Shown here: positions 1 to 64,000 of the stretch, in pieces | Numbering within the stretch: position 1 is the stretch's first letter | Layout: the number at the start of each line of letters is the position of its first letter | Origin: Ruminococcus sp. | GTDB lineage: Bacteria; Bacillota; Clostridia; Oscillospirales; Ruminococcaceae | Direction of reading: 5' to 3' | DNA length: 64,000 nt | NCBI GenBank assembly: GCA_017525915.1 | Contig: JAFXSC010000004.1 | Span: 1 to 64,000 of the forward strand | The notes under the pieces: generated by a model | What the model was told of the DNA's origin: nothing | The model's input: only the letters and a program-made list of their open reading frames with translations | Database searches by the model: none | Position numbers and translations under genes: made by a program

Positions 1-284
1 CTATCCTCACAGCCGTTGTAAAGGGTTCTGACGTTACTAAGGAAGGCATCAACGCTGCTATGAAGGCTGCTGCTTCCGAGTCCTTCGGCTACAACGAGGA
101 TCAGATCGTTTCTTCTGACGTTATCGGCATGAGATTCGGTTCACTCTTCGATGCTACTCAGACAATGGTTGCTAAGATCGCTGACGACCTCTATGAGGTT
201 CAGGTAGTTTCATGGTACGACAACGAGAATTCTTACACATCACAGATGGTAAGAACAATCAAGTACTTCGCAGAGCTCGGCTAA
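1..284 (+). CDS. gap: Glyceraldehyde-3-phosphate dehydrogenase, C-terminal part
   Basis: Glycolytic enzyme that oxidises glyceraldehyde 3-phosphate with NAD and phosphate in the cytoplasm. The window opens inside the gene; the frame is open from base 3 and gives the last 93 residues before a TAA at 282. Visible family signatures are [17 protein letters not shown] and the near-terminal [14 protein letters not shown] block, which in this family contributes to the NAD site and tetramer contacts. The catalytic Cys and His lie upstream, outside the window. A rho-independent terminator follows directly, so this is the last gene of its transcript. Confidence 0.96.
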
Positions 285-306
285 TTCCATTAGACGGACA
301 AAATCA

Positions 307-335
307 AGGACGTTCCTTCGGGAACGTCCTTTTTG
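307..335 (+). terminator. Terminator of gap
   Basis: A perfect 10-bp stem (AGGACGTTCC / GGAACGTCCT) closes a stable TTCG tetraloop and is followed by a T tract, 22 bases after the gap stop codon. This is a textbook rho-independent terminator. Confidence 0.93.
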
Positions 336-347
336 CATATATGCACA

Positions 348-383
348 TAAAAACCGGCGCCCCTACCCCAGGAACGCCGGTTT
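348..383 (-). terminator. Terminator of the SPFH gene
   Basis: On the minus strand AAACCGGCG pairs with CGCCGGTTT (351-359 with 375-383) and a run of T follows. It sits about 30 bases past the stop of the minus-strand SPFH gene and separates it from the convergent gap gene. Confidence 0.75.
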
Positions 384-414
384 GATCTTTCCAATTCCCT
401 ATATTGCAGATGAG

Positions 415-1320
415 TTATTCAGCCTGAGCTGAAGACTGTGTATTTGCTGTTGTATTGTCATCGAGCGGAACATTTATCAGCAGACCGGTGCCGCTGCCTG
501 TAACCTTAGGCAATACACCATTCCACTTTTCGAGCTGCTCATAAGCTATGACCTTATCGGTGAGCGATTCGTTCAGCAGCTTGTTGGCATCTGCACGAGC
601 CTGTGCCTCAGCAAGAATAGCCTTAGCCTGCGCCTCAGCAGCGATAACCTTCTTATCAGCATCGGTCTGCGCGATAATGCGTACCTGCTTCTGCTCGGTC
701 TCGGTCTTGAGGAGATTCTGCTCAGCTACCTGCTTTGCCTCGATAGCATTGTTGAATTCGTCCGAGAAGTCAAAGTTTACGATGTTGAACTTCTCTATGT
801 AGATACCGTAGTCATTCAGTTTCAGATCAAGTGCAGCCTTGACTTCATCGCCGACTGCCTGACGCTCCGTAATAAGTTCCTCAGCGGTATACTTTGCAGT
901 TGCAGACTTCATGCACTCCTGCACAACAGGAGCGATGAGCACGGTCTTGTAATCCTCGCCTACGTCCTCATACATACTTGCGCTGTCCGAAGCGATAAGA
1001 CGGTAGTTTACCGCGATATTGCTGCTTACGGTCTGGAGGTCCTTTGAAACAGCCGAAGCCGGAGTCTCATAGACCTGTATCTTATTGGACATTGTCTCGA
1101 TCTGCTGTACAAACGGGATCTTAAAGTGGAATCCCGCATCGAACGACTTCTTTGATACCTCGCCGAGCGTGAGAACAACTCCCGTGTGTCCGGCAGGTAC
1201 GATAGTGAAGGAGTTCAGAGCTATGATAATTGCAGCAATGCCTGCCACTATCCACTTAACTCCCTTGATGTTTGCCTTTCCGGCATCTCCCTTTCTTATT
1301 TCCCTGATATCAAGTGCCAT
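415..1320 (-). CDS. SPFH/prohibitin-family membrane protein
   Basis: The 301-residue protein has one N-terminal membrane segment (about residues 22-42), then an SPFH (band 7) domain beginning at the conserved stretch IVPAGHTGVVLTLGEV, then a long Ala/Glu/Gln-rich helix (about 190-260, with EAQAKAILAEAQARADANK). This order is that of prohibitin and HflK/HflC-like proteins, which form ring scaffolds on membranes and often modulate proteases such as FtsH. The ATG is preceded by GGAGG at good spacing. A small membrane-protein gene ends 24 bases upstream on the same strand and is probably co-transcribed. The exact role cannot be told from sequence. Confidence 0.88.
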   Translation of the reverse strand: MALDIREIRKGDAGKANIKGVKWIVAGIAAIIIALNSFTIVPAGHTGVVLTLGEVSKKSFDAGFHFKIPFVQQIETMSNKIQVYETPASAVSKDLQTVSSNIAVNYRLIASDSASMYEDVGEDYKTVLIAPVVQECMKSATAKYTAEELITERQAVGDEVKAALDLKLNDYGIYIEKFNIVNFDFSDEFNNAIEAKQVAEQNLLKTETEQKQVRIIAQTDADKKVIAAEAQAKAILAEAQARADANKLLNESLTDKVIAYEQLEKWNGVLPKVTGSGTGLLINVPLDDNTTANTQSSAQAE

Positions 1321-1344
1321 AGTATTTCCTCCATTGATTTTACA

Positions 1345-1611
1345 TCAGAACTCTGTCTGATCTGACGACATATCGTCTGCCATTTCATATGATGAAGCAT
1401 CAATTGTTCTTGTATCAACTTCATCAGTATCCTTTTCCTTTTCCTTTTTCTTGTCTATGCCGAAAAACTTGCTGAACGATTCCGGAAAAAGATCAGCAAT
1501 TCCATCAGCAGCGCCGTCCGTTACCACAATAATGGCTATTATAAAAACGCCGAACAGCAAAAACAGTATTATCTTTACTATAAGCCATATCACGTTAGAT
1601 TTTTCTTTCAT
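1345..1611 (-). CDS. Small single-pass membrane protein, function unknown
   Basis: An 88-residue protein with one hydrophobic segment near the N-terminus (about residues 5-28) followed by a highly charged tail rich in Lys, Glu and Asp. I do not recognise a family. The start is taken as the ATG at 1611 because GGAGGTG lies just upstream of it; an in-frame GTG at 1629 would place the ribosome binding site inside the coding region. It precedes the SPFH gene by 24 bases on the same strand, so a joint role at the membrane is possible. Confidence 0.7.
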   Translation of the reverse strand: MKEKSNVIWLIVKIILFLLFGVFIIAIIVVTDGAADGIADLFPESFSKFFGIDKKKEKEKDTDEVDTRTIDASSYEMADDMSSDQTEF

Positions 1612-1681
1612 GCCGCACCTCCGTTGCACTTAGCCGAAGAATTCAGGGAAGCCCCGATACCTCCAATGAACACACTATTTA

Positions 1682-2269
1682 TTATTTGCCGAGGCTTCCC
1701 ATTTTCTGTTCTTCGAGCACTCCTGTCAGGACTTCGTCCATCTGTCGTTTAAGCACTCCGCAGCGGTAACCCATTACCATTACATACATCGCCTTCCTGA
1801 GCTTTACCGCATTTGCGATATCGCAGGAATGTTCCTCGATGCCGGCGTCGATCTGCTTCCAGACCGACTTGGGCTCAAAAGCTGAATTGGTCTCCGCTGT
1901 ATATATGATACTGCAAAGCATATTGTAAAGGTGGATATCAGCAATGATATCATCGGAATTGTCATCAACATCGCCGTTCACATATGCCATAAGCTTTGCG
2001 ATATCTTCAAGTTTCATTGCGTTCCGAAGCATATTGATAAGCAGTATTCGCAGGATCTGCTTTTCCGAATACTTCTTGCCCTTGGTCGCAGATACCCAGC
2101 CGCGCTTTATCCAGTTCTGGATAGTCGAACCGCCAAGCCCTGTCAGCGTTGAGAGCTGCGACAGCGTAAGTCCGCCGGTAGCTTCAAGAACCGGAGATAT
2201 CAGCGAAAATGCCGGAACAGGTCCGTTTTCCGGGTAGAACAGAGTAGTTCCAGGTACGTTGATTTTCAT
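1682..2269 (-). CDS. DUF1836 domain protein, MerR-like helix-turn-helix
   Basis: A 195-residue protein of the DUF1836 (YkrK-like) family of Firmicutes. After about 30 residues there is a MerR-type helix-turn-helix (LTLSQLSTLTGLGGSTIQNW, followed by a wing with KKYSEKQI), then an all-helical C-terminal part typical of the family. It is probably a DNA-binding regulator, but no target is known to me. The ATG has AGAGGAG upstream. The gene is a separate unit, divergent from spoIIID, with about 240 bases between them. Confidence 0.8.
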   Translation of the reverse strand: MKINVPGTTLFYPENGPVPAFSLISPVLEATGGLTLSQLSTLTGLGGSTIQNWIKRGWVSATKGKKYSEKQILRILLINMLRNAMKLEDIAKLMAYVNGDVDDNSDDIIADIHLYNMLCSIIYTAETNSAFEPKSVWKQIDAGIEEHSCDIANAVKLRKAMYVMVMGYRCGVLKRQMDEVLTGVLEEQKMGSLGK

Positions 2270-2515
2270 AGTCGTTAGCTCCTCTCATGTGATATCATGA
2301 TTATATCACAAGTTCATCTGAACCACAAATTGCAAACTCAATTGATTTAGGATGATTTTGGATATTTTTTTATATTTATCGTTTTATTTCTTACATTTCC
2401 ATAATATTCCTCGTCAAAGCGTTCCCGTACGCTTACGGCTGTTCACCACTTTTGTCTGAATACTATCATTTTATCCCTGCACTCAGGCATATACATTTCA
2501 CAAGAGGTGATATAT

Positions 2516-2788
2516 ATGAAGCTCCAGCCAGAACAGCGTGCGGTCGTGCTCGGCAGATACATTCTCGAAAATAAGGCGACCGTCCGCGCAGCCGCTCGAA
2601 AATTCGGGATAAGCAAAAGCACGGTGCATAAAGACGTAAGTGAACGCCTGCGTTCAGAAGACCCGGTACTATGCGCTCAGGTAAGGGATGTACTTGAAAC
2701 CAACAAACTCGAGCGCCATATCCGCGGAGGCTTGGCTACAAAGGAAAAATATGCGAAGATCGCTGAACGCAGAAGCGGAAGACGATAA
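2516..2788 (+). CDS. spoIIID: Sporulation transcriptional regulator SpoIIID
   Basis: A 90-residue mother-cell regulator that binds DNA and switches gene sets between sigma-E and sigma-K during sporulation. The helix-turn-helix (ATVRAAARKFGISKSTVHKD) and the conserved tail (LERHIRGGLATKEKY) are those of the family, and the length is normal. The ATG at 2516 is chosen because AGAGGTGA lies just upstream; the in-frame GTG at 2507 is part of that ribosome binding site. The upstream gap contains ATCATTTT and CATATACA roughly 15 bases apart, which weakly resembles a sigma-E promoter, but I would not rely on it. With the spoVT fragment it shows a sporulation programme in this genome. Confidence 0.96.
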   Translation: MKLQPEQRAVVLGRYILENKATVRAAARKFGISKSTVHKDVSERLRSEDPVLCAQVRDVLETNKLERHIRGGLATKEKYAKIAERRSGRR

Positions 2789-2814
2789 AAAAGCGGCACA
2801 CTGTCAAGTGTGCC
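2787..2814 (-). terminator. Terminator of the patatin-like gene
   Basis: GGCACACT pairs with AGTGTGCC around a GTCA loop, and the minus strand continues with a T run. It serves the minus-strand gene ending at 2823 and overlaps the end of spoIIID, which is convergent. Confidence 0.8.
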
Positions 2815-2822
2815 GATACTAT

Positions 2823-3671
2823 TTATTCTCCGAGGAAGCTGATGATATCCGCAAGTCTTTCGGTACAGGCTTTTCTGCCGAGACGGTATACCTCACGCAT
2901 AACATCCGGGTCGTGTTCAACATGGTTAGCCGGAAGCTTCTCATCGGGTGCTATCACCAATGCCCTTCCCTCCTGCTCTGCCGAAAGCACATATCTCAGC
3001 TCACCGTTATACATCTTATATCTCTCTGCTACTGCTTTTACAGCGGCAGGGTATTTCCTCAGGGCAAGTCTGACGAGTTTCAGGCTCCGGGTCTGTTTCT
3101 TGGTGTAGCCGCGCGGCTGGGTGAGTATCACAAGATTGCGCTCATAGCCTGCCTTCTCCATAAATCTCAGTGGTATCGAATCCGAGATACCGCCGTCAAG
3201 AAGCTTTCTGCCGTCCGTCTCAACTATCCTCGATGCAAGCGGCATAGATGCGGAGGCTCTCAGCCATACGAGGAAGTTGTCGTCAGCCCTGGTACATCTG
3301 CGGTAGACCGGCTTTCCGGTCTCGATGTCCGTACATACGATAAAGAACTCGATTGGCGACTTCTCAAAGGCTTCAGTATCAAAAATGTCAAGTTCCTTCG
3401 GGACGGTATCATAGCAGAATTCCGCGTTATAAAGGTCACCCGTCTTAATGTATGAACGGACGCTGCAATAGCGTTTATCCTTTGCAAACCGCGTATTATA
3501 GCGTATAGCCCTGCCCGGCTGATTTGACTTGTAATTGCACCCGAAGCAAGCACCGGCAGATACTCCGACAATGCCGTCGAAAGTGATGCCGTTTTCCATA
3601 AGTACGTCCATGACCCCTGCTGTAAACAGACCGCGCATTGCGCCGCCTTCAAGAACAAGACCCTTTTTCAT
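2823..3671 (-). CDS. Patatin-like phospholipase (RssA/YjjU type)
   Basis: A 282-residue patatin-fold hydrolase, a family acting on acyl esters of lipids through a Ser-Asp dyad. All key elements are present: the oxyanion loop GGAMRG near residue 8, the nucleophile elbow GVSAG near residue 36, and the catalytic Asp in LLDGGISDSIPL near residue 160. There is no signal peptide, so it is cytoplasmic or peripheral. The ATG follows GGAGGT. It lies alone between two minus-strand terminators. Substrate is not predictable from sequence. Confidence 0.88.
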   Translation of the reverse strand: MKKGLVLEGGAMRGLFTAGVMDVLMENGITFDGIVGVSAGACFGCNYKSNQPGRAIRYNTRFAKDKRYCSVRSYIKTGDLYNAEFCYDTVPKELDIFDTEAFEKSPIEFFIVCTDIETGKPVYRRCTRADDNFLVWLRASASMPLASRIVETDGRKLLDGGISDSIPLRFMEKAGYERNLVILTQPRGYTKKQTRSLKLVRLALRKYPAAVKAVAERYKMYNGELRYVLSAEQEGRALVIAPDEKLPANHVEHDPDVMREVYRLGRKACTERLADIISFLGE

Positions 3672-3687
3672 AATACCTCCATTACCG

Positions 3688-3714
3688 TCAAAAGGACTGC
3701 ATAAAGCAGTCCTT
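3688..3714 (-). terminator. Terminator after the lipoprotein gene
   Basis: On the minus strand AAGGACTGC and GCAGTCCTT form a 9-bp stem around TTTAT, followed by TTTT. It begins six bases past the lipoprotein stop codon. Confidence 0.85.
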
Positions 3715-3719
3715 CCGGC

Positions 3720-4499
3720 TTATTCAAAATCCATAAAGTTCACAAGATCGCTTCCCATTACCGTCGAATAGGAAATGTACCATTTTCCGTCAAGCTGAAC
3801 GAATGCCGAGCTGTTTCCGGTAAAGCTCTTGCCGTTCGTCTGATTGGTGTAGAACATATACTTGCAGGTATACGCCTTTGTGAAGGCAGTACCGAGCTGC
3901 TTGTTGAATTCGAGCAGTTCTTCGCTGCTGACTTCCTTGATCCCGTCCTCCGGTATGCTGAAAGTCCATTCATTGCCGTCACCATCAGAATAGTAGTCCA
4001 TGATCTCCACAATATTGTCCATCGAAGCCTCGATAGCACTTATCACAGCGGCTCTGCGGAAGACCTTCTTCGGGTCCTTTCCGGAAAGCTCATCTCTGAC
4101 GAGTTCGCAGTAGCCCTCCATTTCGGCAGGGACGAACAGCGAATACACCTTTTCCGCATCGTGGTCTATGTAAGCCTGATAAAAGGCATTTGCAGCATCA
4201 GCGCATTCAGCCGGTTCAGTCTGCACCGCTGTTGTCACGGCAGTAGTAACTGTAGTTGAAGACGAAGCTGCCGCAGAAGTAGTAGCTGCCGTAGTGGCAA
4301 CAGTCTGCTCTGCCGTTGTTTTTGTGGTCGTCACCGTCTCAGATGAAGCGGCAATTGTATCGGTCTGCTGTGAAGCAGTTGTATTGGCCGCCGAAGTGGT
4401 CTCCGTTTCCGATGAGCTGCCGCCTTTCTTACCGCAGCCGGCAGAAAGCGCAAGCGTCACGGAGAGGAGCAGCCCTGCTGCCTTTTTTATCTTAATCAA
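3720..4499 (-). CDS. Predicted lipoprotein with Thr/Ser-rich linker
   Basis: The protein (about 259 residues) begins with a lipoprotein signal (IKKAAGLLLSVTLALSAGC, lipobox ending in SAGC), then a long Thr/Ser/Ala-rich linker (about residues 25-90) and a folded C-terminal domain of about 160 residues that resembles NTF2/DUF4878-like small domains only in general pattern. It should be anchored outside the membrane. I choose the TTG at 4499, whose first two bases after T overlap the upstream TGA (TTGA), with GAAGGA upstream; an ATG at 4520 in frame is the alternative. It is translationally coupled to the leucine-rich-repeat gene. Confidence 0.75.
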   Translation of the reverse strand: MIKIKKAAGLLLSVTLALSAGCGKKGGSSSETETTSAANTTASQQTDTIAASSETVTTTKTTAEQTVATTAATTSAAASSSTTVTTAVTTAVQTEPAECADAANAFYQAYIDHDAEKVYSLFVPAEMEGYCELVRDELSGKDPKKVFRRAAVISAIEASMDNIVEIMDYYSDGDGNEWTFSIPEDGIKEVSSEELLEFNKQLGTAFTKAYTCKYMFYTNQTNGKSFTGNSSAFVQLDGKWYISYSTVMGSDLVNFMDFE

Positions 4500-6253
4500 T
4501 AGTCCTTCTTCTTTCCGCATACCTTGCAGGTCTTGCTGATAAGCTTGAAATCACCGCCGCAGTAAGCACACTTGCCGTCAGCCTTCCAGCTTTCAACGAC
4601 AGATGCCTGATAAGCAGGGAACATTTTCAGATTGTCCATTATGTACATCCAAGTGATGTTCAGAAGCTTCGGGCAGTCATTGAATGGAATGGTTATCTTC
4701 TTGACTGTTGAAGGTATCTTAATTGACTCAAGGCTTGCACAGCCGGTAAAATCGCCAATTGTGAGCACACCCTCCGGGATATTTATAGCCTTGAGATTAA
4801 CGCATCCGCGGAAGCCGTCAACAGATGTAACACTGTAAGGGATAGCAACTGTACGGAGCGATACGCAGTCCTTAAAGGCAAATTCGCCGATAGTCTTGAC
4901 CGTCTTTGCAATAGTGAGATTTGTAAGGCTCGAACAGCCTGAGAACGCATTGTTCTCAATAGCGGTAACGCCGTCTGGTATCTCGATAGTCTCGATCTTC
5001 TCACAGCCGGCAAAGGCGTACTTTCCGAGGACCTTCAGTGTGTTCGGCAGCCATATCTCCTTCAGGCTCTTACAGCCCGAGAATGCGAACGCACGGATAT
5101 CAGTGATGCGGTTAGGCATTTCGACCTTTTCAAGGCTCTCGCACTCAGCAAAGGTACTCTCGGGAATAACTGTGACAGTATTCGGTATAAAGATGCTCTT
5201 GAGCTTTACACATCCTCTGAATGCCCATTCACCTATTCTTATGAGGCTTACGGGAATTCTTATCTCCTCGAGGGACGAGCAGTTTCTGAATGCATATTCG
5301 CCGATTATAGTAACCCCGACAGGGAGAACGATCGACTTGATAGTGGTGCAGTCCTCAAAGGCATGGTCTGCTATTTCACGCACATTCGGCGGGATTTCAA
5401 GGTGTTCAGCCTTGCCGATATACTTTTCGAGGATGTCGTACTTCATAACGAAGTTGGAATTTGCAGGTCTGGATGATTCCTGCTTCTTGACTTCAGCAGG
5501 CTTGGGAGTTTCCTCCTGCTTCACCTCAGCAGGCTTGGGAGCTTCTTCCTTCTTGGCCTCGGCAGGCTTCGGAATATCCTCCATTTTTATAGTCTTCGGT
5601 GCTTCCTTAGCTTCGATCTTCTTGGGTGGTTCTTTCGCTGTGATCTGTTTCTGATGCTCCTTCTTATCAACGAGCTTCGGAGCTTCATCCTTCTTGACCT
5701 CAGCAGGCTTCGGAGCTTCTTCCTTCTTGGCCTCGGCAGGCTTGGGAGCTTCTTCCTTCTTGACTTCAGCGGGCTTGGGAGCTTCCTCCTTCTTGACCTC
5801 GGCAGGCTTGTGAGCTTCTTCCTTCTTGACCTCGGCAGGCTTCGGAGCTTCTTCCTTCTTGACCTCGGCATGCTTGTGAGCTTCCTCCTTCTTGACCTCG
5901 GCAGGCTTGGGAGCTTCTTCCTTCTTGACCTCGGCAGGCTTGAGAGTTTCTTCCTTCTTGACTTCAGCGGGCTTGGGAGCTTCCTCCTTCTTTACCTCGG
6001 CAGGCTTGTGAGCTTCTTCCTTTACAGCAGCTGCCTCCTCGCTGATCTCCTCATGCTTGGTCTTGACAACAGCCTTCTTGACCTCAACCTTTTTAACAGC
6101 GCCGCCGTCTTCGGGCTTGCTTTCATTAAAAAGAGCAATTGCCTTTTCTACAATAAAAGGTTTACGGCAGAATTTGCATACCCATGCGTCTTCTGTATCG
6201 TTGACCTTGACCTTTTTCTTACACTTGTAGCATTTTGTGAATACATAAGCCAT
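4496..6253 (-). CDS. Zinc-ribbon, KPAEVKKEEA-repeat and leucine-rich-repeat protein
   Basis: A 585-residue mosaic protein. It starts with a zinc-ribbon-like segment (CYKCKKKVKV...CKFCRK), continues with about thirteen 11-residue Lys/Glu/Pro-rich repeats (roughly residues 75-260), then BspA-type LRR_5 repeats (about 280-540, each with the pattern I-xx-xAFxxCxxL), and ends with a second zinc ribbon (CAYCGG...CKVCGKK). No signal peptide is visible, so despite the BspA-like repeats it may be intracellular. The start is the ATG at 6253 after GGAGGT; the upstream in-frame TTG is less likely. Role unknown; the architecture suggests a protein-binding scaffold. Confidence 0.85.
   Translation of the reverse strand: MAYVFTKCYKCKKKVKVNDTEDAWVCKFCRKPFIVEKAIALFNESKPEDGGAVKKVEVKKAVVKTKHEEISEEAAAVKEEAHKPAEVKKEEAPKPAEVKKEETLKPAEVKKEEAPKPAEVKKEEAHKHAEVKKEEAPKPAEVKKEEAHKPAEVKKEEAPKPAEVKKEEAPKPAEAKKEEAPKPAEVKKDEAPKLVDKKEHQKQITAKEPPKKIEAKEAPKTIKMEDIPKPAEAKKEEAPKPAEVKQEETPKPAEVKKQESSRPANSNFVMKYDILEKYIGKAEHLEIPPNVREIADHAFEDCTTIKSIVLPVGVTIIGEYAFRNCSSLEEIRIPVSLIRIGEWAFRGCVKLKSIFIPNTVTVIPESTFAECESLEKVEMPNRITDIRAFAFSGCKSLKEIWLPNTLKVLGKYAFAGCEKIETIEIPDGVTAIENNAFSGCSSLTNLTIAKTVKTIGEFAFKDCVSLRTVAIPYSVTSVDGFRGCVNLKAINIPEGVLTIGDFTGCASLESIKIPSTVKKITIPFNDCPKLLNITWMYIMDNLKMFPAYQASVVESWKADGKCAYCGGDFKLISKTCKVCGKKKDY
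5476..6020. repeat. 33-bp minisatellite inside the LRR gene
   Basis: A tandem array of 33-base units encodes the 11-residue repeat KPAEVKKEEAP with small variants (His or Leu for Pro, Ala for Val, Asp for Glu). About ten copies are contiguous, followed by a degenerate stretch and three more copies. Units are whole multiples of three, so copy-number change would lengthen or shorten the protein without a frameshift. Confidence 0.85.
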
Positions 6254-6379
6254 TTGTACGACCTCCTGATGCAATTATATAAAACAATGCTAAGATTATT
6301 ATACACTAACGAGGCGATACAGTCAACACAAATGCTTAAATTTGCCGCCTTGACAGCAAAGATTTGTTAGCTTTTAACA

Positions 6380-6414
6380 AAAAGCGCGGCTGATTTTATA
6401 CAGCCGCATTTTTC
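6380..6414 (-). terminator. Terminator of the pyr operon
   Basis: GCGGCTG pairs with CAGCCGC around an AT-rich loop (6386-6392 with 6401-6407). T runs flank both sides, so it may work in both directions; it lies directly after the carB stop. Confidence 0.85.
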
Positions 6415-6416
6415 GT

Positions 6417-9400
6417 TCATATTTTAGTTATATCGACAAGTTCTACGTCATTGATGGTGCGTCCGGATTCAAGCACCTTGACCAGAGATTTTGCGGTATC
6501 TATCGCAGTAAGGCTGCAAATCGAGCGCTCGATAGACTTTCTTCTCATCTTAACACTGTCACGCTCCGGAAGTCTTCCCTTTGCGGAGGTCGAGATGACA
6601 TAGTGGATCTTTCCGCTGTCGAGAAGCGTCTCAACATTCGGCTCGCCGTCCGATATCTTACGAACAAGGTTAGCCGCTATCATGTTCCTGTGAAGAACGC
6701 TCTGAGTTCCCGATGTTGCATAAAGCTCAAAGCCCATCTGCTCGAATTTATCGGCAATGGGAAGGAGTTCCCTCTTGTCCGAATCGCGCACCGAAAGAAG
6801 CACTCCGCCCTCACGCTTGAGGTCAAAGCCTGCCGCGATAAGTCCCTTGAGCAGCGCATCTTCAAGATTTCGTCCGATACCGAGGCACTCACCGGTGGAC
6901 TTCATCTCAGGTCCGAGCATAGTGTCAACGTCCGTGAGCTTCTCAAAGCTGAATACCGGCACCTTGACCGCAACATAGTCGCCTGCCGGGTAAAGTCCGC
7001 TCTCATAGCCCATATCCCTGAGCTTTGCGCCGAACATTATCTTTGTGGCAATGTCAACCATTGGTATGCCAGTTACCTTGCTGATGTACGGAACTGTACG
7101 CGATGAACGCGGATTTACCTCGATAACGAACACCTCATGGTTGTAAACGACATACTGTATATTCACCAGACCGATAACGTTGAGTTCCTTTGCGAGAAGC
7201 CTTGTGTACTCAACGATTATTCGCTTTATGCGCTCGGAGAGGTGCTGTGCAGGGTAAATCGAGATAGAGTCACCGGAATGAACGCCGGCACGCTCGATAT
7301 GCTCCATAATTCCGGGTATAAGGAAGTCCTCGCCGTCGCAGATAGCATCGACCTCGACCTCAGTACCCATCATGTACTTGTCAATGAGCACAGGATTCTC
7401 TATGTTGTGGCTCATGATAATTCCCATGTACTCCTTTACGTCAGCATCGGAGTGAGCGATTATCATGTTCTGTCCGCCGAGAACGTATGACGGACGGAGA
7501 AGCACCGGATATCCGAGGTCGTTCGCAGCAACAAGAGCTTCCTCGGCATTCATTACAGTATGACCTGCCGGACGCGGTATACCACACTTTTCAAGCACCT
7601 CGTCGAAGCGCTCCCTGTCCTCGGCAGCGTCAATCATATCAGCGGAAGTACCGAGGATACGAACGCCCATATCCGAAAGGTAACGTGTAAGCTTTATAGC
7701 TGTCTGTCCGCCGAACTGCACTACAACGCCGTAGGGCTGCTCGGTCTCGATAATGGACTGAACGTCCTCCTTTGTGAGCGGGTCGAAGTAGAGACGGTCG
7801 CCTGTGTCGAAGTCGGTGGAAACAGTCTCCGGATTGTTATTGCAGATAACCGCTTCATAGCCGAGTTCTTTCAGTGTCCACACGCAGTGAACGGAGCAGT
7901 AGTCGAACTCGATGCCCTGTCCGATACGGATAGGACCGGAACCGAAAACAATGACCTTTTTCTTGCCGGTATTGGTGCGCTCAATGAACTGCTTCGCCTC
8001 GTTCTCCTCGTCGAATGTGGAGTAGAAGTATGGCGTTTCAGCCTTGAACTCGCCGGCACAGGTATCGACCATTTTGTATACTGCGGACTTGTGCTTGGGG
8101 CACTTCTGTCCGGAAATACGCTCGATAGTGCTGTCGAGGTAGCCGTACTGCTTTGCGATATCGTACTTTTCCTCTGTGAGCGGAGTGCCGTCAGCAAGCC
8201 ATTTTTCAAGCTCGACAAGGTTCAGAAGCTTATAGAGGAACCAGTTGTCGATCATTGTGATATCGTGTATCTCCTCGGGAGTGATACCGCGCTTCAGCGC
8301 CTCAAATACGCAGAAGGAGCGCTCATCGTCGATAACGTGGAGCTTCTCGCGTATCTCCTCAGTGGAGAGATTTGCAAGCTTTTTGAGATTCATGGTATCC
8401 ATACCGAGCTCAATGGAGCGGACTGCCTTCATCATAGCCTGCTCAAAGCTCGTTCCGATAGCCATTACCTCACCGGTAGCCTTCATCTGAGTGCCGAGTG
8501 TACGTTTTGCATATACGAATTTATCGAAAGCCCACTTTGGGAACTTGATTACAACATAGTCGAGTGCAGGCTCAAAGCAGGCGTAGGTCTTGCCTGTAAC
8601 CTGGTTGATTATCTCGTCGAGAGTGTAGCCTATCGCTATCTTAGCGGCAGTCTTTGCTATCGGATAGCCGGTCGCCTTTGAAGCCAGTGCCGAAGAACGC
8701 GATACACGGGGATTTACCTCGATAACAGCATACTTGAAGCTTGTCGGGTGAAGTGCGAACTGGCAGTTGCAGCCGCCCTCAACTTTAAGTTCCTTGATTA
8801 TATTGATTGCAGCGGTACGGAGCATCTGGTACTCCCTGTCGCTGAGGGTAACAGCCGGAGCGATAACGATACTGTCTCCGGTGTGAACGCCGACCGGGTC
8901 GAAGTTCTCCATAGAGCAGACCGTGATGACGTTGCCCTTTGCGTCACGGATGACTTCGAACTCTATCTCCTTCCAGCCGCTGATGCACTTCTCAACAAGA
9001 ATCTGCGTGATAGGCGAAAGGCGGAGTCCATTCGTAGCAATATCGCGAAGTTCAGCCTCATTCTGGGCAATACCGCCGCCTGTTCCGCCGAGAGTGAACG
9101 CAGGACGCACGATAACAGGATAGTGTATGACCTGTGCGAAGTCGACGGCGTCCTCAACAGTCTCAACGACCTTTGAAGGTATAACCGGCTCGCCGATCTT
9201 CTCCATAGTGTCCTTGAAAGCCTGTCTGTCCTCAGCTTTGTGGATAGTCTCAGGGTCAGCTCCGAGAAGCTTCACGTTGTGGCTTTCGAGGAAGCCCTCC
9301 TCTGCAAGCTGCATGGACAGTGTAAGACCAGTCTGTCCGCCGAGTGTGGACAGAAGGCTGTCCGGCTTTTCAATTTCAATTATGCGCTTTATAACGTCGA

Positions 9401-9611
9401 GCGTGAGCGGTTCGATGTAGACCTTGTCCGCCATAGCCTTGTCTGTCATGATGGTAGCAGGGTTGGAGTTCACGAGAACGACCTCAAGTCCCTCCTGCTT
9501 CAGAGCGCGGCAAGCCTGTGTGCCGGCATAGTCGAATTCGGCAGCCTGTCCGATAACGATAGGACCGGAACCGATAACGAGTACCTTTTTTATATCACTT
9601 CTAAGCGGCAT
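6417..9611 (-). CDS. carB: Carbamoyl-phosphate synthase large subunit
   Basis: This 1064-residue subunit makes carbamoyl phosphate from ammonia, bicarbonate and two ATP, the first step of pyrimidine and arginine synthesis. The two homologous ATP-grasp halves are clear: SGPIVIGQAAEFDYAGTQA near the start and SGPIRIGQGIEFDYCSVH near residue 565, with ATP loops RPAFTLGGTGGG and RPSYVLGGQNM. The C-terminal 130 residues are the MGS-fold regulatory domain. Length is normal. The ATG at 9611 is one base past the carA stop and has GGAAAGGAG ten bases upstream; an overlapping GTG at 9620 sits too close to that site. Last gene of the PyrR-controlled operon. Confidence 0.98.
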   Translation of the reverse strand: MPLRSDIKKVLVIGSGPIVIGQAAEFDYAGTQACRALKQEGLEVVLVNSNPATIMTDKAMADKVYIEPLTLDVIKRIIEIEKPDSLLSTLGGQTGLTLSMQLAEEGFLESHNVKLLGADPETIHKAEDRQAFKDTMEKIGEPVIPSKVVETVEDAVDFAQVIHYPVIVRPAFTLGGTGGGIAQNEAELRDIATNGLRLSPITQILVEKCISGWKEIEFEVIRDAKGNVITVCSMENFDPVGVHTGDSIVIAPAVTLSDREYQMLRTAAINIIKELKVEGGCNCQFALHPTSFKYAVIEVNPRVSRSSALASKATGYPIAKTAAKIAIGYTLDEIINQVTGKTYACFEPALDYVVIKFPKWAFDKFVYAKRTLGTQMKATGEVMAIGTSFEQAMMKAVRSIELGMDTMNLKKLANLSTEEIREKLHVIDDERSFCVFEALKRGITPEEIHDITMIDNWFLYKLLNLVELEKWLADGTPLTEEKYDIAKQYGYLDSTIERISGQKCPKHKSAVYKMVDTCAGEFKAETPYFYSTFDEENEAKQFIERTNTGKKKVIVFGSGPIRIGQGIEFDYCSVHCVWTLKELGYEAVICNNNPETVSTDFDTGDRLYFDPLTKEDVQSIIETEQPYGVVVQFGGQTAIKLTRYLSDMGVRILGTSADMIDAAEDRERFDEVLEKCGIPRPAGHTVMNAEEALVAANDLGYPVLLRPSYVLGGQNMIIAHSDADVKEYMGIIMSHNIENPVLIDKYMMGTEVEVDAICDGEDFLIPGIMEHIERAGVHSGDSISIYPAQHLSERIKRIIVEYTRLLAKELNVIGLVNIQYVVYNHEVFVIEVNPRSSRTVPYISKVTGIPMVDIATKIMFGAKLRDMGYESGLYPAGDYVAVKVPVFSFEKLTDVDTMLGPEMKSTGECLGIGRNLEDALLKGLIAAGFDLKREGGVLLSVRDSDKRELLPIADKFEQMGFELYATSGTQSVLHRNMIAANLVRKISDGEPNVETLLDSGKIHYVISTSAKGRLPERDSVKMRRKSIERSICSLTAIDTAKSLVKVLESGRTINDVELVDITKI

Positions 9612-9612
9612 A

Positions 9613-10719
9613 TCAGTCACGCTCCTTTCCCATATTTTTTACAAATTCATCGAAAAGATACGATGTGTCCAGCGGTCCGCCGTGGGCTTCCGGGTGGAAC
9701 TGCACCGTAAATGCGTTGACTGAGGTATAGCGTATACCCTCGCAGGTCTTGTCGTTTGCATTGATGTGGGAAACGTGACCGACCGCCGGGTCGATGCTGT
9801 CCCCTACCACAGCATAGCCGTGGTTCTGGCTGGTAACATAGGTCAGTCCGCTCTCGATGTCGATAACAGGCTGATTTGCACCTCTGTGACCGTATTTCAG
9901 CTTCTCAGTCCTTCCGCCGTTGGCAAGCGCCATGAGCTGATGACCGAGACAGATACCGAATATCGGTATACCAAGCTTTTCAATTTCTTTTATATTTGCG
10001 ATTATCTCAACGTTTTCCGCCGGGTCTCCGGGGCCGTTCGAGAACATTATCCCGTCAGGCGCAAGTGCCTTCACCTGCTCCGCTGTGGTGTAAGCCGGAA
10101 CCACTACGACCTCGCAGCCGCGCTTCACAAGCTCCTGCCTGATATTGCGCTTGTAGCCGAAATCGAACAGCGCAACGCGGAACTTCTTTTCTTCCGGTTC
10201 ATAGGTGTGTTCCTCAGTGCCGGTAACATTCTTAACTGCGTCCCTGACCGTGAATGCGCGTATCTTTTCGAGCAGTTCGTCCTTCTTTGCGTATACGTCC
10301 TCAGTTGTTATTACTCCGTTCATAACGCCTGCTTCACGGATAGTACGGGTCAGGCGGCGTGTGTCGATATTGTGGATACCAACGATGTTATGCTCAGTCA
10401 GGAAATCGTTGATGTTGCCCTCAGAGCGGAAATTAGACGGAGCATTGCACCATTCGCGGACGATATAGCCCGTTACATAGGACTTTGCAGACTCACTGTC
10501 CTGCGAGTTCACACCGTAGTTTCCGATGAGCGGAAAAGTCTGGGTGACGATCTGTCCGTAGTAGCTGGGGTCGGTAAGAGTTTCCTGATAGCCGGTGAGT
10601 CCCGTGGTGAACACGACCTCGCCGATAACAGTACCCTTCGCGCCGAAGCTCCTGCCCTCAAAGACCTGCCCGTCAGCAAGCATAAGGTAAGCCTTTTCGC
10701 CTTGATTGAACAATGACAT
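9613..10719 (-). CDS. carA: Carbamoyl-phosphate synthase small subunit
   Basis: A 368-residue glutamine amidotransferase subunit that feeds ammonia to CarB. The N-terminal CarA domain (AYLMLADGQVFEGRSFGAKG) is followed by a class I amidotransferase domain with nucleophile Cys in FGICLGHQLMALA and the catalytic His-Glu in VQFHPEAHGGP. The start ATG at 10719 has AAAGGAATG upstream; the longer frame to 10770 adds residues without family likeness. It lies 75 bases after pyrF and one base before carB, within the same operon. Confidence 0.98.
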   Translation of the reverse strand: MSLFNQGEKAYLMLADGQVFEGRSFGAKGTVIGEVVFTTGLTGYQETLTDPSYYGQIVTQTFPLIGNYGVNSQDSESAKSYVTGYIVREWCNAPSNFRSEGNINDFLTEHNIVGIHNIDTRRLTRTIREAGVMNGVITTEDVYAKKDELLEKIRAFTVRDAVKNVTGTEEHTYEPEEKKFRVALFDFGYKRNIRQELVKRGCEVVVVPAYTTAEQVKALAPDGIMFSNGPGDPAENVEIIANIKEIEKLGIPIFGICLGHQLMALANGGRTEKLKYGHRGANQPVIDIESGLTYVTSQNHGYAVVGDSIDPAVGHVSHINANDKTCEGIRYTSVNAFTVQFHPEAHGGPLDTSYLFDEFVKNMGKERD

Positions 10720-10794
10720 TAGGATCATTCCTTTCGCAATATTCGTGATTATAACACTTCCGCACGCCATTGTACGGAAATGTGACTAACTTAT

Positions 10795-11721
10795 TCAGCC
10801 GAGGTTGATATACTGGCAGATATCGTCTCTCATTCTGATGACCTCGCGGCGTGCTGCCTTTGCGAAGTCTCTCTCATCGCAGCCTTCCTTCTTGTAAGCA
10901 CACATTACAGCGCGTGAGGAATTTACGATAGCGCCGAGTCCGTTGGCATCGAAACCGCCCTTTAGCCCCTCTGCACCTCCGCCCTGTGCACCGTAGCCAG
11001 GAACAAGGAACATGGTATGCGGAAGTCTCTGCCTGAGCTCTGTGAGCATCTCGGGATATGTTGCACCTACAACTGCTCCCACTCCGGAATAGCCGTACTT
11101 GCCGATGCTTTCCTCGCCCCACTTCTCGCACATATCGCCCATTGCTTCGTATATCGTGCGTCCGTCGGCAAGCTTCATGTCCTGCAACTCACCTGACGAA
11201 GGATTGGAGGTCTTTACGAGAACATAGATGCCCTTGTCGCGCTCGCCGCAAACTTTGAGCAGAGGAGCAATACCGTCCGTACCGAGGTAGCCGTTCACGG
11301 TAAGAGCGTCAGCGCCGAATGCCTCGACCTCGTTCTCGCCTATCATGGTTGCGCCGAGATGAGCGTTTGTGTAAGCCTCCATGGTCGCGCCGATATCGTT
11401 GCGTTTTCCGTCGGTGATAACGAACATACCGTTGAGCTTTGCGTAGCGGATAGTCCTTTCGAGCGTCTTGATGCCGTAATGGCCGTACATCTCATAGTAA
11501 GCAGCCTGCGGCTTGATAGCCGGGACGATATCGTGTATCTCATCTATAATAGCCTGATTGAAGGCGTATATAGCCTTTGCGGCAGCCTTCATGGTCCAGC
11601 CGTCATCGTCAAGATAGCGGCGCTGGATATACTCGGGAACATATTCAAGCTTCGGATCAAGTCCCACCACTGTGGGATTTTTCAGTTCGATGATCCTTTC
11701 GATAAGTCTGTCAAATGACAT
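10795..11721 (-). CDS. pyrF: Orotidine 5'-phosphate decarboxylase
   Basis: A 308-residue enzyme that converts OMP to UMP, the last step of de novo UMP synthesis. It belongs to the longer subfamily of PyrF (about 300 residues rather than 230). The catalytic DxKxxD-type motif appears as DGKRNDIGATM, and VGLDPKLEYVPEY at the N-terminus is typical. The ATG follows AGGAGG. It is 14 bases downstream of pyrC and translated in the same direction. The genes pyrB, pyrD and pyrE are not in the window. Confidence 0.97.
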   Translation of the reverse strand: MSFDRLIERIIELKNPTVVGLDPKLEYVPEYIQRRYLDDDGWTMKAAAKAIYAFNQAIIDEIHDIVPAIKPQAAYYEMYGHYGIKTLERTIRYAKLNGMFVITDGKRNDIGATMEAYTNAHLGATMIGENEVEAFGADALTVNGYLGTDGIAPLLKVCGERDKGIYVLVKTSNPSSGELQDMKLADGRTIYEAMGDMCEKWGEESIGKYGYSGVGAVVGATYPEMLTELRQRLPHTMFLVPGYGAQGGGAEGLKGGFDANGLGAIVNSSRAVMCAYKKEGCDERDFAKAARREVIRMRDDICQYINLG

Positions 11722-11735
11722 AGCAATTCCTCCTA

Positions 11736-13010
11736 TTAGTTATTTCTTATGTCGTATTTAATCTCACCCTTTGATATGGTCACGAGCGGTCTGCCTGTAA
11801 GGGTCATGCCCTTGAACACTGTATTATGTGACTTTGAGTGAAGTTTTTCCGGTTCAACAGTCCACTTCATGCCAATGTCCGCAATGACGAGATTGGCAGT
11901 CTTTCCGGGCTTTATCGCCGGGACTTCCAGGCCGAGTATCCTCCGCGGGTTCACGCACATCAGTTCAACTACCTTGTTCAGCGATATCTCGCCGGTATGG
12001 TAAAGTGCGGTGAGCGTCGCGGCAAGCGATGTCTCCAGTCCGACAACACCGTTCGGAGCCTTTTCAAAGTCAGCCTTTTCATTCGCAGCATGAGGTGCAT
12101 GGTCCGTGATTATGCAGTCGATAGTGCCGTCCTTTACAGCTTCGATTATCGCACGGACGTCAGCCGGAGTCCTGAGCGGCGGATTCATGCGGTAGTCTGC
12201 ATCGCGCTTCATAAGCAGCTCGTCAGTGAGCATAAAATAGTGCGGTGCAGTCTCGCAGGTGACTTTGACTCCTCTCGACTTCGCAAAGCGTATCATCGCC
12301 GCGCTGCCTTCGGTGCTGACATGACATATATGTATCCTTGCATCGACCGATGAGGCAAGTATCATCTCACGGGCTGTGATATAGTCCTCAGAGGCTCTGT
12401 CCATTCCCTTCACACCGAGGCGTTCGGATGTTTCGCCCTTGTTGATTATACCGCCGTTGATAATGCCGAGGTCCTCACAGTGGGAAGCAACGAGAAGTCC
12501 GTTCTCCTTCGAGAGTTCGAGTGCCTTCCGCATCATCTCCGCGCTCTCGACAGGTCTGCCGTCGTCGGAAATACATATACACCCGGCAGCCTTCAGTGCT
12601 TCATAGTCGCACAGACCGTCGCCTTTCATACCGCCGGTAATGCAGCCGACCGGATAGACCTCAACGCCGGTCCCCCTTGCCTTGTCGATGATGTATCTGA
12701 CAGTTTCTGGATTATCACAGGGCGGCTTGGTATTCGGCATGGCAAGCACACCGGTAACTCCTCCGGCAAGCGCTGCTGCACAGCCTGTGAGGACGTCCTC
12801 CTTGTGAGTGAAGCCGGGGTCGCGCAGATGAACGTGCATATCGAAAAGTGACGGCATGAGCACGAGATCAGTGCCGTCTATCATCTGATCCGCTGCTGCA
12901 TCAAGACCGATGCCGGTCTCTGCAATGACGCCGTTACTGATGAATACGTCAGTAACTGTATCCGTCTCCGCGTCAACTGCGCGGACGTTCCTGATAAGAA
13001 TTGATGACAT
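11736..13010 (-). CDS. pyrC: Dihydroorotase
   Basis: A 424-residue amidohydrolase that cyclises N-carbamoyl-aspartate to dihydroorotate. The metal-binding entry motif DMHVHLRDPGFTHKED near residue 57 is complete, as are the later HC (VASHCED) and HxxH-type (IHICHVST) segments and the DHAPH motif near residue 300. It is the type I form usual in Firmicutes. The ATG follows AGGAGGAAGT. It lies 13 bases after pyrR and 14 before pyrF. Confidence 0.97.
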   Translation of the reverse strand: MSSILIRNVRAVDAETDTVTDVFISNGVIAETGIGLDAAADQMIDGTDLVLMPSLFDMHVHLRDPGFTHKEDVLTGCAAALAGGVTGVLAMPNTKPPCDNPETVRYIIDKARGTGVEVYPVGCITGGMKGDGLCDYEALKAAGCICISDDGRPVESAEMMRKALELSKENGLLVASHCEDLGIINGGIINKGETSERLGVKGMDRASEDYITAREMILASSVDARIHICHVSTEGSAAMIRFAKSRGVKVTCETAPHYFMLTDELLMKRDADYRMNPPLRTPADVRAIIEAVKDGTIDCIITDHAPHAANEKADFEKAPNGVVGLETSLAATLTALYHTGEISLNKVVELMCVNPRRILGLEVPAIKPGKTANLVIADIGMKWTVEPEKLHSKSHNTVFKGMTLTGRPLVTISKGEIKYDIRNN

Positions 13011-13023
13011 ACTTCCTCCTTGT

Positions 13024-13533
13024 TCAGCCGAAAATGGCTACTCCGTCGCTGCCGTCTATCTCTTCTACGAAAACCTTCACGACCTCGCTGTGTGAAGTGG
13101 GAAGGTTCTTGCCGACATAATCCGGACGGATCGGGAGTTCCCTGTGTCCTCTGTCGATGAGAACGGCAAGCTGTACGGAACGCGGTCTGCCCCGCTTCAT
13201 GATAGCTTCAAGTGCAGCCCTGGCGCTCCTGCCTGTGAAAATAACATCGTCAACTATAATCACTTTCATGTCCTTTACTGAGAAAGGTATGTCCGTAAGC
13301 TCGTCGGTCCCTCCGGCGGCAACGTCATCGCGGTAAGGAGTGATATCAAGCTGACCGAACGGCACGCTGACGTTTTCCAGATCCGACAGCTTGTCAGCGA
13401 TTCGTTTTCCGATCGTCACTCCGCGCGAACGTATACCTATGACACAAAGCTCCTCAGCGCCCTTGTTGTGCTCGATTATCTCGTAGGATATCCTTGCGAT
13501 TGCACGCTGCATAGCCTTGTCGTCCATTATCAT
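13024..13533 (-). CDS. pyrR: Bifunctional pyr operon regulator / uracil phosphoribosyltransferase PyrR
   Basis: A 169-residue RNA-binding regulator that, with UMP, favours transcription termination in pyr leaders; it also has uracil phosphoribosyltransferase activity. The PRPP-binding motif VIIVDDVIFTGRSARAA and GIRSRGVTIGKRIADKL are diagnostic. I take the ATG at 13533 as start (the ATG at 13527 is also possible). The longer frame from a GTG at 13587 would begin inside the leader terminator and adds no family sequence. No strong ribosome binding site sits close to the ATG: GGAAGGAG lies 23 bases upstream and would fit a CTG start, so the start is the uncertain point. Confidence 0.95.
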   Translation of the reverse strand: MIMDDKAMQRAIARISYEIIEHNKGAEELCVIGIRSRGVTIGKRIADKLSDLENVSVPFGQLDITPYRDDVAAGGTDELTDIPFSVKDMKVIIVDDVIFTGRSARAALEAIMKRGRPRSVQLAVLIDRGHRELPIRPDYVGKNLPTSHSEVVKVFVEEIDGSDGVAIFG

Positions 13534-13570
13534 GCGTTTTTTTTCCAGAACGCCCACTCCTTCCGGCACA

Positions 13571-13604
13571 AAAATACCCGTCTGCACGTCGGCAGGCGGG
13601 TGAG
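13571..13604 (-). terminator. pyr leader attenuator terminator
   Basis: On the minus strand ACCCGCCTG pairs with CAGACGGGT (one C-A mismatch), followed by ATTTTT, between the PyrR-binding element and the pyrR start. Its place and form are those of the attenuator terminator in PyrR-controlled leaders. Confidence 0.8.
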
Positions 13605-13640
13605 CTTACAGTTATAGTTATAGCACAGCTATATCATAGT

Positions 13641-13675
13641 GCGTTCAGCTTCGCCTTGCCGACCTCACAGGATCG
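13641..13675 (-). promoter_or_regulatory. PyrR-binding RNA element (pyr anti-antiterminator)
   Basis: The leader reads ATCCTGTGAGGTCGGCAAGG on the minus strand, which matches the conserved PyrR-binding loop consensus (TCCNGNGAGGY...AAGG) known from Bacillus pyr leaders. It lies between the pyr promoter and the attenuator terminator. Binding of PyrR-UMP here should block the antiterminator and lower expression of pyrR-pyrC-pyrF-carA-carB. Confidence 0.88.
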
Positions 13676-13705
13676 AATTAAAGGACAACAACCATTGCTT
13701 TTAAT

Positions 13706-13734
13706 ATTATAGCACATTGTTTTGCATTTGTCCA
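13706..13734 (-). promoter_or_regulatory. pyr operon promoter
   Basis: TGGACA (13729-13734) and TATAAT (13706-13711), read on the minus strand, are separated by 17 bases. Transcription would begin near 13699, giving a leader of about 165 bases that holds the PyrR element and attenuator. Confidence 0.82.
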
Positions 13735-13849
13735 GTAGATTTGAAAATTTTTTTGGATTTTTAAAATGCAGGGATATTTACAATCAATTGAATATAATGT
13801 ATAATTGAGGTATAGTGATAAGATATCTGCAATGAAAGGAGGACTGAAT

Positions 13850-14578
13850 ATGCTGCATTACATATCGGAAATGCGCGGCGAACGTGCTGATATGATACGG
13901 CCTTTTCCTGTGCCTATCGTGATGAAAATGCTCTATGACATTGCTTCAGACCCCGAAAAGGCCGTGCTCTGCGATATGGTCGCAGGGTTTGCAAAATGCA
14001 GCAGGGAGCTTTTCACCTTGCCTCCGACAGAGCTTGCGGACCTCCTCGAAAACAACAGCCGCATTGCCGCAGCTCTCCAGCTTCTCATCGAGATTACCCA
14101 CGTCCATATGACCGAAGGCTGGGAGATATCCAAGGATTTTTCCGATATCGAAGCAGCAAAGCGGTACTTCATACACTACTTTCTGTTCCGTCCGGCTGAA
14201 CAGGTCGCAGCCGCTCCCCTCAGCGGCAGGAAGGAACTCATCGGCGGCGCTTACGTTTCCGGCAACGGCACGAGCTTCTCAACGCAGCTACCCGTGCGCC
14301 GTATTGTTCGGACCTGCATGGTCACAGACGCTCAGTATGTCACCATAGCGCACAATCATCCCGGCGGTCCTGCACTGCCTTCGGCTGAGGACGTACTCTC
14401 CACCATGAATCTTGCGGAAGTTCTGGATTCCTTCGGCATTAAGCTTTCCGACCATATCATAGTTGCCGGAACGCAGGCTTATTCAATGCGCCTCAGCGGA
14501 AAACACACAAATATATTCGGTGAAGACCCGTTTTACGAAAACAGCAGAAAGGAGATGACCTATGAAGAAAGACATTGA
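13850..14578 (+). CDS. RadC-like JAMM domain protein
   Basis: A 242-residue protein whose C-terminal half is the RadC/JAMM (MPN+) domain. The metal motif is intact: a Glu in ELIGGAYVSGNG near residue 130 and HNHPGGPALPSAED near residue 168, matching H-x-H-P-x6-S-x2-D. The N-terminal 110 residues do not look like the usual RadC helix-hairpin-helix region, so I would not call it RadC itself. The ATG at 13850 follows AAAGGAGG; an in-frame ATG at 13805 has no such site. It overlaps the cardiolipin synthase gene by 17 bases. Function of the family remains unclear. Confidence 0.83.
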   Translation: MLHYISEMRGERADMIRPFPVPIVMKMLYDIASDPEKAVLCDMVAGFAKCSRELFTLPPTELADLLENNSRIAAALQLLIEITHVHMTEGWEISKDFSDIEAAKRYFIHYFLFRPAEQVAAAPLSGRKELIGGAYVSGNGTSFSTQLPVRRIVRTCMVTDAQYVTIAHNHPGGPALPSAEDVLSTMNLAEVLDSFGIKLSDHIIVAGTQAYSMRLSGKHTNIFGEDPFYENSRKEMTYEERH

Positions 14579-16145
14579 TACTTCCGGCGGTGGAGAGCTG
14601 ATAAGGCTCCTCCCGAAGCACAGAAAGGGACTGCTCAGGATACTGTTCAGCCGCTTCATCATCATACTGATACTCATACTTCTCCAGATAGTTATTACCG
14701 CTGCACTCTCATTCATCATCTATGTTCAGTATCCGTTCGTGTATGCCGCCGACAGACTTTTCTCGCTCATAATGGTCTTCTACCTGTTCCGGTGCGACAT
14801 GGACTCGACTGCAAAGCTGACTTGGCTGCTAATACTGATGCTCGCGCCTATCCCCGGAGCCATTCTCCTTCTATACACAAGAAAAGAGCTCGGGCATAAC
14901 TTTATCAGGAAGCGTTCGGCACAGCTCACCGCTGAGACCAGAGGCATGATCACCTCCGACGAAAAGGCTTTCCGTGATCCTGACATACTGCAGTCCGGAA
15001 CCGATGACCTATGCCGCTACCTCAACAGAACAGGCTGTTTTCCGCTGTTCAGCGATACAGACGTGACCTATTTTCATCTCGGTGAAAAGAAGTTCGCGGC
15101 AATGCTTGAAGAATTGCAGAAAGCCGAGAAATTCATATTCATGGAGTATTTCATTATCGACGAGGGCTATATGTGGGGAAGGATACTCAGCATACTTGCC
15201 GAAAAGGTCAGACAAGGCGTTGAAGTCAGGGTCATGTATGACGGAATGTGCGAGATAACAACGCTCTCACACGATTACCCTCAGCGAATGGCAGAGCTCG
15301 GTATCAGGTGCAAGGCATTCGCACCGATACGTCCGGTACTCTCGACCTACTACAACTACCGCGACCACCGGAAGATACTCGTCATCGACGGAAATGTGGC
15401 ATTCAACGGCGGAGTGAACCTCGCTGACGAGTATATCAACCGCACAGAGCGCTTCGGTCACTGGAAGGACGCCGCCGTAATGATAAAAGGGAAAGCCGTG
15501 AAGAGCTTCACGCTCATGTTTCTCCATATGTGGAACATCACCGAGCGTTCGCCGGAATGGGGATATCTTCCCGAGCCGGCAGTTCCGGAGACTTCATCAG
15601 GTTATGTTATGCCATATGCTGACTGTCCGCTCGACGAATACAAAGTCGGTGAATGTATCTACATGGATATGCTCAACCGCGCAACGACATACGTCCACAT
15701 CATGACGCCTTACCTCATACTCGACGGTGAGCTTGAAGCTTCGCTGAAATTTGCCGCAGAGCGCGGCATCGACGTGAAGATAATACTCCCCGGTATTCCC
15801 GACAAGAAGGGAGCTTTCGCCCTCGCAAGAACGCATTACAGGTCACTCATGAAGTCCGGCGTACAGATATATGAGTACACTCCAGGTTTCGTCCACTCCA
15901 AGGTCTTCGTCTGTGACGGATTGAAAGCCGTTGTCGGTACCATAAACCTCGATTACCGCAGCCTCTACCACCACTTCGAGTGCGCTACCTATATGTACCG
16001 GACGGACTGCATCACCGATATCGAGGAGGACTTCCTCTCAACGCTTAGCCTTTGCAGACGAGCGGACGAGAATACTGTCCGCCGCGAAAAGCTTTCCTAT
16101 AAGATACGGGGGAGCATACTCAAGCTCATCGCTCCGCTGCTGTGA
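14562..16145 (+). CDS. cls: Cardiolipin synthase (phospholipase D family)
   Basis: A 527-residue membrane enzyme that joins two phosphatidylglycerol molecules into cardiolipin. Two N-terminal membrane helices (about residues 25-50 and 75-100) precede two PLD domains with HKD motifs: DHRKILVIDGNVAFNGG near residue 268 and HSKVFVCDGLKAVVGT near residue 444. Length and layout are those of bacterial Cls. The ATG follows AAAGGAGATG and lies within the end of the JAMM gene, so the two are translated together; a terminator follows. Confidence 0.93.
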   Translation: MKKDIDTSGGGELIRLLPKHRKGLLRILFSRFIIILILILLQIVITAALSFIIYVQYPFVYAADRLFSLIMVFYLFRCDMDSTAKLTWLLILMLAPIPGAILLLYTRKELGHNFIRKRSAQLTAETRGMITSDEKAFRDPDILQSGTDDLCRYLNRTGCFPLFSDTDVTYFHLGEKKFAAMLEELQKAEKFIFMEYFIIDEGYMWGRILSILAEKVRQGVEVRVMYDGMCEITTLSHDYPQRMAELGIRCKAFAPIRPVLSTYYNYRDHRKILVIDGNVAFNGGVNLADEYINRTERFGHWKDAAVMIKGKAVKSFTLMFLHMWNITERSPEWGYLPEPAVPETSSGYVMPYADCPLDEYKVGECIYMDMLNRATTYVHIMTPYLILDGELEASLKFAAERGIDVKIILPGIPDKKGAFALARTHYRSLMKSGVQIYEYTPGFVHSKVFVCDGLKAVVGTINLDYRSLYHHFECATYMYRTDCITDIEEDFLSTLSLCRRADENTVRREKLSYKIRGSILKLIAPLL

Positions 16146-16162
16146 GCAAAAAAACTATCCAC

Positions 16163-16190
16163 GGGGACGGCTTCTGCCGTCCCTTTTTCT
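16163..16190 (+). terminator. Terminator of cls
   Basis: GGGACGG pairs with CCGTCCC around CTTCTG, followed by TTTTT, about 20 bases after the cls stop. Confidence 0.92.
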
Positions 16191-16270
16191 CTGCCGGCAT
16201 CTCATAGAATGCTATCGTTTGCACGGTCTGCCCATAACTTGCTGAATTAGTGATTTTTGCAAAATCCCTC

Positions 16271-16299
16271 TTGCATTTTTCAAGAAAAAGTGTTATGAT
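16271..16299 (+). promoter_or_regulatory. Promoter of the GH26-GH9 pair
   Basis: TTGCAT (16271-16276) and TATGAT (16294-16299) are 17 bases apart, 60 bases upstream of the GH26 start. A short inverted repeat (TCTTG...CAAGA) overlaps the -35 region and could be an operator. Confidence 0.65.
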
Positions 16300-16358
16300 T
16301 GATGTAGCTATGGTGTACGGCTGAAAACATGAAAAAAACTGAATATGGAGGGATATTA

Positions 16359-18224
16359 TTGTCTTCACTAAGAATGAAGCGCACGCTTTGCTCAGCTGCC
16401 GCTCTCGCAGTTCTGGCATCCGCCCCTCAGGTCATCCCTTGTGCAAGAGGCAGTGCAAGGGCTGCGGATGTGCTGAAATACGAGTTTGAGAACGGCAGCA
16501 CGAGCGGCGGCAAGCTCTGTAAGAACGGTGCTTCCGACCTTGATTCCGACAAGATACCGGAGGGTGCTGACTTCTCCGGCTGCTCCGGAGGAGGCTTCGC
16601 CTATCTCGACCAGAAGGGCACAACACTTTCCATTGAGGTCGATGTCCCGGACGCAGGACTGTACGAACTCGCTATCGCCTACTGTGAACCTTCCGACCCG
16701 AACAAGAAGGTGCAGTATCTCGATGTTAACGGTGTCAATCAGGGCGAGGTCACATTCCCATTTTCTGCATCATTCACAGAAACTTCGGGCGGCGTGATAA
16801 ACCTTGCCAAGGGAAAGAATACTCTCACGCTGAGAGCTTACTGGGGATACACCTACTTCGATTACCTCACACTTTCCCCGGCTGACAAGAGCCTCACCGA
16901 CCTCTCGCCGACCAGAAAGCTCTCAAACCCGAAAGCCACTGAACCGGCACAAAGGCTATACTCCTACCTCTGCGACCAGTACGGCAAACACGTTATCGCC
17001 GGTCAGCAGGAATACTGCGGCGACCACAACTACAACCAGTGGAACGACCCGGACACTTATATTAAAGATAACGAAGCGGAGTTTGAGTATATCCTTGACA
17101 AGACCGGCAAGCAGCCTGCTATCCGCGGCATTGATATGCTGTCCTACAACACCACCGATACAACTTGGCGAGACAACGCCACAGGAAGGATAATCGAGTG
17201 GTACAACAAGTTCCACGGCATACCGACCGTTACCTGGCACTGGAACGTTCCTCTTGAGGAGGGCAGCGACAAGATCGCTTTCTATGTCGAATCCACCGGC
17301 AATACCCCGTATACCACCTTCAGCATCACAAATGCGCTGAAGGAAGGTACATGGGAGCATGAAAAGATACTCGCCGACATCGACCTGCTCGCCGGTGAAC
17401 TGAAAAAGGTGCAGGACGCAGGCGTTCCCGTGCTCTGGAGACCTCTCCACGAAGCCGAAGGCGGCTGGTTCTGGTGGGGAGCCGAGGGCGCTGAGCCCTG
17501 CAAGAAGCTCTACCGCCTGCTCTACGACAAGCTCACCAATGAATACGGTCTGAACAACCTGATATGGGTATGGACAGGCTATACCTCACCTGCTTCTGCG
17601 GACTGGTACCCCGGCGATGACGTAGTTGATATCGTCGGCTACGACAAGTACAACGCCGTTGACGGACTGCCTAATCTCAGTTCGATAGCCTCTACCTTTT
17701 ACAGCCTCGTCAAAGGCACGAACGGTCAGAAAATGGTAGCTATGACCGAGAACGATTCCATACCTTCGCTCGAGAACCTCGTCAATGACAAGGCAGCATG
17801 GCTCTGGTTCTGCCCGTGGTACATGGACTACCTCAAAAGCGCTCAGAACAATCCCGTTGACAACCTCATCGAGATATACAACAGCGATTACTGCATAACC
17901 CTTGACGAGCTCCCCGATCTCAGCACATATCCCATAAACGGCGGAAGCGAGCTTCCGTCCGAAAGCTCGTCCGCTAATGATACCGGAAACATTGCCAGTA
18001 TCCCAGGCGATGCCAACTGCGACGGCGATGTGAATATGGCGGACGCAGTCCTGATAATGCAGAGCATCAACAATCCTGATAAATACGGCAAGGGAACTCC
18101 CGACGGAATAACTGACGAAGGCGAGACTAACGGTGACGTTGACGAGCCCGGAAGCGGTCTCACCAACAAAGACGCGCTGAAAATACAGAAATACAAGCTT
18201 GGCTTAATAAAATCTTTAATCTAA
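16359..18224 (+). CDS. GH26 endo-beta-mannanase with CBM35-like and dockerin modules
   Basis: A secreted, cellulosome-type mannan-degrading enzyme of about 621 residues. After a signal peptide (residues 1-35) come a CBM35-like beta-sandwich (about 40-170), a GH26 catalytic domain (about 185-520) and a type I dockerin (about 549-621). The acid/base Glu lies in WRPLHEAEGGWFWWG and the nucleophile Glu in MVAMTEND, both as expected. The dockerin has two calcium loops (DANCDGDVNMAD; NGDVDEPGSGLTNKDA). I prefer the TTG at 16359, six bases after GGAGGG; the ATG at 16329 lies ahead of that site. The GH9 cellulase gene starts 15 bases after the stop, so both are one operon. Confidence 0.93.
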   Translation: MSSLRMKRTLCSAAALAVLASAPQVIPCARGSARAADVLKYEFENGSTSGGKLCKNGASDLDSDKIPEGADFSGCSGGGFAYLDQKGTTLSIEVDVPDAGLYELAIAYCEPSDPNKKVQYLDVNGVNQGEVTFPFSASFTETSGGVINLAKGKNTLTLRAYWGYTYFDYLTLSPADKSLTDLSPTRKLSNPKATEPAQRLYSYLCDQYGKHVIAGQQEYCGDHNYNQWNDPDTYIKDNEAEFEYILDKTGKQPAIRGIDMLSYNTTDTTWRDNATGRIIEWYNKFHGIPTVTWHWNVPLEEGSDKIAFYVESTGNTPYTTFSITNALKEGTWEHEKILADIDLLAGELKKVQDAGVPVLWRPLHEAEGGWFWWGAEGAEPCKKLYRLLYDKLTNEYGLNNLIWVWTGYTSPASADWYPGDDVVDIVGYDKYNAVDGLPNLSSIASTFYSLVKGTNGQKMVAMTENDSIPSLENLVNDKAAWLWFCPWYMDYLKSAQNNPVDNLIEIYNSDYCITLDELPDLSTYPINGGSELPSESSSANDTGNIASIPGDANCDGDVNMADAVLIMQSINNPDKYGKGTPDGITDEGETNGDVDEPGSGLTNKDALKIQKYKLGLIKSLI

Positions 18225-18239
18225 ACAGGAGGAAATACA

Positions 18240-20855
18240 ATGAACCTATCCAAACGAATAATCTCTGCACTGACCTGCGGCGCTGCACTTGCAGCTACGC
18301 TGACAGGCTCTCTCAGCACTGCTGTCGCAGCCGGAGAAACTGCCGCAGAGACCGCTTCTTCAGGCTCTCCCATTGAGCTGAACTACGCAAAGGCGCTGCA
18401 ATACTCTATCTACTTCTACGATGCCAATATGTGCGGAACTGAGGTCGGAGAGAATACTCGCTTCTCATGGCGTGACGACTGCCACACCTACGATGCACAC
18501 GTTCCAATGCACCCGATGTTTGAAGTAACAGGCCAGAACGAGGACGGCTCCGATGCAAAGACCATGCGTGAGGACGGCGGTACGAACCTCTCTCAGGAGT
18601 TCATGGACAAGTACAAGGATGTCCTTGACCCGGACGGTGACGGCACTATCGACGTTGCCGGAGGTATGCACGATGCCGGCGACCATGTAAGCTTCGGTAT
18701 GCCCGAAAACTACGCGGCTGCAACTCTCGGCTGGGGCTACTACGAGTACCGCGACACCTACAAGAAGCTCGGTCAGGACGACCACATCGAGACGATACTC
18801 CGCTACTTCAACGACTACCTCATGAAGTGTACTTTCCGTGATGCAGACGGCACCGTTATCGCGCACTGCTATCAGGTCGGCGAGGGCCATATCGACCACG
18901 CTGTATGGGAGGCTCCCGAGGTCGATACTATGGTTCGTCCGGCTTACTTCCTCACTGCTGAGAAGCCGCAGATCGACTATGTAGTCTCCGCTTGTGCTTC
19001 GCTCGCTATCAACTACCTCAACTTCAAGGACACCGATCCCGAGTATGCTGAAAAGTCCCTCGACTACGCTCAGGCTCTCTGGACTTTTGCTCAGGATGCT
19101 ATAAAGAACTTCCCTGCTGAAGAAAAAGACCCTAACGGTCCTGATCCGCTTCTTTCAGACAACGGCGACGGTCCTTCCGAGTTCTACTCATCCACCAAGT
19201 GGCAGGACGACTACTGCTGGGCTGCTGCATGGCTCTACCGCTGCACAGAAGATGCTTCCGTATTTGATTACGCATACAGTATTTTCGATTACTATGCTGC
19301 TTCCGGCTGGGTATACTGCTGGAACGACGTATGGAGCGGTGCTTCACTCCTCTGGGCTATCATCAACGAGCAGCACCCCGAGCTCGACATGGTAAATAAG
19401 ATAAGAAAGGCTCAGGGCAAGAACGAGTACGTTTTTGATAACTTCTGGGACAGCGACTGTATCGGCAAGATACTCCCGACCTTCAAGCAGAAGGTTACTG
19501 CACAGGACATGGTCTTCATCGATGTCTGGGGAAGCTGCCGCTACTCCTCAGCCTTCGCGCTCATTTGCCTCCTTTACGACAAGTACCACAATAACGGTAA
19601 GCCGAGCGAATGGAGCGAATTTGCAAAGCACCAGATAGACTACATTCTCGGCGACAACGACATCACCTACAAGGAAAACGAGAAGCAGACCGTTCTCGCC
19701 GGAAGAAACGGCACTCACGGTCCGAGATGCTTCCTCTGCGGATATGACGAGACTTATTCTGTAATGAATCCCCACCACCGTGCGGCTTCCGGACTTACAA
19801 TGGCTGAGGATCCCCGTCAGCAGAAGCACATCCTCTGGGGCGCTCTCGCAGGCGGTCCTGACGCTAAGGACGCTCACAGCGACAGCACGAACGATTGGCG
19901 TGAAAACGAGGTAACAATCGACTACAACGCTGCTTTCGTAGGCGCCTGTGCAGGTATGTATGAATTCTACGGCACGGACGATATGAAAGTCGTTGAGAAC
20001 TTCCCTCCCGAGGACCCCAACGGCAGCGGCGATGAGGAAGGCTCCGGCTACTGGGTAGAGGCTATCGGTCTTGACAATCGCAACGATGACGGTACAGGTG
20101 CCGTTGAGGTATCCCTCAAGGTATACTCCGGCTTCGCAAAGCCGTCAAAGGATATCACGGTTAGATACTACATCGACGCATCAGAGGTAAAGGATCCAAG
20201 CATCATTGAGACAAAAATGCTCTATGATCAGGCGTCAGTTGAGATAAAGGGCGCTTCCTCAGAAATAAGCCCGCTCACAAAATGGAACAAAATGGACAAC
20301 GTTTACTACGTTGAAATGAAGTGGAACGACTGCTCCTTCGCAAACTCCGGAAAGAAATACCAGTTCTCAGTAGGCTTCTACGGAAAGGGATATACCGAGA
20401 ATAACCAGTATATCGTATATGACTGGGATCCTACGAATGACTGGAGCTTCCAGAAGCTGAAACTCGGCGAGAAAACCGATTTCTTCGCTGTTGAGGATCC
20501 GCCGGAGGTGCTCTGCGAAAACATCTGCATTTATGACAACGGCGTTCTCGTCGGCGGCATCGAGCCGGACGGAACTGTTCCTGCAACAGAGCCTCCGTCA
20601 GGCGATGTTACAGACGACAGCGAAATAATCTGGGGAGATGCTAACTGCGACGGACAGGTAAATATGGCTGATGCCGTACTGATAATGCAGTCCATCGGAA
20701 ACCCTGACAAATACGGCAGAGGTGCCAAGGAAGGCATCACTGAAAAGGGCGAAAAGAACGGTGACGTCAACAATACCGGTGACGGTATCACCAACAAGGA
20801 CGCTCTTGCAATCCAGAAGTATAAGCTCGGACTCCTGGATAAACTCCACGCATAA
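18240..20855 (+). CDS. GH9 endoglucanase with CBM3-like and dockerin modules
   Basis: A secreted cellulase of 871 residues. Order: signal peptide (1-30), GH9 (alpha/alpha)6 catalytic domain (about 40-580), a CBM3-like module (about 600-770), linker and type I dockerin (about 795-868). The catalytic Asp motif is DVAGGMHDAGDHVSFG near residue 143; the His motif NPHHRAASG and the acid Glu in ENEVTIDYNAAFVG near residue 557 are present. The dockerin is nearly the same as in the upstream GH26 enzyme (GDANCDG-VNMADAVLIMQSI), so both should dock on the same cohesin. The ATG has AGGAGG upstream. Confidence 0.95.
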   Translation: MNLSKRIISALTCGAALAATLTGSLSTAVAAGETAAETASSGSPIELNYAKALQYSIYFYDANMCGTEVGENTRFSWRDDCHTYDAHVPMHPMFEVTGQNEDGSDAKTMREDGGTNLSQEFMDKYKDVLDPDGDGTIDVAGGMHDAGDHVSFGMPENYAAATLGWGYYEYRDTYKKLGQDDHIETILRYFNDYLMKCTFRDADGTVIAHCYQVGEGHIDHAVWEAPEVDTMVRPAYFLTAEKPQIDYVVSACASLAINYLNFKDTDPEYAEKSLDYAQALWTFAQDAIKNFPAEEKDPNGPDPLLSDNGDGPSEFYSSTKWQDDYCWAAAWLYRCTEDASVFDYAYSIFDYYAASGWVYCWNDVWSGASLLWAIINEQHPELDMVNKIRKAQGKNEYVFDNFWDSDCIGKILPTFKQKVTAQDMVFIDVWGSCRYSSAFALICLLYDKYHNNGKPSEWSEFAKHQIDYILGDNDITYKENEKQTVLAGRNGTHGPRCFLCGYDETYSVMNPHHRAASGLTMAEDPRQQKHILWGALAGGPDAKDAHSDSTNDWRENEVTIDYNAAFVGACAGMYEFYGTDDMKVVENFPPEDPNGSGDEEGSGYWVEAIGLDNRNDDGTGAVEVSLKVYSGFAKPSKDITVRYYIDASEVKDPSIIETKMLYDQASVEIKGASSEISPLTKWNKMDNVYYVEMKWNDCSFANSGKKYQFSVGFYGKGYTENNQYIVYDWDPTNDWSFQKLKLGEKTDFFAVEDPPEVLCENICIYDNGVLVGGIEPDGTVPATEPPSGDVTDDSEIIWGDANCDGQVNMADAVLIMQSIGNPDKYGRGAKEGITEKGEKNGDVNNTGDGITNKDALAIQKYKLGLLDKLHA

Positions 20856-20860
20856 ACACA

Positions 20861-20888
20861 AAGCTCCCCTTCCGGGGAGCTTTTTTAT
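20861..20888 (+). terminator. Terminator of the GH26-GH9 operon
   Basis: AGCTCCCC pairs with GGGGAGCT around TTCC, followed by TTTTTT, six bases after the GH9 stop. Confidence 0.94.
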
Positions 20889-20939
20889 ACCTACAAGCTT
20901 CGTTTTCACATGATTTTCATTTTTATCATGATTTTCCGG

Positions 20940-20968
20940 TTGTATTCACAGTCCGGATATGCTATAAT
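20940..20968 (+). promoter_or_regulatory. ftsH promoter
   Basis: TTGTAT (20940-20945) and TATAAT (20963-20968) are separated by 17 bases, 25 bases upstream of the ftsH start. Confidence 0.82.
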
Positions 20969-20992
20969 CATGTCAAGGAGATGATATACATA

Positions 20993-22825
20993 ATGAACGA
21001 AAGAAAAAATAACAACAGGAAAAACTACATGATATTTGCAGTTGTCAGCATAATTATGCTTCTGTTGTTCAATTCATTTATAGTACCGGCTGTGAAAAAG
21101 GCGCAGATAAAGGAAACTGATTACAGCTTTTTCCTCAGTCAGCTCGACAGCGGCAGCGTCACAAAGGCTGAGATAAAAGAAAGCGAGATAGTATTCGAGG
21201 CTGTCGGCTCTGACGGAAGGAAACAGCTCTACTCGACCGTGAAGATAGATGACCCGGACCTCGTGAAAAGGCTCTACGAGAGCGGAAATGTTGACTTCAC
21301 CGGCAAGATTGAGACACAGAACCCTATAACCGCGTTCATTGTATCGTGGGTGCTCCCCCTTGTGTTCATGATAGTGCTGTGGAATGTCCTCATGCGCGGC
21401 ATGGGTAAGCGCATGGGCAATTCTATGGCGTTCGGCAAGAGCAATGCCAAAATTTACGTCAAGGCCCAGACCGGAAAGACTTTCGGAGATGTTGCCGGTC
21501 AGGACGAGGCCAAGGAGGCGCTTGAGGAGATAGTAGACTTCCTGCACAATCCGCAGAAGTACGCTGAAATAGGTGCCGACCTCCCGAAGGGCGCCCTGCT
21601 CGTCGGACCTCCCGGAACGGGCAAGACACTCCTTGCACAGGCTGTCGCAGGTGAGGCGAATGTACCGTTTTTCTCGATATCGGGCTCGGAATTCGTCGAG
21701 ATGTTCGTCGGCATGGGCGCGGCAAAGGTTCGCGACCTATTCAAACAGGCTAACGAAAAAGCGCCGTGTATCGTGTTCATTGACGAGATCGACACCATCG
21801 GCAAGAAACGTGACGGTCACAGCGGCGGAAACGATGAGCGCGAGCAGACACTCAACCAGCTCCTGACAGAAATGGACGGTTTTGACGGCAAAAAGGGCGT
21901 TGTTATCCTCGCAGCGACCAACCGTCCGGAATCACTCGATCCTGCACTTCTGCGTCCAGGAAGATTTGACAGACGCATACCCGCAGAGCTTCCCGACCTT
22001 GCCGGCAGAGAAGCAATTCTCAGAGTTCACGCAAAAAAAATAAAGGCTGATGCCGATATAGACTACAACGCGATTGCAAGAGCAACCGCCGGTACTTCCG
22101 GCGCAGAGCTTGCAAATATCATCAATGAGGCAGCCCTGAGAGCTGTCCGCAGCGGAAGACAGACCGTCTCGCAGACAGATCTTGAGGAGAGCGTGGAAGT
22201 CGTTATCGCAGGATATCAGCGCAAGAACGCTGTTATCTCCCAGCAGGAAAAGGAACTCATCGCCTACCATGAGATAGGTCACGCCCTTGTTGCGGCAATG
22301 CAGAAGGATTCGGCTCCCGTGCACAAGATAACCATTATTCCGCGGACCTCCGGCGCACTCGGCTACACGATGCAGGTAGATGAGGTCGAAAAGTTCCTGC
22401 TCACAAAAGAGGAGGCGCTCTCCCGCATTGCTACGCTGACCGGCGGCCGTTCAGCAGAGGAAGTGGTATTCAACTCCTGCACCACCGGTGCTTCCAACGA
22501 TATCGAAAAGGCTACCAAGCTCGCAAGGGCAATGGTAACACGCTACGGCATGAGCAGCAGCTTCGATATGATAGCGCTTGAAAATGTCACGAACCAGTAT
22601 CTCGGCGGAGATACAGCACTTATGTGCTCCCCCGAAACAGCAGCAAGGATAGATGCAGAGGTGAACGGCATCGTTCAGGAGGCGCATAATAAGGCGAAAA
22701 AGATACTCTCGGACAATATCTCAAAGCTCCACGAGCTCGCCCGTTATCTCCTCGAGAAGGAAACTATCACCGGAGAGGAATTCATGGCTATCCTCAATAA
22801 TGAGCCTTCACCATTGGCAGTATAA
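20993..22825 (+). CDS. ftsH: ATP-dependent zinc metalloprotease FtsH
   Basis: A 610-residue membrane-anchored AAA+ protease that extracts and degrades membrane and regulatory proteins. Two membrane helices (about residues 15-35 and 105-130) flank an external segment; the AAA domain has Walker A GPPGTGKT near residue 205 and Walker [10 protein letters not shown]; the zinc site HEIGH is near residue 425. All parts and the length are normal. The ATG at 20993 has AAGGAG nine bases upstream; an in-frame ATG at 20981 overlaps that site. It is a single-gene unit with its own promoter and a terminator after it. Confidence 0.98.
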
Positions 22826-22830
22826 AATAC

Positions 22831-22857
22831 AAAGCCCTCCGATTATCGGAGGGCTTT
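22831..22857. terminator. Bidirectional terminator between ftsH and the dockerin protein gene
   Basis: AAAGCCCTCCGA pairs with TCGGAGGGCTTT around TTA, with A/T runs on both sides. It serves ftsH on the plus strand and the convergent minus-strand gene. Confidence 0.9.
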
Positions 22858-22870
22858 CGTATAAGCAAAA

Positions 22871-24460
22871 TCAGTTGATACCGAGGATATCCTTCTGTAT
22901 CCTGCAAGCGTCCATCTGGGTAACACCGTCACCGGTATTGCAAATATCAGCGTTGAATTCGCCCCAGTCTGAGAGCTGGTACTTGTCGGGATTGGTAACA
23001 GACTGCATTATCATAACAGCATCAGCCATATTCACCTGTCCGTCATCGTTAGCGTCGCCGGAACGTGCAACGTTAAGACCTGCGAGATAGGTTATCTCGT
23101 TCTTTGAAATGACGCTTGCTTCCCTTTCAGCCTCGGCTGCCTTATTCTTATTGTAAGCGGCAAGAAGCTTATCGACCTCCGCATATGAGTCCTCGTACTT
23201 GATGAGGAACTGCATAGCGAGGTATATATCGTAAACGTCACCGCTTATGCCGTTACCGTCGAGGTCGAACTGTGTATCAATGTAATTCCAAATATCGGGG
23301 TCAAGCGTGCTTTCCTCTGCGGACCTCATCTGGATAAGGTCGGTGTAGTATACGTCCAGTGCGCCGTAATCGTTCTTATTGCAGTGACCGTTGCCGTCAA
23401 CGTCCGGCGGAGCTATCTCACCTGCGGCAATGCCTTCATCATACTCTTTAAATTTCTGGTCGAAATAATCACCGTCAACCATCATCAGAGCCTTATCGCG
23501 CTTATCCTCAACGGTAGCCATTCCGGAATTAACAGCTATGTCCTTGACTATCGCAGTATAGAAATCCGCTGCCTTTCCGTAATAGTTTACCAGATAAGTA
23601 CCTTCAAAGATGCGGTCGGAGGCTATCTGAGTGAATTCACCGTTTTCAAGAATGTGTCCTGCATTCGGGAACGAATTGAGGAGAGTTCTGTAATTATTGA
23701 GAGAGATATCGTCAGTTGTTACGCCGTTCTTGTAAAATATATACTTCGATATCTGTTCGCTGCTGTAATCGAAAGTACAGAGATCGTCAGCCTTCAGAGC
23801 GCCGTTGAGCTTTTCGCACTTAGCCCAGATATCGCTGCCGATAACGGAATTCTTCCCGGAAACTCCGATGCCCTCTGTATAAGGCATGAAACTGAGGGAA
23901 TAGCTGTAAAGGTAGTAGTCAAAGGCGTCCTCACCGTTTATCTCGCCGTCTGAGTTTAAGTCGATGTCGTAATTTCCCGCGTCGATCTTTTCTTCGATGT
24001 AGCCGTAAAGATAGTTGTAGTTCTCTGCTTCGGTCATGAGGTCCTGAACGAAAGCGTAGGAGCCTGCTGTAACCTCGCCCTTTGCGTTCTTATAATTCTC
24101 TGCGCTGAAAAGCTTTGCCGGTGCTCCGTTCTTATAGACATAATAGCCGATAAGAGCATCAGAATCAGTGCTGTCGGTAGTACCGTCGCCGTTGATATCA
24201 CCGTTTTTAGTGAAGTATTCGGCAATGCTGTCGGGGATGATATCGTAATGTGTAGTTGCATTGTGAAGCATATATACATCACTGATATCGAATTTTCCGT
24301 CCGCATTGAAATCAACACTGATATTTCCTGCGTCTATACTGCTGTAAATGGCTGACTGTCCGCTGGTAGGCTCCTTGGGTATGAACTTGGCTGCCGTACC
24401 GGTAGGTATTGATGTACTCATCATAGCGAGTGCTGCTGTGTAAGATACTACTTTTTTCAT
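22871..24460 (-). CDS. Alternative internal start: secreted EF-hand/dockerin protein
   Basis: The same frame holds an internal ATG at 24460 with AAAGGAG at ideal distance, followed at once by a normal Gram-positive signal peptide ending near PTGTAA. Started here, the product is a 529-residue secreted protein made of EF-hand pairs and a C-terminal dockerin, with no enzyme domain that I recognise. Either the secreted gene once stood alone and its upstream neighbour lost its stop codon, or both forms are made. The lack of any stop between the two parts is seen directly in the sequence. Confidence 0.55.
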   Translation of the reverse strand: MKKVVSYTAALAMMSTSIPTGTAAKFIPKEPTSGQSAIYSSIDAGNISVDFNADGKFDISDVYMLHNATTHYDIIPDSIAEYFTKNGDINGDGTTDSTDSDALIGYYVYKNGAPAKLFSAENYKNAKGEVTAGSYAFVQDLMTEAENYNYLYGYIEEKIDAGNYDIDLNSDGEINGEDAFDYYLYSYSLSFMPYTEGIGVSGKNSVIGSDIWAKCEKLNGALKADDLCTFDYSSEQISKYIFYKNGVTTDDISLNNYRTLLNSFPNAGHILENGEFTQIASDRIFEGTYLVNYYGKAADFYTAIVKDIAVNSGMATVEDKRDKALMMVDGDYFDQKFKEYDEGIAAGEIAPPDVDGNGHCNKNDYGALDVYYTDLIQMRSAEESTLDPDIWNYIDTQFDLDGNGISGDVYDIYLAMQFLIKYEDSYAEVDKLLAAYNKNKAAEAEREASVISKNEITYLAGLNVARSGDANDDGQVNMADAVMIMQSVTNPDKYQLSDWGEFNADICNTGDGVTQMDACRIQKDILGIN

Positions 24461-24997
24461 AATATAACTCCTTTCACTATCATCGAGGCGGGTTTCCGGA
24501 ACAATGATATCGGTCGTTGTAACAGGCTGTGTAATAGTATTTAATGTGGTCGTGACCCTTGCATTGGTCTGAGATGCGGTAGTCACCGCTGTTAATGCGG
24601 TAGAAGCTGAGGCCGCGGAAGCTGTTTCAGCTGTGGTAACTGTCAAAGCCGTTGCGGAAGCGCTCGTGGTAACAGCAGTTGCAGTTGTCTGCTCAGTCTG
24701 TACAGCAGTTCCGTTATCAGCAGTTGCGGTCTCCGATGTCTGTGCAGGCTCGGTAATTACAGTATCGCCTCTGAAATCCGGCTTGTTACCGACAGAAGCG
24801 TACTTCAGTCCGCTCCATATACCGAATGCCGCTGCACACGCAGCCGCAGCCGCCGTAAGCTTATAGACTATCGTCTTTCTCCGTCTGGTGATCTCTTCAT
24901 TACCGGAGACGGTCTCAGCCTTTGCAAAAAATTCGTCTTTGCGCTCAGGCTCCGGAAAACTGAACGAATCACGAATAGCCTTTTCCAGTTTTTTCAT
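22871..24997 (-). CDS. Membrane protein of an ECF pair: putative anti-sigma head joined to an EF-hand/dockerin protein
   Basis: A 708-residue frame. Residues 1-42 form a charged cytosolic head, 43-64 a membrane helix (VYKLTAAAAACAAAFGIW), 70-175 a Thr/Ser-rich linker, and from Met180 a signal-peptide-like segment (MKKVVSYTAALAMMSTSI) followed by several EF-hand loops (DFNADGKFDISD, DINGDGTTDSTD, DLNSDGEINGED, DLDGNGISGDVYD) and a C-terminal dockerin (DANDDGQVNMADAVMIMQS). The start ATG is nine bases after GGAGGG, and it follows the ECF sigma gene, which suggests an anti-sigma role as in RsgI-like proteins; the head has no motif that proves this. An internal AAAGGAG precedes Met180, so this may be two products from one frame. 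Confidence 0.72.
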   Translation of the reverse strand: MKKLEKAIRDSFSFPEPERKDEFFAKAETVSGNEEITRRRKTIVYKLTAAAAACAAAFGIWSGLKYASVGNKPDFRGDTVITEPAQTSETATADNGTAVQTEQTTATAVTTSASATALTVTTAETASAASASTALTAVTTASQTNARVTTTLNTITQPVTTTDIIVPETRLDDSERSYIMKKVVSYTAALAMMSTSIPTGTAAKFIPKEPTSGQSAIYSSIDAGNISVDFNADGKFDISDVYMLHNATTHYDIIPDSIAEYFTKNGDINGDGTTDSTDSDALIGYYVYKNGAPAKLFSAENYKNAKGEVTAGSYAFVQDLMTEAENYNYLYGYIEEKIDAGNYDIDLNSDGEINGEDAFDYYLYSYSLSFMPYTEGIGVSGKNSVIGSDIWAKCEKLNGALKADDLCTFDYSSEQISKYIFYKNGVTTDDISLNNYRTLLNSFPNAGHILENGEFTQIASDRIFEGTYLVNYYGKAADFYTAIVKDIAVNSGMATVEDKRDKALMMVDGDYFDQKFKEYDEGIAAGEIAPPDVDGNGHCNKNDYGALDVYYTDLIQMRSAEESTLDPDIWNYIDTQFDLDGNGISGDVYDIYLAMQFLIKYEDSYAEVDKLLAAYNKNKAAEAEREASVISKNEITYLAGLNVARSGDANDDGQVNMADAVMIMQSVTNPDKYQLSDWGEFNADICNTGDGVTQMDACRIQKDILGIN

Positions 24998-25002
24998 AAG
25001 CT

Positions 25003-25461
25003 TCAACCCTCCATTTCTTCGAGATCTTTTTTCAGTTCCGCGAGTATGCGGTTTATCCTCCTGCTCATGGCAAATCTTGAAACACCCTTTATCTTGCTTA
25101 GCGTACCGACCGGGACTTCATTTATGTATCGCAGCATTATGATCTCCCTGTCCTCTGCATCGAGTTTCTTTATAGCGTTTCCGAGTGCCACTCCGGTAAG
25201 GATGTCGTCCTCGCGGTCTGAATCATCGGGAATATCATCTGTCAGTTCTTCAGTGTCTTTCCTCCGGTAGCTGTCTGCACAAAGATTGCCGGCGATAGTG
25301 TACAGATAATGCAGCACCTTGATAATATCCTGTTTTTTGCAGATCTCAAGGAACCGAAGGAAGGTTTCCTGCGTCAGATCCTCTGCGAGAGACTTGTCAC
25401 GGACTCTGAAATAACAGTAGCGGAATATTTTTTCGTACTGATCCTTTAAATCCTCTGACAC
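25003..25461 (-). CDS. ECF-type RNA polymerase sigma factor
   Basis: A 152-residue extracytoplasmic-function sigma factor. Region 2 is visible as IFRYCYFRVRDKSLAEDLTQ with the usual LAEDLTQETFLRFL block, and region 4 as LDAEDREIIMLRYINEVPVG followed by a helix-turn-helix (SKIKGVSRFAMSRRINRIL). The GTG at 25461 is preferred because GGGAGG lies seven bases upstream; the in-frame ATG at 25479 lies ahead of that site. Its stop overlaps the region of the next gene, the membrane/dockerin protein, so they are one operon. I see no clear autoregulatory ECF promoter upstream. Confidence 0.92.
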   Translation of the reverse strand: MSEDLKDQYEKIFRYCYFRVRDKSLAEDLTQETFLRFLEICKKQDIIKVLHYLYTIAGNLCADSYRRKDTEELTDDIPDDSDREDDILTGVALGNAIKKLDAEDREIIMLRYINEVPVGTLSKIKGVSRFAMSRRINRILAELKKDLEEMEG

Positions 25462-25556
25462 ATTAAAACCTCCCTTCATAATGTTTGACTGAATACCAGG
25501 GGTAGATGTGCGCCGAAAATTGTAAACAATTTGTGAACAAATTATTAACGGCGGAA

Positions 25557-26054
25557 TTATCCGCCGTTTTTCCTTATATATACGCAGAATCTCAGCCTGA
25601 GTTCCGGTCTGTCGTCACAGCTCAGCAGCTCAAAGCCTTCCCTGAACTGTTCCGGGAAATAGGTATCTCCGCAATAATCGTCATATAGCTCCGTTATGTA
25701 AAGCCTGTCCGCAAGCGCGATGCCCTCCCTGTAAATGCCGCTTCCGCCGCACAGGAAAACATCGTCCTTCATTCCGCGACGTCTGAGTCCGCGCTCAGCC
25801 ATTGCCACTGCAGCGGCGGTGCTTCCTGCGGTGCGGAGAATAGCCCCCTTATAAACAGTGCTGCGTGATACTACTATATTTAATCTTCCCGGGAGAGGTC
25901 TGCCAATGCTCTCATAGGTGAGCCTGCCCATAATGACAGCTCCACCCATAGTGAGCCGTCTGAAATAAGCCCTGTCCTCCGGGATATTCCACGGTATAGT
26001 GCCGTTTGCACCTATAACGCCGTTCTTTGCAACGGCAGCTATCACCGCCGTCAA
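25557..26054 (-). CDS. folA: Dihydrofolate reductase
   Basis: A 165-residue enzyme that reduces dihydrofolate to tetrahydrofolate with NADPH. Family motifs are AAVAKNGVIGANGTIPWNIP at the N-terminus, GRLTYESIGRPLPGR and the FLCGGSGIYREGIALADRLY block. The start is a TTG at 26054 that overlaps the stop of folB-folK (TTGA), giving translational coupling. It is the last gene of the HD-folP-folBK-folA operon. A small stem at its end (GGCGGATAATTCCGCC on the minus strand) lacks a good T run. Confidence 0.95.
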   Translation of the reverse strand: MTAVIAAVAKNGVIGANGTIPWNIPEDRAYFRRLTMGGAVIMGRLTYESIGRPLPGRLNIVVSRSTVYKGAILRTAGSTAAAVAMAERGLRRRGMKDDVFLCGGSGIYREGIALADRLYITELYDDYCGDTYFPEQFREGFELLSCDDRPELRLRFCVYIRKNGG

Positions 26055-26869
26055 TTCTTATTCAGCCTTTCAAGGAGCTGTGCGACTGTTGCACCGAGTA
26101 CAGGGTGTCTGTAATACGGTGCAAGCTGAGCTACCGGTCCAAGCACGAACTGACGGTTGTGCATGTCGGGGTGAGGTACTATGAGGTCGGGCTCGGAAAT
26201 TATCTCATCATCGTAAAGAATAATGTCAAGGTCAAGGGTGCGCGGTCCCCAGTGTATCTCGCGGGTACGGTTCGCGGAATTCTCAACGGACTGGCAGAAT
26301 TCAAGAAGTCCGTGCGGCGAGAGCATAGTCTCGCACATAACAGCGCCGTTCAGGAAATCGTCCTGCTCGGTATAGCCGTAGGGCTTTGTCACGATAAGCT
26401 CGGAGCATCTTACTCCGCGTATATGGCTGCACGAACAGAGCTGCGCGACAGCCTGCTCGATATATCCCCTGCTGTCGCCTTTGTTTGAGCCGAGAGCGAT
26501 CACCGCCCTGTGCCAGCCCCTGTTTATTTTCACGGATACCGAACGGAATTCCATATCTATCGGAGCTTCCGGTTTTCTCACCTCTATCTCAACGTTCTTT
26601 ACCTGCGGGAACTCACTGAGTACAGCCTCCGCAGCGGTCTGGGCAGCTGCTTCGATCAGGCGGAAGGTATTTGCGGTCATGACCTTGTTCAGAAGAGCAC
26701 AAACTGCACTGTAATCCACCGAATCCGCAAGGTCATCGTGCATACCGGCTTTTTCAGTGTCAACACTGAGCACCGCATTGATATAGAAATTCTGACCGTT
26801 GATGTTCTCGTGCTCAAAAACGCCGTGGTGGGCGAATATTTTAAGCTCGTCTATGCAGATCTTATCCAA
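26051..26869 (-). CDS. folBK: Bifunctional dihydroneopterin aldolase / HPPK
   Basis: A 272-residue fusion of two folate enzymes. Residues 1-118 are FolB (dihydroneopterin aldolase; CIDELKIFAHHGVFEHE, later SDVYSAV-type turn and LIEAAAQ), and residues 119-272 are FolK (6-hydroxymethyl-dihydropterin pyrophosphokinase; IALGSNKGD, GPRTLDLDIILYDD, VPHPDMHNRQFVLGP). Both catalytic sets look complete. The start is a TTG inside the end of folP (8-base overlap) after GGAGAG. The order FolB-FolK matches the reaction order. Confidence 0.95.
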   Translation of the reverse strand: MDKICIDELKIFAHHGVFEHENINGQNFYINAVLSVDTEKAGMHDDLADSVDYSAVCALLNKVMTANTFRLIEAAAQTAAEAVLSEFPQVKNVEIEVRKPEAPIDMEFRSVSVKINRGWHRAVIALGSNKGDSRGYIEQAVAQLCSCSHIRGVRCSELIVTKPYGYTEQDDFLNGAVMCETMLSPHGLLEFCQSVENSANRTREIHWGPRTLDLDIILYDDEIISEPDLIVPHPDMHNRQFVLGPVAQLAPYYRHPVLGATVAQLLERLNKN

Positions 26870-27683
26870 CTCTCCAGCCCTCCATGACTGCTTTTGTCAT
26901 TTTCATTGCACGAAGGTTTTCCTTAACATCGTGAACGCGGAAAAATGCTGCGCCCCTCATCACGCCTATGACGGTTGTTGCCACAGTTCCCTCCACTCTT
27001 TCGGAGGCAGGCAGTCCGAGTGCATTGCCGATGACGGATTTTCGCGATGTTCCGAGTAGCACCGGATATCCAAGCTCCTGAAGGACTTCAAGCTTTTCGA
27101 TAGCTTCAAGATTCTGCTCATAGCTCTTTGCAAAGCCGATACCCGGATCAATGATTATACTGTCATGACCGATACCTGCTTTAAGCGCGATAGCGAGTGC
27201 AGTGCGGAGGTCGTTCATCATATCCTCCATGAAGCAGCTGTAATCCGTATCGCTGCGGTTGTGCATTATACAGCAGGGCAGTCCGCTCTCTGATATGAAC
27301 TTAGCCATTTCGCCCTTGTCATATCTCAGTCCACAGACGTCGTTTATCAGGTCTGCGCCTGCCTTCACGGCAGCCTTTGCGACCATATGCTTATATGTAT
27401 CTATTGAAACGGGGATATCGAAGCGAGCCTTTATCGCCTCGATGACCGGCGCGGTCCTGTTAATCTCCTCCTCGTCTGTGATACGGGTAAAACCCGGACG
27501 GGTCGATTCTCCGCCGACGTCGATGATATCCGCACCTTCAGCGATCATTTCCTCCGCTCTTGTAAGAGCGCGGTCAAGGGTATTGAACTTTCCGCCGTCC
27601 GAGAAAGAATCCGGAGTAACGTTGAGTATCCCCATTATATAACAATTATTATCAGTATCGAATTCTCTGCTGCCTATCTTCAC
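26862..27683 (-). CDS. folP: Dihydropteroate synthase
   Basis: A 273-residue TIM-barrel enzyme that joins the pterin pyrophosphate to p-aminobenzoate; the target of sulfonamides. Signatures are MGILNVTPDSFSDGGKF near the start, DVGGESTRPGF near residue 57 and the C-terminal GTSRKS and RVHDV segments. The start is a GTG at 27683, three bases after the HD gene stop, with GAGGTG upstream. Length is normal. Confidence 0.97.
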   Translation of the reverse strand: MKIGSREFDTDNNCYIMGILNVTPDSFSDGGKFNTLDRALTRAEEMIAEGADIIDVGGESTRPGFTRITDEEEINRTAPVIEAIKARFDIPVSIDTYKHMVAKAAVKAGADLINDVCGLRYDKGEMAKFISESGLPCCIMHNRSDTDYSCFMEDMMNDLRTALAIALKAGIGHDSIIIDPGIGFAKSYEQNLEAIEKLEVLQELGYPVLLGTSRKSVIGNALGLPASERVEGTVATTVIGVMRGAAFFRVHDVKENLRAMKMTKAVMEGWRVG

Positions 27684-27686
27684 AGC

Positions 27687-28172
27687 TCACACCTCTATAT
27701 CAAGATTTTTCTTGTCCTCAGACCAGTTGCACATCGCTTGCGCCGCACAACAGTAGCACGAACGCGAGCGTTTGTCAGCCTCGCAGAACACCTGCTCGAG
27801 CTGAGACTTTTTCGGAGCAGCGGAACGGTGGCTCGCGATGAGGCTGATTATCTGTTTTTTTGCGTCGTCCGGACAGCTGATATCACTGAGTATCACGTCG
27901 GCAACAGCCTGTCCTGCGATATCATGCGGAATGCCGCACTGCATCTCCTGCACTCTGCCGATATCATGGAGAAGGGCAGCTGCATAGACGATATCGCGGT
28001 CGCAGCTCACGCCCCAGTCATTGCAGAGTATGACAGCAAGCCTCGCAACGTCGAGAAAATGCTGGATATCGTGGCGGCAGAACACCCTGTCAGCCTCCAT
28101 CTCACGCAGCTGTGAAAGCACGCGCTGATACTCACGGTTTTTCAGTATCCTGTTAGTAAGCTCCAACTCCAT
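27687..28172 (-). CDS. HD-domain phosphohydrolase in the folate operon
   Basis: A 161-residue HD-superfamily protein: RHDIQHFLDVARLA with the first His, ALLHDIGR as the HD pair and IASHRSA later. The family contains metal-dependent phosphohydrolases and phosphodiesterases. It is the first gene of the folate operon, three bases before folP. By context it could act on a pterin phosphate (for example removing phosphate from dihydroneopterin triphosphate), but this is inference. The C-terminal tail carries a Cys cluster (CYCCAAQAMCNW) that may bind metal. The ATG at 28172 follows GGAGG. Confidence 0.85.
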   Translation of the reverse strand: MELELTNRILKNREYQRVLSQLREMEADRVFCRHDIQHFLDVARLAVILCNDWGVSCDRDIVYAAALLHDIGRVQEMQCGIPHDIAGQAVADVILSDISCPDDAKKQIISLIASHRSAAPKKSQLEQVFCEADKRSRSCYCCAAQAMCNWSEDKKNLDIEV

Positions 28173-28244
28173 AGCGACCTCCAAAATTAATACTACCTGA
28201 TTATTATATCATAACGCAGGAATAAAATCAAGGCAAACGGTTCA

Positions 28245-28274
28245 AAAAAGTCCGCCCTCATATGAGAGCGGACT
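28245..28274 (-). terminator. Terminator of the CE1 esterase gene
   Basis: AGTCCGC and GCGGACT pair across a further CTCATATGAG inverted repeat, and the minus strand then runs into TTTTTT. It follows the esterase stop by about 20 bases. Confidence 0.88.
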
Positions 28275-28295
28275 AATTCTTATTATATTGTCACA

Positions 28296-29939
28296 TCATG
28301 TTCCTTCGTGGAAGAAGTACGGCAGAGCGTCATAGATATAATGACGTACCTGCGGCCACCAGTGAACATTGCCCGGAGCCTCGAGGAAGTAGAGGTTGCC
28401 CTGTGAGAAGTCAGATGTGTATGTGAATACATCCGTATTCTTCTTCAGATCATTTATCATCGGTACCATGTTTTCGTATGCAAGGTCCTTAGTACCGGTA
28501 GCTGCGAGTACGAAATACTCGTTCTTCGCAAATCCGGACTGTCTTGCAGCATTGCAGACTGCATTTGCACCGTCCCAGCAGTGACCGGAGAGCGGCATGA
28601 AGTATGCAATGATATCGAGGTTGTGGTTGAAGTTCGCCCATGTTGAACCGCCGCCCATCGAGAAGCCGCCGTATGCACGATGATATCTTGAAGCCTGTAA
28701 GCTGCTGAGGGAAACATCGCCGTCAGCGTAAGTCGAATACTTGGCTTCAACGTACGGAATAATGCTCTTACGCATTTCCTCCCAGACAGCATCAGCGCTC
28801 GCACACTTGTTGAAGGTCGGGGTAACAACGATCATCGGCTCGATGTCGCCGTTTGCAATCATGTTATCGAGCATTATATCGATATTGATAGCATCGTCAT
28901 TGAAGCAGGTCTCCTCGCTCTCTCCGCCGCCGTGCATGAGGTAGAATACATTGTACTTCTGTGACGGATCATAGCCGTAAGGTACATATACATACATATT
29001 CTTATTGCCGCAGATACCGTCATAATTTTCCTTGATGACCTGACCGTGCTCTGCAGGCTGCCTGAAATAGTTCACCTGATCGTTTTCAGGTGCAGGCTTG
29101 TACTGGAGATTGGAATCGTAGATGAACTCCTTCTTTGGCGGGATATATACCTCAAACTCGTCCTTTCTGCCGAGAACATAGCTGCTTATCTGTACGAGGT
29201 CGTCGATCTTGTATTCGCCGTCTTCATTTACGTCAGCCGCAAGATTTGAAGCGCCGTCCGAGAAGCCGTTGATAAGTCCCCTTCTTGCGAGAATATTATC
29301 GAATACGTCTACTCTGCCGCTGAAATTGATATCACCGGGGTTGAGGAAAGCCTCAGCAGGGCCGTCAACAGTTGTACCCTCTGCTGCAATTATAACATCG
29401 TCAACATAGAAGTTCTCGCTGTCCTTTTCCATTTCAACATAGAGGATAGGGTCAACAGCCGCCTCAGGTATAGTAAACGCAGTATTTGCAAGCTGGACAT
29501 ATCTGCCCCTGACAGCGTTTGCCTGAGCGATATGTGCATACACAGGGTCACCGTCCGCTCCGGTGTACTGGAGGGAGAGCATCATTTTATTAGTCTTTGA
29601 TCTTCCTTCAAAGAAACCGGTTTCAACGCTGAAGCTGTATGTGCTTCCGGACTTGTACACAGAAGAATCGAGGGTTATCTGTGCACCGTTCCACGAAGCA
29701 GTTCTTCCGCTGCAATAGAGAGCTGAGCTGCCGGAATAGGAATTCTTGCTGCTGACCTCAACGGCAGCACCACCGCGGCCTTCCCAGGAATTTGAACCTT
29801 CAAAGTTCTCGTTCATCATATAAGCGTTTTCGTCAGCCGAAGCATTGATAGCGTAGCCCGGGACAGAGGGCATTGCTGAGAGGAGCATAGCACCGGCGAT
29901 CAGACTGGCTTTGACTGAACGCATTCTGTCTTTTGACAT
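28296..29939 (-). CDS. CE1 esterase with CBM22-like and internal dockerin modules
   Basis: A secreted 547-residue esterase, probably a feruloyl or acetyl-xylan esterase. Order: signal peptide (1-33), CBM22-like module (about 38-190, starting NENFEGSNSWEGRGGAAVE), dockerin (about 200-265; loops DINFSGRVDVFD and DVNEDGEYKIDD), and CE1 alpha/beta-hydrolase domain (275-547). The nucleophile Ser is in GGFSMGGGSTW near residue 425 and the catalytic His in NVHWWPQ near residue 523. The dockerin sits between the other modules and differs in sequence from the GH26/GH9 type. The gene is divergent from a sensor-regulator gene. The ATG follows GGAGG. Confidence 0.92.
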   Translation of the reverse strand: MSKDRMRSVKASLIAGAMLLSAMPSVPGYAINASADENAYMMNENFEGSNSWEGRGGAAVEVSSKNSYSGSSALYCSGRTASWNGAQITLDSSVYKSGSTYSFSVETGFFEGRSKTNKMMLSLQYTGADGDPVYAHIAQANAVRGRYVQLANTAFTIPEAAVDPILYVEMEKDSENFYVDDVIIAAEGTTVDGPAEAFLNPGDINFSGRVDVFDNILARRGLINGFSDGASNLAADVNEDGEYKIDDLVQISSYVLGRKDEFEVYIPPKKEFIYDSNLQYKPAPENDQVNYFRQPAEHGQVIKENYDGICGNKNMYVYVPYGYDPSQKYNVFYLMHGGGESEETCFNDDAINIDIMLDNMIANGDIEPMIVVTPTFNKCASADAVWEEMRKSIIPYVEAKYSTYADGDVSLSSLQASRYHRAYGGFSMGGGSTWANFNHNLDIIAYFMPLSGHCWDGANAVCNAARQSGFAKNEYFVLAATGTKDLAYENMVPMINDLKKNTDVFTYTSDFSQGNLYFLEAPGNVHWWPQVRHYIYDALPYFFHEGT

Positions 29940-30044
29940 AGTAATAACCTCCTTGAATGTCGTGTAACTGTACGCGCCTGACGCACAAAATTACGTTAAA
30001 ATTGTTAATGAATTATATTTGTGTTCACAACGATTTTCTTCTGA

Positions 30045-30061
30045 GTTAATTATATATTAAC
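30045..30061. promoter_or_regulatory. Palindrome in the divergent esterase/regulator gap
   Basis: GTTAAT and ATTAAC form a perfect inverted repeat around TATAT in the 241-base gap between the two divergent genes. It could be an operator for the AraC-type regulator, though AT-rich palindromes also arise by chance. Confidence 0.35.
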
Positions 30062-30120
30062 ATTTCCGCTCCGTAAACCCACAATATGAATAAATGGTGG
30101 ACAAAATCAACACAAAAGCA

Positions 30121-30149
30121 TTGACATCTCTGATTTTTTATATTATAAT
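30121..30149 (+). promoter_or_regulatory. Promoter of the LacI-AraC hybrid regulator
   Basis: A consensus promoter: TTGACA (30121-30126), 17 bases, TATAAT (30144-30149), 31 bases before the start codon. Confidence 0.9.
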
Positions 30150-30180
30150 AGTTGTATAATATTTGACTCGGAGGTTCAAG

Positions 30181-32361
30181 ATGAACAAACCCAAGCGACC
30201 GATACTTGCTGTAATATCGGCAGAAGCCAACAGTATCGAGCAGAAACAGATACTAAAGGGTATCATCGAACAGGCTCAGTCGATCGGCTATGATACTGCC
30301 GTTATATCCAACGTTTTCAACCCGAACGTTGTTGACAGGTCTTTTTTCTGTGAAAACGGCATTTATGAGCTTGTCTTTTCTGATGACATAAGCGCAATAA
30401 TACTGATTTCGGAATCCTTTGTCAATGAGGCTCTCCGCAGCCGTATCGCGGGCTACCTGGCACGCAAGAATGTGCCCATCCTCGTAATAGGCTCACCTGT
30501 CGTTGAATTCAATATACCCGGTGTGCGCGTGATAAATACAAGTGACGAGAACGATATAGAGGAGATAACGGACCACCTCATCAACATTCATAAATTCACA
30601 AAAATAGACTTACTGACCGGACAGGAAAGCATCAGCGTTTCACACAGGCGTATAGAAGGTTACAGGCGCTCTCTCGAAAAGCACGGGATAAAAGTCAACG
30701 AGGATTCGATACACTTCGGAGACTTCTGGATGACCTCCGGCAAAGCCATGGCAGAACGTTATCTGAACGGCGAGCTGCCTCTGCCGGAAGCGATAGTCTG
30801 TGCGAACGACTATATGGCTTATGGTATCCTCGACGGCTTTGCAAGGAGCAGTATAAAGGTGCCGGGCGATGTTACTGTGATCGGATATGAATACATCGAC
30901 CGCCGCACGCTCTATTCCCCGCTTCTCACGACTTATCAGCGCAACCGTACAGAGCTCGGCAGAGAAGCGGTAAGGCTTCTCCACGCAAAGCTGACAACCG
31001 GTATAGATATCGACTTCCTGACTCCGAAGGGGAAACTCGTAAGCGGTGACAGCTGCACCTGCGGAAGATGCGGCAACCAGTATTTCGATGAACTTGATGC
31101 TCTGAAATCAAAGCGCGACTATGAATTCTGGAATCTTTTCACGCCACTTGACCAAAACCTCACCAAATGCCAGAACCTCGATGAATTCACCAAGACACTC
31201 GGCAGTTTCCACTGGCTTCTCAGGAACGTGACCAATATATTCTTCTGTCTCGGAACAAACTGGTATGACCCGGCGGCACCAATGTCAGACAATGTTTCCT
31301 GCCGCTCCATAATGCCTTGGACGGACTCTGTTCCCGCAGAAATAAACCGCTTCGATTTCGGAAAGCTTTTCGCAAAGCACACTGAACCTGCGGCGTACTA
31401 CTTCGATCCGCTGTTCTTCGGCGATAAATTCTTCGGTTATACCGTCCTGCGCTATGATGAGCCGGACTCTTATGACGACATTTTCCGCAACTGGGTAAAA
31501 TCCGTTTCCAACGGTCTGGAATTCCTGCGTATGAAAAACGATATCCGCTATCTCAGCAAGTGTCAGGACCTTTCAGACCAGCGTGACACGCTCACCGGTA
31601 TGTACAACGCAAGAGGCATGGAGAGGTCATACCGCGCAGCCGTTCTGCACGGCGGCAGAGAGCTTTACATGATAATGCTCCGGGTGTGCCTGTTTGAAGG
31701 AGATTCCCCGGATATCGCCTCTGACAGGCGGATATCTGCCATAATCGACGCTTCAAAGGCTGTATCGCGCTTCTGCGGCAATCACGACGTCACCGGAAGG
31801 ATAAACGAGAATACATTCCTTTGTCTCGTCCAGAGCAATGCCGATGCAGAAATGCTCTCGGACTGTCTTTCTTCGATACTACTCCAGCACCGGAAATATA
31901 CCTCCTGCTACGGGACAGATTCTTTCGTCTGCACTGCCGAAAAGTGCAATGACACGCCTTATAAGGAACTCGTTGCAAACTGCTCCGCAAAACTTGATGC
32001 AATGGCAGCAGCTGCCGCAGAGCGCAGGCTCATAAGCCATTACCGCGAGCTTTCAGAGATACGAAGTTACGTCTACGAAGAACCAAGCCACACATTCGAT
32101 ACCGCTGCTCTCCACGCAAGGGTATCCGGCAGCACCGGTTATTTCCGGAGCGTCTACAAGCAGTGCTTCTCGCTCAGTTTCCACAAGGACTGCATCGCCG
32201 CAAGAATGGCAAAGGCGAAATACCTGCTTGCGACCTCAACCCTCAGCGTTATGGAGATATCCGAGAAATGCGGATATCTCGACAGCAAATACTTCCTCAG
32301 ACAGTTTGGCGCTTCGGCAGGCATGACCCCGATACAGTACCGCAGTCTCATAAAGGGCTGA
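30181..32361 (+). CDS. Hybrid regulator: LacI-type sensor, degenerate GGDEF, AraC helix-turn-helix
   Basis: A 726-residue cytoplasmic regulator. Residues 5-285 form a periplasmic-binding-protein-like sensor as in LacI/GalR proteins (IEEITDHLINIHKFTKIDLL; AIVCANDYMAYGILDGF), but without the N-terminal LacI HTH. A central part has a GGDEF-like start (DTLTGMYNARGMER near residue 475) with no GGDEF signature, so it is unlikely to make cyclic di-GMP. The last 85 residues are an AraC-type DNA-binding domain (STLSVMEISEKCGYLDSKYF; GMTPIQYR). Sugar sensing is the likely input. The ATG at 30181 follows CGGAGG. It is divergent from the CE1 esterase gene and may control it. Confidence 0.88.
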   Translation: MNKPKRPILAVISAEANSIEQKQILKGIIEQAQSIGYDTAVISNVFNPNVVDRSFFCENGIYELVFSDDISAIILISESFVNEALRSRIAGYLARKNVPILVIGSPVVEFNIPGVRVINTSDENDIEEITDHLINIHKFTKIDLLTGQESISVSHRRIEGYRRSLEKHGIKVNEDSIHFGDFWMTSGKAMAERYLNGELPLPEAIVCANDYMAYGILDGFARSSIKVPGDVTVIGYEYIDRRTLYSPLLTTYQRNRTELGREAVRLLHAKLTTGIDIDFLTPKGKLVSGDSCTCGRCGNQYFDELDALKSKRDYEFWNLFTPLDQNLTKCQNLDEFTKTLGSFHWLLRNVTNIFFCLGTNWYDPAAPMSDNVSCRSIMPWTDSVPAEINRFDFGKLFAKHTEPAAYYFDPLFFGDKFFGYTVLRYDEPDSYDDIFRNWVKSVSNGLEFLRMKNDIRYLSKCQDLSDQRDTLTGMYNARGMERSYRAAVLHGGRELYMIMLRVCLFEGDSPDIASDRRISAIIDASKAVSRFCGNHDVTGRINENTFLCLVQSNADAEMLSDCLSSILLQHRKYTSCYGTDSFVCTAEKCNDTPYKELVANCSAKLDAMAAAAAERRLISHYRELSEIRSYVYEEPSHTFDTAALHARVSGSTGYFRSVYKQCFSLSFHKDCIAARMAKAKYLLATSTLSVMEISEKCGYLDSKYFLRQFGASAGMTPIQYRSLIKG

Positions 32362-32444
32362 CGGCTCACGGCTTGACAAAACTGTCGGAAAATGATAAAA
32401 TCTGATGCAGTGCTGCACTGCCGGCACTGAATTTCTTACAGGAG

Positions 32445-33587
32445 ATGGTAGTTATAATACCTTTTAATACACCGCCTTATACCGGCGACGAAATAGAATA
32501 CATTAAACAGTCCGTATTCACACATAAGATATCCGGCGACGGAAAATTCACAAAGCTCTGCACGGAATGGCTCGAAAAGCGATTCAACGCAAAGAAGCTC
32601 CTGCTCACAACGAGCTGCACCAGTGCACTTGATATGGCTTCGATACTCAGTGGCTTTTCCAGCGGCGACGAGGTCATACTCCCGAGTTTCACATTTTCCA
32701 GCACGGCTACTTCAATGATACTCGGCAACGCGAGCCTTGTATTCTGCGATATCCGTCCGGACACGATGAACCTTGACGAAAACAAGATAGAAGCCGCGAT
32801 AACCAAGCATACACGCGCAATCGTTGCTGTACACTATGCCGGTGTATCCTGCGAGATGGATACCATTCTCGACATTGCACGGCGCTACAATCTCATTGTT
32901 ATCGAGGATGCCGCACAAGGCGTAATGAGCAGCTACAAGGGCAGAGCGCTCGGTACTATCGGTGACTTCGGCTGCTATTCCTTCCATGAGACAAAGAATT
33001 ACTCCATGGGCGAGGGCGGAGCTATACTCGTCAACAACGACGCCTATATGGAACGCGCAGAGATACTCCGCGAAAAAGGCACCAACCGCTCGAAATTCTT
33101 CCGCGGCGAGGTCGATAAGTACACATGGGTGGATTTCGGCGACAGCTACCTCCCGAGCGACATCAATGCCGCCTACCTCTATGCTCAGCTCATGCACGCG
33201 GACGAGATATACAACGACCGCATGACCACCTACAATGCCTACCTCGAAGCGCTCCGTCCCTATGCGGACAGCGGACGTATAGACCTTCAGTATATCCCCG
33301 ATTACTGCGTACACAACGCGCATATGTTCTACCTGAAGCTTCGCGACCTCGAAGAACGTACAGAATTCATCAGCTATATGCGTGAACACGGAGTCTGCTC
33401 GGTATTCCACTATGTACCGCTCCATTCCGCTCCGGCCGGAAGAAAGTACGGACGATTCAGCGGCATCGACGAATACACTACATCAGAGAGCGACCGACTT
33501 GTAAGACTTCCGATGTACTTCGGACTCAGTGCCGCCGACCGAGACCATGTTATTGAAGCCGCGCTCAGCTATTTCCGGGAGCACTGA
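32445..33587 (+). CDS. wecE: WecE-like dTDP-4-amino-4,6-dideoxygalactose transaminase
   Basis: A 380-residue PLP-dependent sugar aminotransferase (DegT/DnrJ/EryC1 family) nearest in pattern to WecE/RffA, which aminates dTDP-4-keto-6-deoxyglucose. Visible are the substrate/PLP segments LLTTSCTSALDMA, VIVEDAAQGV-like (IVIEDAAQGVMSSYKG) and the PLP-Lys region SFHETKNYSMGEGG. WecE normally begins M-I-P-F-N; here the residues before IPFNTPP are encoded by ATG GTA GTT ATA, and AGGAG touches the ATG but lies nine bases before the ATA. The true start may thus be ATA at 32454. The next gene begins one base after the stop. Confidence 0.88.
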   Translation: MVVIIPFNTPPYTGDEIEYIKQSVFTHKISGDGKFTKLCTEWLEKRFNAKKLLLTTSCTSALDMASILSGFSSGDEVILPSFTFSSTATSMILGNASLVFCDIRPDTMNLDENKIEAAITKHTRAIVAVHYAGVSCEMDTILDIARRYNLIVIEDAAQGVMSSYKGRALGTIGDFGCYSFHETKNYSMGEGGAILVNNDAYMERAEILREKGTNRSKFFRGEVDKYTWVDFGDSYLPSDINAAYLYAQLMHADEIYNDRMTTYNAYLEALRPYADSGRIDLQYIPDYCVHNAHMFYLKLRDLEERTEFISYMREHGVCSVFHYVPLHSAPAGRKYGRFSGIDEYTTSESDRLVRLPMYFGLSAADRDHVIEAALSYFREH

Positions 33588-33588
33588 C

Positions 33589-33948
33589 ATGAAAAAGGCA
33601 GGCATATTCAGTTTCATATTTCTTCAGCTCATGGTCGCCCTCTATTCATTCGGCGGCATATTCGGAAAGCTTGCCGCGCGGCACAGCTTCATGAGTATAA
33701 AATTCTGCCTGTATTATGCGCTCCTCATATTATTCCTGTTCATCTATGCGATAGGCTGGCAGCAGGCGATAAAGAAATTCGAGCTGACCGCCGCTTATTC
33801 CGCAAAATCCGCAACTGTTATATGGGGAATGCTCTGGGGAATACTGATATTCCACGAAAGTCTCACGATATTGAAAGCTCTGGGTATACTCCTCGTCTTC
33901 ACCGGGCTTATCGTCTATTTCAGCAAAGGCGGTGAAGAAAAGAAATGA
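33589..33948 (+). CDS. Small EamA/EmrE-like membrane transporter subunit 1
   Basis: A 119-residue protein with four predicted membrane helices in the fold of small multidrug resistance/EamA half-transporters. The conserved end-pattern (ATVIWGMLWGILIFHESLTILKALG, here seen as a helix-loop-helix) is typical. It starts one base after the aminotransferase stop, with GGGAG upstream, and overlaps the next gene by four bases (ATGA). Paired half-size transporters of this type include ArnE/ArnF, which move a lipid-linked amino sugar across the membrane; the aminotransferase upstream fits that idea, but the substrate is inferred. Confidence 0.82.
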   Translation: MKKAGIFSFIFLQLMVALYSFGGIFGKLAARHSFMSIKFCLYYALLILFLFIYAIGWQQAIKKFELTAAYSAKSATVIWGMLWGILIFHESLTILKALGILLVFTGLIVYFSKGGEEKK

Positions 33949-34277
33949 ACGGCTGGCAGATACTATTAGGCACGTTCATAAGTTCGGTCTCACAGGTATT
34001 GCTGAAAAAATCAGCCGGCAGGACCTATCCCTCGCGGACAAGAGAGTATATCAATCCCCTTGTTATAACTGCCTATTTCATGTTTTTCGCTACTACCATT
34101 CTGTCAGTGCTCGCGTACCGTACGCTTGACCTTTCGGCAGGCGCCATACTCGAATGCAGCGGATACCTTTATATAACCGTATTCGGAGCGATATTCTTCG
34201 GCGAGAAGGTCACAAAGCGCAAGCTTGCCGCTCTCGGCCTCATCGCAGCCGGAACGGTAGTATTCTCACTCGGTTAA
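33945..34277 (+). CDS. Small EamA/EmrE-like membrane transporter subunit 2
   Basis: A 110-residue, four-helix protein of the same fold as its neighbour (VTAYFMFFATTILSVLAYRT-like second helix; ECSGYLYITVFGAIFFGEKV). Start ATG overlaps the upstream stop (ATGA), so the two subunits are probably made in equal amounts and act as a heterodimer, as in ArnE/ArnF-like flippases. The YfhO gene begins 10 bases after its stop. Confidence 0.82.
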   Translation: MNGWQILLGTFISSVSQVLLKKSAGRTYPSRTREYINPLVITAYFMFFATTILSVLAYRTLDLSAGAILECSGYLYITVFGAIFFGEKVTKRKLAALGLIAAGTVVFSLG

Positions 34278-34287
34278 GGAGACCCAT

Positions 34288-36963
34288 ATGAACTTCATAA
34301 AACGAAACCGGGCGCACTTTATAGCGCCCGCAGTTGTCATGCTCATACTCATGGTCATATTCGCCGTAAAGCACGTTTATCCGTTCGGTGATGTCAATGT
34401 CGGCTATTACGACATGACCGTGCAGTACATACCTCTGTACACGCACACTCATGACTTCCTTCACGGCAATGCCCCTATGCTATTCGACTGGTACAACGGT
34501 GCCGGAAGCGATTTCACCGTAAACGACATCGTCTACGGCTTCAGTCCGATGAACCTGTTCTTCCTGTTCGTCAGCAGGGACGGCATACTGAATGCGATGA
34601 CCTTCTTCCTCTTGATAAAGCTTATGCTCTGCTCGTTCACGATGTCGCTCTATCTGAAGAAGGTACGCAGTGCGGACGATATCACTAATATCGCCCTGTC
34701 GGTATTCTACGCATTCTGCGGCTACAATCTCCAGTATTACATGAACATATTCTTCCTCGATATCGTAATACTGTTCCCGCTTCTCATGCTCTCGCTCGAC
34801 CGCCTGCTCCGCAGCGGCAAGCCGCTGTGCTACACCGCTGCCGCTGCCGCGATGATAATGGTCAACTTCTATCTAAGCGTAATGGCGTTTGTCTTCCTGA
34901 TATTCTACTGCTTCGGTCATATGCTTTTCATACAGACAGACCCGAAGGAACGCCGCAGGATATCCGCGCAGCTCGGTCTGTTCACCGTTCTCGCACTTGT
35001 GATATCCGCTTTCATTGTGCTTCCGCCGCTTCTCAAGCTCACAGTCTCACCGCGTGCAGACTACATCAATCAGTCGTTCGTTGATATGCTGACATCGCGC
35101 AAGGGTGACTATGATCCGCACAAGCAATTCATGCTGTTAGGAACCGAGCTTGGCATCGCCGCACTGATATTCAGCATCTTCCTCGCAAAGAAGAACAAAA
35201 AGCCCGTTCCGAAAGAGACTTGGCTCGGCATATACCTCATGGGAATACTTCTGATACCTGTCATCTCCGAGGGAAGCAACATCCTCTGGCACATGGGCTC
35301 ATATGCACACTTCCCATACCGTTTCGGCTATATATTCGCTTTCGTAAGTGCGGATATCTTTGCAGGCTTCTGCTCCGGACTGAAAGACGATATACCTGCG
35401 GCAAAACCTGCCTCCGCGAAGGCTGAGAAGGCAATTCGCTACGGTTCAGTATTCACAAGAGCAGGCGCCGTCATCATACTCATTGTAATGTGCCTGCTCA
35501 TAAAGAACGCCGGCATCACCGACCTCGATACCTATTCTATATATATCTTTGCACTTGCTGCCGCAGTTATCTCCACCGTCCTTGCGATGGCTGTATTCAG
35601 CAGGAAGCAGCTCGGGATATACGCTTCTGCCGCCGTTCTGCTTCAATCCCTGATATGCGGTTACGGACTGCTTGCTCCAGGTACAGGCGATGCCTTCAAC
35701 AACGTCGGCGGCGATCTGAGGAACAGCCTTGATATCGAACACGACAACCTCTCGCGCATTCACCAGCTGCATAATTGCCTTTTCCCGAATTACGGCATAC
35801 TCACAGGCACTCCCTCCCTCGGCGACTGGACGCTTGGAATATCACGCGAATACTTCGATGAGACTGCAAATCTCGGATATACGACTGATTATACGATAGC
35901 CTATGACGTCGGCGGCACCGGCTTCTCCGATGCACTCCTGAACGTCAAGAAGATCTTCCAGTACGTTGAGACCGACAGCAGGCTCTACACCTATTCACAG
36001 GAAATGAAGGGCTACCGCTTCTACGACTGCAACTACACTCTCCCGTTCGGCATACTCACCGGCAAGGACTTCACAGAAGTGAGCTACGGAAAGAACGACA
36101 CGCCTTTCACCTACCAGAACAGGCTCTACAAGGCACTTTCCGGCGATGACGACGACCTGTTCACGGTATACAGATTCAAGGACCACATTACCGCTGAGGA
36201 CAGCGAGATGGTAACCAATGTCATGTTTCCGTTCACCTATACTGCGGAATTCGAGATAACCGAGCCGTCTGTGCTTTATCTTTACGAAAAGGACAGTATA
36301 AACGTCCTCATGCAGATCAATATCAACGGAAAGCCTGCCTGTATCCCCTACGGCAGCGAACTCAAGAACAATACCTTTCCCCGTGCTGATGAAAACGGAA
36401 CGGTCTACATCGGAGACTCTGACAGCGGAAAGGTAACGATCTCCGTAATATCGAGCACAGAAGCGAGCGAGAGCTTTTATATCGGCGCTCTCAGCACTGA
36501 AAAGCTCGGCAGGCTGTGCGATATTTACAAGGACGGCAGTCACGCCGAAAACGTTAAAGCGGAAGGCTACAAGCTTACAATGAACGTTCCTGATCCGCAG
36601 GGCAGATACGTCTTTATCCCCGTCGAGTACAACTCAAACTGGAGAGCCGAAGTCAACGGGAAGAAAACCGATGTCATCTCCGTTATGAACGGTGCGTTCA
36701 TGGCAGTGAAGCTCGGCAGCGAGGACGCTGATATAACCCTGAAATTTGTGCCGGTCACACATTTCATCAGTCTTGTCATAAGCATTGTCGGTTTGGTGAT
36801 GCTCGTGCTCATACTCCTTCTTATCAGGAAGGGACATGACCCGGCTAAGGCAAAGACTTTCGGTACCGCTGCATACATATGCTTCTCGGCAGCAGCAGCC
36901 GGTCTTCTGCTTCTCCTGTGCATCGCACCTACTATCGGCTATATAGTTTCATTCTTCATCTAA
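34288..36963 (+). CDS. YfhO-family polytopic membrane protein
   Basis: An 891-residue protein of the YfhO family: about 12-13 membrane helices in the first 460 residues and again at the end, with a large outer domain (about 470-800) rich in Asp and Tyr. The N-terminal outer loop carries the family pattern GDVNVGYYDMTVQYIPLY. YfhO proteins are GT-C-like and in Bacillus take part in sugar decoration of lipoteichoic acid. With a sugar aminotransferase and a flippase-like pair directly upstream, a role in transferring an amino sugar to an envelope polymer is a reasonable inference. Start ATG follows AAGGAG. Confidence 0.85.
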   Translation: MNFIKRNRAHFIAPAVVMLILMVIFAVKHVYPFGDVNVGYYDMTVQYIPLYTHTHDFLHGNAPMLFDWYNGAGSDFTVNDIVYGFSPMNLFFLFVSRDGILNAMTFFLLIKLMLCSFTMSLYLKKVRSADDITNIALSVFYAFCGYNLQYYMNIFFLDIVILFPLLMLSLDRLLRSGKPLCYTAAAAAMIMVNFYLSVMAFVFLIFYCFGHMLFIQTDPKERRRISAQLGLFTVLALVISAFIVLPPLLKLTVSPRADYINQSFVDMLTSRKGDYDPHKQFMLLGTELGIAALIFSIFLAKKNKKPVPKETWLGIYLMGILLIPVISEGSNILWHMGSYAHFPYRFGYIFAFVSADIFAGFCSGLKDDIPAAKPASAKAEKAIRYGSVFTRAGAVIILIVMCLLIKNAGITDLDTYSIYIFALAAAVISTVLAMAVFSRKQLGIYASAAVLLQSLICGYGLLAPGTGDAFNNVGGDLRNSLDIEHDNLSRIHQLHNCLFPNYGILTGTPSLGDWTLGISREYFDETANLGYTTDYTIAYDVGGTGFSDALLNVKKIFQYVETDSRLYTYSQEMKGYRFYDCNYTLPFGILTGKDFTEVSYGKNDTPFTYQNRLYKALSGDDDDLFTVYRFKDHITAEDSEMVTNVMFPFTYTAEFEITEPSVLYLYEKDSINVLMQININGKPACIPYGSELKNNTFPRADENGTVYIGDSDSGKVTISVISSTEASESFYIGALSTEKLGRLCDIYKDGSHAENVKAEGYKLTMNVPDPQGRYVFIPVEYNSNWRAEVNGKKTDVISVMNGAFMAVKLGSEDADITLKFVPVTHFISLVISIVGLVMLVLILLLIRKGHDPAKAKTFGTAAYICFSAAAAGLLLLLCIAPTIGYIVSFFI

Positions 36964-36966
36964 TCC

Positions 36967-36997
36967 AAGCCGCCCGGCTGAGTCGGGCGGCTTCGTC
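36967..36997 (+). terminator. Terminator of the wecE-YfhO operon
   Basis: GCCGCCCG pairs with CGGGCGGC around GCTGAGT (36969-36991). The following tail TTCGTCAT is a poor T run, so the site is likely but not ideal. Confidence 0.7.
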
Positions 36998-37142
36998 ATA
37001 TTTACCAAAGGTATTTTCATCAAAATCACGAATGCAGCAAAAATCGTTCGTCATTGTGCACAAAGCATACGGTTGAAAATTGTCCGTATTGCGCTTTCCT
37101 TGCGAATTTTACTGTATATTTCTTCATTTCCGCAAAAAATAC

Positions 37143-37171
37143 TTGCGGTTTTTTGTGAAATGTGATAAAAT
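37143..37171 (+). promoter_or_regulatory. Promoter of the Ddl-like gene
   Basis: TTGCGG (37143-37148) and TAAAAT (37166-37171) are 17 bases apart, about 60 bases before the start. Confidence 0.65.
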
Positions 37172-37229
37172 ATATTGATACTGGAAATTGACGATGCCAA
37201 TTTCGCAATGATTTTACAAGGAGACTTCT

Positions 37230-38303
37230 ATGGCTAAACTAAAAGCTGCCGTCATTTTCGGCGGAATGTCAAGAGAACACAAGCTTTCGCTCGCTACCGC
37301 AGCAGAGGTCATCAGGAACATTCCCGAGGACAAATACGAGATAATCTGCATCGGTATCACGCGAAAAGGACACTGGCTCTACTACCCGGGCGACCCGGAG
37401 GAGATAGCTTCCGGCGACTGGGAACTCGATACCGACTGCACTTCCGCAATAATCTCTCCCGACCCGCTCCACCGCGGCATCATCACGCTTGAAAACGGCG
37501 AGATATCAATTAAGCGTATCGACGTCGTATTCTCCACACTTCAGGGAAGGCGCGGAGCTGACGGCGATATACAGGGACTTCTTGACCTCTCAGGTATTCC
37601 CTATGTCGGCTGCGGTCTGCTTTCAGCAGCATCCTGCACTGACAAGTCGCACACACATATGATACTCGATGATTACGGCATAAAGACTGCCGACTGGCGG
37701 CTTATCCCTCCGCGCGAGCTGAACAGGATAGATGAACGCTGCTCGGAGATCGCAGCAGAGCTCGGATTTCCGCTCATAGTCAAGCCGGCAAGCAGCGGAA
37801 GCAGCGCCGGCACTACCATCGCTGCCGACCATGCCGAGTTCGTTGCAGCCGTTAAGATAGCATTCTCCAACGACAAGAAAGTCGTTGTCGAGAAATACGT
37901 CAGCGGCAGAAAACTCGAAGCTGCTGTATTCGGTTATGACAACCCCTTCTGCTCACGCATCGGAGAGATACTCTCCGTCGGAAAGAAGTACGACCCTACC
38001 GAAGTAAACAAGAGCTCCGGAGACGACCTCAAGGTCCCGGCTGATATCCCGGACGAGCTCCACGAACAGATAAAGGATACCGCAATACGCGCCTACAAGG
38101 CTCTCGGCTGCCGCGGCTTCGCAAGGATAGACTTCTTCCTCACGGACAGCGGTGAGCTTCTCCTCAACAAGATAGGCACTTCCCCCGGTCTCAGGACCAA
38201 CAGCGTTTACCCGAAGCTCATGGAAGACAACGGCATTCCCCTTCCCGAGCTGATAGATATGCTTCTTGAACAGGCTATCGACAATTCGGACCGCATCTAT
38301 TAA
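37230..38303 (+). CDS. D-Ala-D-Ala ligase homologue lacking conserved Mg ligands
   Basis: A 357-residue ATP-grasp protein with clear overall likeness to Ddl: GGMSREHKLSL at the start, VKPASSGSSAGTT for the ATP/D-Ala loop and FARIDFFL for one metal Asp. Key residues differ, however. The usual NExNTxPG metal motif is LNKIGTSPG (Glu to Lys, Asn to Gly) near residue 311, and the usual FPxLHGxxGEDG is FSTLQGRRGADG (His to Gln, Glu to Ala). These bases are unambiguous here. The protein may be inactive, regulatory or have another substrate; a canonical ddl would be needed elsewhere. It is followed by ywiB-like and argS genes. ATG follows AAGGAG. Confidence 0.85.
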   Translation: MAKLKAAVIFGGMSREHKLSLATAAEVIRNIPEDKYEIICIGITRKGHWLYYPGDPEEIASGDWELDTDCTSAIISPDPLHRGIITLENGEISIKRIDVVFSTLQGRRGADGDIQGLLDLSGIPYVGCGLLSAASCTDKSHTHMILDDYGIKTADWRLIPPRELNRIDERCSEIAAELGFPLIVKPASSGSSAGTTIAADHAEFVAAVKIAFSNDKKVVVEKYVSGRKLEAAVFGYDNPFCSRIGEILSVGKKYDPTEVNKSSGDDLKVPADIPDELHEQIKDTAIRAYKALGCRGFARIDFFLTDSGELLLNKIGTSPGLRTNSVYPKLMEDNGIPLPELIDMLLEQAIDNSDRIY

Positions 38304-38315
38304 AGGAGTAATTTT

Positions 38316-38738
38316 TTGAAGAACAATGTTATGATCTCGCTCACCAGCATTCAGTGGCAGGACGGCGAGAAAAGCGAGACCGAGCTTGTGACAAAGGCTT
38401 ATTACAGCCGCGCAGACGGTATTGACACCGTTTCATATGAGGATACGTCAGCGACAGGATTTGAAGGCTCGGTTACGACAATAAAGGCAGACGGCAGCAA
38501 AAGTGCCTGCATAGTCCGCGCAGGTTCAGCAAATTCCGTGCTCTCTCTTGAGGTCGGGAGAAAGCACTTCTGCCAGTACGGAACGCCATACGGAAGCCTC
38601 CAGATAGGCGTGTACACACACTCGATAGAAAACACCATCGACAGTGACGGAAAGCTTTACATGAAGTACACCCTTGACCTTAATTCAGCATATCTCTCGG
38701 ATAACGAGATAATCATGACCGTCCAGCACCAGAACTGA
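38316..38738 (+). CDS. DUF1934 (YwiB-like) beta-barrel protein
   Basis: A 140-residue protein of the DUF1934 family, predicted small lipocalin-like beta-barrel, function unknown. The gene is typically found just before argS in Firmicutes (ywiB-argS in Bacillus), as here. The start is a TTG at 38316 with GGAG eight bases upstream. It lies 12 bases after the Ddl homologue and 25 before argS. Confidence 0.85.
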   Translation: MKNNVMISLTSIQWQDGEKSETELVTKAYYSRADGIDTVSYEDTSATGFEGSVTTIKADGSKSACIVRAGSANSVLSLEVGRKHFCQYGTPYGSLQIGVYTHSIENTIDSDGKLYMKYTLDLNSAYLSDNEIIMTVQHQN

Positions 38739-38763
38739 CGGAACAAAAGAAAGGATAATGCAA

Positions 38764-40530
38764 ATGTCAGACCTTATCAACAAAGCCTCACTCCAGCTAA
38801 ACGAAATGATAATGGAAGCTCTCGGCACTCTTGTTGCTGAGGAGGCAGTCCCGGCAGTACCGATACCGGCTTTCACAATTGAGATACCGGCAGACAAATC
38901 GCACGGTGACTTTGCCGCAAATACCGCAATGGTATGTGCAAGGGCTTTCAGACTTCCGCCCCGCAAGATAGCAGAGCTTATCTGCTCGAAGCTCGACCTC
39001 ACAGGCACGATATTCGACCGCACAGAGGTCGCAGGGCCCGGCTTCATCAACTTCTTCCTCGGAAGAAAATGGTTCTCAGACGTTGTAAGGAACGTCCTTG
39101 ACGAAAAGGAGAACTACGGAAGGACTGAGCTCGGCAAGGGCAAGAAGGTCCTCGTGGAATTCGTCTCCGCAAACCCGACAGGTCCTATGCACATAGGCAA
39201 CGCAAGAGGCGGCGCTATCGGTGACTGTCTTGCAAGCGTACTCCAGTGGGCAGGCTACCATGCTGAGCGTGAATTCTATGTCAACGATGCCGGCAACCAG
39301 ATAGAAAAGTTCGGCAAATCGCTCTCGCTCCGCTATATGCACATCTGCTCCGAAAAGGGTCAGGAGATATACAAGTCCGCCGCCGATACCGATGAGGTTT
39401 GCAGCCGCATCTACGGTGAGGACGGCAGCACAGCCGATTTCCCCATGCCGGAGGACGTTTACCTCGGCCAGGACATTATCGCCCATGCTAAGAATTATTT
39501 CGACCTCCACGGCAATTCACTCGAAGCTCTGCCGGAGGAAGACCGCAGGAAGGCTCTCGTTGATTACGCTCTGCCGCTCAATATTGAGGGACTTGAACGC
39601 GACCTGAAAAAGTACCGCATAGTTTACGATAACTGGTTCCGCGAGAGCACTATCCACGCTAAAAACGAGACAAAGGCAGTCGTTGACAAGCTCATGGAGT
39701 CCGGTCACGCCTATGAACAGGACGGCGCGATCTGGTTCAGAGCAACTGAATACGGTCTTGACAAGGACTTCGTTCTCCGCCGCAGCAACGGTCTATATAC
39801 TTATATCGTACCAGACATCGCCTACCATTACAACAAGCTCGTTACAAGAGGCTTCGACAAGGCGATAAACGTTCTCGGTGCAGACCACCACGGATACGTT
39901 CCGCGTCTGAAAGCTGCACTCTCCGCACTCGGAGTTGACGCTGCAAAGCTCGATGTCGTGCTGATGCAGATGGTTCGTCTCGTCCGCGGCGGCGAGACCG
40001 TAAAGCTCTCCAAGAGAAGCGGAAAGGCTATCACGCTCGTAACTCTCCTCGATGAGATACCGATAGACGCTGCAAGATTTTACTTCAATCTCCGCGAGGC
40101 AAATTCGCAGTTTGAGTTCGACCTTGACCTCGCAGTTGAAAAGTCCTCACAGAACCCGGTTTACTACGTCCAGTACGCACACGCAAGAATCTGCAGCATG
40201 ATGCGTACTCTCGGCGAAGAAGGCTATACGATCCCGGATACCGCTGATTTTGACCTTCTCAGCGACCCGCGTGAGATAGAACTCATCCGTCACCTTGCAT
40301 CGCTCCCGAAGGAGATAGACCTTGCCGCAAAGAGCTACGATCCGGCAAAGATAACAAAGTACGCTATCGACCTTGCAACGCTTTTCCACCGCTTCTACGA
40401 CGGATGCAGCGTCAAGAACGCATCAAGCGACGACCTCAGGAACGCACGTCTGCTCCTTTGCTCAGCAGTACGCCAGACTATCAGGAACGTGCTCACGATA
40501 CTCAACATCGAACAGCCTGAGAAGATGTAA
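38764..40530 (+). CDS. argS: Arginine--tRNA ligase
   Basis: A 588-residue class I aminoacyl-tRNA synthetase that charges tRNA-Arg. Visible are the N-terminal Add-1 domain, the HIGH motif as PMHIGNARGGAIGD near residue 142, the KMSKS-like VKLSKRSGKA near residue 415, and the DALR anticodon-binding domain at the C-terminus (LFHRFYDGCSV). The ATG at 38764 is eight bases after AAAGGA; an in-frame ATG at 38758 would be only two bases away from it. Length and motifs are normal. Confidence 0.98.
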   Translation: MSDLINKASLQLNEMIMEALGTLVAEEAVPAVPIPAFTIEIPADKSHGDFAANTAMVCARAFRLPPRKIAELICSKLDLTGTIFDRTEVAGPGFINFFLGRKWFSDVVRNVLDEKENYGRTELGKGKKVLVEFVSANPTGPMHIGNARGGAIGDCLASVLQWAGYHAEREFYVNDAGNQIEKFGKSLSLRYMHICSEKGQEIYKSAADTDEVCSRIYGEDGSTADFPMPEDVYLGQDIIAHAKNYFDLHGNSLEALPEEDRRKALVDYALPLNIEGLERDLKKYRIVYDNWFRESTIHAKNETKAVVDKLMESGHAYEQDGAIWFRATEYGLDKDFVLRRSNGLYTYIVPDIAYHYNKLVTRGFDKAINVLGADHHGYVPRLKAALSALGVDAAKLDVVLMQMVRLVRGGETVKLSKRSGKAITLVTLLDEIPIDAARFYFNLREANSQFEFDLDLAVEKSSQNPVYYVQYAHARICSMMRTLGEEGYTIPDTADFDLLSDPREIELIRHLASLPKEIDLAAKSYDPAKITKYAIDLATLFHRFYDGCSVKNASSDDLRNARLLLCSAVRQTIRNVLTILNIEQPEKM

Positions 40531-40764
40531 CGATTACAATTCAGAGTGTAAAAGTTACCAAATGATTACAAAATTCACTGGCTATCAGTGATTTCAGACA
40601 AATCCAAACATCAAAAAATGTTCTATATGCGAGGATTTCACAGAAAATTAATAAAATGTTCACAGTATGTTCATATATATGTGTTACAATTTGTAATAAG
40701 TTGGTTTTCCTTGAGATCCCCCTGTATATATAAACGTAAAAATATCAAAGAAGGGATGTACATT

Positions 40765-41850
40765 ATGTCCAACAGATTATTTCAGGGTTTAGTTCATCAG
40801 ATGCGCGACTCCATCGACGCTACTATCGGTGTAGTTGACGAAACCGCTACTATCATCGCCTGCAGCGACCTTTCCCGCGTAGGCACAACAAATGAGTTCG
40901 TCTCACTCGACCTCTCAGATTCTCACGATATCTTCATCCGCGACGGCTTCACCTACAAGCCCTTCGGCTCACGAGTAAAGCCCGACTATGCAGCTTTCGT
41001 TGAGGGCGTTGACGATTCTGCTGCAAAGTATGCAAGCATCCTCGCTATCGCTCTTTCCAATATCAAGCAGTATTACGATGAAAAGTACGACCGCAACAAC
41101 TTCATCAAGAACGTTATCCTCGACAACGTTCTCCCCGGCGATATCGTTATCAAGGCGCGTGAGCTCCACTTCAACGCTGAGATAAGCCGCGCCGTTTTCC
41201 TTATCAGGATCATCTCCGCAAACGATATATCCGCTTATGACGTTATCCAGAACCTGTTCCCTGACAAGAACAAGGACTTCGTATTCAATATCACAGAGAC
41301 CGATATCGTTCTAGTTAAGGAGCTCAAGAGTGCCCTCGATACAAAGGACCTCGAAAAGCTCGCACGCTCTATCGCTGATACCCTCAGCAGCGAGTTCTAT
41401 ACCCGCGTAAACGTTGGTATCGGTACAGCTGTTGTCGGCGTTAAAGACCTCGCACGTTCCTTCAAGGAGGCTCAGATGGCTCTTGAAGTCGGCAAGGTAT
41501 TCGACACTGACAAGGTTATCGTAAGCTATGACAACCTCGGTATCGCAAGACTGATCTACCACCTCCCCACCACCCTCTGCGAGACATTCCTCCATGAGGT
41601 ATTCAAGGTTGGCAGCATCGAGTCCCTCGACCACGAAACTCTCTTTACAATACAGAAATTCTTCGAGAACAACCTTAACGTTTCAGAGACTTCAAGAAAG
41701 CTCTTCGTACACAGAAATACCCTTGTGTACAGACTTGAAAAGATAAAGAAACTCACAGGTCTTGATCTCCGTGAGTTCGATCACGCCATCATCTTCAAGA
41801 TTGCGCTCATGGTCAAGAAGTACCTGTCCGCCAACCCGGTCAAGTTCTGA
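40765..41850 (+). CDS. CdaR/PucR-family transcriptional regulator
   Basis: A 361-residue regulator with an N-terminal diacid-recognition-like sensor (about 1-125; IDATIGVVDETATIIACSDL), a middle domain, and a C-terminal PucR-type helix-turn-helix (NLNVSETSRKLFVHRNTLVYR near residue 310, just over the minimum family motif). Such proteins often sense small organic acids, but the ligand here is unknown. The ATG at 40765 follows GAAGGG; the frame upstream to 40588 has no such support. It lies 46 bases before ftsE and may be cotranscribed. The 234-base gap upstream holds a possible weak promoter (TTCACA, 20 bases, TACAAT at 40685). Confidence 0.85.
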   Translation: MSNRLFQGLVHQMRDSIDATIGVVDETATIIACSDLSRVGTTNEFVSLDLSDSHDIFIRDGFTYKPFGSRVKPDYAAFVEGVDDSAAKYASILAIALSNIKQYYDEKYDRNNFIKNVILDNVLPGDIVIKARELHFNAEISRAVFLIRIISANDISAYDVIQNLFPDKNKDFVFNITETDIVLVKELKSALDTKDLEKLARSIADTLSSEFYTRVNVGIGTAVVGVKDLARSFKEAQMALEVGKVFDTDKVIVSYDNLGIARLIYHLPTTLCETFLHEVFKVGSIESLDHETLFTIQKFFENNLNVSETSRKLFVHRNTLVYRLEKIKKLTGLDLREFDHAIIFKIALMVKKYLSANPVKF

Positions 41851-41896
41851 GGACTTCCCTCCCTTGACCCGACCATTCTAAGGAAGGTGTGACCTA

Positions 41897-42847
41897 TTGG
41901 TAGAACTCAAGAACGTATCCGTTACCTATTCCAGTGGTGTTGACGCTCTCAACAACGTCAGCCTGAGGATAAACGACGGCGACTTCGCCTTCGTTGTAGG
42001 TTCTTCAGGCGCAGGAAAAAGTACCATGATAAAGCTGCTGCTGAAGGAGATAGATGCAACCAGCGGCGTCGTTACCGTGAACGGATACAACCTCAACAAG
42101 CTGAAAAAGCGCAAGGTCCCGGAATTTCGCCGCACACTCGGCTTTGTATTCCAGGATTTCCGCCTTATCCCTTCAATGACCGTCTATGAAAATATCGCTT
42201 TCGTGCTTAGAGTAATAGACGCTCCGTTGAAATACATACGCAAAAGAGTCCCATATGTTATCAGTCTCGTAGGTCTTCACGCAAAGACCAACTCCTACCC
42301 TGAGGAACTATCAGGCGGTGAAAAGCAGAGAGTTGCGATAGCAAGGGCTCTCGTTAATGACCCCAAGCTCATCATCGCGGACGAGCCTACCGGAAACATC
42401 GACCCCGAGCTATCTTATGAGATAGTTGAACTTCTGAAAAGCATCAACGAGCAGGGTACGACTATCCTCATGGTAACTCATGAGCACGACCTTGTCCGTC
42501 ACTTCGGCGGCCGTATCATCAATATTACCGGCGGTGAGATCGTCTTTGACGAGGTGATGCTCGGCAACGGCGACGACCTCATATCCGCATCAGAAGCACA
42601 GCAGTACGGCTATGCTCTGGGAGATCCGGCTCTCGCCGAGGAAGTCAGCGGCTATGATGAGGTTCAGGAAATGCCGCACGCTACCGAAAAGACAAGCATT
42701 GATTCCTTCAATTCAGTCCTTCACGACGGCGAGGAGGATGACCTTCTCGGTGCCGGCGAAACGCCTGATATTCCGATAGATCAAATGACTCCCGATGAGG
42801 TCATAGCAGCAATAAGCGCTGAGAAGTCGTCAGGAGGTGCAAAATGA
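41897..42847 (+). CDS. ftsE: Cell-division ATP-binding protein FtsE, with C-terminal extension
   Basis: ATPase of the FtsEX complex, which links the cytosol to cell-wall hydrolases. Walker A is GSSGAGKS near residue 34, the ABC signature LSGGEKQR near 138 and Walker B LIIADEPTGN near 160. The ABC domain ends near residue 225; about 90 extra acidic residues follow, with no known domain. FtsE is normally about 225-230 residues. Start is a TTG at 41897 after GGAAGG. It overlaps ftsX by four bases (ATGA). Confidence 0.95.
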   Translation: MVELKNVSVTYSSGVDALNNVSLRINDGDFAFVVGSSGAGKSTMIKLLLKEIDATSGVVTVNGYNLNKLKKRKVPEFRRTLGFVFQDFRLIPSMTVYENIAFVLRVIDAPLKYIRKRVPYVISLVGLHAKTNSYPEELSGGEKQRVAIARALVNDPKLIIADEPTGNIDPELSYEIVELLKSINEQGTTILMVTHEHDLVRHFGGRIINITGGEIVFDEVMLGNGDDLISASEAQQYGYALGDPALAEEVSGYDEVQEMPHATEKTSIDSFNSVLHDGEEDDLLGAGETPDIPIDQMTPDEVIAAISAEKSSGGAK

Positions 42848-43752
42848 AGCTGAGCGGTGTCAAATACCTCGCCAATCAGGGCGTGGAGAACATCTGGAAG
42901 AACAAGATGATGGCATTCGCCACCTTCTGCGTACTGCTCATCTCCCTCCTTCTGGTCGGACTTTCCACGCTGTTCTATATCAATATCAATTCGATGATAC
43001 TCGGTCTGAACGACCAGAACGAGGTAGTCGTTATCATGAACCGCGGCGTTTCAGATGATGTGCTGAACTCAGCCGAATCCGCCCTTAACAGTCTGAGCAA
43101 TGTCAAGAACGTCGAGTTCCGCTCAAAGGAAGATGCTCTCGAGGAGACTAAGGAGTCTCATCCTGCTGCCAAGAAGATCTTCGAAGATTATGTTACAAAC
43201 GCTGACTTCATGCCAGACGGCTTCAAAGTCACTGTTAATGACATCGACGATATCGAACAGACCTGCAAGGAGATCGAAGCAATCGACGGCGTACAGGAGG
43301 CTCAGTCAAATCCGCAGGTCGCAGAATTCCTCCGCGAGCTCAGAAAAGCTGTTACTCTTATCACCGGAGCTGTTGTAATAGCTCTTGCGATAGTATCAAT
43401 GATAATCATTTCCAACACGACTAAGGCAAGCGTTTTTGCCCGCCGTGAGGAAATACAGATCATGAAGTACGTCGGCGCGACCAACGCCTTTATCCGTATG
43501 CCGTTCTTCGTTGAAGGCATGGTTACAGGTTTCTTTGCCGGCGGCGGCGCTTTCTTCGTAACTTGGGGCGTTTACCGCACCATATACGACGTAGTTACCT
43601 CAAAACATACTCTTGTACACGCATTCGGCGGCAAGAATATCATACCCTTCAGCGATATCAGCTTATGGGTCGGTATAGCCTATATTGTTGCTGGTTCACT
43701 TATCGGTGCTATCGGAAGCGTTATCAGCACAAGAAAGCACATTGATGTCTGA
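42844..43752 (+). CDS. ftsX: Cell-division protein FtsX
   Basis: A 302-residue membrane partner of FtsE. It has one N-terminal helix (about residues 25-48), a large outer loop with FtsX features (KNVEFRSKEDALEE), and three further helices near 175-197, 225-250 and 275-297. The outer loop is what contacts peptidoglycan hydrolases in other bacteria. The next gene encodes a coiled-coil M23 hydrolase, its likely partner. Confidence 0.96.
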   Translation: MKLSGVKYLANQGVENIWKNKMMAFATFCVLLISLLLVGLSTLFYININSMILGLNDQNEVVVIMNRGVSDDVLNSAESALNSLSNVKNVEFRSKEDALEETKESHPAAKKIFEDYVTNADFMPDGFKVTVNDIDDIEQTCKEIEAIDGVQEAQSNPQVAEFLRELRKAVTLITGAVVIALAIVSMIIISNTTKASVFARREEIQIMKYVGATNAFIRMPFFVEGMVTGFFAGGGAFFVTWGVYRTIYDVVTSKHTLVHAFGGKNIIPFSDISLWVGIAYIVAGSLIGAIGSVISTRKHIDV

Positions 43753-43770
43753 TGAAAGGAGCAAGGACAG

Positions 43771-45168
43771 TTGTCCGCGAGAATGAAATTACCTTATATT
43801 GCAAAAAAAATAGTATCAGTAGCGTGCTGTGCTGCTCTTTCAGCAGCTATCGTGTGCTATTATCCTGATGTAACAAATAACAAAAGTACCGTTCATGCGC
43901 GTACACTTCAGGAGATTCAGGAGGAACGTGAGCAGCGTCAGCAGGAAATAAACGCTTTGCAGGCACAACTCGATTCTCTCGGCGCAGACAAGGCAAATAC
44001 TCAGGCGTATCAGAATACGCTCATGCAGCAGGCTGAACTCATAAGACAGAACATCGCCTCAGTCAACCTCGAGATAGACAGCATACAGGCTGATATCGAC
44101 GCAACAGAGGCTAATATAACAAGGCTCGAGAATGATATTGCAGCAAAACAGGAAGCCATTAACAAGAAGGTCGAGGAATTCAAGGAGCGTCTTTACTCGA
44201 TGTACGTCTCCGGTGACAACAGCCTTGCGGCAGTTATCCTCGGTTCTTCAAGCTTCTACGATACCATTGTAAATATCGAAATGGTTAACCGTATCGCTGA
44301 ATACGACGAAGACCTTATAAACGATATCCTTGACGATATCTCCTCTATGGAGGATTCAAAGAAGCAGCTCGAATCCGAAAAGCTCACGCTCGAAATGAAG
44401 CGCGACTCCCTCGAAACAAAGAAGAAGGAAAAGGAAGCAGAGCTCGCTGACTATAATCAGAAAATGGCACAGACGCAGGAGGTCATCAACAACCTCGCAT
44501 TGCAGGAACAGATGGTCAATGGCGACAAGGCTGCTCTCGAAGGCGATCTCTCAGCTCTCGACAATGAGGCTGAACAGGTCAAGGCTGCTATTGAGCGTGA
44601 AAGACAGCTCGCACAGCAGCGCTACGAAGAAGAACAGCGCAGAAAGGCTCAGGAGGAGGCTGAAAGACAGGCCGCCCTCAATCCGAGCTCTGGCGGCGGT
44701 ACTTCGTATGTAACTCCGTCCTATGTTGTTCCGAATCCCTCGTCGGTAGGCTTTACATGGCCTGCACCGGGCTACTGCTACATTTCAAGCCCCTACGGTT
44801 GGCGCTGGGGAAGGCTCCATGCCGGTATCGACGTCGGTGACGCCGGTATAGGCGGCGGCATGGCTGTTGCTGCACGTTCCGGAACAGTTGTATCAGTATA
44901 CAACAGCTGTCATGACGATTATCCCAAATCATCTTCATGCGGCTGCAACGGCGGCTACGGAAACTGCGTGGTCATATCCCATGACGGTACATATTCCACA
45001 CTCTACGGACATCTCAGGTATGCGACCGTTTCTGTCGGACAGTACGTTGAGGCAGGTCAGCAGATAGGCGCTATCGGCTGCACAGGATTTTCTACCGGCG
45101 ACCACCTCCACTTCGAGGTATGGGTGAACGGCTCCCGTCAGAACCCGCTCTCCTTTGTAAGCCCGTGA
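43771..45168 (+). CDS. Coiled-coil M23 peptidoglycan hydrolase (EnvC/PcsB-like)
   Basis: A 465-residue exported protein: signal/anchor segment (about 14-32), long coiled coil (45-285), Gln/Ser/Pro linker and C-terminal M23 (LytM) domain (330-460). Zinc ligands are visible in HAGIDVG near residue 350 and HLHFEVW near 446, so it should be an active endopeptidase rather than an inactive activator. An extra Cys-rich loop (SSCGCNGGYGNC) lies within the domain. The coiled coil is the part bound by FtsEX in comparable systems. Start is a TTG nine bases after AAAGGAG; an ATG at 43783 is the alternative. Confidence 0.92.
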   Translation: MSARMKLPYIAKKIVSVACCAALSAAIVCYYPDVTNNKSTVHARTLQEIQEEREQRQQEINALQAQLDSLGADKANTQAYQNTLMQQAELIRQNIASVNLEIDSIQADIDATEANITRLENDIAAKQEAINKKVEEFKERLYSMYVSGDNSLAAVILGSSSFYDTIVNIEMVNRIAEYDEDLINDILDDISSMEDSKKQLESEKLTLEMKRDSLETKKKEKEAELADYNQKMAQTQEVINNLALQEQMVNGDKAALEGDLSALDNEAEQVKAAIERERQLAQQRYEEEQRRKAQEEAERQAALNPSSGGGTSYVTPSYVVPNPSSVGFTWPAPGYCYISSPYGWRWGRLHAGIDVGDAGIGGGMAVAARSGTVVSVYNSCHDDYPKSSSCGCNGGYGNCVVISHDGTYSTLYGHLRYATVSVGQYVEAGQQIGAIGCTGFSTGDHLHFEVWVNGSRQNPLSFVSP

Positions 45169-45228
45169 CTCGGCTGTTCAAAAAGAGCAGCAGCCTATAA
45201 TAAATACTTTAACAAATACTATATTTCA

Positions 45229-45256
45229 GGGCAGTTCGATGACTGCCCGAATTTTG
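45229..45256 (+). terminator. Possible weak terminator after the M23 gene
   Basis: GGGCAGT pairs with ACTGCCC around TCGATG, followed by GAATTTTG. The T run is interrupted, so it may act as a partial terminator before the S41 protease gene. Confidence 0.5.
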
Positions 45257-45298
45257 TATGCGTCATTCCGCAGATATTACAGGATTTAGGAGCATAAT

Positions 45299-46480
45299 AT
45301 GAATAAGAAGATAACTCTCGGTCTTGCACTGAGCCTTGTGGCTATCGCCTCCGCGGTAACCTTTATCCTGACGTCTTTCTTCACTCTTCAGAGCTTCAAT
45401 AAAAAGATTGTCGATGTCAACGAGAAATCCAAGAAATACAACGCTCTCAACACTCTCGATGCATATGTCCGCGATAATTACTACGGCGACATCAACGAAA
45501 ACGATCTCACAAACGGCATACTTAAGGGCTATGTTGCCGGTGTCGGTGACAATTACTCGCGTTACCTAACTGAGGATGAGTTCAAGGACGAAGTGGCCAG
45601 AGACAACGGCGAGCAGATAGGTCTCGGACTTACTATCTCCGAGGATCCGAGCGGTTACATCCGTATCGTCAGCGTACTCCCGGACTCTCCGGCTGAGGAC
45701 GAGGGAATAAAGCCCGATGATATCATCGTCAGAGTAGAAGGTCTCGACGTTATTGAGGCAGGATTCCAGGAATCAGCAAATGCGATGAGCGGCAGCGAAG
45801 GTGCTTCCGTAAATATGACGATACGCCGCAACGGTGTTGACAGGGACTATACCTTCGTAAGACGTTCGATAGAAATAAAGTCAGTTTCAGGCGAAATGCT
45901 CAACGGCTACTACGGGTATATCAGGATAACCGCATTCAGAAAGAATACTCCAGAACAGTTCCTCGAAGTCCTCGGAAGGCTCACATCAAACGGTGCAAAG
46001 GCTCTTATCTTCGACCTTCGTGACAACGGCGGCGGACTTACCGGAGCACTTGAGGAATGTCTCGACCCCCTTCTTCCCGAAGGTGTAATGGCTACTGCTG
46101 AATATAAGGACGGTCATACTGAGACTCTTATCTACTCCGACGAAAGCATGATAGACCTCCCGATTATAATACTCGTCAACGAGAACACAGCAAGCTCTGC
46201 TGAGATGTTTGCAGCCTGCCTGCGTGATTTTCACGGTGCAAAGCTGATAGGCGTAAAGACTTACGGAAAGGCTGTTATGCAGCAGTCCGCAGGATTCAGC
46301 AACGGCGGTGCGATAGTTCTGACCGTAGCTGTCTGCAAAACTGCCAAGTCCGAGACCTACAACGGCATCGGACTTATCCCCGACGTGATAATTGAAAACA
46401 GCACCGACAGTGAAACCGATGAACAGTACAACGCAGCGGTAGCTGCGGCTGCCTCAGCAGTCGCGGAAGCAGCTGCCTGA
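45299..46480 (+). CDS. S41-family C-terminal processing protease with PDZ domain
   Basis: A 393-residue membrane-anchored protease: one helix at residues 7-27, N-terminal helical part, PDZ domain (about 95-180; IRIVSVLPDSPAEDEGIKPDD) and S41 catalytic domain. The catalytic Ser lies in NENTASSAEMFA near residue 299 and the Lys in TYGKAVMQ near 324, as in CtpA/Prc. These enzymes trim exported proteins, often cell-wall hydrolases; the position after ftsEX and the M23 gene fits such a role. ATG follows AGGAG. Confidence 0.95.
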   Translation: MNKKITLGLALSLVAIASAVTFILTSFFTLQSFNKKIVDVNEKSKKYNALNTLDAYVRDNYYGDINENDLTNGILKGYVAGVGDNYSRYLTEDEFKDEVARDNGEQIGLGLTISEDPSGYIRIVSVLPDSPAEDEGIKPDDIIVRVEGLDVIEAGFQESANAMSGSEGASVNMTIRRNGVDRDYTFVRRSIEIKSVSGEMLNGYYGYIRITAFRKNTPEQFLEVLGRLTSNGAKALIFDLRDNGGGLTGALEECLDPLLPEGVMATAEYKDGHTETLIYSDESMIDLPIIILVNENTASSAEMFAACLRDFHGAKLIGVKTYGKAVMQQSAGFSNGGAIVLTVAVCKTAKSETYNGIGLIPDVIIENSTDSETDEQYNAAVAAAASAVAEAAA

Positions 46481-46492
46481 AAGGAATAATCT

Positions 46493-46930
46493 ATGCTGAA
46501 AGATATCCACCCATACGAACGAAGGACTTTCTACTATGAGACTGACAAAATGAGCATCATGCACCACTCAAACTATATAAGGATATTCGAGGAGACCCGC
46601 GTTTCCTTCCTCGAACAGGCAGGAATGCCGTTTGAGACGATCGAAGCAAGAGGGATACTCATGCCGGTGCTTTCGGTATCGTGCAGATACAAGCGTCCGC
46701 TGAGATTTGACGAGCCCTTTGCGGTTTACCCGAAGATAACCAAATTCAACGGCACAGTCCTCGAACTCGAATACCGTATTGTCAGCCGCCTCAACGGCGA
46801 CCTCTGCGCTGAGGGTACTTCGTCCCACTGCTTCACCGACCTTAATATGAAGCCGCTCAGAACGCGCAGCAATTACCCGGACATATACCAGATCTTTTCC
46901 GATTATAACGGATATGAGATAAAGGACTGA
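46493..46930 (+). CDS. Hot-dog fold acyl-CoA thioesterase (YbgC/FadM-like)
   Basis: A 145-residue 4HBT-family protein with the pattern YYETDKMSIMHHSNYIRIFE, corresponding to the D-x-M-x-x-xHHxxY active-site region of YbgC-like thioesterases; it hydrolyses acyl-CoA substrates that cannot be told from sequence. The start ATG lies 13 bases after the protease stop, so it is likely in the same transcript. No membrane segment. Confidence 0.9.
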   Translation: MLKDIHPYERRTFYYETDKMSIMHHSNYIRIFEETRVSFLEQAGMPFETIEARGILMPVLSVSCRYKRPLRFDEPFAVYPKITKFNGTVLELEYRIVSRLNGDLCAEGTSSHCFTDLNMKPLRTRSNYPDIYQIFSDYNGYEIKD

Positions 46931-46945
46931 ACCGGGAGAAAACTA

Positions 46946-46974
46946 TTGTAATTTCAGAGAAACTATGTTATAAT
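46946..46974 (+). promoter_or_regulatory. Promoter of the DtxR/MntR-type regulator
   Basis: TTGTAA (46946-46951) and TATAAT (46969-46974) are 17 bases apart. The -10 is overlapped by a perfect inverted repeat, so binding there would block the promoter. Confidence 0.85.
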
Positions 46975-46995
46975 GAATGCAGTCGCATTCATTAT
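46970..46995. promoter_or_regulatory. Palindromic operator, 11-bp arms
   Basis: ATAATGAATGC and GCATTCATTAT form a perfect inverted repeat around AGTC, covering the -10 box and start region. Placement and symmetry suggest a dimer-bound operator, most simply for the regulator encoded just downstream. It does not match the classic DtxR box (TTAGGTTAGCCTAACCTAA). Confidence 0.7.
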
Positions 46996-47076
46996 CTTTT
47001 ATAATAAACTTGCAGATGTGCAGATATGAAATCTGTCTTCTGCATTCATACATCAATCTTACGAAGGAGGCTAATT

Positions 47077-47454
47077 ATGGCTGTTACAGAAGCAGTTGAA
47101 AACTACCTTGAAACTATACTTATCCTCTCCCATAAGCAACCGGACGTTCACGCGATAGATATATGCTCCTACCTCGGTTATTCACGCCCGACCGTGTCTA
47201 TCGTCCTCAAAAAGATGAAGGATGACGGGCTTGTGAACGTGGATCAGGACAATCACATAACACTCACTGAGACCGGAAAAGAAGTCGCTCTCAGGATATA
47301 CGAGCGCCACACCCTTCTCTCAGAATTTTTCGCCTATATCGGCGTTGACCGCGACACTGCCGCTGAGGACGCCTGCAAGGTCGAGCACGACATCTCTGAA
47401 CAGACCTTTGCCTGCCTCAGAGAACATTTCAACAAGCTCAGGAACGACAAGTGA
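47077..47454 (+). CDS. DtxR/MntR-family metal-dependent regulator
   Basis: A 125-residue repressor-type protein: winged helix-turn-helix (IDICSYLGYSRPTVSIVLKK) and helical metal/dimer domain, without the SH3-like third domain, so nearer to MntR than DtxR. The later ligand positions match (RHTLL His, VEHDIS Glu-His). At the N-terminus VENYLE replaces the EDYIE of MntR, so an Asp ligand is Asn, which may change metal choice. ATG at 47077 follows AAGGAGG. It is likely autoregulated through the palindrome at its promoter. Confidence 0.9.
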   Translation: MAVTEAVENYLETILILSHKQPDVHAIDICSYLGYSRPTVSIVLKKMKDDGLVNVDQDNHITLTETGKEVALRIYERHTLLSEFFAYIGVDRDTAAEDACKVEHDISEQTFACLREHFNKLRNDK

Positions 47455-47469
47455 GCTAGCGGAGGTAAT

Positions 47470-48852
47470 ATGAACAGATACGAAGAATACAGGGAGCAAT
47501 TCCCTGTTTTCATTTATGAATCCTTTGACATCTCGGAGAACAGTGACAGCGTTGAAATAAGCTTCAGGTTCTCAATACCCGGGCTTGCTGAATTCAAGCC
47601 CTCATGGAGCTTTCCGAAGCCCGGAGATATAAGTGTTACCGGAGATGCTGCGTTCAGCAGACTTGCATTTTCACTTGGTATGGCAGAGGCAGTGAGCTAC
47701 TGGAAATGCGTCTGCTCCCCTCTCGTCAGGATAAAGTGCGGTGCTCTCGACAGCGATATGGCTGACTGGTGGCGCAAGCTCTGGTACCTCGGGCTCGGAG
47801 AATTCTTTTACGTCAACGGAATTTCTGCTGACAGGGAGACATTTGTTAAGTTTTCGTCAGAGGGAAGTCTTCCCGAGGAGAGAGAAGACGTACTCAGACA
47901 GACCGAAGGCTGCCTTGTCCCCGTCGGCGGCGGAAAGGACTCTGCCCTTACGCTCGAAACTCTCGTGAACGCCGGAATGAAATGCCGCTGCTATGCAATA
48001 AACAAGCGCTGCTCAATAAGCGCTACCGTTGAAGCAGCCGGTCTTCCGGAAAATGCACTTATAACCGCAAACCGCCGCTTTGACCGTTCACTTGTTGAAT
48101 ACAACAAGAAGGGCTACCTCAACGGTCATACTCCCTTCTCGTCGATAGTAGCTTTTTCCGCAGAGATTACTGCCTACCTAAACGGACTGAAATACATCGT
48201 CCTCTCCAACGAAAGCAGTGCCAACGAGAGCACAGTCGCCGGTCAGGACGTCAATCACCAGTATTCCAAGAGCTTTGAGTTCGAGCGTGACTTCCATATG
48301 TACGAGGAAAAGTATCTCCGCACTGGGATTTACTATTTCAGCTTCCTGCGTCCCCTTGCGGAATTCCAGATAGCAAAGATGTTCGTCTCACACAGAAAGT
48401 ACCTTCCCGTTTTCCGCAGCTGCAACCTCGGCAGCAAGGTCTCACCGGACATCTGGTGCGGTGAATGCCCAAAATGCCTGTTCGTAAGCCTGATACTCTC
48501 GCCGTTCCTCACACGCAGTGAGCTTAGCGGCATATTCGGCAGAGATATGCTGAATGATGCGGCAATGCTCAACTATTTCACTGAGCTTATCGGACAGTCC
48601 AAGCACAAGCCCTTCGAGTGCGTCGGTAGCATTGATGAGGTAAACATTGCCGTTTCGCTCGCTATAAGGCGAATGGAATCAAAGGGCGAGGAACTTCCCC
48701 TTCTTTTCAAAAAATACAAGGAGCGCGGGCTGTATACCCACGACAGGCTTGATGAGCGCAACAGCGCAATATGCAGCTCATTCAACAGTGAAAATCTTCT
48801 GCCGGACGAATTCCGTGAAATACTGATAAAAGAAATGGAGCGACTTCTGTGA
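47470..48852 (+). CDS. murL: UDP-MurNAc-L-Ala-L-Glu epimerase (MurL)
   Basis: A 460-residue protein with an ATP-pyrophosphatase-type P-loop (CLVPVGGGKDSALTLETL near residue 154), YIVLSNESSANES and a Cys motif (WCGECPKCLF near residue 335). These features fit the MurL family first described in Xanthomonas, which uses ATP to epimerise the terminal L-Glu of UDP-MurNAc-L-Ala-L-Glu to D-Glu. The next gene is a MurD-type ligase overlapping by four bases, which is the expected partner (MurD2, adding L-Glu). I rely on motif memory and context, so the call is good but not proven. Confidence 0.75.
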   Translation: MNRYEEYREQFPVFIYESFDISENSDSVEISFRFSIPGLAEFKPSWSFPKPGDISVTGDAAFSRLAFSLGMAEAVSYWKCVCSPLVRIKCGALDSDMADWWRKLWYLGLGEFFYVNGISADRETFVKFSSEGSLPEEREDVLRQTEGCLVPVGGGKDSALTLETLVNAGMKCRCYAINKRCSISATVEAAGLPENALITANRRFDRSLVEYNKKGYLNGHTPFSSIVAFSAEITAYLNGLKYIVLSNESSANESTVAGQDVNHQYSKSFEFERDFHMYEEKYLRTGIYYFSFLRPLAEFQIAKMFVSHRKYLPVFRSCNLGSKVSPDIWCGECPKCLFVSLILSPFLTRSELSGIFGRDMLNDAAMLNYFTELIGQSKHKPFECVGSIDEVNIAVSLAIRRMESKGEELPLLFKKYKERGLYTHDRLDERNSAICSSFNSENLLPDEFREILIKEMERLL

Positions 48853-50192
48853 GCATTTTTTCTGAATATCTCAGCAATTACACCAGCGGCAAGACCGTCT
48901 GCATTCTTGGTTTCGGAAGGGAAGGCAGGTCCACATACGCAAAATTAGTACAATATTGCTCTCCTTCCTCAATAGCGATCTGCGACCTCAATCCTGTTGA
49001 CCGCGAGAAGAACGGTCTCCCGGAGAGCATTGAACTCATCACAGGTGAGGACTACCAGTCCTGCCTTGACCGCTTCGATATCGTTTTCAAAAGTCCCGGC
49101 ATCGTTCTCGACAAACACCCTTCCGAGCTCAAATGCGAGGTGACGTCCGAGACACAAGTATTCTTCACAGTCTACCGCGAACAGATAATCGGCATCACCG
49201 GCACAAAGGGCAAGAGCACCGTTACATCCCTTATTTACCACATTCTCAGCCATTCCGGACTTGATGCACACATTGCCGGCAACATCGGCATACCCGTATT
49301 TGAGATAGCAGACGCCATGACACCGAACAGTGTGGTAGTTTGCGAGCTCTCCTGCCATCAGCTCGAATACATGACAGTTTCACCGGCGACGGCTGTCTTC
49401 CTCAATCTCTACGAGGAGCACCTTGATCATTACGGTTCAATGGAGAATTACTATAACGCCAAGAAAAATATCTACCTTCACCAGAAGCCTACCGATATAC
49501 TTATCATCAATTCTTCGATAAAACCAGATAATATTGCTCCGGAGGTCATCACTGTTTCAAACACCGACAGCAGCGCGGATATCTTCATCGCTGACGGCAA
49601 AGTCACAGGCATTCCGGACGGCGACTACACGATACCCACCGACCGCATAAAGCTTCTCGGCGTCCACAATCACTACAACATCGGCATCGCCTGCGAGGTC
49701 TGCCGCCGGTATGTCACCGAGGCGCAGTTCACCGAAGGACTTTGCAGCTTCTCTCCCCTCGCCCACAGGCTCGAATTTGTGGACACAGTACACGGAATAA
49801 GATGGTACGATGACTCTATCTCCACCGCCTGCGCGACTGCCTGTGAAGCCGTAAAGAGCGTACCGGACTGCGGAACTATCCTCATCGGCGGCATGGACAG
49901 GGGCATCGACTACTCCCCTCTTGTTGATTTTCTCGCAGCGGCGGACGTGAAAGTGATATGTATGGAAGCTTCCGGAAAACGCGTCCACGGTATGCTTGAA
50001 CCGCGTATCTGCGCGAAATGCGGACGTCTGCACTATGTTCCGCACCTCGAAGACGCGGTGAAGCTTGCCGCGGAGATAACTCCGGAGGGAAAGAGCTGCG
50101 TACTGTCCCCGGCGGCTGCAAGCTACGGTATATTCAAGAATTTCGAGGAGCGCGGCGATGTTTTCAAGGCTCTGGTCGCAGGGCTGAAATAA
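48849..50192 (+). CDS. murD: UDP-N-acetylmuramoyl-alanine--glutamate ligase (MurD/MurD2 type)
   Basis: A 447-residue Mur ligase. The N-terminal nucleotide-sugar domain (VCILGFGREGRSTY) is followed by the ATP domain with GITGTKGKSTVTSL near residue 119, and the Mur motifs LNLYEEHLDHYGSMENY and RLEFVDTVHGIRWYDDS. Conventional MurD adds D-Glu to UDP-MurNAc-L-Ala; paired with MurL upstream it is probably the L-Glu-specific form MurD2. Start is GTG at 48849, overlapping the murL stop (GTGA), so translation is coupled. Confidence 0.9.
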   Translation: MSIFSEYLSNYTSGKTVCILGFGREGRSTYAKLVQYCSPSSIAICDLNPVDREKNGLPESIELITGEDYQSCLDRFDIVFKSPGIVLDKHPSELKCEVTSETQVFFTVYREQIIGITGTKGKSTVTSLIYHILSHSGLDAHIAGNIGIPVFEIADAMTPNSVVVCELSCHQLEYMTVSPATAVFLNLYEEHLDHYGSMENYYNAKKNIYLHQKPTDILIINSSIKPDNIAPEVITVSNTDSSADIFIADGKVTGIPDGDYTIPTDRIKLLGVHNHYNIGIACEVCRRYVTEAQFTEGLCSFSPLAHRLEFVDTVHGIRWYDDSISTACATACEAVKSVPDCGTILIGGMDRGIDYSPLVDFLAAADVKVICMEASGKRVHGMLEPRICAKCGRLHYVPHLEDAVKLAAEITPEGKSCVLSPAAASYGIFKNFEERGDVFKALVAGLK

Positions 50193-50210
50193 AAATAAGG
50201 AGTGATAATT

Positions 50211-51308
50211 ATGGCAGGATTCAAATGTGATATCTGCGGCGGCGACATAAAAATGCAGGCTAACAAGACCGGCGTTTGCCAGACCTGCGGAATGCAGTAC
50301 GATTTAGAGGCTATCAGGGCAATGCTCGGCCAGCAGCAGTCTGCGCCCGTTCAAAGCGCACCTCTGCCGGCTGCTCCTGTCACTGCGGCTCAAAATGACG
50401 AGATAGACAGGGAGACACTTCTCGCTTATCTTGGCGACCTCAGAACTATGGAGACTATTCGTGTTGAAACTGTAGCAATGTCCGGAAAGCTTGATGAGGA
50501 AAAGGCAAATGCTGATAAGAAACTCAGCAATTTCAAGTATAATAAACCGACCGAACCTCAGCTGCCCAAAAGGCCTGAAAACCTTGGTGGGACAGGTTGC
50601 CTTATTCCATTTGTAGCAATAGGGCTTCTTGATGTTGTGTTAGGTTTGCTCATTGGTTCTAATTTAGGTTCATTCTTTCAAGCATCTATAATTCTTATTG
50701 GGCTATTTGTTGCAATTGTGTTTTTAATACTGATTCATCAATCGAAATCAGCAGACAAGAATGAAATAACAAAATACGAAGCCGCTATGCGGAATTACGA
50801 AGAGGCTATGAATAGATACAAAGCAGAAATGGAGGATCATAGGTTAGGAATAAGAAAAGAAGAAGAAAACAACAAAGAGTTCAAAAAAGAAGCTGATGAG
50901 CATAAGCTTGCTCTAAGTAATGAGAAAACTGAACTTGATACAATGATAGAAAAGGCCTATAATGCTAATATCATTCCTCAGCAGTTCCGCAATATCGAGG
51001 GTGTTTACTACCTCTATGATTATCTTTCGACATCGAATCAGTCCCTCTCTGAAGCCCTTATGCAGGCTAACCTCGAAGCTATCAAGCAGAAAATGGACAA
51101 TATGATAAAACTCCAGTCTGCCCAGATTATCCAGCAGGCTCAGACCAATGCCAAACTCGACGCGATAATCGATATTTCCGAGGCTACTATGAACAACACC
51201 GCTGTTGCCGCAAAATACGCGCAGATAGCCGCTGTCAACTCCGAGCTGAACGTCAAGCTCGCCGCAGAATCCCTCGCCTACCAGAAGGCAGCGTTCTGGC
51301 TGAAATAA
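50211..51308 (+). CDS. Zinc-ribbon membrane protein with coiled coil, function unknown
   Basis: A 365-residue protein. A zinc ribbon (FKCDICGGDIKM...GVCQTCGMQYD) is followed by a Gln/Pro/Ala linker, two hydrophobic helices (about 130-152 and 158-180), a charged coiled coil (190-245) and a conserved helical C-terminus. I do not recognise a family function. The ATG at 50211 follows AAGGAG. Codon use changes within the gene: bases about 50570-50960 are clearly more AT-rich than both ends, as if the middle had been exchanged. It begins 18 bases after murD and ends before the que promoter. Confidence 0.75.
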   Translation: MAGFKCDICGGDIKMQANKTGVCQTCGMQYDLEAIRAMLGQQQSAPVQSAPLPAAPVTAAQNDEIDRETLLAYLGDLRTMETIRVETVAMSGKLDEEKANADKKLSNFKYNKPTEPQLPKRPENLGGTGCLIPFVAIGLLDVVLGLLIGSNLGSFFQASIILIGLFVAIVFLILIHQSKSADKNEITKYEAAMRNYEEAMNRYKAEMEDHRLGIRKEEENNKEFKKEADEHKLALSNEKTELDTMIEKAYNANIIPQQFRNIEGVYYLYDYLSTSNQSLSEALMQANLEAIKQKMDNMIKLQSAQIIQQAQTNAKLDAIIDISEATMNNTAVAAKYAQIAAVNSELNVKLAAESLAYQKAAFWLK

Positions 51309-51311
51309 TGC

Positions 51312-51340
51312 TTGACAACCGCGCGGAAAAATGCTATAAT
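51312..51340 (+). promoter_or_regulatory. que operon promoter
   Basis: A full consensus promoter: TTGACA (51312-51317), 17 bases, TATAAT (51335-51340), just after the preceding gene and upstream of a structured leader. Confidence 0.93.
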
Positions 51341-51349
51341 ACTTGTGGA

Positions 51350-51426
51350 TGATCCCCGACAGTTCGTTTGCACCATCCTGTCGTTAAACAAAACTACGGG
51401 CTTAAACGGAAAACCTTATTTTATTC
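51350..51426 (+). promoter_or_regulatory. preQ1 riboswitch aptamer, probably class III
   Basis: The leader of the queD operon contains a stem CGACAG/CTGTCG (51357-51362 with 51378-51383) closing a loop with TTCGTTTGCACCATC, followed by an A-rich stretch AAACAAAACTACGGG. This resembles the preQ1-III riboswitch known from Ruminococcaceae (stem, TTCGCAACCATCC-like loop, A-rich 3' part with ACTA). All genes downstream make preQ1, so ligand and context agree. Class is judged by eye. Confidence 0.68.
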
Positions 51427-51427
51427 G

Positions 51428-51462
51428 GGTGTATCTGTATGTCCAGATACACCTTATTTTTT
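51428..51462 (+). terminator. Riboswitch expression platform: intrinsic terminator before queD
   Basis: GGTGTATCTG pairs perfectly with CAGATACACC around TATGTC, followed by TTATTTTTT directly before the queD ribosome binding site GGAG. It gives transcriptional off-control of the operon when preQ1 is bound. Confidence 0.9.
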
Positions 51463-51472
51463 GGAGTGAATT

Positions 51473-51895
51473 ATGTACAAGATAAAAACCTCAGCTTCAT
51501 TTGACAGCGCACATTTTCTCGCAGGCTACGAGGGGAAATGCGCTAATATCCATGGTCACCACTGGGTGATCGAGGCTGTATTTTCAGGCGCTGAGCTTAC
51601 TGCGGAAGGTCCCCGGCGCGGTATGCTCATCGACTTCGGCGATATCAAGCAGGAAGTCCGTGCACTCGCCCATGAACTTGACCATGCGCTGATATACGAA
51701 AAAGGCTCGATGAAGGAGACGACCGTTGAAGCGCTCAGAAGCGAAGATTTCAGACTGATAGAAGTACCTTTCAGACCGACAGCGGAGAATTTTGCAGAGC
51801 ATTTTTTCATTCTTTTGCAGGAAAAAGGACTTCCTGTCACAAGCATCTCGGTCTATGAAACGCCGAAAAACTGCGCTACCTACGAGGTGGACTGA
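51473..51895 (+). CDS. queD: 6-carboxy-tetrahydropterin synthase QueD
   Basis: A 140-residue enzyme turning dihydroneopterin triphosphate into 6-carboxytetrahydropterin, the second step to preQ0. Zinc His residues appear in SAHFLAGY and NIHGHHW, and the catalytic Cys in GKCANIHGH. First gene of the operon queD-queE-folE-queC-queF, behind the riboswitch and terminator; GGAG lies six bases before the ATG. Confidence 0.96.
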   Translation: MYKIKTSASFDSAHFLAGYEGKCANIHGHHWVIEAVFSGAELTAEGPRRGMLIDFGDIKQEVRALAHELDHALIYEKGSMKETTVEALRSEDFRLIEVPFRPTAENFAEHFFILLQEKGLPVTSISVYETPKNCATYEVD

Positions 51896-52563
51896 TGGAA
51901 AAGACTTTCAGACTTGCGGAGCATTTCATCAGCATCAACGGTGAGGGACAGACTGCCGGAGAGCTTGCTCTGTTCCTGCGCTTTGCAGGCTGCAATCTCC
52001 GCTGTGAATGGTGCGATACATCGTGGGCGTGCGGAAGTGATGCGCCGTATGAAGAAGTTACCACTGACCGGATAGCAAATATCGCAGAGGAAGCGGTCGC
52101 ACGGGGTGTCCGGAACGTCACACTTACCGGCGGTGAACCGCTTTTACAGCCTGACATCAGCGTTATTATCAACAGGCTAATCGAACTCGGTCTTCGCACT
52201 GAGATCGAGACTAACGGCTCAGTTCAGCTGAAGTATTTCTGTTCACCTCGCCGTCCGGTATTCACTATGGACTATAAGCTGCCTTCAAGCGGTATGGAGC
52301 AGCATATGCTCACAGAGAATTTTCCTCTGCTCCGTGAAGGCGATACCGTAAAGTTCGTCTGCGCCTCCCGTGAGGACGTACTGCGTGCAAAGGAGATCGC
52401 GGAGAAGTACAGACCACAGTGTCCGCTGTATCTGAGCCCGGTATTCGGACGTATCGAGCCGGCAGAAATAGTTGAGATAATGAAAGAGCAACATATGGGC
52501 GGATTCCGCCTGCAATTGCAGCTCCACAAATTAATTTGGGCTCCAGACAAGCGTGGAGTATGA
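51895..52563 (+). CDS. queE: 7-carboxy-7-deazaguanine synthase QueE
   Basis: A 222-residue radical SAM enzyme that rearranges 6-carboxytetrahydropterin to 7-carboxy-7-deazaguanine. The cluster motif is [12 protein letters not shown] (Cx3Cx2C), followed by [10 protein letters not shown]. The ATG shares a base with the queD stop, so the genes are coupled. Length is normal for the shorter QueE class. Confidence 0.95.
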
Positions 52564-52573
52564 AGGGATAAAT

Positions 52574-53128
52574 ATGGATACAAAAGCTATTGAAGAACAC
52601 ATCAGGGGCATTCTCATCGCTATCGGCGAGGACCCGGACCGCGAAGGTCTCCGCGAAACTCCGCAGAGAGTTGCGCGTATGTATCAGGAGGTCTTTGAGG
52701 GCATCGGCTACACCAACCACGAGATAGCTCAGAAATTCGGCAAGAGATTTGAGGCTACCGATGAGGACACTGCTGTTGTGATGAAAGATATAACCGTTTT
52801 CAGCTATTGCGAGCATCATATGGCGCTCATGTACGATATGACGGTAGATGTTGCATATATTCCGCGCGGCAGAGTTCTCGGGCTCAGCAAGATAGCGCGT
52901 ATCTGCGACATGGCTGCAAAACGTCTGCAATTGCAGGAGCGTCTCGGCAGTGACATTGCGGAGATACTCTCCGAGGCTGCGGATTCACCGGACGTCGCTG
53001 TAATAATACGCGGTTCCCACAGCTGCATGACCGCAAGAGGTATACGCAATGCCTCCGCAAAGACCACTACCAAGACCTACCGCGGCGCATTCAAGACTGA
53101 CCCCGAGCTCCGTAAGCTGCTCGACTGA
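52574..53128 (+). CDS. folE: GTP cyclohydrolase I
   Basis: A 184-residue enzyme that makes dihydroneopterin triphosphate from GTP, the precursor of both folate and preQ1. Zinc and active-site motifs are present: [10 protein letters not shown] near residue 78 and [11 protein letters not shown] near residue 150. The ATG at 52574 follows GAAGGG; the track of the frame upstream of it overlaps queE. It is inside the preQ1-controlled operon, while the folate operon of this window (25557-28172) has no folE. Confidence 0.97.
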
Positions 53129-53139
53129 AAGGAGTAAAT

Positions 53140-53835
53140 ATGAAAGCACTTGTTCTTTTCAGCGGCGGCGTTGACAGCACGACCTGTCTCGGTATAGCCG
53201 TTGATAAATACGGCGCGGACGAAGTCCTTGCGCTTTCGGTATACTACGGGCAGAAGCACAGCAAGGAACTCGAAGCAGCTCAGAAAATAGCAGATCACTA
53301 CGGTGTTAAGCTCCGCACACTCGACCTTGCGCTTATCTTTGCGGATTCGGACTGCTCCCTTCTCAAAGGCTCAGCTGCCGATATTCCAAAGGAGTCCTAC
53401 GCGGAACAGCTCTCGCAGACCAACGGTGCGCCGGTCTCGACCTATGTACCTTTCAGAAACGGTCTTTTTCTCTCGTCAGCCGCAAGCATTGCGCTCTCAA
53501 ACGGCTGCGAGGTGATTTACTACGGCGCTCACAGTGACGACGCTGCCGGCAATGCTTACCCCGATTGCAGTCAGGATTTCAACGACGCTATCAACCGTGC
53601 AATATATATCGGAAGCGGCAGCGCTCTCCGCGTGGAAGCTCCGTTCATAGGTTTGACAAAGGCTCAGGTAGTGGCAAAAGGACTTAGTCTCAACGTCCCC
53701 TACGAGTTGACATGGAGCTGCTACGAGGGCGGCGATACCCCTTGCGGAGTATGTGGCACCTGCCGTGACCGCATCGCCGCATTCAGAGCCAACGGTATTG
53801 ATGACCCTGCACTTGCGAAAGGAGCTGCGCTATGA
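53140..53835 (+). CDS. queC: 7-cyano-7-deazaguanine synthase QueC
   Basis: A 231-residue ATP-dependent enzyme that converts 7-carboxy-7-deazaguanine to preQ0. The P-loop is [13 protein letters not shown] at the N-terminus and the zinc Cys cluster is [15 protein letters not shown] near the C-terminus. ATG follows GAAAGGAG, 11 bases after folE. Its end overlaps queF by four bases. Confidence 0.97.
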
Positions 53836-54329
53836 CAGGCAGAAATGAAAATGAGAAGGGCAGTATTTCCCTCCTCGGCAACCAGAATACAAAGTACAAC
53901 TACGATTACGACCCGTCTGTGCTTGAGACCTTTCCCAACAAGCACCCAGACAACGATTACTTCGTGAAGTTCAACTGTCCCGAGTTCACAAGTCTCTGTC
54001 CGATAACAGGTCAGCCGGACTTTGCAACAATTTACATTTCCTACATTCCGGCTGAGAGAATGGTCGAGAGCAAGTCGCTGAAGCTGTATCTGTTCAGCTT
54101 CCGCAACCACGGAGACTTCCATGAGGACTGCGTGAACATCATCATGAAGGACCTGATAAAGCTCATGGAGCCGAAATACATCGAGGTGTGGGGAAAATTC
54201 CTGCCGCGCGGAGGGCTGTCGATAGACCCCTACTGCAACTACGGAATTCCCGGCACAAAGTGGGAGCAGCTCGCGTGGGAAAGGCTTTCGCACCACGACC
54301 TCTATCCAGAGAAAATAGACAACAGATAA
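53832..54329 (+). CDS. queF: NADPH-dependent preQ0 reductase QueF
   Basis: A 165-residue nitrile reductase that makes preQ1 from preQ0; type I (single-domain, YkvM-like) by size. The catalytic Cys is in [14 protein letters not shown] near residue 60 and the NADPH/substrate motif is [24 protein letters not shown] overlap with queC. Last gene of the operon; a strong terminator follows. Confidence 0.97.
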
Positions 54330-54334
54330 GCTAA

Positions 54335-54358
54335 GGGCGCGGATCTCCGCGCCTTTTT
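54335..54358 (+). terminator. Terminator of the que operon
   Basis: GGCGCGG pairs with CCGCGCC around ATCT, followed by TTTTT, seven bases after the queF stop. Confidence 0.93.
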
Positions 54359-54433
54359 CAATTGTCTGCTCAATAACAGAAATGCTGTATTTTTGGAACA
54401 AATATCCGCGCCGAATTTTGTTAATTATTGCCA

Positions 54434-54462
54434 TTGACAAGTAATATGATTGTATTTATAAT
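54434..54462 (+). promoter_or_regulatory. Promoter of the Cys-rich lipoprotein gene
   Basis: TTGACA (54434-54439) and TATAAT (54457-54462) with 17 bases between, 39 bases before the start. Confidence 0.88.
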
Positions 54463-54500
54463 AATTGTATAGACAATTCTTAACAAAGGAATGGTATTTT

Positions 54501-55985
54501 ATGAAAAAAGCACTATGCAATATCCTCGCACCGCTGTTGATATTTGCGTCAGCGGTATCTCTGACAGGCTGTGGAAGCAGCAGCAAATGCAAGCATTCTG
54601 AATGGAAGGAAGCCGATTGCACTACGCCAAAGACCTGTGTTGACTGCGGCGAGACCGAAGGCGAACCTCTGGGACACAAGTGGACAGATGCTACCTGTGA
54701 CAAGCCAAAGACGTGCAGCGTCTGCGACGCTACTGAGGGTGAACCGAATGGGCATACATGGACAGAAGCGACCTGCGACAAGCCAAAGACCTGCAAGGAC
54801 TGCGGCGCTACGGAAGGCAAGGCTAAAGGACATACATGGGTCGAAGCTACCTGTGACAAGGCAAAGACCTGCAGCGTTTGCGGCAAGACAGACGGTCAGC
54901 CTCAGGGGCATAAGTATGACAAATCCAAAATATGCACAGAAGATGCCGTTTGCGAAAGATGCGGCAAGACCATAAAAGCTGCCGGTCACAAGTGGAAAGA
55001 TGCTACCTGTACAGCTCCCAAGACCTGCACTGTTTGCGGCGCGACCGAAGGCGGAGCACTCGGTCATGCCCCTGAGAACGGCTACTGCAAGCGCTGCGGC
55101 GAGAAGATAGAGATCAACCTTCTGATATACAGCGACGCCGATATCGACGTTTACTACAAGGGACTTTCGGAAGGCACACTGAACGCAGCTGAGGTCAATT
55201 TCTATGCAGTAAACAAGTCGAACCACAGCATCACGGTTCAGGTAAGAAATGAATCTGTCAACGGCAGCATGGTAAGCTTTACCTGTTCTACAACGGTAGC
55301 TGCCGGAAAGAACGCATATGACGATATGTCATGCTCTTACAGGCTCTATCTCAATAAGATAGGCGTAAACAGCATCTCTGACATCAACACGGTAGAGTTC
55401 TGCCTGCATATGTACGACCGTGCAACAAAATACAGTCTCGAAACAAGCCCTATCACTATTGATACCAAGAATAACACCACCTCATCAGCAGTTTCGCAAG
55501 ATAACGGCGGCGGCGGTCAGAGCTCAACAGTGACCTTGCAGCAATTCGTCGATGCTGCTAATGATGAATTCCATTCAAAAGGCAAGACAGAGATCAACTT
55601 CTATGCAAAGAAAAACAGTTCCGGCGTTGAATATCTGTATATTGAGTCAAATTCAGACGGTGAATATTCAAGTATAGAAACTCACATTAAAGTTCTGGCA
55701 GATTACAACGCATTGCTGAATACGACAGGAAAGGACAACAGTTTTGCAACTCTTGCCCAGAAATCGAAAAAGCTCCATTATGACAGAATGAAGATACATG
55801 ATGACTTCTGTGCTTCATGGGTAACTGCCGTAAAGAAAAGCGGTCTGAACTGTCCTGTTGAATTAGCTATAACCGATACTGCCTCAGGGATCACAGGACC
55901 GCTCTATATCAGCGTGAACGGAACTAAATCCTATGATGTTCTCGAAAAGTACATGGAAGAAAAAGGATATGTCTGGTACAACTGA
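54501..55985 (+). CDS. Lipoprotein with tandem CxxC repeats
   Basis: A 494-residue surface lipoprotein: signal and lipobox (LTGC near residue 20-24), then about six 22-residue repeats (residues 28-200) of the form W-xx-ATC-xx-PKTC-xx-CGATEG-xxxGH, each with Cys-x2-Cys and His that could bind zinc, then two mixed domains (about 205-330 and 355-494) that I do not recognise. Similar Cys-rich repeats occur in surface proteins of gut Firmicutes, without a known role. The ATG at 54501 follows AAAGGA. A separate transcript with its own promoter and terminator. Confidence 0.85.
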   Translation: MKKALCNILAPLLIFASAVSLTGCGSSSKCKHSEWKEADCTTPKTCVDCGETEGEPLGHKWTDATCDKPKTCSVCDATEGEPNGHTWTEATCDKPKTCKDCGATEGKAKGHTWVEATCDKAKTCSVCGKTDGQPQGHKYDKSKICTEDAVCERCGKTIKAAGHKWKDATCTAPKTCTVCGATEGGALGHAPENGYCKRCGEKIEINLLIYSDADIDVYYKGLSEGTLNAAEVNFYAVNKSNHSITVQVRNESVNGSMVSFTCSTTVAAGKNAYDDMSCSYRLYLNKIGVNSISDINTVEFCLHMYDRATKYSLETSPITIDTKNNTTSSAVSQDNGGGGQSSTVTLQQFVDAANDEFHSKGKTEINFYAKKNSSGVEYLYIESNSDGEYSSIETHIKVLADYNALLNTTGKDNSFATLAQKSKKLHYDRMKIHDDFCASWVTAVKKSGLNCPVELAITDTASGITGPLYISVNGTKSYDVLEKYMEEKGYVWYN

Positions 55986-56001
55986 CAGCTTTAATAAATC
56001 A

Positions 56002-56026
56002 AAGGCGAACCGAAAAGGTTCGCCTT
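56002..56026. terminator. Bidirectional terminator, lipoprotein gene / recombinase-spoVT
   Basis: AAGGCGAACC pairs with GGTTCGCCTT around GAAAA, with T runs on both sides. It ends the lipoprotein transcript and, on the minus strand, the spoVT remnant. Confidence 0.9.
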
Positions 56027-56032
56027 TTTCAT

Positions 56033-56488
56033 TCAGCCCTCTATCTGCCGCGAAAGGAACTGCGCTGCCGCTGTGATAAGGCTCTTTTGCAGGTCAGTCA
56101 TCTCAGCCGCCTTTTCACTGCTGAGGAAGGTCACAGCACCCGAAACATCACCTGCCGTGATTATCGGAACAGCCGCGATCGCGGTGCGGTTCACGCCCTC
56201 CGCCGGGAAAAAGTTGTTGCAGTTTCCGTCGGGGCAGTAGTATTGTCCCCTGCTCTCCATGAGCTCCTCAAGCTGACCGGTAACGCGGCGCTCTGAAAAC
56301 TCCTTTTTCGGTACACCGGCGCAGGCAACAACGTGGTCCTTATCAAATATTACCACCGGACAGCCGGCGAGCTTGTGCATTATCTCCGCTACATAACCGG
56401 CATTTTCGCTCATTTCGCCTATCGCAGAATATTTGCGGAAAATGACTTCGCCTTCGCTGTTTGTGTATATCTCCAGCGGGTCGCCTTC
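56033..56488 (-). pseudogene. spoVT: spoVT, 3' part cut off by the integrated element
   Basis: SpoVT is a forespore regulator of the AbrB family with a C-terminal GAF-like domain. The codons here encode its last 151 residues: the end of the AbrB domain (EGDPLEIYTNSEGEVIFRKY) and the whole GAF-like domain to the typical end TAAAQFLSRQIEG. The first 28 or so residues (the usual MKATGIVRRIDDLGRVVIPK segment) are absent from the window and should lie at the far end of the element. The frame is intact, with no stops, and a terminator follows, which suggests recent or reversible interruption. Confidence 0.88.
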
Positions 56489-58210
56489 ACTGATAACATT
56501 GACACTGAGAATTTTGCCGGTACTTGTCGTAATTTCGGCAAATCGTGAAGCTGTTTCGGTTATCCCAGTGCCTTGCTTAAAATTTACGTCTTTCTCCTCA
56601 TCGCTGTACTCGGGTAGAGTTCCTGTTTTAAGCAGAGTATCAATATCAGGTCTGAGCTTGATGTCAACGTGTTCCTCATAGACTGTGATGCGCTCAATGA
56701 TGAAGTCAACGTCAACTTTGGAAAGCGTGTCCTTATTAATGATAGCATCGAACACTTCCATTACTGTCCTGGCTGTACGGTTTACGCTGACTATCATATT
56801 ATGCTTATCGGCTGCTAGCTGCATCTGATTTCGGAGACCTTCAAGCCGGAGAGTAAGCTCATCTATCTGCTCCGTATATATCTCTTCAAGCATTTCCTCG
56901 CGTTCAGGGTGCTTGGCGATATCCTTGACGTGCTGACGTGCAAGCATTTTTATCTCGGTGCGGGTGTCTTCCATTTGCTGATTCAGCACCTCGACAACAG
57001 ATTTGCTTGAAGATGTCTCATTGCGTTCCTTGTCGATAGACTCCTGCAGCTGTTCAAGCATAGCCTCTGAGTTGTCCCGAACTTTTTCAACGAATGAGCG
57101 GAGAAGTCCGTCAAGCATATCAACTCTTGTATGATGAGAGGTACAGCCTTTACTGCCTCGCTTGTGATATGTTCCGCAGCGGTAGGCAGGCGGCAGGTCT
57201 GGACGGCTCATAGCAAACATCGGACTTCCACAGTCGCCGCAGAAAAGATAGCCTGAGTAGATGTTATCATACTTCTTCACACCGCGGTAGTTGCTGTTCG
57301 TGCGGCGCTTCATCTGCTCCTGAACACTTGCAAACAGCTTATAGTCCACAATAGGAGCGTGGTTATTCTCGAAAACAATGTGGTCGGTCTCTTCGAGCTT
57401 CATATCAGAGCCGTTTATCTTCTTGCGGCGGTATTTGCCCTGCCTGAGAGTACCAATATAGAAATCATTTCGGAGTATATCGCTGACAGTGACTATGCTC
57501 CAGTCGCTCTTTCCGCGGAGTTTGCATTCCTCTCCTTTAGCCTCGCGGCGCTCCTTTTCAGCCATACGGGGCGTAGGAATATGCCGGTCAGTCAGATGAT
57601 TTGCAATGCGCTTGTAGCCCCAGCCCTCGCTGTACAGCCTGAATATCTCCCTGACAACTTCCGCAGCAGGCTCATCGACCTCAAACTGCATGAGCTTGCT
57701 GTTGGTCATAATATAACCGTAGGGAACGGCACAAATCCACTTGCCCTCCTCCTGCCGGCGTTTAACAACAGAACGGACTTTCTTCGAGGTGTCCGTAACA
57801 GGCATTTCATTGATAAGGAAGCGGAACTGTATCGCTGTCCAGTCATCGAAGGTCGGGTAGTCGATGCTGTCTCCGATAGAGATTATACGCATACCGGCAT
57901 CGCGCAGGTCTTCAAGCTCAACAAGTCCCTTGCTGTTGCGGCGGCTGAAACGTGAAAAATCCTTGATTATGAGGATATCGTATTCGTGCAGAAGCATCTT
58001 CTTCCGCAACTTTTGGTAACCTTCGCGCTGCTCAAAGGTGTAGCCAGAGCGGTCACGGTCTTCGTAGAAGTCAAGCTTCGCCGTCGGAAAGGTCTTGCCG
58101 ATATAGTCAGCAATTATCGCTTTCTGGTTCTCGATAGAGGTATTGTCGCGGTCAAGCTCCTCATCGACCGAGATTCGGCAATAGCCTGCTATCCTGAGTT
58201 TATCTTCCAT
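56033..58210 (-). CDS. Large serine recombinase fused in frame to the C-terminal part of SpoVT
   Basis: A 725-residue frame. Residues 1-570 are a complete large serine recombinase: resolvase domain with nucleophile Ser in YCRISVDEELDRDNTS, then RFSRRNSKGLVELEDL, a recombinase domain (FRLYSEGWGYKRIANHLT), a zinc ribbon (LFCGDCGSPMF...YRCGTYHKRGSKGC) and a coiled-coil motif. Its own tail ends near TSTGKILSVNVIS. The last 151 residues, from EGDPLEIYTNSEGEVI on, are SpoVT from about residue 29 to the end. This shows the element has integrated in spoVT, with the recombinase gene at the attachment junction. Start ATG at 58210 has GAGGGG upstream. Confidence 0.9.
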   Translation of the reverse strand: MEDKLRIAGYCRISVDEELDRDNTSIENQKAIIADYIGKTFPTAKLDFYEDRDRSGYTFEQREGYQKLRKKMLLHEYDILIIKDFSRFSRRNSKGLVELEDLRDAGMRIISIGDSIDYPTFDDWTAIQFRFLINEMPVTDTSKKVRSVVKRRQEEGKWICAVPYGYIMTNSKLMQFEVDEPAAEVVREIFRLYSEGWGYKRIANHLTDRHIPTPRMAEKERREAKGEECKLRGKSDWSIVTVSDILRNDFYIGTLRQGKYRRKKINGSDMKLEETDHIVFENNHAPIVDYKLFASVQEQMKRRTNSNYRGVKKYDNIYSGYLFCGDCGSPMFAMSRPDLPPAYRCGTYHKRGSKGCTSHHTRVDMLDGLLRSFVEKVRDNSEAMLEQLQESIDKERNETSSSKSVVEVLNQQMEDTRTEIKMLARQHVKDIAKHPEREEMLEEIYTEQIDELTLRLEGLRNQMQLAADKHNMIVSVNRTARTVMEVFDAIINKDTLSKVDVDFIIERITVYEEHVDIKLRPDIDTLLKTGTLPEYSDEEKDVNFKQGTGITETASRFAEITTSTGKILSVNVISEGDPLEIYTNSEGEVIFRKYSAIGEMSENAGYVAEIMHKLAGCPVVIFDKDHVVACAGVPKKEFSERRVTGQLEELMESRGQYYCPDGNCNNFFPAEGVNRTAIAAVPIITAGDVSGAVTFLSSEKAAEMTDLQKSLITAAAQFLSRQIEG

Positions 58211-58297
58211 AGTCAGCCCCTCTGCGTCAATGTTATTTAACACTTTCACTAATATTCTATCATCATTGTAACATATCAAATTACGCTTGTCAAGAAG

Positions 58298-58324
58298 AAA
58301 AAAGAGGTGCGCTTTACGCGCACC
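58298..58324 (-). terminator. Terminator of the small element gene
   Basis: On the minus strand GGTGCGC pairs with GCGCACC around GTAAA, followed by a T-rich run. It overlaps the stop of the small gene and lies upstream of the recombinase, which may therefore be expressed from its own promoter. Confidence 0.8.
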
Positions 58325-58523
58325 CCAGGTTGTTTTTAAGCAGACTCTCCGTACAACTGAGCAGATCGTCACTGCCTGACAGGAAGTACACGACCTTGCA
58401 CTTCTTGGCACCCATCTTTTCAAGGAACTGATGCGTCAGTTCTTTGCGGTCGTATTGCCGCTGTTCAGCATTTGTGAGCCAGACCTCAATGTATCCTTTG
58501 TCACGCTTGTCATAAATTTCCAA
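58314..58523 (-). CDS. Small element-borne protein, function unknown
   Basis: A 69-residue protein (begins MEIYDKRDKGYIEVWLTNAE) predicted alpha/beta, with two Cys at the C-terminal end (CTESLL...GCA). The start is TTG at 58523 after AAAGGGGGC. No family recognised. Placed between the ATPase and the recombinase on the same strand, it could assist recombination (an excision-direction factor would be expected near the recombinase), but there is no motif to support this. Confidence 0.65.
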   Translation of the reverse strand: MEIYDKRDKGYIEVWLTNAEQRQYDRKELTHQFLEKMGAKKCKVVYFLSGSDDLLSCTESLLKNNLGCA

Positions 58524-58636
58524 CGCATCCGCCCCCTTTCATTTTGATTCTGCCCGATTTGAGCAATGTTTATTCAGCCTTATGTCTGCTCATCGTAATT
58601 ATTGTCATTTGTGCACCGAAGAGCGTAACAACGTTA

Positions 58637-61600
58637 TCAACGGAGCGTGCCGATGTAGTTGTCAGGGATACCATCACTGGTGTCGCTGGCGTTATTATCA
58701 GCAGCAGGCTCAAATTCAACAGTCCTGCCCTTGAGTGTTTTTATAACATTTTCTCTGCGATAACGGCTCCAGAACGGTCCATCATCGAAGCAGTTACCCT
58801 TCTGAAGAGAATCAGCCTCATGCTTGTCACAGCCAAAACGATCAGCATAGCGAGCGAGATCATCACCTTTTGAGCGGTAGCCACGAACTCTTCCGCAGTT
58901 GCCGACTACCTTACCGAACGGAGTAGTCGGGTCAGGATAGGACTGAGAAGCGAGGAGCATTGTTACACCGTGTTTGCCACCCTTGCGGAGAAGGACATTT
59001 ACTGCGCCTTTTTCGTGAAGATAAAGGTCTTGCGCCTCATCGATAACTACGGTATACTTCTCGTAAGGGTGACACTGCTTGTAGCAGTAAAGACTTTCTA
59101 GCATGATGTCGATGATTTCAGAACCTTTCTCAACTCCGTCAGCACCAGTAGATATAACTATGATATGTTTACCCTGAGCCTTGGCAAATTCACCCCAGTT
59201 GTTCTTAGTCTGAGTCGTATCCCTGAGATCATCGAGAACAGCATCGATCTTGTAATGGAGCTTGCGATGCGTTTTGTCGCCTGATGGCTCCTCTTCATCG
59301 TGAGCATCATCCTCATTGTAAATGTACTTCTCGATATCGCTAGCGATAACGTCAGGATTGAACTTCATCTCCTTAAGAAGATCCTTAACAGCGTTCTTGA
59401 TTATCTGCTCCTCATAGCTACCGAGTGTTCTGCACATCATCGCAAATATTCTCGTCAGTCTGTCCTTTTTGTCCTTGTATCCCAGGCATCCACGCAGGTC
59501 AAGCAAATCAACCGGCAGTCCGTCATCGTAGACATTCCAAAAGGAGAAATATTTCTCCCTCTGTTCATTTCCAACATGCTTGTCGATTTCTGTCGGAGTA
59601 AATCCGCCGGTCTGATCGAAAATTATCACCGCATCAGCTCCCTCAAATGTTACCTTTTGGAGTGCTCTGTTAACAAGAGCAAAGGTCTTGCCTGAGCGAG
59701 TAGCTCCGAAGTAACCCTCGTGAAAGTTATCGTCCATATCCGGATTGAACACATATCCCGCGGCTCTTGTGCCGTTAGCATTGTAGAGTATCGGAATAAA
59801 TCCCTCGGGGTATTCACCGACTTTGAGCCAGTACTCATTATCAATGATATCATCAACATATGCCTTTGCCTCAGCATCCAGTATTTTTCTTGAGTATGAG
59901 AAGGCCTCGACATCTTCAAGAACACCTGCGTCAAACGCAACCTTCAGCTTGCGCTTGTTGGTGTGCTTGCCCTTGAGCAGGCCTTTTTCGTTAATATGTT
60001 TATTCATCTTTATAACACTCCTTGTATTTAATTTTGATATAATGACGTTTTTCACAACGTCCTCATCCATGTTGATAGATCTATCATTCTCCGCGATAAA
60101 TGCAGTATGACCATCATCAGAATAAAACGGAGGACCGTATTGCTTTGCTATCTTAAGTTCTCCGTTAAGGATAGCACTGCTTACTGCCGACTTGAAATCG
60201 CGGCAGATAGCATCACCCATCGTTGATTTCGATGTAGCCTCTGTTCTGAACCAGCGGATTATACCTTTAAAATCCGATTCTGTAACAATGCCCAGTCTCT
60301 TCAGGATATGTGCTGTGGCAAGTGTCATCAACATTGTGTCTGTAATATCAACATTGCTGAAACGACTGACTATGTCACGAGCAACTTTTATTCCGTCGCG
60401 CACATGCTGTCTTGCAGTATCGGGATTATTGTAGATATACTCCTTGAATGCATAATCAAACATACCCGATAAACGCTGTAAAACAGGCACATTCTTGGGG
60501 ACAATATCTTCGTTGCAGTTGATGTAGTATGCAGGGTAATCATCCGGGATACTTTCAGGTCTATCTGTGATGAACACTATGATCTTGCTAGTCTTATCCT
60601 CGGCGCCGTTCTCTCCTGTGATATCCCACATTACCTCTTTGAACGCATCCTTCAATTTATTGCCTTCCTCGAAGATGCCCGAATAAGAAAAGAGCACGGT
60701 AACATCATTGGCAGAAGCAAGCTCCTTTCTCACTTTTGTAATATGAGCTGTAAGCGCTTGTACAACCGTGGAGCTATAGTTCTTCCGCTTCGTAAGAGCG
60801 ATAACCGTTTCTTTCACGGCATCATTATTATACGAAATTGAAAAACCGCGATCCGGATGAAGTCCCTCTGCCCCGAACAGGGGCAGAAGAATAGTTTCAT
60901 CGCGCAATGTAGTTAAAAGTGCTGCTTCCAAGCAGTTTGGCAGAGCCTTACGATAAATTGCTACAGTATCCTTGAATGGCAGTTCATGTACAACCAGCTT
61001 GTGTTCTTTCACTTCCGTTGGGAATAGGTCTTCCAGACCAGGTATTACCGACTCAGCAGATATATATGTCGTTACGCAATTTGGAAGCGTAACACCTCCT
61101 GCGTGCTTGGGAATCGTCAGGAATTTCTTATTCGGACATTCACGGAGATCCCGCAAAAAGCTTTCAAAATGCCGTTTTACACTGACATTAATGCCCTTTC
61201 TTGCGAAGGTTGTCTGTAGGCGGAACTGTTCTTCAGTGATTTCTCCATTATGGAAAATTATTGGTCTATTCCAGCCTTTTAGGTTAACTACGATATCCCC
61301 GCATTTACCTTCCGCGGTTGGATTAGCTATCAACACCCGTGTTGCCGATTCCTTCCATACAAACTTGCGCTTGCCGCTTTGATTATTGAGCTCCTGATAT
61401 TCAAGGCTATAATGATTCTTTTCCAGAATACTCTCCTCATAGTGCGGGTCTGTTACCACTGAATCAGGAATAAAATCATCGGTGAACAACTCAACTCCAT
61501 TGAGTGTATACGTATCGGTGATTAGTGGAGATGAAGAGGATAACTCCATTCCCTCCTTCCGGATTCCATCAGTCTGAAGCTGCTTTAACATCTCAAGTTG

Positions 61601-61777
61601 GAATCCTTGCTTGCGAGCGTTAAAGAGCTCCTCTACCTTTGGCTTGGCAAGCTTATCTGCAAGCTCTTTAGTTTCTCTGTCATACTTCCCTTTGATAATA
61701 TCTTGGAGGTTATAATCACTTATTAAACAACCTACCATCTCCATACAAGACATATTATCGATTTCTTCAAAGTCCAT
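58637..61777 (-). CDS. Large element-borne ATPase with HerA/DUF87-like domain
   Basis: A 1046-residue protein. Residues 1-200 are unfamiliar; about 200-500 resemble the DUF927-type region seen in element-borne helicases (FLRDLRECPNKKFLTIPKHA), and 680-1030 form a HerA/VirB4/FtsK-like motor with Walker A GYFGATRSGKTFALV near residue 690 and Walker B YTVVIDEAQDLYLHE near 930. Such motors pump or unwind DNA. The start ATG at 61777 follows AAAAGGAG. A long leader lies upstream. It may serve in replication, transfer or defence of the element; the sequence alone does not tell. Confidence 0.8.
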   Translation of the reverse strand: MDFEEIDNMSCMEMVGCLISDYNLQDIIKGKYDRETKELADKLAKPKVEELFNARKQGFQLEMLKQLQTDGIRKEGMELSSSSPLITDTYTLNGVELFTDDFIPDSVVTDPHYEESILEKNHYSLEYQELNNQSGKRKFVWKESATRVLIANPTAEGKCGDIVVNLKGWNRPIIFHNGEITEEQFRLQTTFARKGINVSVKRHFESFLRDLRECPNKKFLTIPKHAGGVTLPNCVTTYISAESVIPGLEDLFPTEVKEHKLVVHELPFKDTVAIYRKALPNCLEAALLTTLRDETILLPLFGAEGLHPDRGFSISYNNDAVKETVIALTKRKNYSSTVVQALTAHITKVRKELASANDVTVLFSYSGIFEEGNKLKDAFKEVMWDITGENGAEDKTSKIIVFITDRPESIPDDYPAYYINCNEDIVPKNVPVLQRLSGMFDYAFKEYIYNNPDTARQHVRDGIKVARDIVSRFSNVDITDTMLMTLATAHILKRLGIVTESDFKGIIRWFRTEATSKSTMGDAICRDFKSAVSSAILNGELKIAKQYGPPFYSDDGHTAFIAENDRSINMDEDVVKNVIISKLNTRSVIKMNKHINEKGLLKGKHTNKRKLKVAFDAGVLEDVEAFSYSRKILDAEAKAYVDDIIDNEYWLKVGEYPEGFIPILYNANGTRAAGYVFNPDMDDNFHEGYFGATRSGKTFALVNRALQKVTFEGADAVIIFDQTGGFTPTEIDKHVGNEQREKYFSFWNVYDDGLPVDLLDLRGCLGYKDKKDRLTRIFAMMCRTLGSYEEQIIKNAVKDLLKEMKFNPDVIASDIEKYIYNEDDAHDEEEPSGDKTHRKLHYKIDAVLDDLRDTTQTKNNWGEFAKAQGKHIIVISTGADGVEKGSEIIDIMLESLYCYKQCHPYEKYTVVIDEAQDLYLHEKGAVNVLLRKGGKHGVTMLLASQSYPDPTTPFGKVVGNCGRVRGYRSKGDDLARYADRFGCDKHEADSLQKGNCFDDGPFWSRYRRENVIKTLKGRTVEFEPAADNNASDTSDGIPDNYIGTLR

Positions 61778-61999
61778 AATACACACTCCTTTTCATTAAT
61801 TAATATTTTTGTGAGTTTCTGAAGGAGCCCGGTTATACTCCCTTACTCCTCCTCGTCAAGGAACTCAAGAGCCTGACGACTGCCTGTGATATAAAATCAG
61901 GGATTGGCAGCCTTGAATTGATAGTAGCCAGCTTAGTTTACCGCTGTTTACTAGCAGCCTTGTTCCTTACAAGGAGCAGGGATGGTATCCCCGGCTTCT

Positions 62000-62023
62000 C
62001 TATAGAATCCGTAGAACCATCAT
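62000..62023 (-). CDS. Candidate leader peptide, 7 codons (MMVLRIL)
   Basis: Two ATG codons follow AGGAG at six bases, then five codons and a TAG. Stem-forming sequence follows at once. Short ORFs with a good ribosome binding site in such leaders can control downstream genes by ribosome stalling or attenuation; here this is a suggestion only. Confidence 0.35.
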   Translation of the reverse strand: MMVLRIL

Positions 62024-62070
62024 TAATCACTCCTGCCCTTGATGTATTGACCTATTTCAGGTGTGCCTAT

Positions 62071-62099
62071 ATTATACTACAAATATGAATCTTAATGAA
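62071..62099 (-). promoter_or_regulatory. Possible promoter of the ATPase leader transcript
   Basis: TATAAT (62071-62076, minus strand) lies 17 bases after TTCATT (62094-62099). The -10 is perfect, the -35 is weak. Confidence 0.5.
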
Positions 62100-62137
62100 G
62101 GAAACAACTTTTCTCCCTCTTAAGCGCGATATAAAGA

Positions 62138-62169
62138 GAAAAAAGCACCATGTGGCATTCACATGGTGC
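62138..62169 (-). terminator. Terminator of the ImmA-type gene
   Basis: GCACCATGTG pairs perfectly with CACATGGTGC around AATGC on the minus strand, followed by TTTTTTC, about 60 bases after the stop of the upstream gene. Confidence 0.92.
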
Positions 62170-62231
62170 GTAAATACGTTATTTTTATAATTGAAACAAG
62201 AAAACTAATTTCTCGGCAAATCTACCAAAGT

Positions 62232-64000
62232 TCAGTCTTCATTTTTTCTTTTTTTATACCTTATCGGAGGAAGGCCATATCCTGATAATATCCTGTCCCA
62301 TTCGCTCAATGGAAGGTCTGTATTTTCAAGTAGGGTTTCATATGCAATCCTTTTCATACCAATATCTGGTATGCCACCGACTGATTTCTCAATTAGAAAT
62401 TCACTGACCTCTGGCCCTGTTTCGCATGCAAGACAAATCATCATTACTTTTTCAATTGTGTCAGGAACCTCCCCGTTACGATAGTTTTGAATAGTTCTAT
62501 TATCACAACCAAGAAAATCTGCTAAGTCTTTATTCTTAAGCTTAACTTCTTTGGAATCCTTATTTTTCAGCTCTACTTTATCCATTATATATACTAACGC
62601 TTCTGAAAACTCTTTTATTCCAGCTGATATCATTTCATCGTGTAATTTTTTATCTATTTTTCTTTTTTCGATTTCTTCGTTAATGATTTCTAATTTATTT
62701 TTATTTTTACTACCTTCAAATTTAAGCTCCTTGTTGTATTCTATCAAATGATTTGGTATTGCATAACATAAGTATGCTTGAGTATTAAGAATACTTGAAT
62801 CATATTTGCTATACAGCAAAAATATCAGGCAGCATTCCTCAGCATGTTCCTTAGCATAGTCTGAAAGTTCATAGTTAATATCACCGTTTATTATGGAATA
62901 CTTTATATACTTGGCTTTATTAACACAAACTACGCAGCCTGTATACACGCAGATCTTTTCATTTATAAGATCTGCAAAATCTGTGTTTTCACTCAGCAGC
63001 CGTTCATAACTCTCATGATCTATAACAAATGTCTCATTCTCTTTCAATGTCCCATGAGCAAATGTGAATGCGGGATATTCGCATCCGTCAACAATTACAA
63101 ATGTACCATCAGCGTAATCATAATCCAACTGACGGAGACGCTTTTTCATTATCTCCGTCGGAACATTAAAGGCCCAGTGAAGCTTATAAATCATATTCTC
63201 GTAATAGTTTCCGTCATGAGGAATACTGCTGTTGATCACATGATGTATCTCGTTAATACTGTTCTCGTATTCATTAATAGCTTCTTCCACAAGGTACTTC
63301 GGCATAGCTACACGTATAGCAAGTTCATTTGCTTGCCATTCAGCATACCAGCGAGCCTTTTCTTTAAGCGACATATTATCATCAAGAATGATAGGAGCCG
63401 AAGTACATTCCATAACATTATATGTGTCATCAAGGAACTGTAATAGCTTCATATAATCACGATGTATCTCCCAATGAACAAGTTCGTGTGCAGCGGTTAT
63501 TATGTCACCTCCGTCTATTCTATTTCTATAATAATCCACATTCAGGAGTATTGTATTTGCTGGTATTTCGTAATTAGGATGCGGCGTATATGGATCATTA
63601 ATATTGTATATAGTCGCTTTAGACTTTTCAAAGCGTATCTGACCTAATACATTTTGGCCAAGATCCGCTGGCCACATATGCATATTATCGGTTCTTTTGT
63701 ATTTTTCTTTGATTTTTACTGGATCAAATCTATATTTGTGCTCTTCGTTCTTTTTTACCAAGGCATATAATTGCGAATATACCTTATCAGCTTCTTCTTC
63801 AAGTTTATCAACTGTGATATCAGGAAGTCCGAACATAGATGTTACAGTTTCAGGAATTAGTGATTCTTGAGTACATTCTTCGACACCAAGAACGTACAGA
63901 TCAGAAAAACGCTTTGACACATTACCTGTCAGCATTACATTATAATAGTATACACCTATGCTATTGTTGTCTGAATCGGATTCTTCACATGAGATCCCGA
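62232..64000 (-). CDS. ImmA/IrrE-type metalloprotease with C-terminal HTH, partial
   Basis: At least 589 codons are open to the window edge. A zinc protease domain is visible (ITAAHELVHWEIHRDY with HExxH as HELVH, and the later WYAEWQANELAIRVAMP that supplies the third ligand), followed by a middle region with Cys pairs and a C-terminal XRE-like helix-turn-helix (LADFLGCDNRTIQNYRNGEV). ImmA-type proteases cut the phage-like repressor of an integrative element and so trigger excision; here sensor, protease and HTH are in one chain. The first ATG seen (63935) has no ribosome binding site and the frame continues upstream without a stop, so the real start is beyond 64000. Confidence 0.8.
   Translation of the reverse strand, partial: GISCEESDSDNNSIGVYYYNVMLTGNVSKRFSDLYVLGVEECTQESLIPETVTSMFGLPDITVDKLEEEADKVYSQLYALVKKNEEHKYRFDPVKIKEKYKRTDNMHMWPADLGQNVLGQIRFEKSKATIYNINDPYTPHPNYEIPANTILLNVDYYRNRIDGGDIITAAHELVHWEIHRDYMKLLQFLDDTYNVMECTSAPIILDDNMSLKEKARWYAEWQANELAIRVAMPKYLVEEAINEYENSINEIHHVINSSIPHDGNYYENMIYKLHWAFNVPTEIMKKRLRQLDYDYADGTFVIVDGCEYPAFTFAHGTLKENETFVIDHESYERLLSENTDFADLINEKICVYTGCVVCVNKAKYIKYSIINGDINYELSDYAKEHAEECCLIFLLYSKYDSSILNTQAYLCYAIPNHLIEYNKELKFEGSKNKNKLEIINEEIEKRKIDKKLHDEMISAGIKEFSEALVYIMDKVELKNKDSKEVKLKNKDLADFLGCDNRTIQNYRNGEVPDTIEKVMMICLACETGPEVSEFLIEKSVGGIPDIGMKRIAYETLLENTDLPLSEWDRILSGYGLPPIRYKKRKNED

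Follow-up and report, generated by a model that had tools for sequence, protein, structure and literature searches.

A mobile serine-recombinase element interrupts spoVT at one codon in gut and rumen Clostridia and is predicted to exchange protein ends with its target

Introduction

What is a recombinase gene doing inside a gene for spore formation? In a stretch of 64,000 nucleotides from a Ruminococcus sp. contig (JAFXSC010000004.1, positions 1 to 64,000; hereafter the window), the reading frame of a serine recombinase continues into the coding sequence of SpoVT, a protein that in C. difficile is forespore-controlled and required for heat-resistant spores (PMC3789822). The original prediction, made from the letters of the window alone, read this arrangement as a serine-recombinase element inside spoVT, held in a reversible state and shaped like the skin elements of other sporulation genes. 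Here we ask whether the two halves of the gene can be rejoined, how widely the interruption recurs and which explanation fits it best.

The skin (sigK), SPbeta (spsM), vfbin (spoVFB), gin (gerE) and yin (yabG) elements likewise place a large serine recombinase inside a sporulation gene whose halves can be rejoined. The spsM and spoVFB genes are mother-cell genes. So are sigK and gerE, and yabG is SigK-regulated (PMC10747680). Excision in mother-cell genes harms no descendant because such genes act in the mother cell, and it is against this background that an element in a forespore gene has to be judged.

Results

The minus-strand open reading frame at 56033-58423 joins, without a stop, a large serine recombinase (start codon ATG at 58210) to SpoVT. 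Read from that ATG, it encodes an in-frame recombinase-SpoVT chimera of 725 aa plus stop (56033..58210, minus strand), identified by ORF reading and by comparison with Pfam, TIGR02851 and PDB 2w1t. The recombinase part matches the Pfam families Resolvase (residues 7-158), Recombinase (182-303) and Zn_ribbon_recom (318-368), followed by a putative coiled coil, for which we rely on the long helices at 363-491 of a weak structure model (mean pLDDT 59.8); this is the domain order of a large serine recombinase. Comparison of relatives delimits a conserved recombinase core, residues 1-530 (56621..58210, minus strand), which residues 531-574, a linker that varies, connect to the crossover. At the other end, residues 599-724 match Pfam SpoVT_C (E 1.6e-33), and positions 27 to 180 of TIGR02851 (spore_V_T) align to the chimera with a score under the full-length cut-off, as expected because only one SpoVT half is present. 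This half is the GAF-like C-terminal part, SpoVT codons 32-180, at 56036..56482 on the minus strand (PF15714, TIGR02851, PDB 2w1t), and it forms the host side of attR. The earlier estimate of some 28 missing SpoVT residues came close; we count about 31 codons, the SpoVT part starting at the GA of codon 32.

Where is the remainder of the gene? The N-terminal half, MKATGIVRRIDDLGRVVIPKEIRRTMRIREGDP, is found at C31:47063, where it stops at the junction codon and gives way to 28 residues of a different sequence. It is the single AbrB/MazE-type family match in a search of the whole source genome, a search that found no intact spoVT in this assembly. Such a fragment had been predicted for the right end of the window's own contig; it exists, but on another contig. 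The contig that holds the window (C41) extends to 74697, and no second element end was found on it, including the part beyond the window up to that position. The element ends of this genome sit on two contigs (C41 and C31), and a rearrangement is possible; gene order gives a mixed picture, C31 to the right of the fragment sharing genes both with the element of another genome, G011, and with the host flanks of others.

Relatives show how often this happens. In a scripted recount of the 105 genus genomes that have a SpoVT C-terminus, 71 are uninterrupted at the site, so that relatives with a whole gene do exist as anticipated, 31 are interrupted, one (G007) contains both states and two are cut there by a contig end. 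The same junction is present in 32 of the 105 (the 31 and G007), and the interruption is therefore far from chance. Among recombinase relatives, the in-frame SpoVT fusion is found in 25/27 close ones of a family sample and in 70/80 named loci, two sets that overlap and the first of which includes three members of this genus. An N-terminal fragment was found in 24 of the 32 interrupted genus genomes and not in 8/32, among them G025, where 22 residues match at the end of a contig. Four genus genomes carry the N- and C-terminal halves on the same contig and strand, roughly 8, 18, 46 and 54 kb apart, and the two halves also share contig and strand in nine family genomes, of which one is assembled as a single contig; wherever one contig holds both (4 genus and 9 family genomes) about 8 to 54 kb lie between the ends, which is the picture of an element and not of a bare gene fusion. 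A second intact spoVT is absent from 31/32 interrupted genomes, while SpoIVA is present in 30/32; the sigG model TIGR02850 matches 125/125 genomes, none above its cut-off, and we do not take it as evidence that these genomes can sporulate. The recombinase frame is broken in 4/32 (G062, G074, G096 and G098), the element is inverted in 2/80 named loci, and separate N-terminal fragments also occur in 7/71 uninterrupted genomes, where simple excision does not explain them. The element family recurs in many gut and rumen Clostridia and cuts spoVT at one fixed codon.

Quantitative inspection of the attachment sites places the exchange at two bases. GA is the only dinucleotide common to the attL/attR identity runs of the source genome and G011, and such bracketing by base differences is valid only if host and element share an identical exchanged dinucleotide. 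The putative crossover lies at 56481..56482 (minus strand), in spoVT codon 32 and at the centre of the attP dyad, whose one half is the element arm of attR at 56483..56507 (minus strand). Centred on GA, the dyad pairs 381/550 positions over 22 genomes, against a mean of 146 and a maximum of 176 in 1000 shuffles, and moving the centre by 1 to 4 bases lowers the score to at most 192. The recombinase gene itself holds attP, some 25-35 codons short of its stop and in frame with spoVT, and the in-frame tail past the crossover is conserved (pN/pS 0.26, versus 1.9 and 1.4 for the two remaining forward frames). Because attP sits inside the recombinase gene, integration would swap C-termini: the recombinase would lose its conserved tail of about 25-35 residues and gain the GAF half of SpoVT, and the SpoVT N-terminus would acquire the recombinase tail. 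That the element, its site and this predicted swap are jointly real we hold to be nearly certain.

It may be that the fusion is in frame simply because the tail is. Linkers vary from 27 to 84 residues among the named loci, and one locus (L246) has lost its att arm by an in-frame deletion and kept the fusion. A functional fusion had been listed as an alternative to a reversible state, but it need not be a separate one, the in-frame swap being a property of the family.

Can the interruption be undone? Joining the flanks gives an open full-length spoVT in 21/22 genomes, confirming that the two halves rejoin to a complete gene; in the exception, G096, the joined gene is one base short. The G007 assembly contains attB, attL and attR together, with identical flanks (94/94 and 158/158), a dual state that could reflect two strains in one culture. 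The N half of G007 begins at a contig end. An attP-type join is present in G094, at a contig end and one base different from that assembly's attL copy; it is the single match to the attP pattern of a circle among 125 genus genomes, and a pattern fitted to one arm type only matched none of 394 order genomes and no viral contigs. From the empty and occupied site in G007 and the attP-type join in G094, the state therefore looks reversible, as had been proposed, and we think this very likely.

The history of the element is distinct from that of its host gene. Recombinase and SpoVT identities are unrelated (Spearman -0.03 over 231 pairs), and in the pair G045/G073 the recombinase dS is 0.05 but the SpoVT-C dS 1.68. 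Because the two divergences are unrelated, the elements form a family that spreads horizontally between species rather than a fixed developmental switch. A reversible, mobile interruption is well supported. Conservation of both halves as proof of selection after insertion was considered and rejected, since the identities are unrelated and insertions can be young. A plasmid search with the chimeric gene in close-match mode gave no match, and a phage-record search with the recombinase protein returned 323 records, all below 60% identity. Two human-faecal phage records carry relatives, one fused to SpoVT and the other ending before the core, and viral contigs hold 19 recombinase relatives, 4 of them close (3 SpoVT-fused, 1 ending at the core).

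The genes next to the recombinase, all on the minus strand, complete the picture. Reading of the sequence upstream of the recombinase gives a vegetative-type promoter, TTGACA-17-TACAAT (58265..58293), which together with the horizontal mobility speaks against the skin-like developmental switch of the original prediction. A terminator-like hairpin with a T run, read by eye (58298..58324), stands between the recombinase and a small conserved ORF of 69 aa (58314..58523), a candidate recombination directionality factor that lies upstream of the recombinase in 68/103 loci. Family searches gave this ORF no convincing match, the Pfam and PHROG hits being below useful level, and fold searches of PDB and BFVD gave nothing at E 0.001 or better. 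Then come a 1049-aa cargo gene (58637..61786), ATPase-like by eye and without a Pfam or NCBIfam match, whose homologues adjoin the recombinase in some related elements, and a second cargo gene that combines IrrE/metalloprotease-like with regulator-like parts (62232..64000, on to C41:64268; PF06114 below cut-off). Cargo varies among the three elements whose gene contents we read by eye.

Discussion

The explanation that we favour, and consider likely as a whole, is a mobile family, tail-swapping and reversible, for which codon 32 of spoVT serves as the dedicated attB. Crossing of attP and attB, placed at GA by the sequence, would insert the element and exchange the ends of the two reading frames: the AbrB-type N-terminus of SpoVT would be cut at residue 32 and take the recombinase tail, the recombinase would take the GAF half, and in the integrated state SpoVT would presumably be off. 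The reverse reaction would restore spoVT exactly and return the recombinase tail, after which the host could make SpoVT. The tailed recombinase of the circle would be the integrating form, and excision would fall to the SpoVT-tailed form, with help from the small protein encoded upstream or from some other directionality factor. Whether excision is tied to sporulation we put slightly short of an even chance.

Three other accounts have a claim on these data. In the first, spoVT is the chance attB of an ordinary mobile element, SpoVT is lost, the strains no longer sporulate and excision is rare and accidental. Horizontal spread, cargo of many kinds and some genomes with broken junctions and stray fragments all suit such an element, but the halves rejoin undamaged in 21/22 (as they also would if the insertions were young), G007 holds the intact form beside the integrated one and SpoIVA is kept in 30/32, which leaves it a real possibility, if one that we would bet against. 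The second is a programmed, skin-like switch, a host-adopted element excised in sporulation to time spoVT. Its target is a sporulation gene with precedents in sigK, spsM, spoVFB, gerE and yabG (PMC10747680), both halves are present in 24/32 (4 on one contig) with an excision product open in 21/22 and an intact allele in G007, SpoIVA is kept in 30/32, and 31/32 lack a second intact spoVT and therefore would need excision to sporulate. We judge it rather unlikely all the same: the promoter of the recombinase is vegetative-type, the element crosses species and is absent at the site in 71/105, the elements that we inspected carry different cargo, and excision in a forespore gene would be inherited, unlike the mother-cell cases. 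In the third account, the recombinase-SpoVT fusion is a working regulator that replaces SpoVT. The frame is kept in 70/80 named loci despite the variable linker, and in L246 it survives the loss of the att arm, but the AbrB-type DNA-binding half is missing from the fusion, the same frame has to be kept for the tail in the circle anyway and a third of deletions would preserve the frame by chance; we find this improbable. An assembly chimera or sequencing artefact, suggested by the two contigs of the source genome, is a negligible prospect given the same junction in many assemblies, including the single-contig G307 and R. bicirculans 80/3, and a dyad centred on it.

How does this mobile, tail-swapping family compare with known systems? 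In yin, integrated and excised forms occur in one culture, as in G007 (PMC10747680); the C. difficile skin recombinase is constitutive, resembling the vegetative-type promoter here (PMC5025042); and gin has dyad att sites (PMC5595907). The spoVT element differs from this set in its forespore-gene target, its many genera, its varied cargo and a recombinase fused in frame to the target and swapping tails with it. Archaeal 'suicidal' tyrosine integrases (SSV1, pTN3, pT26-2) likewise carry their target inside the integrase gene, which is altered on integration (PMC8371274). Here too attP lies inside the recombinase gene, with the in-frame tail at pN/pS 0.26, but the enzyme is a bacterial serine recombinase whose catalytic domains stay whole on one side, with only a short tail leaving and a host domain gained. 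The mycobacteriophage BPs, with its integration-dependent immunity, also has attP in a phage gene, so that integration changes a protein. In BPs the altered protein is the repressor (its C-terminus), and the host is not known to supply a sensor domain. A large-scale survey of large serine recombinases describes clusters of diverse enzymes that share a single target site within a coding gene (PMC10083194); the word spoVT is absent from its main text, and its supplementary tables may list such sites. Judged by titles and abstract openings among the top-ranked matches in open-licence PMC, we found no paper on a spoVT-splitting, tail-swapping element.

Engineered phiC31 Int-gp3 and Bxb1 Int-gp47 fusions show that a flexibly linked C-terminal domain can alter the reaction performed (PMC5737554). 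In the spoVT element it is the host that provides the C-terminal domain, from one of its genes, and recombination itself makes the exchange; an effect of this domain on direction is putative. By analogy, the swapped tail might control the direction of recombination, which we regard as unlikely; a shade more doubtful is a full control device, in which the native tail would favour integration and the SpoVT sensor would restrain the recombinase or license excision at a cell state that SpoVT senses. If true, the element would read the host's sporulation decision via a domain borrowed from the gene it interrupts, and the swap would be nature's equivalent of the fusions that engineers have made between an integrase and its directionality factor.

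An element found again and again in a forespore regulator prompts a question that can now be tested: how does the spore inherit it, or get it back? The predicted tail swap would give a bacterial serine recombinase whose protein sequence depends on its integration state, which bears on the directionality of serine integrases. For the bacteria themselves, the interruption of spoVT suggests a concrete reason why sporulation may vary from strain to strain in gut and rumen Ruminococcus.

Interruption of spoVT in the window

One minus-strand reading frame, closing at 56033, codes for a large serine recombinase (ATG at 58210) and then, without an intervening stop, for SpoVT. Pfam and NCBIfam recognise both parts, in agreement with the original prediction that a serine-recombinase element interrupts spoVT. 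In searches of PDB sequences, residues 7-422 of the chimera match the SPbeta recombinase (9dxh) and residues 572-724 match B. subtilis SpoVT (2w1t). The AlphaFold model is weak overall (mean 59.8), with a low-confidence linker (residues 531-602 nearly all <50) and block means of 66-84 across 611-700 of the SpoVT part.

The predicted N-terminal SpoVT fragment exists, on another contig than the one expected: no second element end was found on the window contig (C41) as far as its end at 74697, and the sole match to the AbrB/MazE-type family in the whole source genome (G000) lies on contig C31 at 47063, where SpoVT to residue 33 is followed by 28 residues of other sequence. Should the two ends come from a single insertion, the element would span, by arithmetic, ~75 kb or more (18.2 kb from C41 and 56.8 kb from C31). 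Genes to the right of the fragment on C31 recur inside the 54-kb element of another genome, G011, but are found in host flanks of G007 and G064 as well, so a rearrangement in G000 is possible.

Frequency in the genus

The SpoVT C-terminus is found in 105 of 125 genus genomes and an N-terminal match in 99. In our recount from the genus tables, the full N-terminus directly precedes the C-terminus in 72 genomes and a recombinase junction is present in 32, G007 being included in both. The tally over the 105 is then 71 uninterrupted, 31 interrupted, one both (G007) and two undecided (G094 and G100, where the contig ends at or just past the core, the short crossover region). At the 32 junctions, the recombinase is full-length and in frame in 23 (in G007 a contig end removes some of the SpoVT part), in frame but truncated where the contig stops in five (G023, G025, G040, G042, G085) and broken in four (G062, G074, G096, G098). 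An N-terminal fragment is present in 24 of these 32 genomes. Both ends lie on a single contig and strand in G001 (~18 kb), G008 (~46 kb), G011 (~54 kb) and G017 (~8 kb).

Separate N-terminal fragments also occur in 7 of the 71 uninterrupted genomes (G033, G061, G068, G099, G101, G104, G122). In G122 (L168, contig C27, 3130-16963) the distance from the fragment to an intact spoVT downstream is 13.3 kb and ~150-180 bases of promoter region and N-terminus are duplicated almost exactly, as if the gene had been rebuilt beside the element; fragments upstream of intact spoVT in G068, G099 and G104 lack such promoter identity. Several genomes hold more than one N-terminal fragment (L170, on G104:C22; G215:C12 at 4435 and 11961; G452:C25 at 5899 and 26511), which suggests successive insertions at a hotspot.

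Attachment site and crossover

At the left end of the inserted element (attL), SpoVT codons 1-31 lead through the core into the element, and at the right end (attR) the element leads through the core into SpoVT. G007, where the empty site (attB) is also present, confines the exchange to GGCGACCCCT. The dinucleotide at which serine recombinases exchange has to be the same in the two partner sites. The run identical between attL and attR is GACCC in G000 and GGCGA in G011, with GA alone common to both, and GA is identical in 22 of 23 genomes (the exception, G096, has a missing base); the likely crossover is therefore GA, the first two bases of spoVT codon 32. The joined site of the circle (attP), reconstructed for 22 genomes, is a dyad centred on GA, a feature not used in placing the crossover: 381 of 550 positions pair, in related genomes whose positions are not independent, against at most 192 when the centre is moved by 1 to 4 bases and a mean of 146 (maximum 176) in 1000 shuffles.

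Exchange of C-termini

The stretch of attL that follows the core has no stop in the SpoVT frame for, in most cases, a further 24-36 residues after proline 33, and a peptide of the type SLTSLTQExxFCNAMRNIAERLHI recurs there, in family members too. Beyond the dyad arm, pN/pS of this tail in the SpoVT frame is 0.26 (68 close pairs, 26 genomes), or 0.27 over 11 non-overlapping pairs. The two remaining forward frames give 1.9 and 1.4, and a value of 0.37 comes from one reverse frame that has third positions in common with it. This pattern makes it very likely that the tail is translated and kept, and its natural place is the C-terminus of the recombinase in the circle. Integration therefore makes recombinase and SpoVT trade C-termini in frame. 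Between recombinase residue 530 and the core the linker ranges from 27 to 84 residues in length, and still the frame is kept in 70 of the best 80 of 477 named relatives; because tail and SpoVT share that frame, its upkeep is silent on which product matters. In one locus (L246, 4001-6136), possibly a trapped element, an in-frame deletion has removed the att arm before the core and the recombinase-SpoVT fusion is still open.

Reversibility

The original prediction favoured a reversible state, and three observations agree with it. In 21 of 22 genomes the joined flanks read as an open spoVT, the exception being G096, which lacks one base. The G007 assembly holds empty and occupied sites together, with uninterrupted spoVT on a 294-kb contig, another contig beginning with attL, another ending with attR, and identical shared flanks (94/94 and 158/158 bases); two strains in one culture would give the same picture. 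Finally, the contig of G094 that carries attL ends in an attP-type join, although its left half is one base off that attL and the join may thus come from another copy. Contigs of G098, G100 and a viral contig (L346) stop at the core, as expected where the assembly graph forks there.

Mobility, cargo and spread

Recombinase identity is unrelated to SpoVT identity over 231 pairs, and recombinase dS stays at 0.05-0.18 in the six closest pairs, in which SpoVT-C dS runs from 0.56 to saturation. The element thus moves between species having the conserved site in common. Read by eye, cargo varies: polysaccharide genes in G017, a giant surface protein in G001, and a helicase and defence-like set with a mobilisation-like gene in G094 (L184, G094:C12, reverse complement 5849-13850: AbiH-type defence, large helicase-like, HTH and mobilisation-like genes). 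The recurrent parts are the recombinase and a small ORF (58314..58523, minus strand, in the window), found in 68 of 103 loci (of which 94 have 600 bases or more of upstream sequence) and mostly lying 105-240 bases ahead of the recombinase. Family and fold searches gave it no convincing match, and it is only a candidate directionality factor. A paralogue adjoins a small serine resolvase (G000:C31:64586-65568), which shows that this kind of ORF also occurs away from the present recombinase.

Of 396 genomes sampled across the family, 27 (from 20 of 126 genera; three of the 27 belong to the genus under study) contain a recombinase match with an E value of 1e-120 or better, and 25 of these are fused in frame to SpoVT. 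Two of the 70 fusions among the best 80 named relatives are cut by a contig end; this set, which overlaps our genome samples, includes R. flavefaciens ATCC 19208, 007c, FD-1 and YRD2003, R. bicirculans 80/3, R. albus KH2T6, Anaerotruncus massiliensis AT3, Flavonifractor An100 and a Lachnospiraceae bacterium. The other ten comprise an attP-type join (L226, probably the G094 contig), broken frames beside the SpoVT C-terminus (L253, L254, L270), inverted insertions (L262, L267), a recombinase with its own tail 2.9 kb from intact spoVT (L272), a recombinase at another site (L239), other sequence past the core (L257) and a contig end (L273). L239 (4001-5900) pairs a close recombinase relative with a repeated half-arm and no SpoVT, spoVT of the same genome being uninterrupted. 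In the inverted insertions (L262, 1-2548; L267, 4001-5859; G258:C11:55593-68387) the recombinase end meets the reverse complement of the SpoVT N-terminus, with the C-terminus ~12.6 kb off on the far side in G258. The secondary chromosome (chromosome II) of R. bicirculans 80/3 carries the fused recombinase (L237, 4001-8061), with a second, distant recombinase just downstream on the opposite strand.

Expression and host sporulation

A near-consensus vegetative promoter with one mismatch occurs in the 150 bases before 20 of 69 distinct recombinases, versus 2 of 345 shuffles, and lies ~53 bases before the recombinase start in most of the 22 matches listed. The predicted window promoter is TTGACA-17-TACAAT, downstream of a terminator-like hairpin. 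This resembles the C. difficile skin element, whose recombinase is described as constitutive with control elsewhere (PMC5025042).

SpoIVA matches occur in 122 of 125 genomes (120 above cut-off). Among the 32 interrupted genomes 30 have one, the exceptions being G025 and G064; sigG-type matches fall below the family cut-off in all genomes. R. bromii is reported to form spores (PMC5814915). In C. difficile, spoVT is described as a forespore gene under sigma F and sigma G control, whose mutant makes no heat-resistant spores (PMC3789822), so an interrupted strain should need excision, or another route, to finish its spores.

Comparison with known systems

The spoVT element works like known sporulation gene-intervening elements and has their structural features, but as a developmental skin-type switch it is not regarded here as proven. 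It shares an attP inside the integrase gene with the suicidal integrases, termed exclusive to Archaea in a review (PMC8371274); integration splits catalysis there, whereas here catalysis is unsplit. The nearest functional idea for a SpoVT-tailed recombinase is an engineered C-terminal integrase-RDF fusion (PMC5737554). Among the papers listed in our literature search, none describes a tail-swapping element in spoVT, and the site tables of PMC10083194 may include such sites.

The interruption of spoVT is thus real and recurrent, swaps protein ends in frame and is very probably reversible and mobile. Hosts may use the element for developmental switching, and the SpoVT domain that it takes up may steer its recombinase.
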